Shown: positions 1-64,000 of the stretch, piece by piece
How positions within the stretch are numbered: the stretch's first letter is position 1
Layout: every line of letters begins with the position of its first letter
Assembly: GCA_033675265.1 (NCBI GenBank)
Contig: JAUJYZ010001087.1
Location: forward strand, 644,501 to 708,500
DNA length: 64,000 nt
Direction: 5' to 3'
From: Actinostola sp. cb2023
Taxonomy: Eukaryota; Cnidaria; Anthozoa; Actiniaria; Actinostolidae
Translations under genes and position numbers: made by a program
The notes under the pieces: model-generated
What the model was told of the DNA's origin: nothing
Databases searched by the model: none
The model's input: only the letters and a program-made list of their open reading frames with translations

Positions 1-326
1 AAGAGAGATGGAAGTTTGCTGAGAAAGTGGCGTTTTGTTTCGCAAGGATGTATTTTGGAAGAAAATCCAAGTCAAATGTCGGTCATTTTCGAGGTGTAAA
101 ATTGCGTCAAAAACACGCATTTTTGATTTTTATGGCAAACAAATTGAACTAATGCCCAGAAATCGGACCTGTAATTCAGTTTACTTGAGGTTAAAATATG
201 AAGAGTTATCTAGTTGTCACTAATAACTGGCCATGAGATCGATGTTACGAAAATTCAGAAAGTTAGAATTTTTAAAAGCAGTATCGATTTTTACGGGCGG
301 TTTCGGGCGCCGTGGGAGTCAAAGGG
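1..326 (-). mobile_element. Partial piggyBac-like TTAA MITE, cut by window edge
   Basis: This is the reverse complement of the first ~325 bp of the complete copy at 39728-40737. It ends in GGGAGTCAAAGGG followed by TTAA at 327-330, matching the CCCATTGACTCC end of the other copy. The rest lies outside the window. A 62-codon open frame at 35-223 recurs in the other copy, but I treat it as non-coding. The relationship to piggyBac rests on the CCC terminus and TTAA site only. Confidence 0.7.
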
Positions 327-330
327 TTAA

Positions 331-1193
331 TGATAGCATTTCCACTGAAGTGGCTCTTCGTCTATCCAAAAGAACAAAGTAAAGCTATAAATATATATAT
401 AATGTACCATAATAACAAAAATAAAAACAAACGTTTGTTCACAAGTTTTAGTAAACGATATGAACGGAAATCGACAACAAACAACAGTCTGGCACAGCTC
501 CATTGGTCTACACGAAGAGAATAACTACGAAAATAACTGTTATTTAATCAACAAGAACATTTGGTAATCGTAACAATCATTTATTTGAGAGAACAGATAT
601 AATAGAACTGTAACTAATTGTAATAGCAATGTCTGTTTTAATACTGTGCTAAACAAGTACGTAATATTCTAGAAGACCATCGTGGCCGTCAACTGAACAT
701 CTTGGTTCGGCGAACGTTTGCCTGGTGGAAATTATATAAAGACTGTCAAAAAACCTGAACAGTTATTTACGGGAAAACACTGGACACATTGCTTGAAAGC
801 TGTGCTTGATTACTGATGCAGAAAAGCACAAATTCATTGTCTTTACCTCACTCGTAAACATCACACATCGAGCACGAGATAACGTACGTAGCTTGTACGT
901 TGCAATCGATAAGAAGTCGATTATTGACGAGAGTTGACAAAATTTACAAAATGTAGTCGAACAAAACGCCAGTCAAGACGAGAATAGAACAAAAATACAT
1001 CTGGTATCATCAGGGAAAGGTTTTCAAGTCTTCACTCGTCTTCGCTCTCGTTCGACTCACTTCAATCGGATTTTCCGAACGAATCCGAGTCAACCCGAAA
1101 ATCTTACTTACGGACATACTTACTTACACACTCGATGGCATAATAGCTACGCCTTCCCAGAAGGCAGTAGCTACAAAAACGATAAATCACGTC
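331..1193. other. No gene or clear repeat seen
   Basis: AT-rich sequence with only short open frames on either strand. I see no splice-flanked exon, RNA gene or tandem repeat here. Confidence 0.5.
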
Positions 1194-1340
1194 AATCGAT
1201 AAAAATCGATATTAAAGAAAAAAAGTGTGATATCGATTTTTACCGATTGATCGATACAAATCGATATCAATCAATTCAAGGATATCGATTTTTACCGATT
1301 TATCGATTGGCAAATCGATATCGATTTTTATCGATTGACT
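1194..1340. repeat. ATCGAT-rich low-complexity tract
   Basis: The word ATCGAT and near variants (TATCGATTTTT, ACCGATT) recur many times in about 150 bp in both orientations. It behaves as degenerate low-complexity DNA. The open frame through it has no protein-like composition. Confidence 0.7.
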
Positions 1341-1492
1341 ACGTCGGGTTGTTTAATAGTCGTCGCCCATCGTCGCAACTATATTCAATCGCCCGTTGTT
1401 CGAGGCAAACAATCGGCAAATCAAACATCACTGCAAAACTCAAATCAATCGCCTATTGACTTGAATTGATGTTTACATTTCAAAGTTAACTA

Positions 1493-1713
1493 GACGCTCT
1501 TCTAGCGTGAAGTCGGGCTTCTAAATGAAATGTAACCTATTTGAACTAAATATAGATATCTTATAGTGCGATTGAAACAGTTTTTGGTTGCTCGTCGTTG
1601 CGTGATTCGAGCTCGATAGAACATGCTTTCCTTGCAATTTCAGTACTGCGAACTTTACAGTATATCAGTAAAAACGTTAATTAGCAGTCCGGCTTCACGC
1701 TACTAGAGCGTCC
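1493..1713. repeat. Hairpin MITE-like inverted repeat
   Basis: GACGCTCTTCTAGCGTGAAG at the left end is mirrored by CTTCACGCTACTAGAGCGTC at the right end, with about 180 bp between. No coding capacity. It lies inside or beside a copy of the repeat family also present at 39550-41152 and 54717-56510. Confidence 0.55.
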
Positions 1714-1935
1714 TGTTTCAATCTAAATTTAGATACAGACGAAAAAAGACTTATATTTCGACCCCTTGACCTCCGGTGCTTTCCCTGATTGGTTTGTGCT
1801 TTCTAATCTTTCTTGGCCAGACTTTATGTCTCCTTCGGCCGGCACAGGGCGCATGCACAGGATTTGAGGTCAACGACGACAAAGAACGCTTCTCATTTTT
1901 AGAGTCAGGGCTTCCACAGGAAGCCCGACTAATAA
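1575..1935 (+). repeat. Partial copy of dispersed repeat family R1
   Basis: Two blocks match the copies at 39550-41152 and 54717-56510: the CGTTGCGTGA...GAACATGCTTTCCTTGC block (about 1597-1645) and the CGGCCGGCACAGGGCGCATGC...GGAAGCCCGACTAAT block (about 1838-1932). The intervening sequence is divergent. Non-coding dispersed repeat of unknown class. Confidence 0.55.
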
Positions 1936-2518
1936 ATATATCGATTACATTTAGATGTATATCTGTTATCTTCTGTCATTATTATGTGCCTGGAATGTAG
2001 AATGAATGTGCATATACTTCACTGAACTCGCAGTACTTCACTTTCTATTAGAAACGACTAGTTTTATCAATAAGTTAAGTTAGAACTAAGTAAAACTAAG
2101 CTAAATCAGATGACTTTCAGGACGGCCCTTGCGAAGCAATTTATCGGCGGCGTTTCGACACATTCGTCAAAAACCGTTGCAGGTTAATAAAGTGTAAGAA
2201 AATTGAGGATATTTCGCTTTTTCCTGGGAATGCAGGTAAACACTTCATCGAGAAGATTCATGGCAGGAAAAAAGAATGTGTCCAGTGCAAGAAAAGAGGA
2301 AGAAAAACACCCAAGGACCGCCCAATCGAGAGCTCCTTCGAGTGCCTTCAGTTCAGTGCGGAGTGACGCTTTGCAAGATAAATAAATACATCAATAATCT
2401 AAGATAAATATTAATTACTATTATATATATAAATATATAAAGAAAGAAAGACCAGAAAACCGCTTTACTAAATGAAGAAATGAAGAGTTTCTACAAATGT
2501 GGTGATACAATTATTGTA
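1936..2518. other. No gene seen
   Basis: AT-rich sequence upstream of a truncated Penelope-like element. A short motif near 2010-2055 (CACTTTCTATTAGAAACG) recurs inverted near 6250-6280. No convincing coding region. Confidence 0.4.
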
Positions 2519-2588
2519 GGTTTGCACTATAAGTGATATTTTCAAGTTTGCAGAAGAAATCCGTACTACAACAATCAATAGTGGTGAA

Positions 2589-3818
2589 ATGTTGATATCA
2601 TACGATGTCGCCTCTTTATTCACAAACGTCCCGCTGGATGAAACCATAGAGATACTAGTAAACAGAGCCTTCGAAAGAAATTGGTTCAATGTTACTCATG
2701 GCCTAAATTTAAGCAGAACGGACCTTGTCGACCTTCTTAACATCGCTACTAAAGACCAACTGTTTCAACTAAATGGAACATTATATGAACAGATCGACGG
2801 AGTCGCTATGGGCTCCCCGCTCGGGCCTCTACTAGCCAACGTGTTTCTGTGCTCAATCGAAGATACCCTCCAGCTTGATGGAAAAATGCCCGCATACTAC
2901 CGGAGGTACGTCGATGACACCCTTGTAATAATGCCGAGTACAGTAGAAGCCAACGATTTCTTGGACGACCTCAATCGATGCCACACCTCTCTAAAGTTCA
3001 CTATGGAAATAGAGAACAATGGCATGCTCCCCTTTCTCGGCATGCAACTGCTAAACAGATCTCATCATATTGAGACAAAAGTTTACATCAAACCTACTAA
3101 CACCGGTCTTCTCCTACACCACGAAAGCCATGTTGATGAACGTTATAAACGCGGCCTAGTAACAACAATGCTCGATCGGGCATATCGCCTATCATCTTCA
3201 TGGTCTTACTTTATTGAGGAATGCGACCGCCTAAAAGTAATGTTCTTGCGTCTTAAGTATCCCCATGACTTAATCAACACCGCTATCAAACGGTTTGTAG
3301 ACGCAAAACTCAGTCAACAACCAAATATGCCAGGAGCCGATGAACCAGATGAAAACATCAGAATTACCATACCATTTATAGACCAACGATCAGCTGATGT
3401 CGTTCGAAGGAAACTACAAGACCTAAGCCACAAGATAAACACCACCGTACAACCAGTCTTTGTGAGCCGTAAGCTAAACGAATCGCTTAAAGTGCAAGAA
3501 AAGAAACCACTTATCATCAACCAACAACGAGTGGTTTATAATTTCAAATGTGACTCGTGTGATGCGAGTTATGTGGGGTACACCTACAGACACCTGCACG
3601 AGCGCATCGAAGAACACAAAGGCATGTCTTCCAGCATCGGCAAACACTATAGGATGGATCATGACATTGTCCCAAGAGACATTAATAATAATTTTAAGAT
3701 CCTAAAAAAGTGCAAGACTAAATTTGATTGTTTACTCTATGAAATGCTGTTAATTAGAGAAAGACGACCTACTCTTAATGTACAATCTGATTCCCTAAGG
3801 GCCAAACTATTTACTTAG
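2589..3818 (+). pseudogene. Penelope-like element RT + GIY-YIG ORF, 5'-truncated
   Basis: The 409 codons cover the distal part of a PLE polyprotein, which copies element RNA and nicks target DNA. Visible in order: RT motif A (YDVASLFTNVP, residues 5-15), motif B (GVAMGSPLGPLLANVFL, 71-87), catalytic YVDD at 107-110, and a C-terminal GIY-YIG-type endonuclease (about 315-345) with CxxC (C321, C324) and YVG at 328-330. It ends in RAKLFT. The frame stays open upstream to about 2520, then meets a stop, so the RT fingers are lost by truncation. Use of ATG 2589 is only a convention. A hammerhead-like motif follows the stop by 60 bp, as expected for PLE ends. Family assignment is firm. Activity is unlikely because the 5' part is missing. 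Confidence 0.9.
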
Positions 3819-3877
3819 TGCTATGCTAATTTACTGTTATACTCTTAATTGATGACATTGACTTTCTACTCATTTCG

Positions 3878-3912
3878 CTTGATAATGGTGCCTAGTCGAC
3901 ACCGAAACGTCG
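3878..3912 (+). ncRNA. Hammerhead-like motif at PLE 3' end
   Basis: CTTGATAA is followed by a GGTG/CACC stem (3887-3890 with 3900-3903) and then GAAACGTC. This resembles the minimal hammerhead ribozyme motifs known from PLE terminal repeats. The first core box differs from the ideal CTGATGA, so it may be inactive. It sits about 60 bp after the PLE stop codon. Confidence 0.5.
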
Positions 3913-4039
3913 CCATAATTTCCTTTATATTTATAACATTATTTGCAGTATTATGTTCTATGTATACACAAGGGAAGCTTTATAGGTCGATTTAAGGTGA
4001 GAAATTATTCTTTCAAACCTCACTATTCACAGCTAATAA

Positions 4040-4154
4040 CCCAAAGACTGGCCTCCTGAAAACAAGGTTGCAGGCATCGTTTACAAGATCAACTGTAAAG
4101 ATTGTAACTTTGCGTACGTTGGGAAAAGCAACGTGCTGGGATTCGGCGGAGCAC
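4040..4154 (+). pseudogene. PLE relic: GIY-YIG domain, N-terminal part
   Basis: One frame reads a GIY-YIG-like core, IVYKINCKDCNFAYVGKS, with the CxxC pair and YVG of the PLE endonuclease, from about 4065 to 4125. The fragment is interrupted by the palindromic MITE at 4155-4915 and continues after it. No RT part is present nearby, so this is a second, older PLE insertion. Dead fragment. Confidence 0.7.
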
Positions 4155-4915
4155 AATAAGCCAAGTCAGAGTTTAAGGATTACCGTGATTCCTGGAACCG
4201 AATCGGGATAAAATGTGTCCGAAGTGAATTTTTCTCCCATGTCTCTTGTATTTTTGCCGAGTTTTCTAGGAGGATTTTACACTACTTTTTCTGTACTAAT
4301 AAAGTATTTTCCCTGTTTACTAGTCACATACAACTGCAAGGTAACTCTAACAGCGCTTATATGTTCATTTGAATACAATAATCCACTGAAAAACGTAGTT
4401 TAAAATCGCCCACAAGCTTACCAATCTCGAAGCGGATTGGGCTTCCTGTGTCAACTGAACGATCGTCAGTTTCACAACGTTTCGATTTCGCTTTTAAATC
4501 ATGTCTTTGTGTCGATTCTTGGCAATTTTTTCAGAAAATAATAAAGATTATGAGTTGTTTATCACTTTGTGCTATTAGTTGTCTCAAAAAAGTATCAAAA
4601 AGTTGTGTTTTGGGGCCGTAGATTGGCCATAGTTCTCACGGCTTCACTACGTCCCGACTACGTGTATAACGAAGGGCATTTTTATCGTAAAATAGAATTT
4701 GATTAACAAATCACACATGAGGTTGAATTAAGAAGACCTTTATGCATACCTTGGAGTATTTTCTCGGCAAAAATCGTATTCTAAGAGATGAAAATTGCTC
4801 CTAGAAAACTCGGCAAAAATACAAGAGACATGGGAGAAAAAGTCACTTCGGACACATTTTATCCCGATTCGGTTCCAGGAATCACGGTAATCCTTAAACT
4901 CTGACTTGGCTTATT
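4155..4915. mobile_element. Palindromic MITE inserted in PLE relic
   Basis: The ends are near-perfect inverted copies: AATAAGCCAAGTCAGAG at the left and CTCTGACTTGGCTTATT at the right. The arms extend over 100 bp through the CTCCTAG/CTAGGAG region. The interior (4430-4680) is related, in the opposite orientation, to 29115-29350. No transposase is encoded. Target-site duplication not clear. Confidence 0.75.
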
Positions 4916-5045
4916 CCTTCACGATCTTCCAACAAATCTTCGGCCATCTACCAGCATGCCAACCAAACTGGCCATGACATTCACCCTAGTTATGGTAGTA
5001 TTCTGGAGAAGAATGAGTCAAATTACAGAAGACGGAGCTTGATAA
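4916..5045 (+). pseudogene. PLE relic: GIY-YIG domain, C-terminal part
   Basis: One frame reads AIYQHANQTGHDIHPSY followed by an NYRRRSL stretch. This matches in pattern the HANALNHNIAWED...RRWTEAW part of the PLE endonuclease at 8507-9253. It continues the fragment at 4040-4154 after the MITE and is itself cut by the next MITE at 5046. Dead fragment. Confidence 0.65.
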
Positions 5046-5811
5046 TGCACCTGTCAATGTAAACCCCCGCCCCCCCAACCCCGGGAATTAGGCGGAGATT
5101 GGGTTTTTCTGTTTCTAATGAGTATTAATACACCACTATGCGGGGCATTTCATTGTGTCTAATGCCCCGCTCTTTGTTGGATTATATTAAAAAATACATT
5201 TACTGGCAAACATGTTTTCTTTTTTCATATTTTTCTTTTCTTTTTCTTTTCTCCCTGATGTAGATACTGTGGACAAAAGAAAACCAGTTTTTATGAAGTA
5301 GACAATTTGTTTAGAATTTTAATAGAATACAATGTTATTGATGCCCAAAAAGAAGACGTATATAGTATCATCTCAAATAATTTTTGATACGTCAGTAATA
5401 ATATATATAATAAGTTTGAAAAAAAAGTTCGAAAAAAACTTGAAGTGTCAGCCACGGTTCGAGTGTCCATTTGTCCAGTATGTAACACATTTTAATTTGC
5501 AATATTCGATCAAAACACAATCCTAGATACTTCAAGATCATCTATGAAGCCTTCTGCGGCTGGAATAATAACGTATTTTCAAACAAACAATGAAATACAT
5601 ACCTTGCTTGACTAATTCCACGAGGTCAAATGAGCCAAACCGGTCAGCGGTTTTTATGTATAATCCCGACCCAATCCCCACTCAGATTTCCGGATGGTGG
5701 CCAAACACGGCTAATGCTCCGCTTACCGAGGAATGATTTTGTGCTGAATACCCCGCTAATCCCCGCATTGCCCCGGGGTTGGGGGGGCGGGGGTTTACAT
5801 TGACAGGTGCA
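5046..5811. mobile_element. MITE with C-rich 40-bp terminal inverted repeats
   Basis: TGCACCTGTCAATGTAAACC at the left end is mirrored exactly at the right end (GGTTTACATTGACAGGTGCA). The inverted repeat continues through a run of C/G and CCCCGG, about 40 bp in total. The interior has no transposase. It lies inside the PLE relic, directly after the RRRSL-coding stretch. Confidence 0.8.
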
Positions 5812-5837
5812 TAATACACATCTTCCTTTTTAACACA

Positions 5838-6104
5838 TAGATTATAGATGTGTGGACGACCAGCTATTCGTTTGTTTATCAGTTCTAGCACTATTTCCAC
5901 CGAACTTTCATCATCCCCCGTACACCACGGCTTGTACACAATCTCGCCAAATATTCACTGTTGCTATGAGCATGTCGAGCTTGTGCTTTCTTTTCTGAGT
6001 GTAAGTACAATGCAACCAAGGAGAATGTAACATTGTTAATCACCAAAGACCAAAGAACGTGTTTGAGCACCATGTTGTTGTTATTACCACCGCTGATCAT
6101 AAGT
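5838..6104 (+). repeat. Dispersed direct repeat, copy 1
   Basis: Begins TAGATTATAGATGTGT and ends TTACCACCGCTGATCATAAG. A second copy in the same orientation lies at 6570-6823, diverged by substitutions and small indels. Both contain the ACGACCAGCTATTCG block. Non-coding; the class is unknown. Confidence 0.75.
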
Positions 6105-6569
6105 GCTGCCGCGTCCTCCCAATATCATCGCGATAACTGACAGGATCCATAAGCCAACAGAAATCTCGATTTGCAGCGAATATCAAAATCCGCCACAGGA
6201 ACCCCATCTCAACACAGGAAACCCAAGATTAATTTCGTAACTAGCCGTTTCTAATAGAAAGTGAAGTGCTGCGAATTGAATTAGTTGCAAAATGTAACTG
6301 TGAACATTCATTCTACATTTCAGCAAATGATAAAATGGCATGAGATATTTTAAAGTTCACTTATATGTTTGGGCTCCCTGTGCTTCAAATTGGCGACCGG
6401 CTTGTGGCTTCTGTCGAGTGATAAATCATGGATTTATTTCGCTTGATAATACACAGATCTTCCTTTTCATGACGTTTAATCAAATGCCAGTCTTGAATAT
6501 TATTAGTACGTACAACTCTGTTGAATTACCTTGAACATATACCAATAATGAATAAAACTTAAGAACATC

Positions 6570-6823
6570 TAGATTATAGATGTGTACTGAGACGACCAGC
6601 TATTCGTTTGTTTATCAGTTCTAGCACGATTATCACGGCGAACTTTCATCATCCCCCGTACACGGCTGGTAGACAATCTCACCAAATATTCCTGACTGTA
6701 TAGTCGCTATGAACATGTCAAGCTTTCGCTTTCTTTTCCGAGTGTAAGTACAATGCAACCAATAGCTACAAGGAGAACGTATTGTATCACAGCGGCCATG
6801 TTATTACCACCGCTGATCATAAG
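6570..6823 (+). repeat. Dispersed direct repeat, copy 2
   Basis: Second copy of the 5838-6104 unit, about 730 bp downstream in the same orientation. The spacer holds unrelated AT-rich sequence. Divergence suggests an old duplication or two insertions of one family. Confidence 0.75.
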
Positions 6824-7230
6824 TAAGATGTGGATTTCGCAATAACCACGAGGTCATGACCAGTGACGTCATACTCAGAAATTCCTCAAAGTCTCGAATC
6901 AAGCTGGATAATAAAGAGCCCAGTGAAACGCGTCCACACACAACACAGGTTCGCTGCTCGCTTCGCTCGCAGCAATTAGTAATAAATTAGTAATTCACGC
7001 GGAAAACACAATAAAAATCATAACCGTGGCAGAGCTGTAATTCGGATACAAAATAGTCTCCATATACAATAATAATAATAATGCATACATTTAAACTTTG
7101 GGTTTACTTAATCAATGGCTGAACTCACCTCTATTTCTTTCTCATTCGGGGGCGGTCTATAACAATGCAAAACAAAATATTATAAAAATTGGTATTTAAA
7201 ATATTGAATAATTAAAGCATTGATTCAAAC
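6824..7230. other. No gene seen
   Basis: AT-rich sequence without a supported coding region. A short palindrome (CGCTGCTCGCTTCGCTCGCAGCAAT) lies near 6950-6975. Confidence 0.4.
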
Positions 7231-7310
7231 ATGATATGTTTCTTCTACGTATTTACTTTATTTTCCGAGCTTTCGGGCTCTTGGTCCATCATCAGGGACG
7301 AAAGGAAAAA
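7231..7310 (-). mobile_element. Inverted PLE terminal fragment with hammerhead-like motif
   Basis: The reverse complement of 7231-7310 closely matches the 3' end of the downstream PLE at about 9410-9490: CTTTCGTCCCTGATGATGG, AAGAGCCCGAAAGCTCGG, then an AT-rich tail. The CTGATGA box lies at 7289-7295 and GAAA at 7271-7274 on the minus strand. An inverted terminal piece upstream of the ORF fits the complex pLTR arrangement known for PLEs. Confidence 0.6.
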
Positions 7311-7344
7311 AATATTGTGTGTGTTATCAAGAGGAGAGATAGAG

Positions 7345-7495
7345 AATACTTCATGGAAAATGCGAGCGTACGGTTTTTATTCACGAGTTATAAAGTATCA
7401 GAAAACGAACAAGCGAGTCCTCGAGCGAGTTGAGTTTTCTGATACTTCATAACGAGTGAATAAAAACTGTACAAAGCATTTTCCATGCTGTATTG
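7345..7495. repeat. Short hairpin MITE
   Basis: AATACTTCATGGAAAATGC at the left pairs with GCATTTTCCATGCTGTATT at the right. The inner arms (TTTTTATTCACGAGTTAT...TATCAGAAAAC) mirror each other almost to the centre. About 150 bp, non-coding. Confidence 0.75.
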
Positions 7496-7497
7496 TG

Positions 7498-8381
7498 TTT
7501 ATTATATACATACTGAGATTTCAAAACCCACATGAAAACTGTTTGAAATTCTCGGCGAAACTTGTTGTTGCTCATTTGCATAAATACTTAGTCGACTGAT
7601 GAGCAAAATATTTGTGAATCTTTAGTTTAGAAGAGAAAAACATGACCTGCAAAGTAAAAATTGATCAAAAATTGATAATAGACAACAACATTCAAATAAA
7701 ATAAACTCATAGTGCCAGGTTCTGCTTTGATTCTTAGCTGTTTGCCGGCTTTACAGAAATAAATAAATATGATTTCTTTCAATGGAGACAAAACTTCTCT
7801 CAATTGTATTTTAGCGAGGTACTTGCCGTGTAGTTTTGACACGGTAATGTTTGTCTATGCTTGCAATTAAACTTCGGAAGCTCAGTACCGGTTCGTATTC
7901 TTCTTTTAGATTAAAACATGTAAACTTGTCAAGCTCTTCTCGAAGTCTTCATTCTTCGCTCGACCTCGTTGAATGAGGTTTTACGTCTCTAGTCTTTTCG
8001 CTATTTCCTTCGTGTTTCGGTTTTCAAGGCCATCAACGTAATCTTCCACTGAAATATCGAAATTTGCGATTCGATTCTCCTCCATTTCTCCAAGTTTAAG
8101 ATCACATTTGCAGCAAATAACTTAATAATGAAAACAACTAGCTACTCAAACAACAAATCTTGTTGAATGAAGCAGCAGCCGCCACTGAGACACGCGCGAC
8201 ACAGACGGCGGGAAACCCATCAACAGTGAAGAAACGTCGTTCGCGGCCTCTGATTGGACGAACGATATTTCTCACACGTGAAAAATGTCGTTCGCGGCCT
8301 CTGATTGGCTAGCAACAGTGAACGAACGAAAATTTACTACATGGATTTATAGTGAGTAAATCTCAGTATGTATATAATAAA
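7498..8381. mobile_element. MITE with ~24-bp terminal inverted repeats
   Basis: TTTATTATATACATACTGAG at 7498 mirrors CTCAGTATGTATATAATAAA ending at 8381. The interior holds no transposase. It includes a local duplication of GTCGTTCGCGGCCTCTGATT at about 8235-8310. It separates the inverted PLE terminus (7231-7310) from the PLE coding fragment that starts at about 8384. Confidence 0.7.
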
Positions 8382-8383
8382 TA

Positions 8384-9253
8384 TAGATACATTTCACCAA
8401 CACCTCAACTCACAAGATCCCAACAGAAAGTTTACTGCGGAGAGGTACTCCCCTGAAGGATTAACTTTTCTGGACACCCTCAATGTTGTAAACGCTGACG
8501 GAAGTATTGACATCAGAGTTTATCGTAAAAAAAACCCATACCGGTAGATACTTACACTTTGAGAGCCACCACCCATCCATGCACAAAGCTTCTGTGATCC
8601 GCACGCTCAACAACAGAGCTTGCTCCATTCCAACTCAAGAGCAGAACAAACGTGAAGAGCAACAACACGTGTTTACCTGTCTTCATAAAGACAATGGTTA
8701 CCCTAAGCGATTTCTCAAGAAACACATGCTTCCACTTAAACGGCCTGATGACAAAGACAGTCAAATACAGCAACCCAGCGGTTTTGCGACACTTCCCTAC
8801 GTCGAGGGAACCACGGAAAGAATCAAGAGAGTACTTGAGGACTACAATGTGAAAACATCAATCAAACCTCTGACTACATTGAGGCATCTGTTGTCAAAAC
8901 CGAAGGATGAGATACCGTTAGGTAAGAAAACAGGAGTGGTGTACGAGATACCATGCGAGGATTGTACAGCAGTGTATGTGGGCGAGACAAAAAGATCATT
9001 AGACACCAGACGCAAAGAACACAAGGCGAGCGTGAGGCTTGCAAAGACTGATGCCTCCGCTCTGGCCCAGCACGCAAATGCGCTCAACCACAACATAGCA
9101 TGGGAAGATACAAGAGTTCTGCCGAGCGAAAACAACTGGGTGAAGAGGAGATGGACGGAGGCTTGGTTTATAGCTAGAAACAGTCAGGCACTGTTCAACA
9201 GAGACTGTGGCAGAACCATGCCTAACACTAATTTCCCTCTTTTACACCGATAG
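8384..9253 (+). pseudogene. Penelope-like element C-terminal fragment with GIY-YIG nuclease
   Basis: The main open frame runs 8507-9253 (248 codons) and carries a GIY-YIG-type endonuclease at residues about 143-222: VVYEIPCEDC with its CxxC, AVYVGETKRSL, RRKEHK, HANALNHNIAWED and RRWTEAW. Just upstream another frame (8395-8526) reads the end of the RT/linker region (LTFLDTLNVVNADGS). The two frames meet at a run of eight A at 8527-8534, so one extra or missing A splits the gene. RT catalytic motifs are absent, so the element is 5'-truncated. The real N-terminus is not the 8507 ATG. The 3' end carries a hammerhead-like motif at 9413-9455. Confidence 0.85.
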
Positions 9254-9412
9254 TTATTATTATTTTTGTAATTTATTTGTTCTATCTTTCATTTATTCCA
9301 CCATGTATTGTCATTTTGCTCGAGCGCATTCTATTGTGAGCGCGCGCTTATGCCAACGTTTTTGATTTGTTTATATTTGCTTTCCACGCCATGTGAAAAT
9401 TCGTTATTTTTT

Positions 9413-9455
9413 CCTTTCGTCCCTGATGATGGGCCAAGAGCCCGAAAGCTCGGAA
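9413..9455 (+). ncRNA. Hammerhead-like motif at PLE 3' end
   Basis: CTGATGA (9423-9429), a four-base stem GGGC/GCCC (9431-9434 with 9440-9443), then GAAA (9444-9447) followed by GCTCGG. Both conserved hammerhead boxes are intact and placed around stem II as in PLE ribozymes. An inverted copy lies at 7265-7305. Helices I and III are not obvious by eye, so cleavage activity is unproven. Confidence 0.5.
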
Positions 9456-9490
9456 AAATAAAAACATTATGCGAAACATATTATGTCTGA

Positions 9491-10197
9491 ATCAATTTTT
9501 ATATCGCATCAGAATCCTTGTATATCACTCAACACTTGTCGTAAACGTGGTCCAAGGGCGGAGGCTAAAGCGAACCAATCACAGATTGATCACGTGCGCA
9601 GTGAGATCTACTTAGATCCATGAGGGCTATGATTCAGCCCCTTTTGCTGTGCATACCATCGTGGACTCACACCTGATTCGAACATTTCCCTCCACCTCCC
9701 CACGCGCCGGCCTGTGTGAGTCGATGTAGCTATCTTCCTAAGGTGGCGGTTAATTTCCCCACCTTTGCTGAAGAGACTTAATTCTGTTTCTATGGTTACG
9801 CCGCGCGTACAATCCGTACTTATTATTACTCAAGCATGGCGTAACCTTTGTTAATAGTACGGAGAAAAAATCGTCACAAAAGTGGCCAATTTTAGTACCA
9901 ACCATGTCTCAAGAATATTTCCTGTCTCATCATCAAACGAGTACGTCCCCATGCTGAGCGCGCTATGCAACCAGAGATACTCTAGTTAATCGTGAGGCGA
10001 TATAAAAAATAAAGTAAATACGTAGAGAAAAGCAAACATATTATGTCTGAATCAATGGTACCTACGTACAGAAACCTACTAAATTAAAGCATTGTCATCA
10101 ATGTATTTCATAAACATATAAAACTCGGCCATTATATTAGTTGTGATTTTCATTATTTTGACTCGCATGGCAGTAGCATATTGTTTCAATGCCAAAT
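9491..10197. other. No gene seen
   Basis: Sequence between the PLE end and the 74-bp array. Short PLE-tail-like words (ACATATTATGTCTGAATCAAT) recur near 10036. No exon with convincing splice signals was found on the minus strand, although the host gene at 16.5-17.5 kb might continue here. Confidence 0.4.
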
Positions 10198-13100
10198 GAA
10201 ACCTACTGTATTACATGGCCTGAATCTATCGGAGAACTTCAGAAGAGTTACGGCGTAAAAATACCTACCTGACATACAAACCTACTCCATTACATACCTG
10301 GATCTATCTGAGAAAAGCATCAATCCACATATCCCTACCTACCTGACATGCAAACCTACTCCATTACATGCCTGGATCTATCTGAGAAAAGCATCAATCC
10401 ACATATTCCTACCTACCTGACATACAAACCTACTCCATTACATACCTGGATCTATCTGAGAAAAGCATCACCCCACATATCCCTATACCTACCTGACATG
10501 CAAACCTACTCCATTGGCCACTACAAAAAAGAGCAGGGGACTGGGAACGAGTTTATTAGAAGAAAAGTAATTACGAAATTACCTTTATGACATGAAACCA
10601 TGTTGATACCTGGATCTATCTGAGAAAAGCATCAATCCACATATTGATGTGATTTGAGTGAATCCTCGGAATTATAAACTATTTGAAAATTTGACATTTT
10701 ACAGTGAACTACTATGGTACCTCCAGTTTGGGTAGACAACGTATCCCTAAAAAAATATGAGATTGTATGGGAAAAGCATACATCCACATGCCCCTACATA
10801 CCTCAACATGCAAAACCTACTCCATTTACATGCCTGGATCTATCTGAGAAAAAAAGCATCCCCCACTTTTGCTACCTTTCTTATTGAATTAGTTTTACGG
10901 ACTTGGTCCCAGTCCCCTGCTCTTTTTTGTAATGGCCAATTACATGCCTGGATCTATCTGAGAAAAGCATCAATCCACATATCCCTACCTACCTGACATA
11001 CAAACCTACTCCATTACATGCCTGGATCTATCTGAGAAAAGCATCAATCCACATATCCCTACCTACCTGACATACAAACCTACTCCATTACATACCTGGA
11101 TCTATCTGAGAAAAGCATCAATCCACATATCCCTACCTACCTGACATGCAAACCTACTCCATTACATGCCTGGATCTATCTGAGAAAAGCATCAATCCAC
11201 ATATCCCTACCTACCTGACATGCAAACCTACTCCATTACATACCTGGATCTATCTGAGAAAAGCATCAATCCACATATCCCTACCTACCTGACATGCAAA
11301 CCTACTCCATTACATGCCTGGATCTATCTGAGAAAAGCATCAATCCACATATCCCTACCTACCTGACATGCAAACCTACTCCATTACATACCTGGATCTA
11401 TCTGAGAAAAGCATCAATCCACATATCCCTACCTACCTGACATGCAAACCTACTCCATTACATGCCTGGATCTATCTGAGAAAAGCATCAATCCACATAT
11501 CCCTATACCTACCTGACATACAAACCTACTCCATTACATACCTGGATCTATCTGAGAAAAGCATCATCCCACATATCCCTATACCTACCTGACATGCAAA
11601 CCTACTCCATTACATGCCTGGATCTATCTGAGAAAAGCATCATCCACATATCCCTACCTACCTGACATGCAAACCTACTCCATTACATGCCTGGATCTAT
11701 CTGAGAAAAGCATCATCCCACATATCCCTATACCTACCTGACATGCAAACCTACTCCATTACATGCCTGGATCTATCTGAGAAAAGCATCATCCCACATA
11801 TCCCTACCTACCTGACATGCAAACCTACTCCATTACATACCTGGATCTATCTGAGAAAAGCATCATCCCACATATCCCTACCTACCTGACATGCAAACCT
11901 ACTCCATTACATGCCTGGATCTATCTGAGAAAAGCATCATCCCACATATCCCTACCTACCTGACATGCAAACCTACTCCATTACATACCTGGATCTATCT
12001 GAGAAAAGCATCAATCCACATATCCCCCTACCTACCTGACATGCAAACCTACTCCATTACATACCTGGATCTATCTGAGAAAAGCATCAATCCACATATC
12101 CCTACCTACCTGACATGCAAACCTACTCCATTACATACCTGGATCTATCTGAGAAAAGCATCAATCCACATATCCCTACCTACCTGACATGCAAACCTAC
12201 TCCATTACATGCCTGGATCTATCTGAGAAAAGCATCATCCCACATATCCCTACCTACCTGACATGCAAACCTACTCCATTACATACCTGGATCTATCTGA
12301 GAAAAGCATCAATCCACATATCCCTACCTACCTGACATGCAAACCTACTCCATTACATACCTGGATCTATCTGAGAAAAGCATCAATCCACATATCGCTA
12401 CCTACCTGACATGCAAACCTACTCCATTACATGCCTGGATCTATCTGAGAAAAGCATCATCCCACATATCCCTACCTACCTGACATGCAAACCTACTCCA
12501 TTACATACCTGGATCTATCTGAGAAAAGCATCAATCCACATATCCCTACCTACCTGACATGCAAACCTACTCCATTACATACCTGGATCTATCTGAGAAA
12601 AGCATCAATCCACATATCGCTACCTACCTGACATGCAAACCTACTCCCTACTCCATTACATACCTGGATCTATCTGAGAAAAGCATCAATCCACATATCC
12701 CTACCTACCTGACATGCAAACCTACTCCATTACATGCCTGGATCTATCTGAGAAAAGCATCATCCCACATATCCCTACCTACCTGACATGCAAACCTACT
12801 CCATTACATACCTGGATCTATCTGAGAAAAGCATCAATCCACATATCCCCTACCTACCTGACATGCAAACCTACTCCATTACATGCCTGGATCTATCTGA
12901 GAAAAGCATCAATCCACATATCCCTACCTACCTGACATGCAAACCTACTCCATTACATACCTGGATCTATCTGAGAAAAGCATCACCCCACATATCCCTA
13001 TACCTACCTGACATGCAAACCTACTCCATTACATGCCTGGATCTATCTGAGAAAAGCATCAATCCACATATCCCTACCTACCTGACATGCAAACCTACTC

Positions 13101-16100
13101 CATTACATGGCTGGATCTATCTGAGAAAAGCATCAATCCACATATCCCTACCTACCTGACATGCAAACCTACTCCATTACATGCCTGGATCTATCTGAGA
13201 AAAGCATCAATCCACATATATCCCTACCTACCTGACATGCAAACCTACTCCATTACATACCTGGATCTATCTGAGAAAAGCATCAATCCACATATCCCTA
13301 CCTACCTGACATGCAAACCTACTCCATTACATACCTGGATCTATCTGAGAAAAGCATCACCCCACATATCCCTATACCTACCTGACATGCAAACCTACTC
13401 CATTACATGCCTGGATCTATCTAAGAAAAGCATCACCCCACATATCCCTATACCTACCTGACATGCAAACCTACTCCATTACATGCCTGGATCTAACTGA
13501 GAAAAGCATCAATCCACATATCCCTACCTACCTGGCATACAAACCTACTCCATTACATGCCTGGATCTATCTGAGAAAAGCATCATCCCACATATCCCTA
13601 CCTACCTGACATGCAAACCTACTCCATTACATACCTGGATCTATCTGAGAAAAAAGCATCATCCCACATATCCCTACCTACCTGACATGCAAACCTACTC
13701 CATTACATGCCTGGATCTATCTAAGAAAAGCATCACCCCACATATCCCTATACCTACCTGACATGCAAACCTACTCCATTACCTGCCTGGATCTAACTGA
13801 GAAAAGCATCAATCCACATATCCCTACCTACCTGGCATACAAACCTACTCCATTACATACCTGGATCTATCTGAGAAAAGCATCATCCCACATATCCCTA
13901 CCTACCTGACATGCAAACCTACTCCATTACATGCCTGGATCTAACTGAGAAAAGCATCACCCCACATATCCCTATACCTACCTGACATGCAAACCTACTC
14001 CATTACATGCCTGGATCTATCTGAGAAAAGCATCAATCCACATATCCCTACCTACCTGACATACAAACCTACTCCATTACATACCTGGATCTATCTGAGA
14101 AAAGCATCACCCCACATATCCCTATACCTACCTGACATGCAAACCTACTCCATTACATGCCTGGATCTATCTGAGAAAAGCATCAATCCACATATCCCTA
14201 CCTACCTGACATGCAAACCTACTCCATTACATGGCTGGATCTATCTGAGAAAAGCATCAATCCACATATCCCTACCTACCTGACATGCAAACCTACTCCA
14301 TTACATACCTGGATCTATCTGAGAAAAGCATCAATCCACATATCCCTACCTACCTGACATGCAAACCTACTCCATTACATGCCTGGATCTATCTGAGAAA
14401 AGCATCAATCCACATATCCCTACCTACCTGACATGCAAACCTACTCCATTACATGGCTGGATCTATCTGAGAAAAGCATCAATCCACATATCCCTACGTA
14501 CCTGACATGCAAACCTACTCCATTACATACCTGGATCTATCTGAGAAAAGCATCAATCCACATATCCCTACCTACCTGACATGCAAACCTACTCCATTAC
14601 ATACCTGGATCTATCTGAGAAAAGCATCACCCCACATATCCCTATACCTACCTTGACATGCAAACCTACTCCATTACATGCCTGGATTTATCTGAGAAAA
14701 GTATCATCCCACATATCCCTACCTACCTGACATGCAAACCTACTCCATTACATGCCTGGATCTATCTGAGAAAAGCATCAATCGCCATATCCCTACCTAC
14801 CTGACATACAAACCTACTCCATTACATACCTGGATCTATCTGAGAAAAGCATCAATCGCCATATCCCTACCTACCTGACATACAAACCTACTCCATTACA
14901 TACCTGGATCTATCTAAGAAAAAAGCATCACCCCACATATCCCTATACCTACCTGACATGCAAACCTACTCCATTACATGCCTGGATCTAACTGAGAAAA
15001 GCATCAATCCACATATCCCTACCTACCTGGCATACAAACCTACTCCATTACATGCCTGGATCTATCTGAGAAAAGCATCATCCCACATATCCCTACCTAC
15101 CTGACATGCAAACCTACTCCATTACATACCTGGATCTATCTGAGAAAAGCATCACCCCACACATATCCCTATACCTACCTGACATGCAAACCTACTCCAT
15201 TACATGCCTGGATCTATCTGAGAAAAGCATCAATCCACATATCCCTACCTACCTGACATACAAACCTACTCCATTACATACCTGGATCTATCTGAGAAAA
15301 GCATCATCCCACATATCCCTACCTACCTGACATGCAAACCTACTCCATTACATGCCTGGATCTATCTGAGAAAAGCATCACCCCACATATCCTATACCTA
15401 CCTGACATGCAAACCTACTCCATTACATGCCTGGATCTATCTGAGAAAAGCATCAATCCACATATCCCTACCTACCTGACATGCAAACCTACTCCATTAC
15501 ATACCTGGATCTATCTGAGAAAAGCATCACCCCACATATCCCTATACCTACCTGACATGCAAACCTACTCCATTACATGCCTGGATCTATCTGAGAAAAG
15601 CATCTACCTACCTGACATACAAAATCCACATATCCCATCACCCCACTACCTACCTGACATGCAAACCTACTCCATTACATGCCTGGATCTATCTGAGAAA
15701 AGCATCAATCCACATATCCCTACCTACCTGACATGCAAACCTACTCCATTACATGCCTGGATCTATCTGAGAAAAGCATCAATCCACATATCCCTACCTA
15801 CCTGACATGCAAACCTACTCCATTACATACCTGGATCTATCTGAGAAAAGCATCAATCCACATATCCCTACCTACCTGACATGCAAACCTACTCCATTAC
15901 ATACCTGGATCTATCTGAGAAAAGCATCAATCCACATATCCCTACCTACCTGACATGCAAACCTACTCCATTACATGGCTGGATCTATCTGAGAAAAGCA
16001 TCAATCCACATATCCCTACGTACCTGACATGCAAACCTACTCCATTACATACCTGGATCTATCTGAGAAAAGCATCAATCCACATATCCCTACCTACCTG

Positions 16101-16493
16101 ACATGAAAAACCTACTCCATTACATACCTGGATCTATCTGAGAAAAGCATCACCCCACATATCCCTATACCTACCTGACATGCAAACCTACTCCATTACA
16201 TGCCTGGATCTATCTGAGAAAAGTATCATCCCACATATCCCTACCTACCTGACATGCAAACCTACTCCATTACATGCCTGGATCTATCTGAGAAAAGCAT
16301 CAATCGCCATATCCCTACCTACCTGACATACAAACCTACTCCATTACATACCTGGATCTATCTGAGAAAAGCATCAATCGCCATATCCCTACCTACCTGA
16401 CATACAAACCTACTCCATTACATACCTGGATCTATCTAAGAAAAGCATCACCCCACATATCCCTATACCTACCTGACATGCAAACCTACTCCA
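10198..16493 (+). repeat. 74-bp satellite array, about 84 units
   Basis: The unit contains GACATGCAAACCTACTCC, ATTACATGCCTGGATCTATC, TGAGAAAAGCATCAATCCAC and ATATCCCTACCTACCT, repeating every 74 bp with a few indel variants. The first units (10198-10265) are highly diverged, and the inner ones are nearly identical, as expected for unequal exchange. Open frames seen on the plus strand are products of the repeat, not genes. On the minus strand each unit holds TTTTCTCAG, 39 bp, then CAGGTAGGT, that is, acceptor-like and donor-like splice signals. The right edge merges with a host exon (16473-16641). Confidence 0.95.
10513..10940. mobile_element. MITE halves split within the satellite
   Basis: ATTGGCCACTACAAAAAAGA at 10513 mirrors the right end at 10921-10940, and both include the CAGGGGACTGGGA block. 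The same family is at 27954-28373. The interior (about 10600-10865) contains diverged 74-bp satellite units, so the MITE has been opened by recombination with the array or is two half-copies. Confidence 0.6.
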
Positions 16494-16641
16494 GTCACAA
16501 AGTGACTGCTATTTAGTGAGGCGTCAATACCAGTAACTTCAACATCGAGTAGGTACGAGCTGTTTTCATCAGGTGCGCTTAGAGTGGGCGAGAGCTTTCT
16601 TCTCCATAGGCTTATTAACTTTGGTTCGTCTGGACTTGGAC
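16473..16641 (-). CDS. Host gene internal exon (unknown protein)
   Basis: On the minus strand a strong acceptor (TTGTATTTTCAG, AG at 16643-16642) precedes a 169-nt open exon reading GPSPDEPKLISLWRRKL... and ending ...TGVGLHV, followed by the donor CAG|GTAGGT (GT at 16472-16471). The frame needs one nucleotide from the previous exon, which is exactly what exon 17226-17499 leaves (phase 1), so the two join in frame. It leaves two nucleotides for the next exon, which I could not find. The last ~21 nt and the donor are the same sequence as the 74-bp satellite unit that fills the following intron. Protein family not recognised. Confidence 0.6.
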
Positions 16642-16781
16642 CTGAAAATACAAGATATGGAAAATACATTGTGGACTTGGCAACTGTACCAGTATAATCA
16701 GATGATCACGTTACGTTGTTCATTCATTCATCTTCTTTGTTCATTATCCATCCATTTAATACAATATTTTATCATATGACC

Positions 16782-16920
16782 CGTATTTCCCGACTTGGGC
16801 GCTCTTAATAAAACCATTGGAAAATGTCACGTGATGGGGTCCGGACATGATGTCGTAAGTCGGTCTGGAAAAAGCCGTATTTCCCGATTCGTGCGTTCTT
16901 AATAAAACCATTGGAAAAAG
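16782..16920 (+). repeat. Imperfect tandem duplication
   Basis: CGTATTTCCCGACTTGGGCG...TTAATAAAACCATTGGAAAA at 16782-16824 recurs, slightly diverged, at about 16875-16917. CATATGACCC and GGGTCATATG flank the pair as an inverted repeat, suggesting a small MITE-like unit in the intron between the two host exons. Confidence 0.5.
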
Positions 16921-17225
16921 AGGGTCGGGCGGGTCATATGATAAAATGCTTATTGACTGAGTTAGGTCGGGCCGGACGGGAAAATATTTGTCTCTTGGTC
17001 ATTCAGCACTGACTTCACCCATGAACTCGAAGCAAATATTTTCCTGTCCGGCCCTCCCACTCATTATTTTCATTATCTTTTGCACTGTTCCTTCTTTCCG
17101 GTTTCCCCTCGATTTACTCGGTCAGCCTGTCAGTGAGCTAGCTATTCATTCATTTAATTTGCTTATGTGTCCTTCATAACTAATCCATTAAGTCACAAAT
17201 TAATACCGTTAATGCAGTTACATAC

Positions 17226-17499
17226 CCTTTTTCTCGTTATTGATCTCATTCATCACCAATTCTAAAGAGTCCAAAGTAAGGTCAGTCTGTGATGCTGTCG
17301 TCTTGGCTTCTTTATCAGGCGATTCCAGTGACAAATCTGTGGTTACTTTACCCTGTAGCTTCACTAAAGGTGACTGCAGTGAATGATCAGGACTTTGCAA
17401 CAGGGGCGGTGACGGGAGAAAAGGTGCCGGCCTTCTATCAAACGTGACAGCTCCATTCTCTATTATCGGTTTACCATCTGGAGGTGCTCGCACTACATC
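17226..17499 (-). CDS. Host gene internal exon (unknown protein)
   Basis: On the minus strand CTATCCTGCCCAG (AG at 17501-17500) precedes a 274-nt open exon that begins DVVRAPPDGKPIIENG and ends ELVMNEINNEKK. The donor GTATGT starts at 17225. The composition is that of a disordered, Ser/Pro/Leu-rich segment (FLPSPPLLQSPDHSLQSPL). The exon ends in phase 1, compatible with exon 16473-16641 downstream (intron 584 nt). The open frame extends a little past both splice sites (17586-17218) by chance. The protein family is not recognised. Upstream exons are not visible before the TTAA elements at 17.7-20.3 kb. Confidence 0.55.
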
Positions 17500-17706
17500 C
17501 TGGGCAGGATAGAGTGACATTAATATAAGCCTTAAGTAGATCTGTTTGAACTCATTAGTGCTACACTGATGCGATGCTTGGGGCAAAAAGTCTTATATCA
17601 AAGAGAGGCGCTTGTATCAACATTGTTCCAATTTTTGTGCTTGCGCCTACTTGCGTCAATCTGTTATCACATGACAAATTCTTATGCTTGCGCTACAAGC
17701 TGTTAA

Positions 17707-18479
17707 GGTAATGCGATCGTGCATTCGTGCGCATCTTTCCTGCGCATGATATTCAACGGCGATTATCTAAAAATCTAAGTCGGTGACCTATCCTGATTTT
17801 TTCCACTGTAAGTAGGTCAACTAGAGCTAGAAAATATCAAAAAATGAAGACAGGTCTTCGAGCTATTTTTTTAGTAAATCTACGAAGTGTTCATTTTCGA
17901 ACTACTTTTCATTGGTTGGGCTTCCTGTGGTAGAGCTCTTTCAATATGGCGGATCATGCTGCATTTTAATATTCAACGGCGAATATCTAAAAATCTAACA
18001 CGGTGACCTACCCTGATATTTTTACCCTGAGTAGGTATTTACGAAAGCTAAAACATATCAAAAAATGAAGGTAGGTCTTCGAGCTAAATTTTAAGGAAAT
18101 CGCCAAAATGTCCAAAAATAGGATCGTAAAAGGAGGGTCAAAATGTATTCTTTTTGAAATTTTGGCTTTGAAAACTTATTGTTCAACACAATAAAATGAC
18201 AAATTTCGGATTTTTCATTATATTATGTTAACATATGTATCATTTGAAATTATTTATTTTATTATTACCGACCTATATGGACAGCAAGAGCCTGTAATTC
18301 CATTATCCATTTTTGCCAGAAAAGATGGCCGGAAGCCCCATCTTTGAAAATTTTTATCTTCTCAATGGATTCGGTGACCCCCATTTTTTATTTCATTTTT
18401 CTACTCTAGCACTCAAAATCAATATTTGTGCCAAGTTTAAAAAAAATTGTTCGACAAAAAATTGCACGATCGCATTACC
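17707..18479. mobile_element. TTAA-flanked MITE, GGTAATGCGATCGTGCA ends
   Basis: GGTAATGCGATCGTGCA at the left mirrors TGCACGATCGCATTACC at the right. TTAA flanks both ends (17703-17706 and 18480-18483). The interior has an internal duplication around ATTCAACGGCGA (17752 and 17971) and no transposase. The right TTAA is also the left flank of the next element. Confidence 0.8.
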
Positions 18480-18673
18480 TTAAGAGAGGATGTCCGTAAG
18501 AACCGAGAATCTCCCGACAGTTCAAAAAAATCGAATTTTATTTTCTTTCGCCATATCATTCCTTTCGATGATCTCTTTTAGGGAAAAATACTAAAAAGTT
18601 CCAGCGATTTTTATTTTAGGAGAAATTTGCAATTTTTAAAAACCCGCCTGACGACTGAAAATTTTCGGCTAAA

Positions 18674-18940
18674 TTATGAGCCAACTTTGAACGATCGGTG
18701 TGTGTTCACCTCTAGCTCTACAACAACGACATCCATCAACAGTAATAAACGTTTCTTGGTCTTTTCTACTGTACTATTTACTTTTCTGTAACTTTTGTAG
18801 TAATGTTTCAAATTTGGTTTTAAACAGGTATACAGAGCGCCATAAACGGGACGTTGAAATATAGGCAATGTTTGAGGTACGAAAACGGAATCTGGTATAT
18901 ACATTTTTGGAGGAAAACGCCACGGTCCAGTAAGCTTCAC
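18674..18940 (-). CDS. Arm ORF of fold-back family A (left arm)
   Basis: 88 codons, starting MKLTGPWRFPPKMYIPD and ending in VNTHRSFKVGS, lysine- and tyrosine-rich with no recognised domain. The same open frame is in the opposite arm (19887-20153) and in both arms of the second element (37839-38087 minus, 39089-39373 plus). Openness in four copies is suggestive, but arms within one element are homogenised, so independent evidence is two copies. May be non-coding. Confidence 0.25.
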   Translation of the reverse strand: MKLTGPWRFPPKMYIPDSVFVPQTLPIFQRPVYGALYTCLKPNLKHYYKSYRKVNSTVEKTKKRLLLLMDVVVVELEVNTHRSFKVGS

Positions 18941-19886
18941 TTTTGCTCTTTCAGTTTAGAAAGTTTCGAGCTTGGGAATTCAATGTAGCATTTTTGAGAG
19001 AAATAAAACTATTATGGTTGGGACTGCCAAAATTAGCATTAATTTCGACCTGTCACGTTCATTTTTGTCATTAAAACACAAAACGTAATGCACAAAACGA
19101 GTATATTGAACTTTTAGTTGATCACTGCCAACGGATAACAATCTTGGAGTGAATAGGAATGATTTTCAACCATACTTGAGCTATTTCAGCCACATTGAAC
19201 TCCTAAAATATTGAAAATTAGCATATTCATTGATCAAATAAACACCGTAGTCTGGAAATTGTGGTTCTTCACTCTGAAATGCTTAGAATTTGCTCCAAAT
19301 AAGATTTACAAACAATTAAACTGATTTCTAGTTAAAACTGGCGCTTATTGATGAAGAGTTTGGATATTTTGACTGGATGTTCCACTTTGCTGACACGCCA
19401 ATTATGTAACGCAATGTAACTGCTACAAGTCACGCTACTGCACTTCGAATAAAAATTTTGCGGCATGAAATAACAGTTTTAATCATAAAATATCAAACTA
19501 AACAGAATATATATTTGCTTGAAAGAATGGAATTTTGTTTTATCGTCGTTTAGACAAAATTCGTATTTTTTTCTGTGAGATACTGTTATCTGATCGACGA
19601 TCTATGCTAATTTTGACTTTTGCGAGAGTTATTTACGAACGTCGAAGCTCAAATATTGTTGAAAATCATTTCTATTGACTCGAAGATTGTTTTCCATCAG
19701 CAGCAATCAACTAAAAGTGCAATATACTCGTGTTTTGGCATTACGTTTTGTGTTTTAATGACAAAAATGAACGTGACAGGTCGAAATTAATGCTAATTTT
19801 GGCAGTCCCAACCATAATAGTTATATTTCTCAAAAATGCTACATTGAATTCCCAAGCTCGAAACTTTCTAAACTGAAAGAGCAAAA

Positions 19887-20153
19887 GTGAAGCTTACTGG
19901 ACCGTGGCGTTTTCCTCCAAAAATGTATATACCAGATTCCGTTTTCGTACCTCAAACATTGCCTATATTTCAACGTCCCGTTTATGGCGCTCTGTATACC
20001 TGTTTAAAACCAAATTTGAAAAATTACTACAAAAGTTACAGAAAAATAAATAGTACAGTAGAAAAGACCAAGAAACGTTTATTACTGTTGATGGATGTCG
20101 TTGTTGTAGAGCTAGAGGTGAACACACACCGACCGTTCAAAGTTGGCTCATAA
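19887..20153 (+). CDS. Arm ORF of fold-back family A (right arm)
   Basis: Mirror copy of 18674-18940 with a few substitutions (for example NYYKSYRKIN against HYYKSYRKVN). It reads outward toward the right end of the element. No domain recognised. A real gene is possible but unproven. Confidence 0.25.
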   Translation: MKLTGPWRFPPKMYIPDSVFVPQTLPIFQRPVYGALYTCLKPNLKNYYKSYRKINSTVEKTKKRLLLLMDVVVVELEVNTHRPFKVGS

Positions 20154-20349
20154 TTTAGCCGAAAATCTTCAGTCGTCAGGCGGGTTTTTAAAAACTGCAA
20201 ATTTCTCCTAGAATAAAAATCGCTGGAACTTTTTAGTATTTTTCCCTAAAAGAGATCATCGAAAGGAATGAAATGGCGAAAGAAAATAAAATTCGATTTT
20301 TTTGAACTGTCGGGAGATTCTCGGTTCTTACGGACATCCTCTCTTAAGA

Positions 20350-20450
20350 GGATATATACCGTATAAGCGCCCCCCTCGAATAAGCGCCTCCCCCTAGAGG
20401 TCTAAAAATGTTATAAGCGCCCCCCTTCCAATAAGCGCCCCCTCCCCCTA
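20350..20450 (+). repeat. AAGCGCCCC-type terminal repeat, left of Fic element
   Basis: Contains ATAAGCGCCCCCC three or more times plus GCGCCTCCCCCTAGAGGTCT. The same words in the same orientation lie at 26310-26345 and 26900-26945. The Fic element (20599-26266) therefore appears to sit inside an older repeat of this type, bounded by ATACCGTA-like ends. Confidence 0.55.
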
Positions 20451-20635
20451 AAAGAAATTCAGAAACAACACTCTAAAATAAAACTTTACCGATAAACAGA
20501 AACACGGTATACCGTATGTCAATACCGTATATTTACAGTATACCAGTATACAGTTTACCAAGTACCGCACGGTACATGTTTGCTATTTTTATTCACTGTA
20601 TATGAGTAGTAGGAAAGTAAGAGTTCTGCAACATG

Positions 20636-21052
20636 GGTATGGTTGGGTATGGGTATGGTTGGGTATGCATCACCTTGGGTTGGGTATGGTTGGGTATGGG
20701 TATGGTTGGGTATGCATCACCTTGGGTTGGGTATGGTTGGGTATGCATCACCTTGGGTTGGGTATGGTTGGGTATGCATCACCTTGGGTTGGGTATGGTT
20801 GGGTATGGGTATGGTTGGGTATGCATCACCTATGCATCACCTTGGGTTGGGTATGGTTGGGTATGCATCACCTTGGGTTGGGTATGGTTGGGTATGCATC
20901 ACCTTGGGTTGGGTATGGTTGGGTATGCATCACCTTGGGTTGGGTATGGTTGGGTATGCATCACCTTGGGTTGGGTATGGTTGGGTATGCATCACCTTGG
21001 GTTGGGTATGGTTGGGTATGCATCACCTTGGGTTGGGTATGGTTGGGTATGC
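20636..21052 (+). repeat. 31-bp subterminal tandem repeat, about 13 units
   Basis: Unit built from CTTGGGTTGGGTATGG and TTGGGTATGCATCAC. Because 31 is not divisible by three and the unit lacks stops in any frame, all three plus-strand frames are open here. These are not genes. The right TIR has about five units. Confidence 0.9.
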
Positions 21053-21505
21053 CGTGGGGTATGGTGACATCATCAATTATTTTTTATTTTTTATATATCC
21101 AACTTGAGTTCACTTTATAAAAAGTTAAAAGGGACAATAAAAGATCAAATATGACTAAAATAATATATTTCCCGAAGCATTTTTGTTCCGGCCGGCTGGA
21201 GTTCGTTACACATGCAAACAAGTGACGTCACCGAAGGTCTTATTACGCTCTGTTGATCCTTTATTGTTTAGTGGTTTGTAAACCCGCTTTGAATATGAAT
21301 ACTAATTTGGTACATTTTAGAAAACTTCCGAAAGAAGTGGCCCACCAACCACCCTATTTGTTTGGGTAAGTGAAAGTTTTACTCCGGTAGTGTTTTTAAC
21401 ATGTAACTATTGTATATAGATATCAGTCAAGCACCTCTCAGTTATCGGATTAAAATTTGAATAGCGTTGATGCAAGACAACGTAAACACTGGGTTTTTCA
21501 ACAAT

Positions 21506-21511
21506 TTTATT
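21506..21511 (-). promoter_or_regulatory. Poly(A) signal AATAAA for Fic block, within TIR
   Basis: On the minus strand AATAAA lies about 54 bp after the Fic stop codon. The identical TIR sequence gives the AATAAA at 25620-25625 for the right block. Confidence 0.55.
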
Positions 21512-21564
21512 TGTTTTACATGGTTTTACATTATTCTTAATAGTTCTGCCAGTTAGGTATTGAT

Positions 21565-22395
21565 TTAATCACGGCTCTCAATCGTTCTGAACGTCGAGGA
21601 GGTTTCACTACATTTCTTTAAAGAATGCGCAAACATATTTTCTAAATATGTAAAATCATCCGTAAGTCGCGCCCTCCGTAGAATTTTACACCATGTGCGG
21701 TACTCTTCTTCACTGTCTTTTAAACTAAATTCTTCTTGACTGTACCAGACTATAGGGACTGGAAAAGGAAAACCATAGGCTTCCATGATGTACGTGAACA
21801 ACAATCGAATGATACGGCCATTTCCATCACCAAAGGGGTGTATTTCTAATAATGTGTACACCAACCAAGCTAAAAGATGAATCAAATCTTTCAAAGCTTG
21901 TACACCATCGTTCACGCGTTGGCAGTTTATAGTAAACCATCTTTTATTGTACTCGTCAATCAATCTCTGCATTTCTTTTCCAACAGTACTTGTGTAATAA
22001 TGGCTGTTTCCTTCAAATTCTACCAATCGATCGTGACTACTATATTCCCCTATTGTACACGTCAAGTGCTTACGATGATTCATGAGTATCTTGTGAGCTT
22101 CGCATATTAGATTGTTTTCTAGTAATCCACCATCGCGGTCTTTACTCAGTTGATGTAAGTGATTATAAGCTTCAATAAATCCCACGGTATCTCTATAGTG
22201 TAAACTAACACCATCAACAGCTCCATTTTGTATGATCTGATGAATCATTTGCACATCCACCATTCCCGAATTTTCTTGTTTCAAAGACTGACATACATAA
22301 CGAGCTAACATTTCATTGTGCCTCAAAACATCTTGTTGAAATGACTTTATACCAAGACACTCCATGTTGAAATGAGAGCAGAGGAATGAGTACAA
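21565..22395 (-). CDS. Fic-domain protein (predicted AMP-transferase)
   Basis: The 276-aa product carries the complete Fic signature HPFGDGNGRIIR at residues 186-197, with catalytic H186 and phosphate-binding D190/N192/R194/R197. Fic enzymes usually transfer AMP from ATP to hydroxyl side chains of target proteins. An upstream SLKQEN (37-42) fits the [S/T]xxxE[G/N] inhibitory-helix motif of N-terminally autoinhibited Fic proteins, and a CTIGEYSSHDRLVEF stretch (113-127) occupies the place of the substrate-binding flap. No signal peptide or membrane segment is evident. Last gene of the leftward block, 82 bp after the zinc-ribbon gene. Its last ~16 codons and stop lie inside the TIR. Length is normal for a minimal Fic protein. 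Target and role (host manipulation or defence) are unknown. Confidence 0.9.
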   Translation of the reverse strand: MYSFLCSHFNMECLGIKSFQQDVLRHNEMLARYVCQSLKQENSGMVDVQMIHQIIQNGAVDGVSLHYRDTVGFIEAYNHLHQLSKDRDGGLLENNLICEAHKILMNHRKHLTCTIGEYSSHDRLVEFEGNSHYYTSTVGKEMQRLIDEYNKRWFTINCQRVNDGVQALKDLIHLLAWLVYTLLEIHPFGDGNGRIIRLLFTYIMEAYGFPFPVPIVWYSQEEFSLKDSEEEYRTWCKILRRARLTDDFTYLENMFAHSLKKCSETSSTFRTIESRD

Positions 22396-22477
22396 CGTGT
22401 TTATAAAATCACAACACTACCACTCAAATTGATTTAGAAAGTTTTATTTGGGGTTTGCACGACAAAATTCAACTGGA

Positions 22478-23276
22478 TTAATCTTCTTCAGATTCCTGTT
22501 CCCCGTCAAGGAGTTTCAGTTTATTGAATTTTAACGACAGTTCATGAACAGCATCGCAGTCTCTACAACGGCAAAAGGTTGTTTTTGTGGTTTTGACATC
22601 CACTGGGAACACATGCGCACATATGTCGCACTCGACAAGTTGATTCTGACGGCAGTAGTAGCCTTCTCGCCACAGACATCTAGGACATTGTACTATAGGT
22701 ATCGAGTAGAACGGTTTGAAGTCACGACACACGTGACACTCCTTAGGTTCATCATCCGATTCTGAACTTTCCGACTTGCCACTGTCAGATTCTGTTGATG
22801 TGCTTTCTGCCTCAGATTCATCCGTTTCTTCTTCTCCACTCACTCTCATCGTCAGTATCCTCTTCTTCGGGTTGCCTAGCAACCAGATCCGCCAGCAAGT
22901 GCTTGTTTCGTATAAGTGTTTTGTCAATTCCGACTTCCGACAACCCGTTCGTGAATGTTTTGAGTCCTCTCGGGGTTCTGACATCGAGGTTGTAAGGTAA
23001 CATGGCATATTCAATGAGTTCTACTATATTGGTCAGGGGAATTCTTCGTTGATGATAAGTCATCTCACCATGAGAATTCCAGTATAAAATACTTTTTGAA
23101 GCAGCAAGACTATGAAGAAAAGCTAGAGCCTTATCTTTCGGGATAGTACTCTGGGAGAGATCCTGCATAACTTCTTCGATATCATCATCGTCAAAAATGT
23201 CCAATTCCGAGGAACTCTTTTCAGAATAAACTGAACTTTCTTCAGAGCTAGTAGAATCGACTCTTAATCTCTTCAT
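22478..23276 (-). CDS. Acidic zinc-ribbon protein, frameshifted between two halves
   Basis: Two overlapping frames form one gene. The first (23276-22818) starts MKRLRVDSTSSEE, has a Ser/Asp/Glu-rich leader (ELDIFDDDDIEEV) and a globular segment with NLDVRTPRGLKTF. The second (in the frame ending at 22478) continues the acidic stretch EEETDESEAESTSTESD into a Cys-rich domain: CHVC, CPRC, C, CDIC, CRCRDC, then an acidic tail EQESEED. The eight or more cysteines in CxxC pairs suggest two zinc ribbons. The frames meet near 22836-22850 (minus-strand GAGAGTGAGTGG); a one-base indel would join them, and a GTGAGT donor-like site also lies there. Middle gene of the leftward block. Function unknown. 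Confidence 0.7.
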
Positions 23277-23332
23277 GTTGCTTCCTCAGGTAGTCAAGGT
23301 AAAATGAAGGTTTTCTTTCAAGAAGAGGTTAT

Positions 23333-23626
23333 TTATAACAAAAACAGGCTCAAAGCTGACATCAGCGGTGACATGACATCGGACACAAATCCCCCACCGT
23401 GTTGGGCTAGAGTTCGTTTCTTGGTTTTGAAAGGAATTGAGGAGTCCGCTAATTCTCGTATGACATCCACATGTGGTCTTAGTCTTTCTTTTTGTCCAAC
23501 CGTAACCGTAAGAGTGCCCATACACAAATTCAAACACACTTCACAAATGACATGAACCTGTTCTGGACTAGCGGAGGCCAGTAATAAATATCTTTGATGG
23601 GGAGGACAATGTGCTAAATGATGCAA
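23333..23626 (-). CDS. pX-like core/capsid-associated protein
   Basis: The 97-aa product starts MHHLAHCPPHQRYLLL and has a helical body (PEQVHVICEVCLNLCMG, KERLRPHVDVIREL), a basic stretch KTKKRTLAQH, a GGGF turn and a hydrophobic C-terminal tail (VMSPLMSALSLFLL). This arrangement resembles the adenovirus pX-like core proteins described in adintoviruses and Polintons, thought to act in genome condensation or membrane interaction. Assignment is by pattern and recollection of the family, not by search. First gene of the leftward block, 56 bp before the zinc-ribbon gene. A second frame over the same DNA (23286-23537) is treated as a shadow. Confidence 0.55.
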   Translation of the reverse strand: MHHLAHCPPHQRYLLLASASPEQVHVICEVCLNLCMGTLTVTVGQKERLRPHVDVIRELADSSIPFKTKKRTLAQHGGGFVSDVMSPLMSALSLFLL

Positions 23627-24190
23627 ATAACCAAAATTTTGACATAGTAGTTGACTCGTGTTGTCTCTATGGAAGACTTATTCAAATGAACCTTATTTAG
23701 AGAAACTATGCTATTTATTGAGTTATCTGATAGATTAGCGAGGGGAAAGAAGGGAATGAGTAGGAGGAGGAATGAATGAGGAGGAGTGAATGAGTAGGAG
23801 GAGGAGTGAATGAGTAGGAGGAGGAGTGAATGAGGAGGAGGAGTGAATGAGGAGGAGGAGGAGGAGTGAATGAGTAGGAGGAGGAGTGAATGAGTAGGAG
23901 GAATGAATGAGGAGGAGGAGGAGGAGGTGTGAATGAATGAGGAGGAGGAGGAGGTGTGAATGAATGAGGAGGAGGAGGAGGAGTAAATGATGAGGAGGAG
24001 GAGGAGGAGGAGGAGGAGGAGGGAGGGAGGAGGAGGAGGAGGAGGAGGAGGAGGAGGAGGAGGAGGAGGAGGACGAGGAGGACGAGGAGGATATTTACCA
24101 ATGAGAATTGCGATTTTGAAAAAATAAACTATAAAAAATTGTGTATATATTGTTTCTACTCATTCTACCGATTGCTTCTGTGCAGTAAAC
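23627..24190. promoter_or_regulatory. Central divergent promoter region
   Basis: Both gene blocks start here and read away from each other, so promoters for both must lie in this ~560 bp. Right side: AT-rich ACTATAAAAAATTGTGTATATA (24129-24150, shown in part) about 45 bp before the ATPase ATG. Left side: GCTATTTATTGAG near 23710. A GGA repeat occupies most of the middle. No experimentally defined element is recognisable. Confidence 0.4.
23749..24086 (+). repeat. (GGA)n / GAGTGAAT compound microsatellite
   Basis: Purine-only GGAGGA runs are mixed with GTGAATGA words. The minus strand reads open (poly-Leu, Ser, Pro) only because of composition. Long polypurine tracts can form triplexes. This one sits exactly between the two divergent gene blocks. 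Confidence 0.9.
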
Positions 24191-24979
24191 ATGAATTGTC
24201 CAGAGCGTGGTAAAGAATTTTCGAGAAATGATAATCTTAAAAGACACATTAATAACAAACACAAATTCCAGAAATCTCCAAAATCAGAGATTGCTTCATC
24301 TTGTACAACCTTTCAGTTACTCCACCCCTTCACGGCTATCGTGGCGGGAATGACTGGATCTGGAAAAACCGTCTGGGTTCAGAACTTACTTCAACACGCA
24401 AGTAGAGTCATTCAACCTCCCCCTCAACGTATTTTATGGAGCTATTCACAATGGCAACCGACCTATGAGCAAATGCAGCAGACTCTACCAGGGATCGAGT
24501 TTGTCAAAGGCATCCCTCACGACCTGGACGAGGATTGGTATTTTGATCCCAAAGTCAACAATCTGATAGTCATTGACGACCAAATGGCCGATAACTCCAA
24601 CGACAAAAGAATTATGAATTTATTCACCAAAGGATCTCATCACCGAAACCTCAGTGTCATTTTCCTCTGTCAGAATGTCTACTTTCAAGGCAAAATCATG
24701 CGCACGTTGAGTTTGAATGCCGCGTACCTAGTTCTGTTTAAAAACCCAAGAGACAAACTACAAATAACAACGTTGGGAAAACAGATGTACCCTGGCAAAA
24801 CCGACCAGTTTCTTCATAAGTATGAAGCGGCTGTCGAACGGCCTTACGGCTACCTCTTTGTAGATCTCAAACCCAACACTCCAGAGGAGTGTCGACTGCG
24901 TACTAATGTTCTTCCCAACGATCCCCCACAGACTGGGGGTCAATTGGATGCGATGAAGACCATCGGTAACTTTTTTTAA
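24191..24979 (+). CDS. A32/FtsK-HerA-type packaging ATPase with N-terminal zinc finger
   Basis: The 262-aa protein has Walker A GMTGSGKT at 53-60, Walker B NLIVIDD at 124-130, and a FLCQN segment (158-162) with the sensor Gln expected for A32-like DNA-packaging ATPases. These enzymes pump DNA into viral capsids. The N-terminus is a C2H2-like finger (C3, F10, L16, H19, H24) whose second Cys is Arg (CPERG). The ATG at 24191 follows an AT-rich region. First gene of the rightward block, 36 bp before the proline-rich gene. All catalytic motifs are intact. Similar ATPases occur in Polinton/adintovirus elements. I did not see the capsid genes that normally accompany it. Confidence 0.85.
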   Translation: MNCPERGKEFSRNDNLKRHINNKHKFQKSPKSEIASSCTTFQLLHPFTAIVAGMTGSGKTVWVQNLLQHASRVIQPPPQRILWSYSQWQPTYEQMQQTLPGIEFVKGIPHDLDEDWYFDPKVNNLIVIDDQMADNSNDKRIMNLFTKGSHHRNLSVIFLCQNVYFQGKIMRTLSLNAAYLVLFKNPRDKLQITTLGKQMYPGKTDQFLHKYEAAVERPYGYLFVDLKPNTPEECRLRTNVLPNDPPQTGGQLDAMKTIGNFF

Positions 24980-25015
24980 CGTCAAGGGTATTTACAGTCA
25001 CCCCTCTTAAAGGCC

Positions 25016-25594
25016 ATGCAGAATCTACAAGAGCAGATGGACCACATTTTAAAAGACCCCAGTGTTCCTCCAGAGGTGAAAGTGAAAGAATACACTTCAC
25101 TGTTTAATCGCTACCTCCACCTCGAACAACAACTACCGAACAGTGTGGTGGTCAGACCCAGGCAAGAAGCAGTCCTACCACCGTTGGCTGATGAAAGTCA
25201 TCTGTCGGCTTTTAAAACCCCAGAAAATGTTCCCTCGACAAGTCTAAGTCCTGATAGCGGATTTGTAACATCTAAACCACCTTCCATGTTACAACGCCTC
25301 ACCTCTAAAATTAGAATACCATCTACTTCGAGACCATCGACTTCAGTTGAGGTTCCTTCCACTCCAATAAGAGCCCATTCAGAAATGGGGCAACCAACCT
25401 CCTTGTTCAATACACCAAACACTCCATCTGGTCCACCCATATTTCCACCCACTCCCCCACCAAGTACAGAAAAACCCATCAAGTGGATACCTTATCGGGA
25501 TGCCCATAAATACGAAGATGTAGTGATACCTCCTCGACGTTCAGAACGATTGAGAGCCGTGATTAAATCAATACCTAACTGGCAGAACTATTAA
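25016..25594 (+). CDS. Proline/serine-rich protein downstream of ATPase
   Basis: 192 aa. The N-terminal helical segment (MQNLQEQMDHILKDP, VKEYTSLFNRYLHLEQQL, residues 1-41) is followed by a disordered Ser/Pro/Thr-rich middle (PPIFPPTPPPSTEKP) and a C-terminal basic part (PPRRSERLRAVIKSIPNW). The helical head followed by a disordered tail is, as I recall, typical of small structural genes next to packaging ATPases in adintovirus-like elements. The function is unknown. The last ~25 codons lie in the TIR, and AATAAA at 25620 follows the stop. Confidence 0.6.
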   Translation: MQNLQEQMDHILKDPSVPPEVKVKEYTSLFNRYLHLEQQLPNSVVVRPRQEAVLPPLADESHLSAFKTPENVPSTSLSPDSGFVTSKPPSMLQRLTSKIRIPSTSRPSTSVEVPSTPIRAHSEMGQPTSLFNTPNTPSGPPIFPPTPPPSTEKPIKWIPYRDAHKYEDVVIPPRRSERLRAVIKSIPNWQNY

Positions 25595-26266
25595 GAATAA
25601 TGTAAAACCATGTAAAACAAATAAAATTGTTGAAAAACCCAGTGTTTACGTTGTCTTGCATCCGCGCTATTCAAATTTTAATCCGATAACTGAGAGGTGC
25701 TTGACTGATATCTATATACAATAGTTACATGTTGAAAACACTACCGGAGTAAAACTTTCACCCAAACAAATAGGGTGGTTGGTGGGCCACTTCTTTCGGA
25801 AGTTTTCTAAAATGTACCAAATTAGTATTCATATTCAAAGCGGGTTTACAAACCACTAAACAATAAAGGATCAACAGAGCGTAATAAGACCTTCGGTGAC
25901 GTCACTTGTTTGCATGTGTAACGAACTCCAGCCGGCCGGAACAAATGCTTCGGGAAATATATTATTTTAGTCATATTTGATCTTTTATTGTCCCTTTTAA
26001 CTTTTTATAAAGTGAACTCAAGTTGGATATATAAAAAATAAAAAATAATTGATGATGTCACCATACCCCACGGCATACCCAACCCAAGGTGATGCATACC
26101 CAACCATACCCAACCCAAGGTGATGCATACCCAACCATACCCAACCCAAGGTGATGCATACCCAACCATACCCATACCCATACCCAACCCAAGGTGATGC
26201 ATACCCAACCATACCCATACCCAACCATACCCATGTTGCAGAACTCTTACTTTCCTACTACTTATA
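25518..26266 (-). repeat. Right terminal inverted repeat of Fic element
   Basis: Mirror of 20599-21613, with high identity over the unique part (for example TAAAAGTTAAAAGGGACAAT in the left copy). It includes the end of the proline-rich gene, AATAAA at 25620-25625, and about five 31-bp units at 26064-26235. Confidence 0.9.
25620..25625 (+). promoter_or_regulatory. Poly(A) signal AATAAA for ATPase block, within TIR
   Basis: It lies 26 bp after the stop of the proline-rich gene. The same TIR sequence supplies the signal for the Fic block at the other end. Confidence 0.55.
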
Positions 26267-26344
26267 TGTATGTTACAGTACCGTATATAAGAAAATATTG
26301 AGTTCATCATCTGAGAAAAGAAATAAGCGCCCTGCTTCCAATAC

Positions 26345-26898
26345 GCCCTATGCACGCGTCCTGATTTTCGATATCAGAATACTAGAATCTGTTACATAAA
26401 AATAACCACTGCCATCTGAAAAAGCATTTATTCATCGATATTTTTGGAAAAGTTCAAAAGTATTGGATAAAATCCCGCGAAGATATCATAAATGACATTT
26501 ATAGGGTTTAGTATGGGATTTTCCCGTTATTAGTACACAGCCTCGTTCTGATGTACATCAATTTTCCAAATTGGTTCATTTCAAGGTTTAACACGCCACT
26601 AAAAAGAAGAGATTTATATAAGATAAGTGTAAACGTTTTAGGGCGAAATGTCCTTGCGGAGTTATGAACGTTTTTAATTCTGAAAATACACCAGAACGAG
26701 GCTGTGTACTCATGACGGCAAAATCCCATACTAAACTCTATAAATGTCATTTACGATATCTTCGCGAGATTTTATCCAATACTTTTGAACTTTTCCAAAA
26801 ATATTGATGAATAATTGCTTTTTCAGATGGCAGTGGTTATTTTTATGTGATAGATTCTAGTATTCTGATCTCGAAAATCAGGACGCGTGCATAGGGCG
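26345..26898. mobile_element. Palindromic MITE inserted in AAGCGCC repeat
   Basis: CGCCCTATGCACGCGTCCTG mirrors CAGGACGCGTGCATAGGGCG at the other end; the arms match for about 200 bp each (CAGAACGAGGCTGTGTACT in the inner arm). It splits the word CCAATAAGCGCC, which is intact at 20426-20440, giving an apparent TA target duplication. No coding capacity. Confidence 0.8.
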
Positions 26899-26945
26899 TT
26901 AAGCGCCTCCCCCTAGAGGTCTAAACATTTAATAAGCGCCCGGGA
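26899..26945 (+). repeat. AAGCGCC-type repeat, right of Fic element
   Basis: TAAGCGCCTCCCCCTAGAGG followed by TCTAAACATTTAATAAGCGC, in the same orientation as 20374-20415. It marks the right flank of the older repeat into which the Fic element inserted. Confidence 0.55.
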
Positions 26946-27480
26946 CGCTAAATCGAGCATTTACGGTATATCCATATTATTATTATTGCTGGTTTTCACG
27001 CGACGTCATTGCGGCCATGTTTGTTCAACCAACATGGCATTAAATACTTTAAATATACAGGGATTGATTGCAAACCAGCAATAGGGACTGCTGAAATGAT
27101 ATTTGGCTAATATTGCTAACCTTTCCAGCTGACATGTTATCAGCTAAGTACTCTTGAAGTCTTGATCTCACAGCATGACCAGTACACGTGGAGATGAGGA
27201 CTTTGGTGACTAAGACACAGACACAACAAAGTTATAACACATTATGATTAACGATACAGACAAGATAACCATGGCACACCATATGAGTTTTATTACACTT
27301 GCTATCAGGATTTAACTACTACACCAGTGAGGATTGCGTTATGAGAAGTGCATTGTATTTACATTTTGATAATGTAATTCATTTCTAATACGTTATCACA
27401 TGGTTAAAGTTCTTATTCGACAAGCACTGGCTCGTTTCAGAACATGGAATGGACAAGAAGGTACCCATTGATTGGCCATC
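26946..27480. other. No gene seen
   Basis: AT-rich sequence without a supported coding or RNA feature. It may belong to the flank of the PLE relic that follows. Confidence 0.4.
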
Positions 27481-27720
27481 TCTTCAAAGTGTTTAATAAG
27501 TGTACCAGCAAGTTTGACTGCTTAATCTATAGGAAATGCTCTTCATATTCAATTCGCGCCAAACTATTTACTTAGTTTATTTACTTAGTGTCCCTTTTCT
27601 AATCCCTGGGATTCAGTATGTTTTTTTCCATTGTTGTTCATGCTACATATGTATTCATCTCATTTCTAGTTTCTTGACTTGATAACGACGTGAACCAGCG
27701 TCGAAACGTCGTCTAGTTTT
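27481..27720 (+). pseudogene. PLE 3' relic
   Basis: Resembles the end of the PLE at 2589-3818: the TTTGACTGCTTAATCTATAG...AAATGCT stretch and GCGCCAAACTATTTACTTAG, which in the intact copy encodes the RAKLFT C-terminus. A hammerhead-like motif follows at 27678-27712. Too decayed to translate. Confidence 0.6.
27678..27712 (+). ncRNA. Degenerate hammerhead-like motif
   Basis: CTTGATAA, an imperfect stem CGACG...CGTCG, then GAAACGTCGTC, in the same place relative to the PLE end as at 3878-3912. The spacing is altered, so probably inactive. Confidence 0.35.
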
Positions 27721-27809
27721 CTCAAACGTTTCTTCTACTCTTATGGATTTTAAGAGTTTTCTAGCGTTAAATTTGTATCAAATTATTTTCCGAATCTCGT
27801 CTCATACAC

Positions 27810-27930
27810 ATTATTGTTATTACTATTGTTATTATTATTATTACTACTATTATTATTACTATTGTTATTATTATTGTTATTACTACTATTATTATTACTA
27901 TTACTATAATTGTTATTGTTATTATTATTT
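27810..27930 (+). repeat. (TTA)n/(TTG)n microsatellite
   Basis: TTATTATTACTATTGTTATT-type repeat for about 120 bp. The Tyr/Cys open frame through it is compositional. Confidence 0.9.
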
Positions 27931-27953
27931 TGAATTGTTGATTGTTGTTTATA

Positions 27954-28373
27954 AATTAGCCATTACCTAAACGAGCAGGGGACTGGGACCAAGTCCGTAA
28001 AACTAATTCAATAAGAAACTAGCAAAAATGGGCATCATTTTCTGAGAGAGCAGATCAAACTTAGCTAGTCTGGAAAGTTTGGTGAACTTCGGCTTAATAT
28101 TGACGGATGCTATAGGGCATCAAAGATGTCTATTTTCCCATACAAACTCTGTAAATTTTTGACGTTGTCCAACCATACATTCACTGTAACATTTTGGCTG
28201 AACAACACATTTTCAAAAGTTTATAATTCCGACAGAATTTGCTCAAATAACATCAAACTTTGCACAGATACTAATTTCAACATGTTGTTTCATGTCATAA
28301 ACTTAATTTCGTAATTGCATTAATTCTAATAAACTCGTTCCCAGTCCCCTGCTCGTTTAGGTAATGGCTAATT
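27954..28373. mobile_element. MITE, GAGCAGGGGACTGGGA family
   Basis: AATTAGCCATTACCTAAACG at 27954 mirrors CGTTTAGGTAATGGCTAATT ending at 28373, with CAGGGGACTGGGA blocks inside both ends. The interior has no transposase. Two half-copies of the same family lie in the 74-bp satellite (10513-10940). Confidence 0.8.
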
Positions 28374-28458
28374 GGTTTCTGGTCCCTTGGGACAGCAGCT
28401 CATACAATGAGATTTCATATTTTTGCCGATTTTTCTAGGAGCAATTTTCATCTCTTAG

Positions 28459-29115
28459 AATCAAATCAAATCAAATCAAAAGACTTTATTTTCTGAGGGT
28501 GACACTAAACAGTCTCAGACTGATAAACTTGTGGCCCTCTAACCTAAACTAAGTAAATCTATAAATCTATAAATATAATTATAAAAAGTTGAACATCAAT
28601 CTAAAATACAAAAATTACATTGCATAAGAATAAGAAATATAATATAATATATATTATATATAATAAAATTACAATCTGAGCATATTTAAACCTAATACTA
28701 AATACTTCAATTAGAATCAATTTACTAGATTAAATGGCCTGGAATCTAACATTTACAATGACAATCTGAATATATAATAAAAAAGATATATATAAATAAA
28801 TACAAATATTAAAAATGATCTAGCTGGGACTGATCTTCTAACGCCTTTTTAATAAGAAACGATTTAAAAGACTTAACGGTTGACAATTTTCTAACATCTA
28901 TAGGTAAGGAGTTCCATTCTTTAATACTAGTAACTGTAAATGATCTCCCAGCTTCTGTTTCTAACTTATACTTTGGACATATAAAGTTGATTTCGTTATA
29001 GCGAGTACTACGTTTATGGATATCATAGAATACGATTTTTGCCCAGAAAATACTCCAATGTATGCATAAATGTCTTCTTATATCACCCTCGTGTGTGTTT
29101 TGTTCATCAAACACG
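28459..29115 (-). mobile_element. 5'-truncated LINE with (TTTGA)n tail
   Basis: The minus-strand ORF 29114-28809 ends in a non-LTR RT C-terminal pattern (GRSFTVTSIKEWNSLPIDVR). The 3' end carries TTTGATTTGATTTGATTTGA (28459-28480 region), a short-repeat tail typical of CR1/L2-like LINEs. It interrupts the repeat at 28415-29350. Confidence 0.7.
28809..29114 (-). pseudogene. LINE ORF2 C-terminal fragment
   Basis: 101 codons. The segment KYKLETEAGRSFTVTSIKEW followed by NSLPIDVRKLSTVKSFKSFL matches the conserved C-terminal region after the RT in many CR1/RTE-like ORF2 proteins (aromatic-W-N-x-LP pattern). No RT catalytic motif remains. Dead on arrival by 5' truncation. Confidence 0.7.
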
Positions 29116-29589
29116 TAGTTGGGACGTACGTAGTGAGGCCGTGAGAACTACGGCCAATCTAGAAGCCCCAAAACACACCTTTTAGATACCTTTTCTTAGA
29201 CAATTAATAGCACAAAGTGATAAATAACTCATGATCTTTATTATTTTCTCAAAAAATTGCAAAGAATCGAAGCAAAGACATGATTTAAAAGCGAAATCCA
29301 AACGTTGTGAATCTGACAACCGTTCAGTTGACACAGGAAGCCCAAACTGCTACCACGAGCACAGAGATTGGTATTAAAGCCTGTGGGCTGATTCAGAATT
29401 ATACGTTTTTCAGTTGATTATCGTATTCACATGAACATACAGTCAATGTCATTAACGTTGTCCAGCTAAAAAGAGTGTTAAAACACTACAATAAATGTCA
29501 CGTCTCATTCTATATTCATTTTGCACACGTCGAATTTCAAAAGTATAAATCACCTCAGTGTGAGAACAGAATGTTAACAATGCCCGTTT

Positions 29590-29835
29590 TCACAGGCAGA
29601 GGTGATTTAGACTCGATTTATGCTTTTGAAAAATTAAAATTCCACGCGCGGAGGGCTGTTTGCAACAACGCGCCAGCTTCAAAGGTAGCAGAGCACTCAA
29701 ACGCAACTGGTCACCAGCTGAATTTCAAAGAAACAAGAATCGTCGAGACAGAAAAGAACTACCACCAAAGACTGTTTCTGGAATCCTGGCATTCCATTAA
29801 AGACCCAAAGTCAAAGAATGATATACACCTACATG
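29590..29835 (+). pseudogene. PLE GIY-YIG C-terminal relic
   Basis: Within an open frame (29475-29879) the segment ASKVAEHSNATGHQLNFKET followed by RIVETEKNYHQRLFLESWHS has the H...TGH...E...R...E-W pattern of the PLE endonuclease seen at 8507-9253. Upstream codons (MLKHYNKCHVSFYIHF) are unrelated. The RT and the CxxC/YVG core are missing. Confidence 0.65.
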
Positions 29836-30132
29836 TATTTCAAAAAAGGTTGTCGAGGACATCAGTCCATAGGCAATAGGTCGTTCTAAGACCGAACTGC
29901 ATTATCGTAACAGCTTGAATGTCGTAATTTGATTCAAAATTTGTCTTGGCAGTCAGTTCAGTCAGTCAGAAGCCTGGCATGATTGAATTCAAATAGTTAT
30001 AATATCATACAGCTTTTCATACAGGAAGTGCTATCTTTGGCTATTCAAGCTGTTACCATAATGCAGTTCGGTCTTAGAACGACCTATTGCCTATGGACTG
30101 ATGTCCTCGACAACCTTTTTTGAAATAGGTGA
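29818..30132. repeat. Palindromic repeat hosting BEL-1
   Basis: CCATAGGCAATAGGTCGTTC...CAGTTCGGTCTTAG arms mirror each other (29855-29910 against 30050-30115) and extend to TACACC...TTTCAAAAAAGG. The mirrored GGTGTATA half lies beyond the BEL-1 3' LTR at 37276, showing that BEL-1 inserted into the right arm. Confidence 0.75.
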
Positions 30133-30487
30133 TGTTGTTACGTTTTTGGGATCCCTGTGCGGGATTTCCCAGGAGCCCTTGCGGGCGGTATTTGACCACG
30201 AGGGTCAGCCATGTTTAAGGGTCTGTTCGAGTTTGACATTGATACTGGACTGTTTATAGATGTGAACTAGCTTTGTGCTGAATTCCCGAATCCGCACATG
30301 TGTAAGTTTCAGAATTGCGTAGTATATTATGTAATCTATTATTGACATTATTCTTTTTCTCTAGCGAATCCTCTTGTTAATGTAAATGTGAACCCGAGAC
30401 CCGAGTTGGAATGTGACATAAGGATTTCGAATTTTGAGCATTAAAACTAGTCTAAGACTTCATGAACAACCAGAAAACGACTTAACA
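30133..30487 (+). repeat. BEL-1 5' LTR
   Basis: Starts TGTTGTTACG and ends CGACTTAACA, with the TG...CA ends of LTR retrotransposons. AATGTAAATG and ATTAAAAC AT-rich boxes lie in the second half. Confidence 0.9.
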
Positions 30488-30562
30488 TCATTCTACATGG
30501 AAACAAGGTGATGAAAGTCCAGACCGTGATGAGTACCCAGAAGAAATCACTCGCTGGATTCC

Positions 30563-32557
30563 GTGAGTACACAATTGAAGAATTGTAAGAGCAGTATCGA
30601 GAACCCCAGCGACGTGAACGCCATTGAGACTACCTGGAAAGTTCTTGATGGAGCTTGGAATAAGTATGAACAGTGTTATGAATCGTATATTGAACGAGAA
30701 TTACCCGACGAAGAGTTAGAACAAGCGAAATCAATATTTATCAAAACACAAGATGAATGCATTGACACTAAGAGATTAGTGAATGACGTAATAGTGAAAT
30801 TGACAACCTCGAATACATATCAAAAATCGAAAGGATCGAAATCAATCAAGTCAGAATCGTCTAAACAGACAAGAATAAGAGAAATGAAGAGAAAAATTGA
30901 GATGAAAAAGCTAATGCTAGTGCAAGAAGCAGAATTAGCACAGAATGAAATGGAACGAAAAACGATTGAGATGGAATTTGAACAGAAAAAGAGAGCTTGT
31001 GAGCTACGATTTAAAATACAACTAGCAGAAAAGGAAGCTGAATTTTTGGAAGAAGAGAATAGCGAAACAGGAAGCAACTTCAGTCTAGAAAGGGACGGTG
31101 AGCTTAATCTCCTACCACCTCTAGCTGAACAAGAGAAAGTCAAGGCCTGGGTCGACAACCGCCTGCTGAACCATGGGGCAGCAGAACTCCAACCACCATC
31201 TGAAACCCCAGGTGAGCTGATTACCGAGAACAAACCACAAATTGATGCGAAAAGAGAAACCGCTGACACAGAGACTGCAGGCTTAAAAATTGAAAAACAA
31301 GATGCTGACAAGCTGAATGCCAAAAAGCATACTGCACATCAATCTGAACAGATGACCTACAGTTCTGTCCTTCGTAATCAAGCAGTGATGATGAAGTTGA
31401 CGATGCTTCAAGCCATGCAGCCAATTAAGTTTACTGGTAATCCTGCCGACTACCCCACCTTTAGAAACAGACTGAAAGACAATCTAGAAGATGGAATCCT
31501 AAGCGACACCCAGAAGTCAGAGTTCCTCCCTAAATTCCTAAGTGGAGAAACATATGAAGTTGCCGAGAGAATCTCAGGGTGTTCGTATGAAGATACAATG
31601 AAGATCTTGGAACAGCGTTATGGACAGCCGGGTACTGTGGCTGCAGCTTGTATAGAGAACCTGACAAGGGGCCCGAAATTACAGAACACCGACTACACTG
31701 GTCTTCGAAACTTTGCAGAACAACTGGAGTCAGCATCCAGGAAACTACTTGGCGCCTATGAGTCTGAAGTGAGCGCCACAACGAACCTCAAGCAAATCAT
31801 CAGCCGTCTCCCCAACTACCTTATCAACAAGTGGGGGGATACCTCGTACAACATCAGAGAGAGGGGAGCGGCCCCAAAGTTGTCCGACCTGGCAGCCTTT
31901 GTAAAGCGACAAGCTGCAATTAAGAATGATCCCTGCTTTGTAAATTCTGGAAGTACCGAAAGTAAAGTAAGACCGGCACCAAAACAACCTGAAACGTTTG
32001 ACAGAGCACCTGGGTTCCGAAGGCAAACTTCATCCTTTGCTACTAATCTTAAACCAAGTGACCACAGTACAAACCCACCTTTTGATAACCACAACACACT
32101 CTTGCTTTGTTCACTGTGTGCAGGGTCGTGCTGCTCATTGCCCGAATGCCCAGACTTCCAGCGGTGGGGCTTACCGCGCCGCTGGGACCATGTCAAGCGA
32201 ATGAGACTCTGTCACGTGTGCTTAAAACCTGGGAACATGCGAGCAAAATGTGAATCAACAAAATTCTGTAAATGCGGAAGTGACCGACGACATCACCAGC
32301 TACTACACAACCCTCCAAGAACAAGCGAAGATGATGTTGAACAGAATCGTCCTCTAGAAAATAAACGAAACTCAGGGACACAAGAAGTGTCAGATGACAA
32401 ATACATGCACAGCGATCAACAAAGAACAACAGAACAAAGCCATACTGTTACATGTGGTACCAGTAAAGATAATGGCACCGAATGGCAAGTCATTAACAAC
32501 CTACGGACTCCTCGACAATGCCTCGCGCGGAACCGTGATCTGCGTGGATGTAGCTAG
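30563..32557 (+). CDS. gag: BEL-1 gag polyprotein
   Basis: 664 codons. It packages element RNA into virus-like particles in the cytoplasm. Order: N-terminal helical part; long charged coiled coil (about 95-170, MKRKIEMKKLMLVQEAELAQ); DUF1759-type retro-gag domain (about 285-440, from PIKFTGNPADYPTFRNRLKD); and zinc-knuckle-like Cys/His clusters (about 525-605: CSLC, CHVCLKPGNMRAKC, CKCG...HH). The frame opens with GTG at 30563. The likely true start is ATG 30529 (MSTQKKSLAGFREY), which is in another frame and hits a stop near 30586, so the 5' end may hold a further indel. It overlaps pol by 164 nt in a different frame. Confidence 0.85.
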   Translation: MSTQLKNCKSSIENPSDVNAIETTWKVLDGAWNKYEQCYESYIERELPDEELEQAKSIFIKTQDECIDTKRLVNDVIVKLTTSNTYQKSKGSKSIKSESSKQTRIREMKRKIEMKKLMLVQEAELAQNEMERKTIEMEFEQKKRACELRFKIQLAEKEAEFLEEENSETGSNFSLERDGELNLLPPLAEQEKVKAWVDNRLLNHGAAELQPPSETPGELITENKPQIDAKRETADTETAGLKIEKQDADKLNAKKHTAHQSEQMTYSSVLRNQAVMMKLTMLQAMQPIKFTGNPADYPTFRNRLKDNLEDGILSDTQKSEFLPKFLSGETYEVAERISGCSYEDTMKILEQRYGQPGTVAAACIENLTRGPKLQNTDYTGLRNFAEQLESASRKLLGAYESEVSATTNLKQIISRLPNYLINKWGDTSYNIRERGAAPKLSDLAAFVKRQAAIKNDPCFVNSGSTESKVRPAPKQPETFDRAPGFRRQTSSFATNLKPSDHSTNPPFDNHNTLLLCSLCAGSCCSLPECPDFQRWGLPRRWDHVKRMRLCHVCLKPGNMRAKCESTKFCKCGSDRRHHQLLHNPPRTSEDDVEQNRPLENKRNSGTQEVSDDKYMHSDQQRTTEQSHTVTCGTSKDNGTEWQVINNLRTPRQCLARNRDLRGCS

Positions 32558-33986
32558 GAAACTGGGTCTGAAAGGACAAAAAGAACAGATTGCTGTGACG
32601 TTAACCGGAAAAACTGATGAGATTCTAGAAGTTGTAAACTTTAAACTGCAGTCAGCCAGTGGAGCAGGAGAAACTATTGAAGTTGAAGATGGTCTTGTTT
32701 CTGAAAAGTTCAACATATCAGAACAGTATCTCCCCAAGGACATTGACCTCAGCCACCACCCTCACTTAAAGGACATTAAAATTCCTGATGTCGAGATAAG
32801 CAAAGTTTCTGTGCTGATTGGCAAGGACGTTGATTATGCCCATGAGGTGTTGGAAGTGAGGAAATCAAGCACACCCGAGAGTGAACTGAAAGCACTAAGA
32901 GGGCCACTTGGTTGGGTCATCACTGGAACTACTAGAGGAAAAAATGGTCGTAGCCTGCTCAATTTCAACTGTACTGACTATGATAGAAAACTACACGATC
33001 AAGTAGAAAGATTCTGGAAGATGGAAGCATTTGGGACTAAGAGGGCTAGCAAACAAGAGGTAGCTATAGATGGTGCTGTGTCGCCTTACATATCACACGA
33101 TGTATCAAGAGAAGACATGCGAGCAACAGAGATTCTGAGGACAACAGCCAAGTTCACTGATGGTCACTATGAGACGGGATTGCTTTGGCGACATGACGAT
33201 GTGAAACTACCAAGCAACCGTAGAGAAGCAGAAACAAGGTTATCCAGCCTGAAGCGGAAGTTTCGTCAAGAGCCGGAACTTGAAACTAAGTATCGTACAA
33301 CAATGGAAGGCTACATCGCAAAAGGACACGCTCGCAAGTTGTCGCCTGAAGAAGCTAGCAAAGTTGGACCTAGAACATGGTACTTACCGCATTTCGCTGT
33401 TACCAACGAAAACAAGCCTGGTAAGGTACGCATAGTGTTTGATGCAGCAGCAGAACATCATGGAACATCCCTAAACAAGAACCTCTTACAAGGGCCGGAT
33501 TCCACCAACAGTTTGGCAGGTGTGCTGATAAGATTTCGTGAAGATATAGTAGCTGTCGTAGCGGATATCGAAAGCATGTTTCACCAGGTGAGGGTGCGTG
33601 ACAAAGACCAGGATTCACTACGATTTCTGTGGTGGGGTGAAAATACTGAAGAGCCACCTGATGAGTACGTTATGACAGTGCACATTTTCGGAGCTGCGGA
33701 CTCTCCCTGTTCAGCCAATTCAATGTTGAAGAAGACAGCTGATGATAACGAGAAGGACTTTGATCCTGTTACTGTTGAAACTGTACGACATAACTTTTAC
33801 GTTGATGATGTACTAAAATCAGTACCGACAGCATCCGCTGCAACTCGACTAGCTGAACAGCTGACTGAAATATGTGCTAAAGGAGGGTTTAACCTTACCA
33901 AGTTTATGAGCAACAACCGTCAAGTTTTAGCGAAGATACCATCTGAGAAGAGAGCAATGCCGACCCTCAATCTCGACCCCGGATGA
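32394..33986 (+). CDS. pol: BEL-1 pol, part 1: protease and reverse transcriptase
   Basis: 530 codons. Starts with a Peptidase_A17-like domain; the active-site region reads YGLLDNASRGTVIC, with Asp kept but the usual Ser-Gly changed. RT follows: VFDAAAEHHGTSLN, motif A VADIESMFHQVRV, motif B-like HIFGAADSPCSANS and catalytic YVDD (NFYVDDVLKS). It ends abruptly after LNLDPG. The sense continues in the next frame as DDLPVDRALGMRW, so one extra base, probably in the CCCC run 33977-33980, causes the stop. The start ATG is arbitrary because pol is normally fused to gag. Confidence 0.85.
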   Translation: MTNTCTAINKEQQNKAILLHVVPVKIMAPNGKSLTTYGLLDNASRGTVICVDVARKLGLKGQKEQIAVTLTGKTDEILEVVNFKLQSASGAGETIEVEDGLVSEKFNISEQYLPKDIDLSHHPHLKDIKIPDVEISKVSVLIGKDVDYAHEVLEVRKSSTPESELKALRGPLGWVITGTTRGKNGRSLLNFNCTDYDRKLHDQVERFWKMEAFGTKRASKQEVAIDGAVSPYISHDVSREDMRATEILRTTAKFTDGHYETGLLWRHDDVKLPSNRREAETRLSSLKRKFRQEPELETKYRTTMEGYIAKGHARKLSPEEASKVGPRTWYLPHFAVTNENKPGKVRIVFDAAAEHHGTSLNKNLLQGPDSTNSLAGVLIRFREDIVAVVADIESMFHQVRVRDKDQDSLRFLWWGENTEEPPDEYVMTVHIFGAADSPCSANSMLKKTADDNEKDFDPVTVETVRHNFYVDDVLKSVPTASAATRLAEQLTEICAKGGFNLTKFMSNNRQVLAKIPSEKRAMPTLNLDPG

Positions 33987-33987
33987 C

Positions 33988-36066
33988 TTGCCTGTGGACC
34001 GAGCTCTCGGAATGCGTTGGAACATTGAAGGTGATACATTTGGATTTAAAGTCTCTGACCGGAACAAGCCTGATACCATGAGAGGTGTGCTATCTACAAT
34101 TTCGTCAGTGTTTGACCCTTTGAATATCGCAGCTCCAATAATACTACCAGCCAAGCGCATCATGCAAACCCTTTGGCGCCAAAAGCACTCGTGGGACCAA
34201 GAACTTTCTGGAGAAGTCCTCCGAAGTTGGCAAAAAAGGAAGAAGAACTTACCTCTCCTTGAGACGGCTAACATACCAAGATGTTACTTCACCCGCGCAG
34301 ACCATGAAGACGCGATGCTACAACTACATCACTTCTGTGACGCGTCTGAAGATGGGTATGGTACAGTGACCTACTTACGGACGGAGTACCCAGATGGCTT
34401 TATCAAATGCTCATTTGTCACTGGAAAATCAAAAACTGCACCAATAAAGAGCGTAAGCATACCTCGACTTGAACTACAAGGGGCATTACTAGCCGCACGT
34501 GTTGACCACGCCGTACGAAATGAATTACGTTCATTCCACTTTGAGAAAGTGGTCTTCTGGACAGACTCGATGATCACTTTGAACTACATTAACAACGAAA
34601 GTCGATGCTTCAAGACCTATGTGGCAAACCGAATAACTGAAATCAGAGAACTGACTAACCCGGAGCAATGGAGACATTGCCCTGGGAAGTTGAACCCCGC
34701 TGACGATGTGAGCCGTGGTTTAGAGATGGAGGAATTCTTGAAAAACGAGCGCTGGATCAACGGACCAGCCTTCCTTGCAGGACACGCAGACAAGTGGCCA
34801 GAGAATAAGTACGTAGCTATGTCAGAGGACGGGCTCGAAGCGAAGAAGGAGGTATACACAACCAATCTCGAAACCGTAACAACGGTAGCTGATCTCATAA
34901 ATAATTCTTCAAGTTGGACACCTGTTCTCCGAAAGGTCGCATGGCTATTGAAGTTCCTGAACTGGATCAAGAACAAATCATCGAAGAAGATGCATGAAAA
35001 GCTACTACCAACCCAGAAGGTGATAAGCAACGAAGACATAGAGAGAGCAAAGAGAAAAGTCACAACCCTCGTTCAAAAGAGTGCCTATCCAGAAGAAATG
35101 AATATGCTGAATACAGGAAAGCAAGTGAAAGCGTCAAGCAAGATCAATAGACTGAAGCCAGTCAAAAAAGAAGACGGAGTTATGAGAGTTGGAGGAAGAA
35201 TCTCCATGGCACCAATCTCCGCAGACGCCAAGAACCCAATGATATTGCCTAAAGAGCATCACCTTACGACATTACTGATTCGCCACATTCATGAAAGCAA
35301 TGCCCGTTGTGGAGTGGAACAAGTATTGTGCCTTTCACGAGAACAGTTTTGGATAGTTAAAGCGAGAGCGGCCATCAAGAAAGTGCTTGGCAAGTGCATT
35401 CACTGCCGAAAACAGATGTCACCGAAAGTCCAACAACAAATGGCAGAACTTCCAAAAGTTCGACTGACCCCATTTGAACCCCCGTTTTCCTATTCGGGAG
35501 TAGATTACTTTGGACCATTCCTGGTCAAGCGAGGAAGAGGAAAGGTGCAAGAAAAGCGTTGGGGAGCCATATTTGTCTGTATGAACACGAGAGCTATCCA
35601 TCTAGAGGTAGCAAAATCCCTCGAAACTGACGACTTCATCCTGGTATTAACACGATTTCTGAATCGTCGAGGTCATGTGAAAGAGCTTCGCTCGGACAAT
35701 GGTACAAACTTTGTCGGTGCTGACAGAGAGATTTCAGAAGCAATAAAGAAGATGGATCTCCACAAGCTTGGCCGCAAGTTAGCAGAGAGGGGATGCAACT
35801 GGATCTTCCATCCTCCCGGCGCGTCACACATGTCGGGGGTATGGGAAAGATTAGTACGAACTGTCAAGAGAAGTCTAAAGGCTGTCCTCGGCAAAGATTC
35901 GCTGAATGATGAAGTTCTGAACACGGTTTTCACCGAAGCTGAACGCATCGCAAATTCCAGACCACTGACTCGAAATCCTTCAACTCTAGACGATGACGAG
36001 GCCTTGACGCCCAATCATTTCTTGAACATAAGGCCTTCTACGAACATACCTCCAAGGTGTAGTTGA
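33988..36066 (+). CDS. pol: BEL-1 pol, part 2: RT thumb, RNase H and integrase
   Basis: 692 codons in the frame that continues part 1; the frame is open from before 33988 and the true product has no start here. RNase H shows HHFCDASEDGYG, PRLELQGALLAARV and FWTDSM (D, E, D). The integrase has an HH...CC zinc domain (EHHLTTLLIRHIHE, CIHCRKQ), then core residues in SGVDYFGPF, RSDNGTNFVG and GVWERLVRTVK (D, D, E). It ends at TNIPPRCS because of one extra base near CCAAGG (36052-36057). Afterwards the sense resumes as GVVDEKDKFSRKRW. Confidence 0.88.
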   Translation: MPVDRALGMRWNIEGDTFGFKVSDRNKPDTMRGVLSTISSVFDPLNIAAPIILPAKRIMQTLWRQKHSWDQELSGEVLRSWQKRKKNLPLLETANIPRCYFTRADHEDAMLQLHHFCDASEDGYGTVTYLRTEYPDGFIKCSFVTGKSKTAPIKSVSIPRLELQGALLAARVDHAVRNELRSFHFEKVVFWTDSMITLNYINNESRCFKTYVANRITEIRELTNPEQWRHCPGKLNPADDVSRGLEMEEFLKNERWINGPAFLAGHADKWPENKYVAMSEDGLEAKKEVYTTNLETVTTVADLINNSSSWTPVLRKVAWLLKFLNWIKNKSSKKMHEKLLPTQKVISNEDIERAKRKVTTLVQKSAYPEEMNMLNTGKQVKASSKINRLKPVKKEDGVMRVGGRISMAPISADAKNPMILPKEHHLTTLLIRHIHESNARCGVEQVLCLSREQFWIVKARAAIKKVLGKCIHCRKQMSPKVQQQMAELPKVRLTPFEPPFSYSGVDYFGPFLVKRGRGKVQEKRWGAIFVCMNTRAIHLEVAKSLETDDFILVLTRFLNRRGHVKELRSDNGTNFVGADREISEAIKKMDLHKLGRKLAERGCNWIFHPPGASHMSGVWERLVRTVKRSLKAVLGKDSLNDEVLNTVFTEAERIANSRPLTRNPSTLDDDEALTPNHFLNIRPSTNIPPRCS

Positions 36067-36394
36067 CGAGAAAGACAAGTTCAGCAGAAAACGCTGGCGA
36101 CAAGCCCAGCTGTTATCTAACCACTACTGGAACCGTTGGTTAAAGGAGTACGTGCCTTCCCTACAGGAAAGACAAAAGTGGCACCAGAAACAGAGGAATT
36201 TATGTGAAAACGACTTGGTGCTAGTAGCAGATGACAACGTCCCTAGAAACAAGTGGACCTTGGGAAGGATTGTCAACGCGATTGCAGGCCCTGATGGACT
36301 AGTGAGGACAGTAGAGGTGAAGTCCAATGGCGTAATCCTGAAGCGACCCGCAACCAAGATCTGTCTCCTGGAAGGGGATGAAAATGAACTTTGA
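36056..36394 (+). CDS. pol: BEL-1 pol, part 3: DUF5641-like C-terminus
   Basis: About 112 codons in a third frame. FSRKRWRQAQLLSNHYWNRW, KEYVPSLQERQKW, NDLVLVADDNVPRNKW and a final CLLEGDENEL match the C-terminal domain that follows the integrase in BEL/Pao pol. An equivalent segment ends the pol of BEL-2. The end of the coding region is the TGA at 36392-36394. Confidence 0.85.
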   Translation, partial: GVVDEKDKFSRKRWRQAQLLSNHYWNRWLKEYVPSLQERQKWHQKQRNLCENDLVLVADDNVPRNKWTLGRIVNAIAGPDGLVRTVEVKSNGVILKRPATKICLLEGDENEL

Positions 36395-36460
36395 AAGACA
36401 ATAAGAACTCATACTGGTTTTAGTTAGCTAATGAACTCTAGCCGTTCATGGGAGGCGGGA

Positions 36461-37275
36461 TGTTGTTACGTTTTTGGGATCCCTGTGCGGGATTTCCCAG
36501 GAGCCCTTGCGGGCGGTATTTGACCACGAGGGTCAGCCATGTTTAAAGTGCCTATAACCCCTGTGAGTTTGTTTTAAAATTCGATTATATATTAAGTGAA
36601 TAGTTGCAGGTTTCAGTATATTGTGATTTGAACTTCGCGTTTGTGAGTTATAGAGGTTTGAAATCGGGATATGTTAATTTGGTGACGTAACTTAAGGAAT
36701 GATGCCATAGCTTATTTAGCTGTGTTCTTACTGAAATAGGATAAAAAGTTTATCAAATCATATCTATAAACTGGGAAAAGATATTGCAAGTTTCAAAATG
36801 TCAGTAGTTTGCACAAGTGTGTTTTTGTATAAGACCTGATTCCTAAAGTGCGTCATTTTGACGTCATCTGATTTCCATATCGCGTTTTCAAACCTCTATA
36901 ACTTGCAAACGCGAAGTTCAAATCACAAAATACTGAAACCTGCAACTATTCACTTAATATATAATCGATTTTTAAAACAAACTCACAGGGGTTATAGGCA
37001 CTTTAAGGGTCTGTTCGAGTTTGACATTGATACTGGACTGTTTATAGATGTGAACTAGCTTTGTGCTGAATTCCCGAATCCGCACATGTGTAAGTTTCAG
37101 AATTGCGTAGTATATTATGTAATCTATTATTGACATTATTCTTTTTCTCTAGCGAATCCTCTTGTTAATGTAAATGTGAACCCGAGACCCGAGTTGGAAT
37201 GTGACATAAGGATTTCGAATTTTGAGCATTAAAACTAGTCTAAGACTTCACGAACAACCAGAAAACGACTTAACA
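36461..37275 (+). repeat. BEL-1 3' LTR, interrupted by MITE
   Basis: Same 355 bp as the 5' LTR, split after GCCATGTTTAA by a 456-bp MITE and its TTAA duplication. Ends CGACTTAACA. Confidence 0.92.
36547..37002. mobile_element. 456-bp TTAA MITE in BEL-1 3' LTR
   Basis: AGTGCCTATAACCCCTGTGA mirrors TCACAGGGGTTATAGGCACT. Arms of about 125 bp, flanked by TTAA at 36543-36546 and 37003-37006. The 5' LTR gives the exact empty site (GTTTAAGGGTC). Younger than BEL-1, and no transposase inside. Confidence 0.92.
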
Positions 37276-37644
37276 GGTGTATATTCGGAACTCTCACACA
37301 TTACATACGAAACATGATTAGTCATTAGTGTGTTTGAGAACTGTAGACAAAGCTAGTAGGAATTACATATGTATTAACTGTACAATATTAACTACAATGG
37401 GTAAATAGTTCAGGGATAATGTTTCTGTATCTGGATTATCTCCTATACTAAGAGAATCAAGGTAAAGTCTGACACTTTCGAGTTAGGATTTCATCGATCG
37501 TTTCAGAAGTCCACTGAGCCTAGGCAAATTCTGAGCAAATGAAAAACGCTGAGAAGCTCATAAAAGAACACTGACGTCCTCTCGAAATGTCACTGAAGCG
37601 TTTGTCAACTTGATGAATAGTTCCAGCAGTAAATTTTAGTGCAA
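37276..37644. other. No gene seen
   Basis: The first ~10 bp complete the palindrome that BEL-1 split. The rest is AT-rich with no coding or RNA feature that I can support. Confidence 0.4.
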
Positions 37645-37838
37645 TTAAGAGTGGATGCCAGTAAGGATCGAGACTATTTCGTCAACTCAAAAAAATCGAA
37701 TTTAATTTTCCTTCACCATATCATTCCTTTCGATGACCTATTTTAGGGAAAAATACTAAAAAGTTCCAGCGATTTTTATTTTAGGAGAAATTTCCAGTTT
37801 TTAAAAACCCGTCTGTCGACTTAAAATTTTCGGCTAAA

Positions 37839-38087
37839 TTATAAGCCAACTTTGAACAATCGGTGTGTGTTCACCTCTAGCACTACATCAATGACATTAA
37901 GTACACTTAATAAACGTTTCATGGTCTTTTTTACTGGATAATGTATTTTTCTGTAACTTCTGTAGTTATTTTTCAAATTTGGTTTTAAAAAGGTATACTG
38001 AGCGCCATGAACGGAACGTTGAAATATAGGCAATGTTTGAGATACGAAAAAGGAATCTGGTACATACATTTTTGAAGACAACGCCAT
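37839..38087 (-). CDS. Arm ORF of fold-back family A, copy 2 left arm
   Basis: 82 codons, MALSSKMYVPDSFFV...VNTHRLFKVGL, homologous to the arm ORFs at 18674 and 19887 but shorter at the N-terminus. KMYVPDS, QTLPIFQR, LKPNLKN and VNTHR are shared. No known domain. Coding status uncertain. Confidence 0.25.
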   Translation of the reverse strand: MALSSKMYVPDSFFVSQTLPIFQRSVHGAQYTFLKPNLKNNYRSYRKIHYPVKKTMKRLLSVLNVIDVVLEVNTHRLFKVGL

Positions 38088-39088
38088 GTCCCAGGAAAGC
38101 TTTACGTTTGCTCTTTCAGTTTAGAAAGTTTCAAGCTTGGGAATTCAATGTAGCATTTTTGAGAAATAAAACTATTATGCTTGGGACTGCCAAAATTAGC
38201 ATAATTTTCGTCCTGTCGCGGACATTTTTGTCATCCAAACACACAAAACCTAACGCCAAAACACGACTATCTTGCATTTTTAGTTGATTGCTGCTGATGT
38301 AAAGCAATGTTCGAGTCAATAGGAATGATTTTCAACATGTTTGTGTTTCGAGAGTCGTAAATAACTCTCGCAAAAGTTAAAATTAGCATAGATGGTCGAT
38401 CTGATTACAGCGAATTTTTGTTTAAAAATACGAATTTTGTTTAAAAACAACGTTTATACGAAATTCCACCCATTCAAGCAAGTATGAATTCTGTTTAGTA
38501 TTATATTTTATGATAAAAACTATTATTTCATGCCGCAAAAGTTTTATTCGAAGGGCAGTGGCGTGACTTGCAGCAGTTACATTGCGTTTCATAATTGGCT
38601 TGTCAACAAAGTGGAGCATCGTGTCAAAATATCCGAACTCTTCATGATAAAGCGCCAGTTTGAACTAGAAATCAGTGCAATTGTTTGTAATCTTATTTGG
38701 AGCAAACTCTCTAATTTTTGAAAGAAATCTTATTTGGAGCAAACTCTAAGCATTTTAGAGTGAAAACCACAATTTTCGGAAACGGTGTTTATTTGATCAA
38801 TGAATCTGCTAATTGTCACTATTTTAGGAGCTTATGTGGCTGAAATAGCTCAAATATGGTTGAAAATAACTCTTATTAACTCCAAGATTGTTATCAGTTG
38901 GCAGCGATCAACTAAAAGTGCAAGATAGTCGTGTTTTGGAATTAAGTTTTTGTGTTTTAACGACAAAAATGTCCGCCACAGGACGAAAATTATGCTAATT
39001 TTGGCAGTGTCATGCATAATAGTTTTATTTCTCAAAAATGCTACATTGAATTCCCAAGCTTGAAACTTTCTAAACTGAAAGAGCAAAC

Positions 39089-39373
39089 GTGAAGCTTTCC
39101 TGGGACATGGCATTGTCTTCAAAAATGTATGTACCAGATTCCTTTTTCGTATCTCAAACATTGCCTATATTTCAACGTTCCGTTCATGGCGCTCAGTATA
39201 TCTTTTTAAAACCAAATTTGAAAAATAACTACAGAAGTTACAGAAAAATACATTATCCAGTAAAAAAGACCATGAAACGTTTATTAAGTGTACTTAATGT
39301 CATTGATGTAGTGCTAGAGGTGAACACACACCGACTGTTCAAAGTTGGCTTATTATTTAGCCGAAAATTTTAA
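39089..39373 (+). CDS. Arm ORF of fold-back family A, copy 2 right arm
   Basis: 94 codons, MKLSWDMALSSKMYVPDSFF onward, with the same conserved blocks as the other three arm ORFs and a short extension at the end because the usual stop is altered. Coding status uncertain. Confidence 0.25.
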   Translation: MKLSWDMALSSKMYVPDSFFVSQTLPIFQRSVHGAQYIFLKPNLKNNYRSYRKIHYPVKKTMKRLLSVLNVIDVVLEVNTHRLFKVGLLFSRKF

Positions 39374-39549
39374 GTCGACAGACAGGTTTTTAAAAACTGG
39401 AAATTTCTCCTAAAATAAAAATCGCTGGAACTTTTTAGTATTTTTCCCTAAAATAGGTCATCGAAAGGAATGATATGGTGAAGGAAAATTAAATTCGATT
39501 TTTTTGAGTTGACGAAATAGTCTCGATCCTTACTGGCATCCACTCTTAA

Positions 39550-41152
39550 GTGTCTGGTCGCTCGTTGCGTGACTCGATCGGTAGAACATGCTTTCCTTGC
39601 AATTTCGGCTGCGATTTCATAAACTCAGCGAATCATGAATGACAATGACATAGTTTATTTGGTACCATAAATATATCCATACAAATACAAATACCATATA
39701 CAAAACTAGACATCGCAGAGTGATTAACCCATTGACTCCTACACCGGCCGAAACCGGCCATAAACATCGATACTGCTTTGAAAAATTCTAACTTTCTGAA
39801 TTTTCGTAACATCGATCTCATGGCCAGTTATTAGTGACAACTAGATAACTCTTCATATTTTAACCTCAAGTAAACTGACTTACAGGTCCGATTTCTGGGC
39901 ATTAGTTCAATTTGTTTGCCATAAAAATCAAAAATGCGTGTTTTTGACGCAATTTTACACCTCGAAAATGAACGACATTTGACTTGGATTTTCTTCCAAA
40001 ATACATCCTTGCGAAACAAAACGCCACTTTCTCAGCAAACTTCCATCTCTCTTCTTGATATAGTCGTGAATTTTTCCCTCTCTCTTCCTTAACTCGCCGA
40101 ACAATAGCCATTTCCTTAGGCCCACTTTCGCTAACACGTGTTTTCCTTCTGCACGCCCGAAAAGGATGCCGGGAACATCCTGGAATTTTCGACAGAAAGC
40201 ATCCCGCCCTTTGTGTTTTTTAGAATTTATAGAGTGTCGAGCCACTCGGTCCTACAGGCAAAATATTGCACCGTTTGCATTCTTTACAAGTCCAAAGTCG
40301 CCAAAAATGCCTTTGTAGGTCCTGGAATTCACCACAGAACAACCAGAGACGATTTCACAGTTGAGTCCGCCATTTTGAATTTCGTAATGGCAGTGCCGAC
40401 ATGTCTTGGTGAAAATCGTTTCTCGCTGCTGGGTTCTTTCAGCAAAACGGTCTCTACCACACCAGTCAAGCTTAATGATGCTGTCCTGGGGGCTTTTGTG
40501 GTGAATAATGGCTATAAACACTCTAAAAATGCAAAATTGGCCTCTTCGAGTAGTGAACACTACTAGCCCCTACGAGCTCCCAAGAAGAAAGACAGCACAC
40601 GTGAAGACGCGAGCCCACGGGCATTCAGAACTGTCAAGATTTCCATGGAAACCCCTTATATGGAATAGAAATTTCCTACGATGTGATTAGGTCCAGAAAA
40701 TCACTAAAAATCTCAAAATAGCTCAGGAGCGAATGGGTTAAACAATGTTTGGATGAAGTGTAAATATGGGTTTACCTCGTTTACCTCTGCTCGCATTGCT
40801 TTTTTCTCTTCACTGCGTGTATCAACTCACTTCGATTCATTCTAAGTTCTAAAGATCTATAAACCCTTTGCAGTACTAGTACTGGATTGATAAATCCATA
40901 TCTCTATGAATTATTGTGGTTATTTTGAAAACAAGACGACATAACCTTCCTCCAACAAAGGTTTGTGAAGAAGCGATGTCTCGTATTATTGATAAACCAT
41001 GTTGTTAGAGCCTTCGGTGATTATCTTAGCGGCCGGCACAGGGCGCATGCGCTGTAGAACGCCGTTGGCAATTTGAAGCCAAAGACGAAGAATACGACAA
41101 CCAATCTGCATTTTTAGAGTCGGGCTTTTCCACAGGAAGCCCGACTAATTAT
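39550..41152 (+). repeat. Dispersed repeat family R1, copy with nested MITE
   Basis: Left part (CGTTGCGTGACTCGATCGG, GAACATGCTTTCCTTGCAAT) and right part (ACAATGTTTGGATGAAGTG, CGGCCGGCACAGGGCGCATG, CACAGGAAGCCCGACTAAT) match 54717-56510 inverted. The piggyBac-like MITE 39728-40737 is nested inside. Class unknown, non-coding. Confidence 0.7.
39728..40737. mobile_element. 1.0 kb piggyBac-like TTAA MITE
   Basis: CCCATTGACTCCT and its mirror AGGAGCGAATGGG, flanked by TTAA (39724-39727, 40738-40741). The paralogous R1 copy has the unoccupied site TTAA at 56321-56324, proving the boundaries. A partial copy is at 1-326. No transposase. The CCC end and TTAA target fit piggyBac. Confidence 0.88.
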
Positions 41153-41263
41153 CAACTCCAGCGACAACAAATGTGTAGTGACATTGTATATGACTTTTGT
41201 TTTAAAAGTTGAGAATAGTCTAGAGCCGATCTGTATAGGCGCTATATAAATGTATGATATTAA

Positions 41264-41264
<1 letters not shown>

Positions 41265-41348
<84 letters not shown>
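41265..41348 (+). repeat. (ATT)n microsatellite
   Basis: Perfect ATT repeat of about 80 bp following TTAATTTT. Confidence 0.95.
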
Positions 41349-41623
41349 TCTAGTGTAAGAATGCCTTAACTTGAAATAGTCTTAGTTTTAGTATTGTTTC
41401 TTATTTCTAACCTTTTTAATTTCAAGAACTTGTCTATAATTCATTTTCAATTGTTTCAAATTTAGACATGTTCATAAATTGTTGGCAGTCTCCTAGTTCT
41501 CCCAATATTGCTTTTTGGTCAAGGATGGTTCAAACTGACGCCAAATACTGCAATGTTCTTCTGATCTGAAAACTCTTTTGATTTTCGTCGCCTAAGGAAA
41601 TACAGTTGGCACGCGCACCAATT

Positions 41624-41752
41624 GGGCTCAGACACAGGGTCTTTGAAGGTGGTTACACTACTATACTTACTCGCTAGTAACATATCATGGGCTCAGACAC
41701 AGGGTCTTTGAAGGTGGTTACACTACTATACTTACACGCTAGTAACATATCA
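41624..41752 (+). repeat. 65-bp tandem duplication
   Basis: GGGCTCAGACACAGGGTCTT...CTAGTAACATATCA occurs twice in a row with one or two differences (TACTCGC against TACACGC). Non-coding. Confidence 0.9.
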
Positions 41753-42158
41753 CTTACCGATTGACTTTTATTAGCGCTTTGTATTTCTGCGAAAGGAATC
41801 ATGTCAATGATCTCCTGCATCTCGGTACTGTTTTTATTGACAGACAACTGTAGAGACTCCTTATTGCAAAACAAACACATAGCATTTAACACACAAACAA
41901 TAATAACAATAACCAATCAAATGATTGAACAAACATCTGTTTGTCTGATTGTTGTTTATTTGTTTATTTTGTGGGAACACACAAACAATCAAACGACAAA
42001 CAACGGCAACATGATTGGACAGCATAATAATAACCTTTTTCCTCATGTTCTCTCAAACCATGTGAACTATAGAATGACGTCTTTGAACAATCAATGTATC
42101 ACAGGTTTGAAATGGGAAAACAAATAGCCAAGACTACAAGAAGATAAATATCTAGAAA
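41753..42158. other. No gene seen
   Basis: Low-complexity A/C-rich sequence with AACAATCAAA-type words before the 44-bp satellite. The open frame of 108 codons here has no recognisable domain. Confidence 0.4.
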
Positions 42159-45100
42159 TATTGAGCATACATACGTGTACAATGTAGTTGGTTTATGTTG
42201 ACTATTGAGCATACATACGTGTACAATGTAGTTGGTTTATGTTGACTATTGAGCATACATACGTGTACAATGTAGTTGGTTTATGTCGACTATTGAGCAT
42301 ACATACGTGTACAATGTAGTTGGTTTATGTTGACTATTGAGCATACATACGTGTACAATGTAGTTGGTTTATGTTGACTACTTGAGCATACATACGTGTA
42401 CAATGTAGTTGGTTTATGTTGATTACTGGAGCATACATACGTGTACAATGTAGTTGGTTTATGTTGACTATTGAGCATACATACGTGTACAATGTAGTTG
42501 GTTTATGTTGACTATTGAGCATACATACGTGTACAATGTAGTTGGTTTATGTTGATTACTGGAGCATACATACGTGTACAATGTAGTTGGTTTATGTTGA
42601 CTATTGAGCATACATACGTGTACAATGTAGTTGGTTTATGTTGACTATTGAGCATACATACGTGTACAATGTAGTTGGTTTATGTTGACTATTGAGCATA
42701 CATACGTGTACAATGTAGTTGGGTTTATGTTGACTATTGAGCATACATACGTGTACAATGTAGTTGGTTTATGTTGATTACTGGAGCATACATACGTGTA
42801 CAATGTAGTTGGTTTATGTTGACTATTGAGCATACATACGTGTACAATGTAGTTGGTTTATGTTGACTATTGAGCATACATACGTGTACAATGTAGTTGG
42901 TTTATGTTGACTATTGAGCATACATACGTGTACAATGTAGTTGGTTTATGTTGACTATTGAGCATACATACGTGTACAATGTAGTTGGTTTATGTTGACT
43001 ACTGGAGCATACATACGTGTACAATGTAGTTGGTTTATGTTGACTATTGAGCATACATACGTGTACAATGTAGTTGGTTTATGTTGACTACTGAGCATAC
43101 ATACGTGTACAATGGAGTTGGTTTATGTTGACTACTGGAGCATACATACGTGTACAATGTAGTTGGTTTATGTTGACTATTGAGCATACATACGTGTACA
43201 ATGTAGTTGGTTTATGTCGACTATTGAGCATACATACGTGTACAATGTAGTTGGTTTATGTTGACTATTGAGCATACATACGTGTACAATGTAGTTGGTT
43301 TATGTTGACTATTGAGCATACATACGTGTACAATGTAGTTGGTTTATGTTGACTATTGAGCATACATACGTGTACAATGTAGTTGGTTTATGTTGACTAC
43401 TGGAGCATACATACGTGTACAATATAGTTGGTTTATGTTGACTATTGAGCATACATACGTGTACAATGTAGTTGGTTTATGTTGACTATTGAGCATACAT
43501 ACGTGTACAATGGAGTTGGTTTATGTTGACTATTGAGCATACATACGTGTACAATGTAGTTGGTTTATGTCGACTATTGAGCATACATACGTGTACAATG
43601 TAGTTGGTTTATGTTGACTATTGAGCATACATACGTGTACAATGTAGTTGGTTTATGTTGACTATTGAGCATACATACGTGTACAATGGAGTTGGTTTAT
43701 GTTGACTATTGAGCATACATACGTGTACAATATAGTTGGTTTATGTTGACTATTGAGCATACATACGTGTACAATGTAGTTGGTTTATGTTGACTATTGA
43801 GCATACATACGTGTACAATGTAGTTGGTTTATGTTGACTATTGAGCATACATACGTGTACAATGTAGTTGGTTTATGTTGACTATTGAGCATACATACGT
43901 GTACAATGTAGTTGGTTTATGTTGACTATTGAGCATACATACGTGTACAATGTAGTTGGTTTATGTCGACTATTGAGCATACATACGTGTACAATGTAGT
44001 TGGTTTATGTTGACTACTGGAGCATACATACGTGTACAATGTAGTTGGTTTATGTTGACTATTGAGCATACATACGTGTACAATGTAGTTGGTTTATGTT
44101 GACTATTGAGCATACATACGTGTACAATGTAGTTGGTTTATGTTGACTATTGAGCATACATACGTGTACAATGTAGTTGGTTTATGTTGACTATTGAGCA
44201 TACATACGTGTACAATGTAGTTGGTTTATGTCGACTATTGAGCATACATACGTGTACAATGTAGTTGGTTTATGACTTGACTACTATTGAGCATACATAC
44301 GTGTACAATGTAGTTGGTTTATGTTGACTATTGAGCATACATACGTGTACAATGTAGTTGGTTTATGTTGACTATTGAGCATACATACGTGTACAATGTA
44401 GTTGGTTTATGTTGACTACTGGAGCATACATACGTGTGCAATGTAGTTGGTTTATGTTGACTATTGAGCATACATACGTGTACAATGTAGTTGGTTTATG
44501 TTGACTATTGAGCATACATACGTGTACAATGTAGTTGGTTTATGTTGACTATTGAGCATACATACGTGTACAATGTAGTTGGTTTATGTTGACTATTGAG
44601 CATACATACGTGTACAATGTAGTTGGTTTATGTTGACTATTGAGCATACATACGTGTACAATGTAGTTGGTTTATGTTGACTATTGAGCATACATACGTG
44701 TACAATGTAGTTGGTTTATGTTGACTATTGAGCATACATACGTGTACAATGTAGTTGGTTTATGTTGACTATTGAGCATACATACGTGTACAATGTAGTT
44801 GGTTTATGTTGACTATTGAGCATACATACGTGTACAATGGAGTTGGTTTATGTTGACTATTGAGCATACATACGTGTACAATGTAGTTGGTTTATGTTGA
44901 CTACTGGAGCATACATACGTGTGCAATGTAGTTGGTTTATGTTGACTATTGAGCATACATACGTGTACAATGTAGTTGGTTTATGTTGACTATTGAGCAT
45001 ACATACGTGTGCAATGTAGTTGGTTTATGTTGACTATTGAGCATACATACGTGTACAATGTAGTTGGTTTATGTTGACTATTGAGCATACATACGTGTAC

Positions 45101-48100
45101 AATGTAGTTGGTTTATGTTGACTATTGAGCATACATACGTGTTTACAATGTAGTTGGTTTATGTTGACTATTGACTATTGAGCATACATACGTGTACAAT
45201 GTAGTTGGTTTATGTTGACTATTGAGCATACATACGTGTACGTGTAGTTGGTTTATGTTGACTATGTAGTTGGTAGTTGGTTTATGTTGACTATTGAGCA
45301 TACATACGTGTACAATGTAGTTGGTTTATGTTGACTATTGAGCATACATACGTGTACAATGTAGTTGGTTTATGTTGACTATTGAGCATACATACGTGTA
45401 CAATGTAGTTGGTTTATGTTGACTATTGAGCATACATACGTGTACAATGTAGTTGGTTTATGTTGACTATTGAGCATACATACGTGTACAATGTAGTTGG
45501 TTTATGTTGACTATTGAGCATACATACGTGTACAATGTAGTTGTTTTTATGTTGACTACTGGAGCATACATACGTGTACAATGTAGTTGGTTTATGTTGA
45601 CTATTGAGCATACATACGTGTACAATGTAGTTGGTTTATGTTGACTATTGAGCATACATACGTGTACAATGTAGTTGGTTTATGTTGACTATTGAGCATA
45701 CATACGTGTACAATGTAGTTGGTTTATGTTGACTATTGAGCATACATACGTGTACAATGTAGTTGGTTTATGTTGACTATTGAGCATACATACGTGTACA
45801 ATGTAGTTGGTTTATGTTGACTATTGAGCATACATACGTGTACAATGTAGTTGGTTTATGTTGACTACTGGAGCATACATACGTGTGCAATGTAGTTGGT
45901 TTATGTTGACTATTGAGCATACATACGTGTACAATGTAGTTGGTTTATGTTGACTATTGAGCATACATACGTGTACAATGTAGTTGGTTTATGTTGACTA
46001 TTGAGCATACATACGTGTACAATGTAGTTGGTTTATGTTGACTATTGAGCATACATACGTGTACAATGTAGTTGGTTTATGTTGACTACTGGAGCATACA
46101 TACGTGTACAATGTAGTTGGTTTATGTTGACTATTGAGCATACATACGTGTACAATGTAGTTGGTTTATGTTGACTATTGAGCATACATACGTGTACAAT
46201 GTAGTTGGTTTATGTTGATTACTGGAGCATACATACGTGTACAATGTAGTTGGTTTATGTTGACTATTGAGCATACATACGTGTACAATGTAGTTGGTTT
46301 ATGTTGACTATTGAGCATACATACGTGTACAATGTAGTTGGTTTATGTTGACTATTGAGCATACATACGTGTACAATGTAGTTGGTTTATGTTGACTATT
46401 GAGCATACATACGTGTACAATGTAGTTGGTTTATGTTGACTATTGAGCATACATACGTGTACAATGTAGTTGGTTTATGTTGACTATTGAGCATACATAC
46501 GTGTACAATGTAGTTGGTTTATGTTGACTATTGAGCATACATACGTGTACAATGTAGTTGGTTTATGTTGACTATTGAGCATACATACGTGTACAATGTA
46601 GTTGGTTTATGTTGACTATTGAGCATACATACGTGTACAATGTAGTTGGTTTATGTTGACTACTGAGCATACATACGTGTACAATGTAGTTGGTTTATGT
46701 CGACTATTGAGCATACATACGTGTACAATGTAGTTGGTTTATGTTGACTACTGGAGCATACATACGTGTACAATGTAGTTGGTTTATGTTGACTATTGAG
46801 CATACATACGTGTACAATGTAGTTGGTTTATGTTGACTATTGAGCATACATACGTGTACAATGTAGTTGGTTTATGTTGACTATTGAGCATACATACGTG
46901 TACAATGTAGTTGGTTTATGTTGACTACTGAGCATACATACGTGTACAATGTAGTTGGTTTATGTTGACTATTGAGCATACATACGTGTACAATGTAGTT
47001 GGTTTATGTTGACTATTGAGCATACATACGTGTACAATGTAGTTGGTTTATGTTGACTATTGAGCATACATACGTGTACAATGTAGTTGGTTTATGTTGA
47101 CTATTGAGCATACATACGTGTACAATGTAGTTGGTTTATGTTGACTACTGGAGCATACATACGTGTACAATGTAGTTGGTTTATGTTGACTATTGAGCAT
47201 ACATACGTGTACAATGTAGTTGGTTTATGTCGACTATTGAGCATACATACGTGTACAATGTAGTTGGTTTATGTCGACTATTGAGCATACATACGTGTAC
47301 AATGTAGTTGGTTTATGTTGACTACTGGAGCATACATACGTGTACAATGTAGTTGGTTTATGTTGACTATTGAGCATACATACGTGTACAATGTAGTTGG
47401 TTTATGTTGACTATTGAGCATACATACGTGTACAATGTAGTTGGTTTATGTTGACTACTGGAGCATACATACGTGTACAATGTAGTTGGTTTATGTTGAC
47501 TATTGAGCATACATACGTGTACAATGTAGTTGGTTTATGTTGACTACTGGAGCATACATACGTGTACAATGTAGTTGGTTTATGTTGACTATTGAGCATA
47601 CATACGTGTACAATGTAGTTGGTTTATGTCGACTATTGAGCATACATACGTGTACAATGTAGTTGGTTTATGTTGACTATTGAGCATACATACGTGTACA
47701 ATGTAGTTGGTTTATGTCGACTATTGAGCATACATACGTGTACAATGTAGTTGGTTTATGTTGACTATTGAGCATACATACGTGTACAATGTAGTTGGTT
47801 TATGTTGGGACTATTGAGCATACATACGTGTACAATGTAGTTGGTTTATGTTGACTATTGAGCATACATACGTGTACAATGTAGTTGGTTTATGTTGACT
47901 ATTGAGCATACATACGTGTACAATGTAGTTGGTTTATGTTGACTATTGAGCATACATACGTGTACAATGTAGTTGGTTTATGTTGACTATTGAGCATACA
48001 TACGTGTACAATGTAGTTGGTTTATGTTGACTATTGAGCATACATACGTGTACAATGTAGTTGGTTTATGTTGACTATTGAGCATACATACGTGTGCAAT

Positions 48101-49720
48101 GTAGTTGGTTTATGTTGACTATTGAGCATACATACGTGTACAATGTAGTTGGTTTATGTTGACTATTGAGCATACATACGTGTACAATGTAGTTGGTTTA
48201 TGTTGACTACTGGAGCATACATACGTGTACAATGTAGTTGGTTTATGTCGACTATTGAGCATACATACGTGTACAATGTAGTTGGTTTATGTTGACTATT
48301 GAGCATACATACGTGTACAATGTAGTTGGTTTATGTTGACTATTGAGCATACATACGTGTACAATGTAGTTGGTTTATGTTGACTATTGAGCATACATAC
48401 GTGTACAATGTAGTTGGTTTATGTTGACTATTGAGCATACATACGTGTACAATGTAGTTGGTTTATGTTGACTATTGAGCATACATACGTGTACAATGTA
48501 GTTGGTTTATGTTGACTATTGAGCATACATACGTGTACAATGTAGTTGGTTTATGTTGACTATTGAGCATACATACGTGTACAATGTAGTTGGTTTATGT
48601 TGACTATTGAGCATACATACGTGTACAATGTAGTTGGTTTATGTTGACTACTGAGCATACATACGTGTACAATGTAGTTGGTTTATGTTGACTATTGAGC
48701 ATACATACGTGTACAATGTAGTTGGTTTATGTTGACTATTGAGCATACATACGTGTACAATGTAGTTGGTTTATGTTGACTATTGAGCATACATACGTGT
48801 ACAATGTAGTTGGTTTATGTTGACTATTGAGCATACATACGTGTACAATGTAGTTGGTTTATGTTGACTACTGGAGCATACATACGTGTACAATGTAGTT
48901 GGTTTATGTTGACTATTGAGCATACATACGTGTACAATGTAGTTGGTTTATGTTGACTATTGAGCATACATACGTGTACAATGTAGTTGGTTTATGTTGA
49001 CTACTGGAGCATACATACGTGTACAATGTAGTTTGGTTTATGTTGACTATTGAGCATACATACGTGTACAATGTAGTTGGTTTATGTTGACTATTGAGCA
49101 TACATACGTGTACAATGTAGTTGGTTTATGTTGACTATTGAGCATACATACGTGTACAATGTAGTTGGTTTATGTTGACTATTGAGCATACATACGTGTA
49201 CAATGTAGTTGGTTTATGTTGACTATTGAGCATACATACGTGTACAATGTAGTTGGTTTATGTTGACTATTGAGCATACATACGTGTACAATGTAGTTGG
49301 TTTATGTTGACTATTGAGCATACATACGTGTACAATGTAGTTGGTTTATGTTGACTATTGAGCATACATACGTGTACAATGTAGTTGGTTTATGTTGACT
49401 ATTGAGCATACATACGTGTACAATGTAGTTGGTTTATGTTGACTACTGGAGCATACATACGTGTACAATGTAGTTGGTTTATGTTGACTATTGAGCATAC
49501 ATACGTGTACAATGTAGTTGGTTTATGTTGACTATTGAGCATACATACGTGTACAATGTAGTTGGTTTATGTTGACTATTGAGCATACATACGTGTACAA
49601 TGTAGTTGGTTTATGTTGACTATTGAGCATACATACGTGTACAATGTAGTTGGTTTATGTTGACTACTGGAGCATACATACGTGTACAATGTAGTTGGTT
49701 TATGTTGACTACTGGAGCAG
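42159..49720 (+). repeat. 44-bp satellite array, about 172 units, 7.5 kb
   Basis: Unit ATTGAGCATACATACGTGTA + CAATGTAGTTGGTTTATGTT + GACT. A common 45-bp variant has ACTACTGGAGC in place of ACTATTGAGC, others have TGTCGACT or GTGCAATG. Nearly homogeneous, with a few rearranged units near 45220-45280. Minus-strand 62-codon frames are repeat products. There is no spacer diversity, so it is not a CRISPR array. Confidence 0.97.
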
Positions 49721-50390
49721 ATGTCACCGTTTTCGAAAGTCTCAGTTTTTGGGCACCGAAAATGCTGCTTACGTCAGACAGGAGGACGAAACAGAGAGAA
49801 GAGTAACGCGGATCCGTGTGAACTACATACTCACCTCTAGAGCAGATACCCTTTCTTTCTCTAGAATTAAGTTAGACGATGCCCTGGCAAGTTCGTTCTC
49901 CAGCTCCTTTATTCTTACTATAAGGATTAAGATAGAAGTTTATTATATATTTTTTCAAAGAACGCACGAAATATGTACAAGAACGCGTGAAATATGGGAC
50001 TGTATATTGTGTTGTTACTTCAAACTGCCTTTTCATTCATTCATTCAGAATCGTGTGATGAAAATTAACCAATCAGCGTGCGAGAAATTCTCCAGTTTTG
50101 GCTAGCGCTCGCTCGTACAGAGATCTCCAAGTTTTCATTGTTGCTTTACTTTCACCGAAATAGCTAGTTTCTTTGACAGAATATAAACAACTTATTAGTC
50201 GGCTAAGCATCTAATACGGCTGTGCATTTTTACTCGTCATGCAGTCCTTGCCCTGCGGGCTCAGAAAAATACTACGCAACTCGTAAAATATCTGTGCGTA
50301 TTATCTGTCAAACCATCTAATAAGAGGTTTATTATTCCACAATTGATTTTGTTTCTTTGTTTCCTGAAGTTTTTGAGCCATTTTTGCTAT
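49721..50390. other. Unique sequence, no gene supported
   Basis: A 136-codon frame (49695-50105) starts inside the satellite and has no domain or start context. I see no paired splice sites. Confidence 0.4.
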
Positions 50391-51120
50391 GTATCAATCA
50401 GCCAACCATCTAACCACACAATCAATCAGCCAGCCATCTAACCACACAATCAAACAGCCAACCATCTAACCACACAATCAAACAGCCAACCATCTAACCA
50501 CACAATCAAACAGCCAACCATCTAACCACACAATCAATCAGCCAACCATCTAACCACACAATCAAACAGCCAACCATCTAACCACACAATCAAACAGCCA
50601 ACCATCTAACCACACAATCAATCAGCCAACCATCTAACCACACAATCAAACAGCCAACCATCTAACCACACAATCAAACAGCCAACCATCTAACCACACA
50701 ATCAAACAGCCAACCATCTAACCACACAATCAAACAGCCAACCACACAATCAAACAGCCAACCATCTAACCACACAATCAAACAGCCAACCATCTAACCA
50801 CACAATCAAACAGCCAACCATCTAACCACACAATCAATCAGCCAACCATCTAACCACACAATCAATCAGCCAACCATCTAACCACACAATCAAAACAGCC
50901 AACCATCTAACCACACAATCAAACAGCCAACCATCTAACCACACAATCAATCAGCCAACCATCTAACCACACAATCAATCAGCCAACCATCTAACCACAC
51001 AATCAATCAGCCAACCATCTAACCACACAATCAAACAGCCAACCATCTAACCACACAATCAATCAGCCAACCATCTAACCACACAATCAATCAGCCAACC
51101 ATCTAACCACACAATCAAGC
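50391..51120 (+). repeat. 28-bp minisatellite, about 26 units
   Basis: CAGCCAACCATCTAACCACA + CAATCAAA (or CAATCAAT) repeated head to tail, with one shortened unit near 50740. Confidence 0.95.
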
Positions 51121-51369
51121 AATCAGTCAATCATCTTGTACTCACATATCTGATGGGTCTGCTGAACATCAAGTTGACTGTGAGACCTGAGAAACACAGT
51201 TGTAAAACGTAAACATTACTGTATACACAAATAAATGGTTGGATGCATTAAAACAGTGGATAAAATGATTGACTGAATAAATGAATGACATAAAAATATC
51301 GTAGAAGAGCTCTTCCACTAAGTAAGTCACTACATGCTAAATATAATTCATGCAATACCACTTACTACA

Positions 51370-51798
51370 GTGAACCCCTATTAAGTGGGCACCCCTCTGT
51401 TAAGCGATCACCCCTCTGTTAAGCGGGCACCCCTCTGTTAAGCGATCACCCCTCTGTTAAGCGGGCACCCCTCTATTAAGCGGGACCCTCTATTAAAATG
51501 GGCACCCCTCTATTAAGCAGGCACCCCCCCTCTAGTTGGGAAAATGGATGGTGGTGGATGGGGCACCCCTCTGTTAAGCGGGACCCCTCTATTAAAATGG
51601 GCACCCCTCTATTAAGCGGGACCCCTCTATTAAAATGGGCACCCCTCTATTAAGCAGGACCCCTCTATTAAAATGGGCACCCCTCTATTAAGCGGGACCC
51701 CTCTATTAAAATGGGCACCCCTCTATTAAGCAGGACCCCTCTATTAAAATGGGCACCCCTCTATTAAGCAGGACCCCTCTATTAAGCAGGCACCCCTC
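51370..51798 (+). repeat. Minisatellite of CACCCCTCTATTAAG words
   Basis: GGGCACCCCTCTGTTAAGCG and GGGACCCCTCTATTAAAAT alternate in about 18-37 bp periods, broken by a GGATGGTGGATGGGG insertion at about 51545. The first lines resemble the end sequence of a DNA transposon. Confidence 0.85.
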
Positions 51799-51814
51799 AG
51801 TAGTATAGTTGGGA

Positions 51815-51990
51815 CCTGGTGGATGGTGGATGGGTGGATAGGATGGGTGGATAGGAAGGGTGGATAGGAAGGGTGGATAGGATGGGTGGATAGGAAGGGT
51901 GGATAGGAAGGGTGGATAGGAAGGGTGGATAGGATAGGGTGGATAGGAAGGGTGGATAGGGATGGATAGGAAGGGTGGATAGGAAGGGTG
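51815..51990 (+). repeat. GGGTGGATAGGAA minisatellite
   Basis: 13-15 bp unit GGGTGGATAGGAA/GATG repeated about a dozen times. Confidence 0.9.
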
Positions 51991-52153
51991 GATGAATTAG
52001 CTATGCAGGAAAATAGGTGTGGCAGGTTTGTTATTGTTTTGATAAACCTTCTATTATGCTGTTTCGGCATCTGTTGTTCATCGAAGCGCATAAATAACAA
52101 GAAATCAAAGCCTAGATTTTTATGTAAGAAACTCTCTTTTATACAAAACGAAG

Positions 52154-52720
52154 ATGGCAAGCAGCACGAAATTCAATTGTCTGTGTGGAGTTACCGCCAA
52201 ATCATCCAAAGGAAAGAATGATGAAGTTTGGTTTCGTTGTGGAAAAGCAGTAGACCACAAGACCGAACGACAGAAACGACTTCATCTTCAAGACTTGGGG
52301 TGTAATCTCCGAATGAACCAACAAATGATCGAACATTTAAACATTGATGGTTTCCAGTTCAAGAAACATACACCAAAATGTACTTATCACCGTTTGTATG
52401 CAAAACTCCTTCGAGTCAACAATCCAGAGAAACCTAGCTATGGAAAATGGTTTTACGTTTGCAACGCGCAATCTCCAGATGCCGCTTGCAGCTATTTTAC
52501 ATTGTTTGATCAGGAAGAAGAAGAAGAAGAAGAAGGAGTAGATGAGGAAGAGGATGAGGAAGTACAACCCCCACCAGCCAAGAAAATCAAGGCTACATCT
52601 AACCAAAAGAAAAACATTGAAGAAGAACAGCCAAAGAAAAAACAACGCATTGAATCCCAAAGCAAGAAAACGGTACAAAAGAAAAATATTTTCAAACCAA
52701 AACACAAGTCTCAATCCTAA
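52154..52720 (+). CDS. Intronless gene with GRF-type zinc finger and basic tail
   Basis: 188 aa. Residues about 9-30 hold a CLC...C cluster (FNCLCG, WFRCGK). Residues about 76-117 fit a GRF zinc finger: CTYHR, GKWFYVCN, then ACSYFTLFD (Cys, His, Cys, Cys spacing with aromatic residues). An acidic block (EEEEEEEGVDEEEDEE) and basic, NLS-like blocks (PPAKKIKA, PKKKQRIE) follow. GRF fingers bind single-stranded nucleic acid in DNA-repair and topoisomerase proteins. The ATG at 52154 opens MASSTKFNC. AATAAA lies at 52798. It could be a processed gene, a small host gene or a captured mobile-element gene. There is no related gene nearby. Confidence 0.6.
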   Translation: MASSTKFNCLCGVTAKSSKGKNDEVWFRCGKAVDHKTERQKRLHLQDLGCNLRMNQQMIEHLNIDGFQFKKHTPKCTYHRLYAKLLRVNNPEKPSYGKWFYVCNAQSPDAACSYFTLFDQEEEEEEEGVDEEEDEEVQPPPAKKIKATSNQKKNIEEEQPKKKQRIESQSKKTVQKKNIFKPKHKSQS

Positions 52721-52797
52721 TCAAGAAAAACTAAATAACTCTTATATGTGCTATTTGTTAAACTTCAAATTGAATGTAAATATTCAGTATATTTTGT

Positions 52798-52803
52798 AAT
52801 AAA
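52798..52803 (+). promoter_or_regulatory. Poly(A) signal AATAAA
   Basis: 78 bp after the stop of the GRF-finger gene, in an AT-rich 3' region, directly before a MITE. Confidence 0.5.
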
Positions 52804-52811
52804 ATTCGTTA

Positions 52812-52932
52812 GGCCTAGTTCAGACGTCGTACTAATCATGAGCTGTTCTCATTTCAAACAATAGATAATGAGGCGGCTTCTTTTGAAGTCATTAAGAACG
52901 GCTCTTGGAAAGTACGGCGTTTGAACTAGGCC
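52812..52932. mobile_element. 121-bp Harbinger-like MITE
   Basis: GGCCTAGTTCAGACGTCGTAC mirrors GTACGGCGTTTGAACTAGGCC with two mismatches. Flanked by TTA on both sides (52809-52811, 52933-52935), the 3-bp target type of PIF/Harbinger elements. Confidence 0.75.
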
Positions 52933-53102
52933 TTATACACCTAAACGACTATAGCTTGTTGTGAATATTATGTTAAGTCATTTGTCTAAGAACAAGCCAA
53001 TTCTTTCACAAACTTTGGTAATTGCTTGGAACTGTTTTCCGTTATTGTTTATATAGTTAAATATAGTAAATAAATATAGTTAAATATAGTAAATAAATAT
53101 AG

Positions 53103-53249
53103 TTAGAGTGCAATTTAGAAAAGCTTGAAAACTAAATAACTAATTAGTACTAAATAGCACTAATGAAACAATAGAAAACAATAGAAATAGCACTATTTAG
53201 TACTATTTAAAATTAGTACTATTTCACGCTTTTCTAAATTGCACTCTAA
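53103..53249. mobile_element. 147-bp MITE
   Basis: TTAGAGTGCAATTTAGAAAA mirrors TTTTCTAAATTGCACTCTAA; the interior repeats AGTACTAAATAGCAC words in both orientations. Target duplication unclear. Confidence 0.75.
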
Positions 53250-53581
53250 AGTATTATGTTATGTATTATTAATTTTTTTTAAATATTTTTTTAATTTCTG
53301 TTCCACACGACCCCACAAGCTTTAGCTTTAAATAATATCGTGTTTAATTAAATAAAAGTTATTGTATTGTATTGTATTGTTTAAAAGCGGCAAATTGATT
53401 TTCAAAAGACGCGCACAATTTGAATAATTAGTCACAGTTCTCCTGAGTTCATATATATCATAGCTCAAGCAATATAAAAACATGCGATTATATATATTTA
53501 TTTGAATATATCTCATGCTATGAGGTCGGATTTGACCATAAAAACATTAAAAATTACATGAGTTGATCAAACTACATTTTA

Positions 53582-54669
53582 CACGGCGTACCACAAGGTC
53601 CTTGGTCCGACCCTTTCTTCCTTATATGTTGCACCAATCGAAGACGTTATAAGTACTCACGGCCTCAACTGCATGGTTTATGCCGACGACACTCAATTAT
53701 ACTTCACTATGAATAGATCTGATAACAAGTGGTCTCATACAACTTGAGAAATGTGCTCATGATATTCTTCGATGGATGCAAGTCAACAAGCTTATGTGCA
53801 ATGCATCCAAGACAGAAATTATTCACTTGTCATCGCGTTTTTTGAAAGGTGATACATTATCCCACATCAACATTGGTGATTCTACTATAACCCTCGCCTC
53901 TACTGTTCGAGACCTTGGCGTGATACTGGACAAGCACTTGCAAATGACATCACAAGTTAAGCAGATATGTAAATCTGCGTCTTTCTCTCTAAAGAGAATT
54001 CGAGTACGTAAATATCTCGACTTACCATGCACAGAGAAGCTTGTGCATGCCTTTGTGTCATCCAAACTGGATCAATGTAATAGTCTTCTTTATGGGCTCC
54101 CTGATAAGGACATTGCTAAACTGCAACGAATCCAAAACTCTGCTGCCAGACTGGTTACAAGAACTAAGAAAGCCGACCACATATCACCTGTTCTCCATCG
54201 ACTTCACTGGCTTCCTGTCAGAAAGCGCATTATCTTCAAAGTGCTCCTGATAACATACAAGGCTCTCCATGGTCTTGCGCCAGAGTATTTATCTGAACTG
54301 CTGTCTCTGCACCAACCATCTAGATGTCTACGCTCTTCCTCCAAATTTCAACTAAAAGTCCCGAAGTTTAGAACTAACTTTTATGGTGGGCGCGCATTGT
54401 CCGTTTGTGCACCAAAGCTTTGGAACTCTCTTCCACTAAACATAAGACTGTCTACATCCGTAGATACTTTCAAATCAGCACTTCAGATATTTTTTATTCT
54501 GTAACGAGATTTTATCTTAATTATTGTTATTATTATTACTATCCTATTATATTTGCTGTATTTATTTATTTTTCTTTATTTTTTATTTTTTGTAAAGAGC
54601 ATTGAGACATTGTGGAATGCGCTCTCTTTTTATTGAAGAAATAAACTATTATTATTATTATTATTATTT
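53582..54669 (+). mobile_element. 5'-truncated CR1-like LINE
   Basis: RT motifs GVPQG (about 53586) and VYADDTQLYF (about 53680) lie in shifted frames, followed by the open C-terminal part (53776-54504) and a 3' TTATTATTATT tail (54646-54669). Truncated upstream at motif B, so inactive. Confidence 0.85.
53776..54504 (+). pseudogene. LINE ORF2 C-terminal part
   Basis: 242 codons. SKTEIIHLSSR, VRDLGVILDKHLQM, VSSKLDQCNSLLYGLP, LQRIQNSAARLVTR, LHWLPVRKRIIFKVLLITYK and CAPKLWNSLPLNIR are hallmarks of the region after the RT in CR1/L2-type ORF2. The catalytic YADD lies upstream in another frame. The first ATG is arbitrary. Degraded copy. Confidence 0.88.
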
Positions 54670-54716
54670 CAATGATCAATCCTTTGCTGTCGGCGTACAA
54701 CGTGAAGCTTTTCATT

Positions 54717-56510
54717 AGTCTGGCTTCCTGTGGAATACCCGACTCTAAAAATGAGATTCGTTCTTTGTCTTTGGCTTCAAACCGCCAACTGGGTTCTACA
54801 GCGCATGCGCCGTGCCGGCCGCTAAGATTAATTACCGAAGGCTCTGATCAACACGAGACAAACAAATATTGCTCAAAACAACTCAAATCTTCACATGTTG
54901 AGTTAAATGATGAAATAATGGGGATCAAAGCAAAATGCGAGAAGTTAGAAGATAAATATGCTATCAATATCGCACATGAGTATCGCACAACTGACACAAG
55001 ATTGAAATATAAACGAAGTCACAATGTCTTCCATACTTTGTACCGCTGTAATTGTGTGTTGTGATAAGCTTATAACACTGATCAAGAAAAAATGAGGTAA
55101 GAGAAGGAATCTCCCGTAATGGGCTCTTGACCCATCGTGTGCCCCGTTAATTCTATTTTTAGAATGCTCAATCTATTTTTGGGAACAGAACGTGATTGGT
55201 CAGATCATATAAGGCGAGGTCGCGGAGGCCGTTACGCACGGCTTTGATATGAAAAGTCAAAATTGAGCGAAGTACGTGAGCGAAGAAAATCTTCTCAACT
55301 TTCTCGAACATTTTACTGACAAATTTTTACTTCGAAAACTCAATAATTATTGTGAATTTGGGACACTTGAGACGATTCTAAATAGAGTAAAACAGCTTCA
55401 GTTTGCCATGTCCTTCGACAGAGAAAACCGATATTAAAGTGCAAAGAGTCGTTTTGTTGTAGCCGGCGTCTTGTAGGACGTGCTTTCCAACCTGAGAATA
55501 ACGCTTGGACTTCGTAATTGGTGAATACAAGTGCCGGTAAGACCACATTAACTTTAGAGTTTGTTTTCGTGATTGCTTTGACTTTGATCGTTGTGTAGTT
55601 TATATTTGTAGCACCTTAATTTTGCTCAATTCGCCTGAGTATTCGTAAAATCCTTCAATGAGTCTTAGAGAATTAAATTGTGGCCTTTTCTCAGAGAGTT
55701 GACGATATTGGTTCGCTCAGTTTTGTCTTTTTATTCCGAGTTCGTTTGCAGACTTTGCATGTAAACATCATAGAAATCGTACGACCACTGCTATGTTATC
55801 TTGGAGCAGATGCTGTGTAGTCTTTTGCTTTTCTTTTTAATGGCAAAAAATAAAAAGTTTTTGAAAGGAAAAACCAAGGTAAGGTTGAGTATTTTGGTTG
55901 CGCGGGCATGGTAACTAAAGCTAAAGATAGAGATCGAGTTCTAAAAATAGAATTAACGGAGCACATGATGGGGTACCAGGGATTCCTTCTCTTACCTCAT
56001 TTTCTCTTGCACTGATAGATCTTTATTTTGCTGAGTTTTGAAATTGTTGTAAGCAAATCACTGATTTGAATGCCCAGAATCGGCAGGAAATATTGTGCAT
56101 GTTCGAGTCACCATATTGGATCACGCTGCGATGTCTAGTTCATAGAGATATGGATTTATCAATCCAGTACTAGTACTGCAAAGGGCTTAGAGATCATTAG
56201 AACTTAAAACGAATCAAAGTCAGTTGATACACGCAGCCGGTGAAGAGAACAGTTATAAGGTTTTCAACCGACCGATAACCGTCGAGGTAAACCCATATTT
56301 ACACTTCATCCAAACATTGTTTAATCACTCTGCGATGTCTAGTTTATGTATACGGTATTTGTATTTGTATTTGTATGGATATATTTATGGTAACAAATAA
56401 ACTATGTCATTGTCATTCATGATTCGCTGAGTTTGTGAAATCGCAGTACTGAAATTGCAAGGAAAGCATGTTCTATCGAGCTCGAGTCACGCAACGACGA
56501 TCAACCAAAC
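54717..56510 (-). repeat. Dispersed repeat family R1, second copy with nested element
   Basis: Inverted relative to 39550-41152. Left end TGGCTTCCTGTGG...GCGCATGCGCCGTGCCGGCCG, right end GAACATGCTTTC mirrored, then GAGTCACGCAACG. Contains the unoccupied TTAA site at 56321-56324 and a nested TIR element at 55083-56009. BEL-2 is inserted immediately to its right. Confidence 0.7.
55083..56009. mobile_element. 0.93 kb TIR element nested in R1
   Basis: CAAGAAAAAATGAGGTAAGA mirrors TCTTACCTCATTTTCTCTTG; arms of about 85 bp include TTAATTCTATTTTTAGAA. The interior is not recognised and encodes no transposase. Confidence 0.75.
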
Positions 56511-56809
56511 TGTACGATCACATAAATTACTGACTGACTGCTAGACTTCTTCACATGAAACACGCGTCGGTCATAACTTTATTCCTTGCGATGGGTTTAC
56601 AAGAATGAACTTAAACTGACGGAATTGACGGTTCTGAAATACAACGATGTAATATATATATATCACTGCCAAATGACGTTATTACAGCTAAATAACGAAT
56701 CCGATTTACCTCATGTTGACGGCTCTAGCAGTTCATCGTGACTATCCGTTCGTGTTGATTGATTACATAGGTTCTGACGTCACTACTAAAATACGTTAAA
56801 CCGCTGACT
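56511..56809 (-). repeat. BEL-2 3' LTR
   Basis: In plus orientation TGTACGATCACATAAATTAC...AAACCGCTGACT. The minus strand therefore ends in GTACA. A G-rich stretch (minus strand GGGGGCGGTGTAGG, about 56825-56840) next to it could be the polypurine tract. Confidence 0.88.
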
Positions 56810-56950
56810 ATACATATCTAGATCCTACACCGCCCCCGAAAGGCGTACCTCGAGCCATTATCCTAAACATATTACACTAATGATCTAGCGTTAACAATAT
56901 ATAAATGTTCCAAGTGTCCTTGGTTTTGCTTTTGGGTCTTGATCCTTTCT

Positions 56951-59023
56951 TTATTCATCATGATCTGCACTACCTTCAAGCAAACACAGTTTCCTTATGT
57001 CTCTTGTGTAGTTCCCTTTGGATGTGCGTACTAGAACTCTTCGTACTATTCCTTGTTGATCTGGGTACGTTTCAATTATCAAACCTAATGGCCACTGACC
57101 GCGTTGAATGTTGTCATCTTTTATTAAGACAAGATCGCCTACTGACATGTTTCGTTGGCGACGTAGCCATTTCTGCTTTTCTTGTAGTGTAGGCAGGTAC
57201 TCTGATATCCAACGCTTCCAGAACGAGTCTGCTAGTTGCTGTGCTAACTTCCATCTTTCCTTTAGCTTGATGCTGTCTCCTACGTCGCAGGGTGGAACAC
57301 TGTGGTTCTGTCTAAGGAGAAGCAGGCTGCTTGGAGTTAATACCTCCATATCCTTGGGATCATTCGATAATGGTGTCAAAGGACGATCGTTGATAATCTT
57401 TTCAACTTCACACAAGGTGGTAAGCAAAGTTTCTTCATCAAGGAGTTGATTTTGACGACGACATGGTAGACAGGTATTCATGATTCGTCTGACTGTTGAT
57501 GGTCCCTTTATTATCCAATACTTCTGACGAATTGCGGATAATGTCTGATTAGCACCGACGTGACCATTTCCCTTGTGGTAATGGCTGACAATCAGGTTCG
57601 TAACGTGGTGCTTTGACGGTAAGATTGCTGGATGCTTGAGGGTTTCTTCTACTGGTGCATTGACTAGACGGCCACCAACACGTAGAATTCCTTCTTCTAG
57701 GATGGGACTCAGATTCTTTAGGGACCCATCTTTCTTTAGACAGAAAGCTTCTCGTTGAACTAACCTGACAATATCGTCTTCAGCTTCCGAAATTTCTTTG
57801 ACTGACAATGGATCTTTGGAAACTTCAATCCTCTTCCCTTTACCATATCGCGACCGGCAGTATGTCTTGAATCGTACAAGCCAGGCGATGAGTTTACACA
57901 GGCGATACCAAGATGACGAGCGATGCAGTATATCACTTAACGATGTCGTTTTGGCATCTGAAGACATGACGTTGACTTGAACGGGAACTTGACTTACGCA
58001 CTTCTTAACTTCTACGTCGCCGTCTGCTATTTCAGGCATGTCATCTGGAAGAGGAGGCCAATTACTGTCTTCTTGTACTTTCGCTGCATGACCCTTCGCT
58101 ATGTACTGTTCCATAGTCTCTGTGTACTTCTTTGCAAGAACAGGATCTCTAAGAAGTCGTTTCTTTAACAGTTCATGTCTCCTTTCTGCCATGGACCTGT
58201 TATTTGGCAACTGCGGTGCATCGTACTTCCATGGAAGTCCTATCTGATAGTGTCCATTTACAAACGTAACTGTGTTATCCATAATGGCTTTGGCGCGCCG
58301 ATCTTCAAGTGACATACATTCTCTGACCTCTGCTGTACTTTCGGTTAATTCCGAGTTGCATAAACGTTCTAACTGTGTCTCTATTGGTGTTAACACTGAC
58401 TCAGGTTCATCGCACCCCAAGACTTGGTCTACGTGAAGGTAGTTTACTTCAGCACGTCGTGTTGTTCTTCCTTTCAGTGGGCCCGTTACGGTCCAACCAA
58501 GCAGGGTGCGTAGTGCGTATGGCTCTCCTTTCTTACCAGACTTTACTTCTAGAGGACATAATGCTTCGGGAGCATCACTTCCAATCAAGATTGTAATCTC
58601 TTTGTTAGGAATCTCTGCCATGTTGACGTCCTTCAGATGTGGCCAACTACTGAGTTCGTTCTTGGTAAGGATGCTTTCCTCTGTTATGGGAAGACGATCT
58701 GTTGTCCACACTTTCTCTAAGCGTAGGCCTTTGCCAGTAGCAATACCAACAATGTCTAAACTTAGCTGTTGTCCACTTCTTTGTTGATTACCGATCATGG
58801 TTGACAGAACAAATTCAACAGGTTTGCCTTCTACTCCGAGATCTTCAGCTAGGCTTCGGAGGCACATAGTGGTATCAGAGCCATCATCTAGGAAGGCGTA
58901 CGTCTCAATAACACGCTTACTGTCACGAGCAGTTACTTTAACTGGAACGACCTTGAGACTTACACGACATAGATCGGTTTGTAGGGCACTGCAATGAGCC
59001 GTGTCCTTCGTCTGTTTGACCAA
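56951..59023 (-). CDS. BEL-2 pol-like ORF lacking RT/RNase H and integrase core
   Basis: 690 codons, fully open. Present: A17-type protease (YAFLDDGSDTTMC; about 42-54), the linker with IGLPWKYDAPQLPNNR, and the segment up to MEQYIAKGHAAKVQ. It then jumps directly to the post-RNase H linker (DILHRSSSWYRLCKLIAWLV), the HH/CC integrase zinc domain (SKHHVTNLIVSHYHKGNGHV, CLPCRRQ), then EVEKIINDRPLTPLS and the DUF5641-like end (LADSFWKRWISEYLPTLQEK). Compared with BEL-1, about 1.4 kb (RT + RNase H) and about 0.5 kb (DDE core) are missing without breaking the frame. It cannot reverse transcribe or integrate by itself. Confidence 0.88.
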   Translation of the reverse strand: MVKQTKDTAHCSALQTDLCRVSLKVVPVKVTARDSKRVIETYAFLDDGSDTTMCLRSLAEDLGVEGKPVEFVLSTMIGNQQRSGQQLSLDIVGIATGKGLRLEKVWTTDRLPITEESILTKNELSSWPHLKDVNMAEIPNKEITILIGSDAPEALCPLEVKSGKKGEPYALRTLLGWTVTGPLKGRTTRRAEVNYLHVDQVLGCDEPESVLTPIETQLERLCNSELTESTAEVRECMSLEDRRAKAIMDNTVTFVNGHYQIGLPWKYDAPQLPNNRSMAERRHELLKKRLLRDPVLAKKYTETMEQYIAKGHAAKVQEDSNWPPLPDDMPEIADGDVEVKKCVSQVPVQVNVMSSDAKTTSLSDILHRSSSWYRLCKLIAWLVRFKTYCRSRYGKGKRIEVSKDPLSVKEISEAEDDIVRLVQREAFCLKKDGSLKNLSPILEEGILRVGGRLVNAPVEETLKHPAILPSKHHVTNLIVSHYHKGNGHVGANQTLSAIRQKYWIIKGPSTVRRIMNTCLPCRRQNQLLDEETLLTTLCEVEKIINDRPLTPLSNDPKDMEVLTPSSLLLLRQNHSVPPCDVGDSIKLKERWKLAQQLADSFWKRWISEYLPTLQEKQKWLRRQRNMSVGDLVLIKDDNIQRGQWPLGLIIETYPDQQGIVRRVLVRTSKGNYTRDIRKLCLLEGSADHDE

Positions 59024-59814
59024 GCTGCACTAGGTGAGGAGGTGGTCGTAGAGCCTTTAACTGCGGGCGTTGGAATGGACGGTCCATGTTGGGTAGCTTG
59101 ATCATCAGAAGTATCCGCTTGGTCTCTTTGCGACTGTTGCTGTACGAGAGACGAATGGAGGAGCGGGTGATGTTTACTTTTGCACCCTCCTACATTACAC
59201 ATCTTTGCTCTTCTGCATTCCTTAGACACATGACCTCGTTTTAGACATGAGCGACAAAGTCTTTTGTCCATAGTTACTTCAAGGCGTTGTTCAACAGTCT
59301 TGGCGCGAAACTTCTCACACTGATCTAGATAATGTTCCTTCTCACAAAGAGGACAGACCATTTTCCAAACGCTGTTAGCATTACCTTGAGCCTTATCACT
59401 AGAAGACGTAGCGAGTGTCGTTGCCTTAGCAGTAGGGTTGACGTAGCTTTGACGTGGGGTTGATGTAGCCTTGAGGTAGCTGGGTTTTTGCTTCATGTCC
59501 CTTTGAAATTCGTTCTTGCCTTCTGAAATTAGCTGGCCAAAGTAGGTGTTTGCAACGGCAGATCTTTCTTCAACGAAGTTGGCTAAATGCGAGAACTTGG
59601 GAGTAACTCCTTTATCATACAGTTGATTCGCCTTTTCTGCCCACTTGGCTTTCATTGAAATAGGTAGTCGCCCAACGACCTTTCCGAGGGTATCCAGCGA
59701 GTTCAAGTTTGATTCCATATCCAGTTGGCTCGAACCCAGCATGCAGCTTTCCATATCACGTGACAGCTGCGCGAGCTTTTCGCTCTCAGCAATTCTAATT
59801 GGTGGACCTTTCAC
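58960..59814 (-). CDS. gag: BEL-2 gag, C-terminal half with zinc knuckles
   Basis: 284 codons in a different frame from the gag part at 59867-60766 and from pol. Helical segment (SNLNSLDTLGKVVGRLPISM, WAEKANQLYDKG) typical of BEL gag, then Cys/His clusters: CPLCEKEHYLDQC, CRSCLKRGHVSKEC, and C...CKSKHH. It overlaps the pol ORF by 64 nt with a -1 shift. I see no classical slippery heptamer in the overlap. Confidence 0.8.
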   Translation of the reverse strand: MKGPPIRIAESEKLAQLSRDMESCMLGSSQLDMESNLNSLDTLGKVVGRLPISMKAKWAEKANQLYDKGVTPKFSHLANFVEERSAVANTYFGQLISEGKNEFQRDMKQKPSYLKATSTPRQSYVNPTAKATTLATSSSDKAQGNANSVWKMVCPLCEKEHYLDQCEKFRAKTVEQRLEVTMDKRLCRSCLKRGHVSKECRRAKMCNVGGCKSKHHPLLHSSLVQQQSQRDQADTSDDQATQHGPSIPTPAVKGSTTTSSPSAAWSNRRRTRLIAVPYKPIYVV

Positions 59815-59866
59815 TACCTTGTCTAGAAAGCCTTTGATACAATATGCGTTCGGCCAAAGTTCTTTC

Positions 59867-60766
59867 TCAGAATGTCCTTTGCTCTCTTATATCCCTCTTC
59901 GGGGGGCATAATGATGCAGTGTGTTCGATCGCTTCCTTAGCCTTTCCTTTACAGAACTGAATCAGGTAAGACAAACGATCGCTGTCATGTTCCTCTTTAC
60001 TTTCGACGTTAATCTCGAAGTTCTTCATAAACAATGGGAACATTACTGGATCTCCTTCGAATGTCATATAGCCTCTCTTCGGCATACTTAAGTTCCTTAC
60101 TACCTCGTCCATCGTTGCTTGCTGTTTCTTTAGAACGTCGTATACATTAGTGTCCGTATTACTAACGTTGGTGATACGGCTATCATCAGCTTTCTGCTCA
60201 TGCTCATGATATTGGGTTACACACCCACGTTGTTGTTCATGTTGCTGGTCATCGTCAACCTTAACATCAGTATACAATTTGGTTGACTGTCTCTGGAGTG
60301 ACTGATCGGGTAGCTTAGCGAATGATAGTTGAGGAGACTGATGAGAACACTCCTCCAGGTACTTATCAACCTTTTCATGATCAGTTTGACGAGGAAGTCC
60401 CATTGACTCTGAAGCTTTTTCTTCGGCACTGTCTCCTTCTATCTCTTCTGCTATGCGTATTTCTATTTCTGCTTCTTCAATTTCAGTTGTGAGTTGAAAC
60501 TCCTCTAGCTTCCTCTCCAACTCCTTCCTTTGTCCAAGTCTCTGCAGTTTTAGCTGTGCCTTCTCTCGCTTGGCCTTTGCGGACCCGCGACTCAATCTTG
60601 ATGACGAACTCGTTGACTTCGATGACAATGATTTTCGTCCATGTGACTTGTGACTGTTCCTTTCCTCTTTTCCAATATCGTTTTCTAAGGTATTCTTTAC
60701 CGGTGGTACAGATGTTGGTACTTGGTCAACAGACATCAGCCATTGTCCATACTTTAACAGATACAT
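59867..60766 (-). CDS. gag: BEL-2 gag, central part with coiled coil and DUF1759-like domain
   Basis: 299 codons. Ser-rich leader (SSKSTSSSSRLSRGS), charged coiled coil (about 62-110, KREKAQLKLQRLGQRKELER), linker, then the retro-gag core GYMTFEGDPVMFPLFMKNFE. It ends shortly after SLCPPKRDI, where the sense moves to the 59814 frame, so an indel near 59815-59885 splits gag. Confidence 0.78.
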   Translation of the reverse strand: MYLLKYGQWLMSVDQVPTSVPPVKNTLENDIGKEERNSHKSHGRKSLSSKSTSSSSRLSRGSAKAKREKAQLKLQRLGQRKELERKLEEFQLTTEIEEAEIEIRIAEEIEGDSAEEKASESMGLPRQTDHEKVDKYLEECSHQSPQLSFAKLPDQSLQRQSTKLYTDVKVDDDQQHEQQRGCVTQYHEHEQKADDSRITNVSNTDTNVYDVLKKQQATMDEVVRNLSMPKRGYMTFEGDPVMFPLFMKNFEINVESKEEHDSDRLSYLIQFCKGKAKEAIEHTASLCPPKRDIREQRTF

Positions 60767-60782
60767 ATTTCGTCTTTCGACT

Positions 60783-61406
60783 TCACATACTTGATTCTCC
60801 TGCTAATGTCTCTCTCTCGTGGAGTGACATAAGTTCATTAAGTCTATCGTACGTTTCTAGTAAATTACTGTACACTGTTTCGATGCCTTTTTTCTTTTCC
60901 ATGGCAACCATAACATCTATCGAGCTCATAGCTTGCTCCATTTCGCTGTACAATCGTGTTAAATGTCCTTTATAACTGCTGTAGGATTTCTTGAAACTTC
61001 TTATTCTTTCTGACAAAATCCCATCTAGGTCTAATAGTGTATTAGCACCTCTTGATCTAACATCCATTGTCCGTGTTTGGTTTATTGAAAATAAACCAGA
61101 AGAAACTTGACTTTGACTCGTTGGGATCCCTGTGGTTGACGGCTTGTAAACATTGCTTTGACTTGGCGGGATTCCTGTGGTTGACATCGTATAAACATTA
61201 TCTTGACTTGTTGGGATCCCTGTGGTTGACATCGTATAAACATTATCTTGACTTGATGGAAATCCTGCGGTTGACATCGTATAAACATTATCTTGACTTG
61301 ATGGGAATCCTACTACGGTTGACGGCGTATAAACATTATCTTGACTTGATGGGATTCCTGTGGTCCCAGACGGCGGTATCCTTTGATCGTTAGTTTCCGT
61401 AGACAT
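60783..61406 (-). CDS. BEL-2 gag leader with 15-residue repeats
   Basis: 207 codons at the 5' end of the element. Residues about 15-100 are about six copies of a 15-residue unit, GIPTSQDNVYTMSTT, followed by helical segments (SYSSYKGHLTRLYSEMEQAM, ETYDRLNELMSLHERE). The next gag frame starts 17 bp later in another frame. It may be the true N-terminus of gag joined by one indel, or a separate small protein. No match to a known domain. Confidence 0.55.
   Translation of the reverse strand: MSTETNDQRIPPSGTTGIPSSQDNVYTPSTVVGFPSSQDNVYTMSTAGFPSSQDNVYTMSTTGIPTSQDNVYTMSTTGIPPSQSNVYKPSTTGIPTSQSQVSSGLFSINQTRTMDVRSRGANTLLDLDGILSERIRSFKKSYSSYKGHLTRLYSEMEQAMSSIDVMVAMEKKKGIETVYSNLLETYDRLNELMSLHERETLAGESSM
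61105..61380 (-). repeat. 45-bp coding minisatellite in BEL-2
   Basis: CTTGACTTGTTGGGATCCCT + GTGGTTGACATCGTATAAAC + ATTAT repeats about six times in phase with the reading frame (15 codons). Confidence 0.85.
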
Positions 61407-61537
61407 TGTCGTGGGAAAGTTTGTGTATCACAGCAAACAGCATGAATAATAGCTTCGACACTTGAAATCTTTCTCTTTCACTTACTTGCATGACCATATA
61501 GACAATAAAACTGACTTCCAGGCCACATGAGAACTAA

Positions 61538-63999
61538 TGTACGATCACATAAATTACTGACTGACTGCTAGACTTCTTCACATGAAACACGCGTCGGTCA
61601 TAACTTTATTCCTTGCGATGGGTTTACAAGAATGAACTTAAGGTGGCTCACCTTGATTACTCAGACGCACACTACCCCAACTTTGAACGGCTGATACTTC
61701 ACTGTCTGAGCTCGGTCGGGTAAACTGCGTCACACATTTACTAGAGTTTGAATGAACTTTCCAAAAAAGTAGGTTTGATTGACATCGGCGTTAACATAGC
61801 AATGATAGGCTGACGTCTTAGTTTTTGCATATCAGTAATTTTCTCGACATCAAGACCTAAACTTTTAAATCGACTAATGTCTCTTATATTCTAGACGGAG
61901 ATCTTCAAGACTGCAAAGTTTGACAACATTCTATGAGAGCGTTTTTAAAATATATTGGATTGAATATTTTCCAGCAAAAATGTAAATATTCGCCTTACTT
62001 TCTGTTATATCATCGATGCCAGTGTTTTCCTGACAGATCGAAACAATGTTTTCACCATATATCATTACTATGGCATAAAACTACTTGTCTTGAAAGTTTC
62101 ATCAAGTTTGATGCACTAGATTTTAGTCGATGAAGCAAAAGTGATGTCATAAATATGCTCATTTTACTTACAGAAGTAACGTCTTTGTTACGGAAGCTTT
62201 TATTTCAAAGCTAGTGGATAGATATTTTTAAAAGTCTTTAGATCTGAAGTCTATCATGTCATGCTATATCTCTGTAAATTGCAAGCGCATTGAACCATTT
62301 TAAGGGTGCGAAATAAAACTAAAAGTATAAGGGACGTTTGCATTCATCTTCAAAAGTTTCATTGCCGTATTATTTGTTGACAGTTGGTTTATTTCCGGAA
62401 TTTGTCTTTTGTCTATATTCTACATATTTCTGTGCTTTTAAATCAACAAACTTGCCATGCCTGCTTGCAAACGCTTCGCCGCTGCCGGAGTGATCGTGAA
62501 AATGCTGATCTTAGTACAATGGCATTGACAGATAGGCTGCGGTCACGCAGATGTAACACGCTTGAAAAAAACTTGTATTCACCTATTGTATTTTCTTTTT
62601 GCCACAGTAAGTTTGTGTCCAATAAAGTTGTTAAAAACAAAACAATTTTATTAAAACAAACACAAAAACGATAAGATTGTACTGCAAGCTTCGTTTCTTC
62701 AATGCAATTTAATTTGTGCGCCTTGATGTGCTCATTCAGAATGGAAAAAAAGTGAATGCAACAAAAATATCATTCATTTCTAGAATGACCAAGAACTGTG
62801 TAACTGCAGTCAAAAATCTGAGAAATTGTTAATGTGAAAACAACAACGAACGCTATCCTACTTCTTAAAAAAATCGTTATGACAGCGTGATAGCTTGTGT
62901 GACCGCAGCCTATGTCAATGCCATTGTACTAAGATCAGCATTTTCACGATCACTCCGGCAGCGGCGAAGCGTTGCAAGCAGGCATGGCAAGTTTGTTGAT
63001 TTAAAAGCACAGAAATATGTAGAATATAGACAAAAGACAAATTCCGGAAATAAACCAACTGTCAACAAATAATACGGCAATGAAACTTTTGAAGATGAAT
63101 GCAAACGTCCCTTATACTTTTAGTTTTATTTCGCACCCTTAAAATGGTTCAATGCGCTTGCAATTTACAGAGATATAGCATGACATGATAGACTTCAGAT
63201 CTAAAGACTTTTAAAAATATCTATCCACTAGCTTTGAAATAAAAGCTTCCGTAACAAAGACGTTACTTCTGTAAGTAAAATGAGCATATTTATGACATCA
63301 CTTTTGCTTCATCGACTAAAATCTAGTGCATCAAACTTGATGAAACTTTCAAGACAAGTAGTTTTATGCCATAGTAATGATATATGGTGAAAACATTGTT
63401 TCGATCTGTCAGGAAAACACTGGCATCGATGATATAACAGAAAGTAAGGCGAATATTTACATTTTTGCTGGAAAATATTCAATCCAATATATTTTAAAAA
63501 CGCTCTCATAGAATGTTGTCAAACTTTGCAGTCTTGAAGATCTCCGTCTAGAATATAAGAGACATTAGTCGATTTAAAAGTTTAGGTCTTGATGTCGAGA
63601 AAATTACTGATATGCAAAAACTAAGACGTCAGCCTATCATTGCTATGTTAACGCCGATGTCAATCAAACCTACTTTTTTGGAAAGTTCATTCAAACTCTA
63701 GTAAATGTGTGACGCAGTTTACCCGACCGAGCTCAGACAGTGAAGTATCAGCCGTTCAAAGTTGGGGTAGTGTGCGTCTGAGTAATCAAGGTGAGCCACC
63801 TTAAACTGACGGAATTGACGGTTCTGAAATACAACGATGTAATATATATATATCACTGCCAAATGACGTTATTACAGCTAAATAACGAATCCGATTTACC
63901 TCATGTTGACGGCTCTAGCAGTTCATCGTGACTATCCGTTCGTGTTGATTGATTACATAGGTTCTGACGTCACTACTAAAATACGTTAAACCGCTGACT
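61538..63999 (-). repeat. BEL-2 5' LTR, split by palindrome
   Basis: 61538-61641 plus 63805-63999 together equal the 299-bp LTR at 56511-56809 once one copy of TTAA is removed. The last base of the window already differs from the internal copy, so the LTR ends at 63999 or close to it. Confidence 0.88.
61642..63800. mobile_element. 2.16 kb TTAA-flanked palindrome (fold-back family B)
   Basis: GGTGGCTCACCTTGATTACT mirrors AGTAATCAAGGTGAGCCACC. Arms of about 900 bp (61642-62546 and 62896-63800) are nearly identical, with a ~350-bp unique centre. TTAA flanks (61638-61641, 63801-63804). Mirror-image short ORFs (61933-62133 plus, 63309-63509 minus) come from the symmetry. No transposase. Confidence 0.92.
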
Positions 64000-64000
64000 C

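What the first reader, a model, noticed from the sequence alone, without database searches (positions are those of the whole stretch)
20599..26266. Virus-like TIR element with Fic enzyme and packaging ATPase but no capsid, polymerase or integrase
Seen: ~0.75-1.0 kb inverted repeats around five compact intronless genes in two divergent blocks: pX-like, zinc-ribbon and Fic on one side, A32-like ATPase and a Pro-rich protein on the other. Known: A32-type ATPases and pX-like proteins belong to Polinton/adintovirus-like virions; Fic enzymes modify host proteins. Inference: a reduced or satellite-like relative that depends on a helper virus for capsid, replication and integration, and carries a host-manipulating enzyme.
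Basis: partly seen in the sequence, partly recalled or inferred. Interest (0 to 1): 0.88.

Follow-up and report, generated by a model that had tools for sequence, protein, structure and literature searches.

The report
Stripped-down Maverick virus relic carrying Fic
A short virus-derived DNA element, probably in a sea anemone, keeps the mobile ends and DNA-packaging motor of a Maverick virus but shows no polymerase, integrase or shell gene, and it carries an enzyme of a kind that modifies other proteins, so it may have moved as a parasite of a fuller virus.

The parts
20599..20604 (.). left target-site duplication TATATG
20605..21613 (.). left terminal inverted repeat (1,009 bp), starting AGTAGTAGG; holds a minisatellite and, at its inner end, a copy of the 3' end of the ATPase gene
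20690..21052. minisatellite (31-bp spacing; listed as 62/93 by TRF) in the left repeat; shorter counterpart in the right repeat
21565..22365 (-). Fic protein, 266 aa, intact; catalytic HPFGDGNGRIIR (H176), probable autoinhibitory SLKQEN (E31); last 15 residues (21612-21568) lie in the inverted repeat
22478..22849 (-). zinc-ribbon half of the acidic/zinc-ribbon gene
22818..23276 (-). N-terminal ('pX-like') half of the same gene, in another frame than the zinc-ribbon half in this copy
24191..24979 (+). A32/FtsK-type packaging ATPase domain, 262 aa; Walker A GMTGSGKT (53-60), Walker B DD (129-130) (motif names recalled); ends at an in-frame stop where P0006 and P0010 read on
25518..26262 (.). right terminal inverted repeat (745 bp), ending CCTACTACT; its inner end is the native 3' end of the ATPase gene
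26263..26268 (.). right target-site duplication TATATG

Best explanation
It is a non-autonomous derivative of a Maverick/Polinton (adintovirus-like) element of a sea anemone or close relative. SHOWN: Maverick-type ends, 6-bp duplication, near-identical long inverted repeats, Polinton/adintovirus-type packaging ATPase, intact FICD-like Fic, no recognised polymerase, integrase, protease or capsid gene, and a left end that is a copy of the right end pasted onto a truncated Fic gene. INFERRED: during replication of a protein-primed linear genome the part beyond Fic was lost and the end rebuilt by copying the right terminus (inverted terminal duplication, as in defective genomes of linear protein-primed viruses; recalled). 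The product keeps both ends, so a full Maverick could replicate, package and integrate it in trans. Its own ATPase may bias helper shells toward its genome. The Fic protein is probably an autoinhibited nucleotidyl (AMP) transferase acting on a host or helper protein. This copy has since lost two of its three genes to a stop and a frame change.
Against: No full-length relative with the same TIR was found, so helper and parent are unproven. The shared seam shows that the rebuilt end occurs elsewhere, not that the 5.7-kb form does: a full-length parent could have had the same two ends with its other genes between the pX and ATPase genes. The end motif was published for vertebrates; its use by anthozoan Mavericks is assumed. 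Two of three genes are broken, which fits ordinary decay. For distant Fic relatives the drop at the border may be ordinary tail divergence (P0148: 14/37 to 3/9). None of the 19 Fic hits is labelled Actinostola, although 8 of the 120 listed ATPase rows and 2 of 15 pX rows are. P0007 is a gene model and may span an intron. The contigs of P0140 and P0153 are matched by length only. P0141 is labelled a gammaproteobacterial MAG; I take that as mis-binned DNA, untested. Of the three C. difficile entries, 4x2d and 4x2e would put E31 at 32 and 34, not at the E35 mutated in the titles of 4x2c and 4x2d; 4x2c fits. The pX-like half has no supported homology.
Confidence: 0.65

Rival explanations
1. Simple degraded copy: a full Maverick, perhaps already with the rebuilt end, lost its other genes (for instance between the pX and ATPase genes) by deletion, with no life of the short form as such.
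For: Two of three genes are broken. Most vertebrate Mavericks are reported as degraded (PMC8097293, passage). The shared seam in P0141 does not exclude it.
Against: The near-identical repeats suggest recent insertion, leaving little time for a large deletion. P0007 has antisense pX and ATPase sequence in the same order in another genome, and P0140/P0153 suggest zinc-ribbon and Fic genes on one short contig. Low-level evidence in each case.
Confidence: 0.29
2. A self-standing small virus or transposon family unrelated to any helper, with Fic or the acidic zinc-ribbon protein doing replication or integration.
For: Compact, intronless, divergent gene blocks; Fic and the zinc-ribbon gene recur in other sequences.
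Against: Fic and A32 ATPases are not known replicases or integrases (recalled); the seam shows a cut-off Fic gene; ends are of the Maverick type.
Confidence: 0.04
3. Host Fic gene that happens to lie beside a Maverick fragment.
For: None beyond adjacency.
Against: Fic lies inside the TIR-bounded unit and its last 15 codons are inside the TIR; no intron; its 15 close relatives are on contigs of 1.2-9.8 kb and none carries a host-gene name, 13 of 15 carrying no name; the best structural match among viral proteins is wsv406.
Confidence: 0.02

Closest known systems
Maverick/Polinton transposons (polintoviruses), adintoviruses
   Same: (AGT)2//(ACT)2 ends, 6-bp duplication, long TIRs, packaging ATPase, intronless genes (PMC8097293 section 7 and passages)
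   Different: 5.7 kb instead of 12.7-24.6 kb for intact vertebrate elements; no PolB, integrase, protease or capsid recognised; ATPase kept, whereas nine of the Polintons without capsid genes also lacked ATPase and protease (PMC4028283 passage)
JAHFML010000006.1 (L001), adintovirus-like contig in a bacterial MAG
   Same: ATPase 42% identical; a nearby protein with a matching coil segment
   Different: has a 1,224-aa PolB; no Fic match among the five main frames scanned on its 7,071 bp; coil segment is in a separate gene, not fused to the ATPase
FICD/HYPE and BT_2513 Fic proteins
   Different: lacks FICD's N-terminal extension (recalled as TPR and membrane parts); 17-20% identity; encoded by a mobile element
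Fic-like proteins of large invertebrate DNA viruses: wsv406 (white spot syndrome virus), Oryctes rhinoceros nudivirus
   Same: ranks 1 and 4 among viral fold matches (E 7.4e-9, TM 0.65-0.67; E 5e-4, TM 0.50-0.59)
   Different: viruses of other families with much larger genomes (recalled); 25 and 18% identity
Virophages and phage satellites (PICI, P4-like; recalled)
   Same: works-like comparison: small genome keeping a packaging function and using a helper
   Different: no helper shown here; not a membership claim

Membership tests
Maverick/Polinton | terminal inverted repeats (46-1,447 bp in intact vertebrate elements) | tested here: met
   1,009 and 745 bp; range from PMC8097293
Maverick/Polinton | 6-bp target-site duplication | tested here: met
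   TATATG on both sides
Maverick/Polinton | conserved end motif (AGT)2//(ACT)2 or (AG)3//(CT)3 | tested here: met
   AGTAGT...ACTACT; motif (vertebrate elements)
Maverick/Polinton | FtsK/A32-type packaging ATPase | tested here: met
[quoted passage not shown]
   no frame or Pfam match in the element; PolB of L001 has no match in the window at E up to 1
Maverick/Polinton | retroviral-like integrase | tested here: not met
   no frame or Pfam match inside the element
Maverick/Polinton | major and minor capsid proteins, adenovirus-like protease | tested here: not met
   no unassigned frame of 120 codons or more except low complexity and minisatellite; no Pfam match; no capsid profile of its own was run
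Class II (FICD-like) Fic (class name recalled) | catalytic HPFx[D/E]GNGRxxR | tested here: met
   window: yes; 11 of 16 aligned rows, misses P0143, P0146, P0149, P0150, P0153
Class II (FICD-like) Fic (class name recalled) | N-terminal inhibitory [S/T]xxxE[G/N] | tested here: met
   SLKQEN; 12 of the 14 rows with letters there, misses P0149, P0154; register with E274 and E73, but not in 4x2d and 4x2e
Class II (FICD-like) Fic (class name recalled) | nucleotidyl transfer to a protein | not testable with these tools
   needs an assay
Helper-dependent satellite | mobilised by a helper that supplies shell, polymerase and integrase | not testable with these tools
   host genome search unanswered in 14 tries; no helper sequence at hand
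Helper-dependent satellite | several copies of the reduced form | tested here: inconclusive
   one further Fic with the same seam (P0141) and one Actinostola protein with pX and ATPase sequence in the same order (P0007), but no second complete element seen; none in the window

The most novel reading that the evidence does not exclude
An animal counterpart of phage satellites: a transmissible lineage of miniature Mavericks, born by terminal duplication, that uses its own packaging ATPase to capture the shells of full Mavericks and carries an autoinhibited, virus-type Fic AMP-transferase to control the host or the helper.
Probability: 0.25. Interest if true: 0.85.

Novelty: new variant of a known kind. 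Interest (0 to 1): 0.58.

Why it matters
Mavericks are virus-like elements of animal genomes whose particles have not been observed (abstract of PMC8097293 as listed). A reduced form that keeps ends and packaging motor but no shell gene would, if it moves, imply trans-packaging or trans-mobilisation, a testable sign of live Maverick replication. The seam gives a molecular record of how such defective genomes can arise. A FICD-like enzyme inside such an element, with fold relatives in shrimp and beetle viruses, points to protein nucleotidylation as a possible shared tactic of invertebrate DNA viruses.

Tried and rejected
Relatives in IMG/VR: scans with the ATPase (single, A1, A4), pX/zinc-ribbon (A2), Fic (A3) and L001 PolB found no confirmed relative; L001's ATPase hit only a 32-residue stretch on a 266-kb contig (L002), not followed.

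ATPase against PDB by sequence: three matches, best E 0.027, a P-loop GTPase. PHROGs: Fic matched five families of unknown function (E 3.5e-12 to 2.7e-6) and a Doc-like toxin family (0.0055); ATPase best 0.0022, a terminase.

Literature: 'Polinton' with 'Fic domain' 0 papers; 'Maverick' with 'AMPylation' 0; six phrases for non-autonomous, defective or satellite Polintons/Mavericks 0; 'Fic', 'nudivirus' and 'white spot syndrome virus' together 0; 'fic domain', 'cnidaria', 'horizontal' 1, a bacterial infection study judged from its listing. Wider searches: one search held 64 papers, 15 listed, of which passages of PMC6431247, PMC4028283 and PMC2836005 were seen; one search held 282, 20 listed, of which only PMC10871703 was searched (0 hits for Fic or wsv406). 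PMC4028283 mentions an earlier suggestion that Tlr elements are non-autonomous Polinton derivatives, so the idea of such derivatives is not new. PMC11071296 was seen as outline, abstract and passages ('Fic' 0 hits); PMC4642659 as passages. Only open-licence PMC papers are held, so absence here is not proof.

Changed on re-checking: the shared seam proves a shared rebuilt end, not a shared short form, so confidence in the best explanation went from 0.74 to 0.65, the decay rival from 0.20 to 0.29, the novel case from 0.28 to 0.25 and interest from 0.60 to 0.58.
Full report
WHAT IS THERE. The outermost matched bases of the two inverted repeats are 20605 and 26262. The left repeat is 20605-21613 and the right 25518-26262. 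They begin AGTAGTAGGAAAG and end CTTTCCTACTACT, and both outer flanks read TATATG, a perfect 6-bp duplication (chance at one place about 3e-4). The two repeats differ mostly by the number of 31-bp minisatellite units; 553 bp of the rest aligns with 4 mismatches and 2 gap openings. No second copy of the tested pieces (unique TIR, Fic side, ATPase side) lies in the window.

THREE GENES, NOT FIVE. The search with the ATPase found 1776 proteins, the best 120 listed. Closest are proteins labelled Actinostola (a sea anemone): 8 of the 120 listed rows. The source of the window was not given; a sea anemone or close relative is my inference. One relative, P0013, ends at the same point, on a 1.3-kb contig; I cannot tell whether that is shared or chance. 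The search with the pX piece found 15 proteins; P0126 and P0127 (266 aa, Actinostola) carry pX part, acidic stretch and zinc ribbon in one protein, which matches the window as two adjacent stretches in different frames (23276-22839 and 22840-22481 for P0127). So this gene is broken too. Fic (21565-22365, minus strand, 266 aa) is intact.

NO RECOGNISED REPLICATION, INTEGRATION OR SHELL GENE. The stop-to-stop frames of at least 120 codons in the element are the pieces above, the low-complexity tract, and TIR minisatellite. Pfam finds only Fic and the ATPase above cut-off in the five products and nothing in three short central frames. The PolB of the fuller relative L001 has no match in the window at E up to 1. 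Reverse transcriptase and integrase-zinc matches elsewhere in the window are in retroelements (the Pao and Penelope-like names partly mine).

THE MAVERICK LINK. The 2021 survey of vertebrate Mavericks (PMC8097293; section 7 read, passages elsewhere) reports (AGT)2//(ACT)2 as the commonest end motif, perfect 6-bp duplications, TIRs of 46-1,447 bp and intact elements of 12.7-24.6 kb. The element meets the first three and falls far short of the last. The ATPase is 42% identical over 202 residues to that of L001 (JAHFML010000006.1, 7,071 bp), which also encodes a 1,224-aa protein with DNA_pol_B_2 (E 1.4e-19), and frames of 303, 181 and 304 aa. A profile of the region behind the ATPase, from the 75 session proteins with more than 100 residues there, matches part of that 304-aa protein at E 1.1e-4 (16.2 bits, 7.3 bits composition correction), against 0.22 for the best of 200 shuffles (0.084 by best single domain). 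The pX half does not reach significance against the same protein, so I do not call it a Maverick protein. In a 2014 study (PMC4028283, passages) nine Polintons without capsid genes had also lost ATPase and protease; an element that keeps the ATPase without shell genes departs from that pattern.

THE REBUILT END. On the left minus strand, 21614-21537 reads NVVKPPRRSERLRAVIKSIPNWQNY, like the C-terminus of the ATPase gene, whose native copy on the right reads DVVIPPRRSERLRAVIKSIPNWQNY. P0006 and P0010 end alike and match both places, 88 and 84% over 25 residues on the left. So the left end carries a copy of the right end. The Fic frame runs into this copy in another frame: its last 15 residues are encoded by it. 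Over the 37 residues before the border P0142 matches 28, after it 1 of 10. In all 12 relatives other than P0141 with residues there the identity after the border is lower than before it, but in distant ones the drop can be small (P0148: 14/37 to 3/9); 10 of the 12 share a tyrosine (C-x-E-Y type tail) that the window lacks. P0143 and P0153 have no residues there and are left out. P0141 matches 36 of 37 and 14 of 15. Hence the Fic gene was cut and its end replaced when the right terminus was copied onto the left, and at least one other sequenced molecule descends from that event. This does not prove that the other molecule is also short: a full-length parent with the same ends could have carried its other genes between the pX and ATPase genes. 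P0007 (Actinostola), whose residues 9-61 are antisense to the pX gene (22839-22997) and 122-406 ATPase (24296-25150), speaks for close neighbourhood of these two genes elsewhere, but it is a gene model and may span an intron. A linear, protein-primed genome whose ends anneal is prone to terminal duplication (recalled from adenovirus defective genomes).

MECHANISM, WITH LIKELIHOODS (my estimates). Maverick-derived ends and motor: about 0.9. Rebuilt left end by terminal duplication: about 0.85. Mobilised in trans in its reduced form: about 0.5. ATPase used to capture helper shells: about 0.25. This particular copy is now defective in two of three genes.

LIMITS. Copy number, helper and parent therefore remain open.

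Noticed in passing
18479-20348 and 37642-39552: Two related (85% identical) elements of about 1.9 kb with inverted repeats of about 700 bp each and no frame of 120 codons: a non-autonomous DNA transposon family; one copy ends about 250 bp left of the Maverick derivative.
   Followed up: partly
26343-26899: Small inverted-repeat element (213-bp arms, 94%) lying in a repeat with the motif ATAAGCGCC that also occurs left of the element near 20364-20450.
   Followed up: no
10939-16493 and 42159-49719: Long satellite arrays: 74-bp unit (about 62 and 11 copies) and 44-bp unit (about 171 copies, also listed with a 132-bp period).
   Followed up: no
30533-36394 and 56951-60802: LTR-retroelement coding regions, Pao-type by Peptidase_A17 and DUF1759 (first) and DUF5641 with integrase zinc domain (second).
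   Followed up: no
2520-3818: Reverse transcriptase with GIY-YIG domain, Penelope-like by my reading.
   Followed up: no
52094-52720: 208-codon frame with several cysteine/histidine pairs and a long acidic tract, no Pfam match at E up to 0.001; could be another viral or host zinc protein.
   Followed up: no
24191-24300: N-terminal zinc-finger stretch of the ATPase differs from that of the otherwise close Actinostola proteins (P0007 match starts only at 24296) and resembles that of P0019; one expected cysteine is not a cysteine. The N-terminus seems to be exchanged between lineages.
   Followed up: partly
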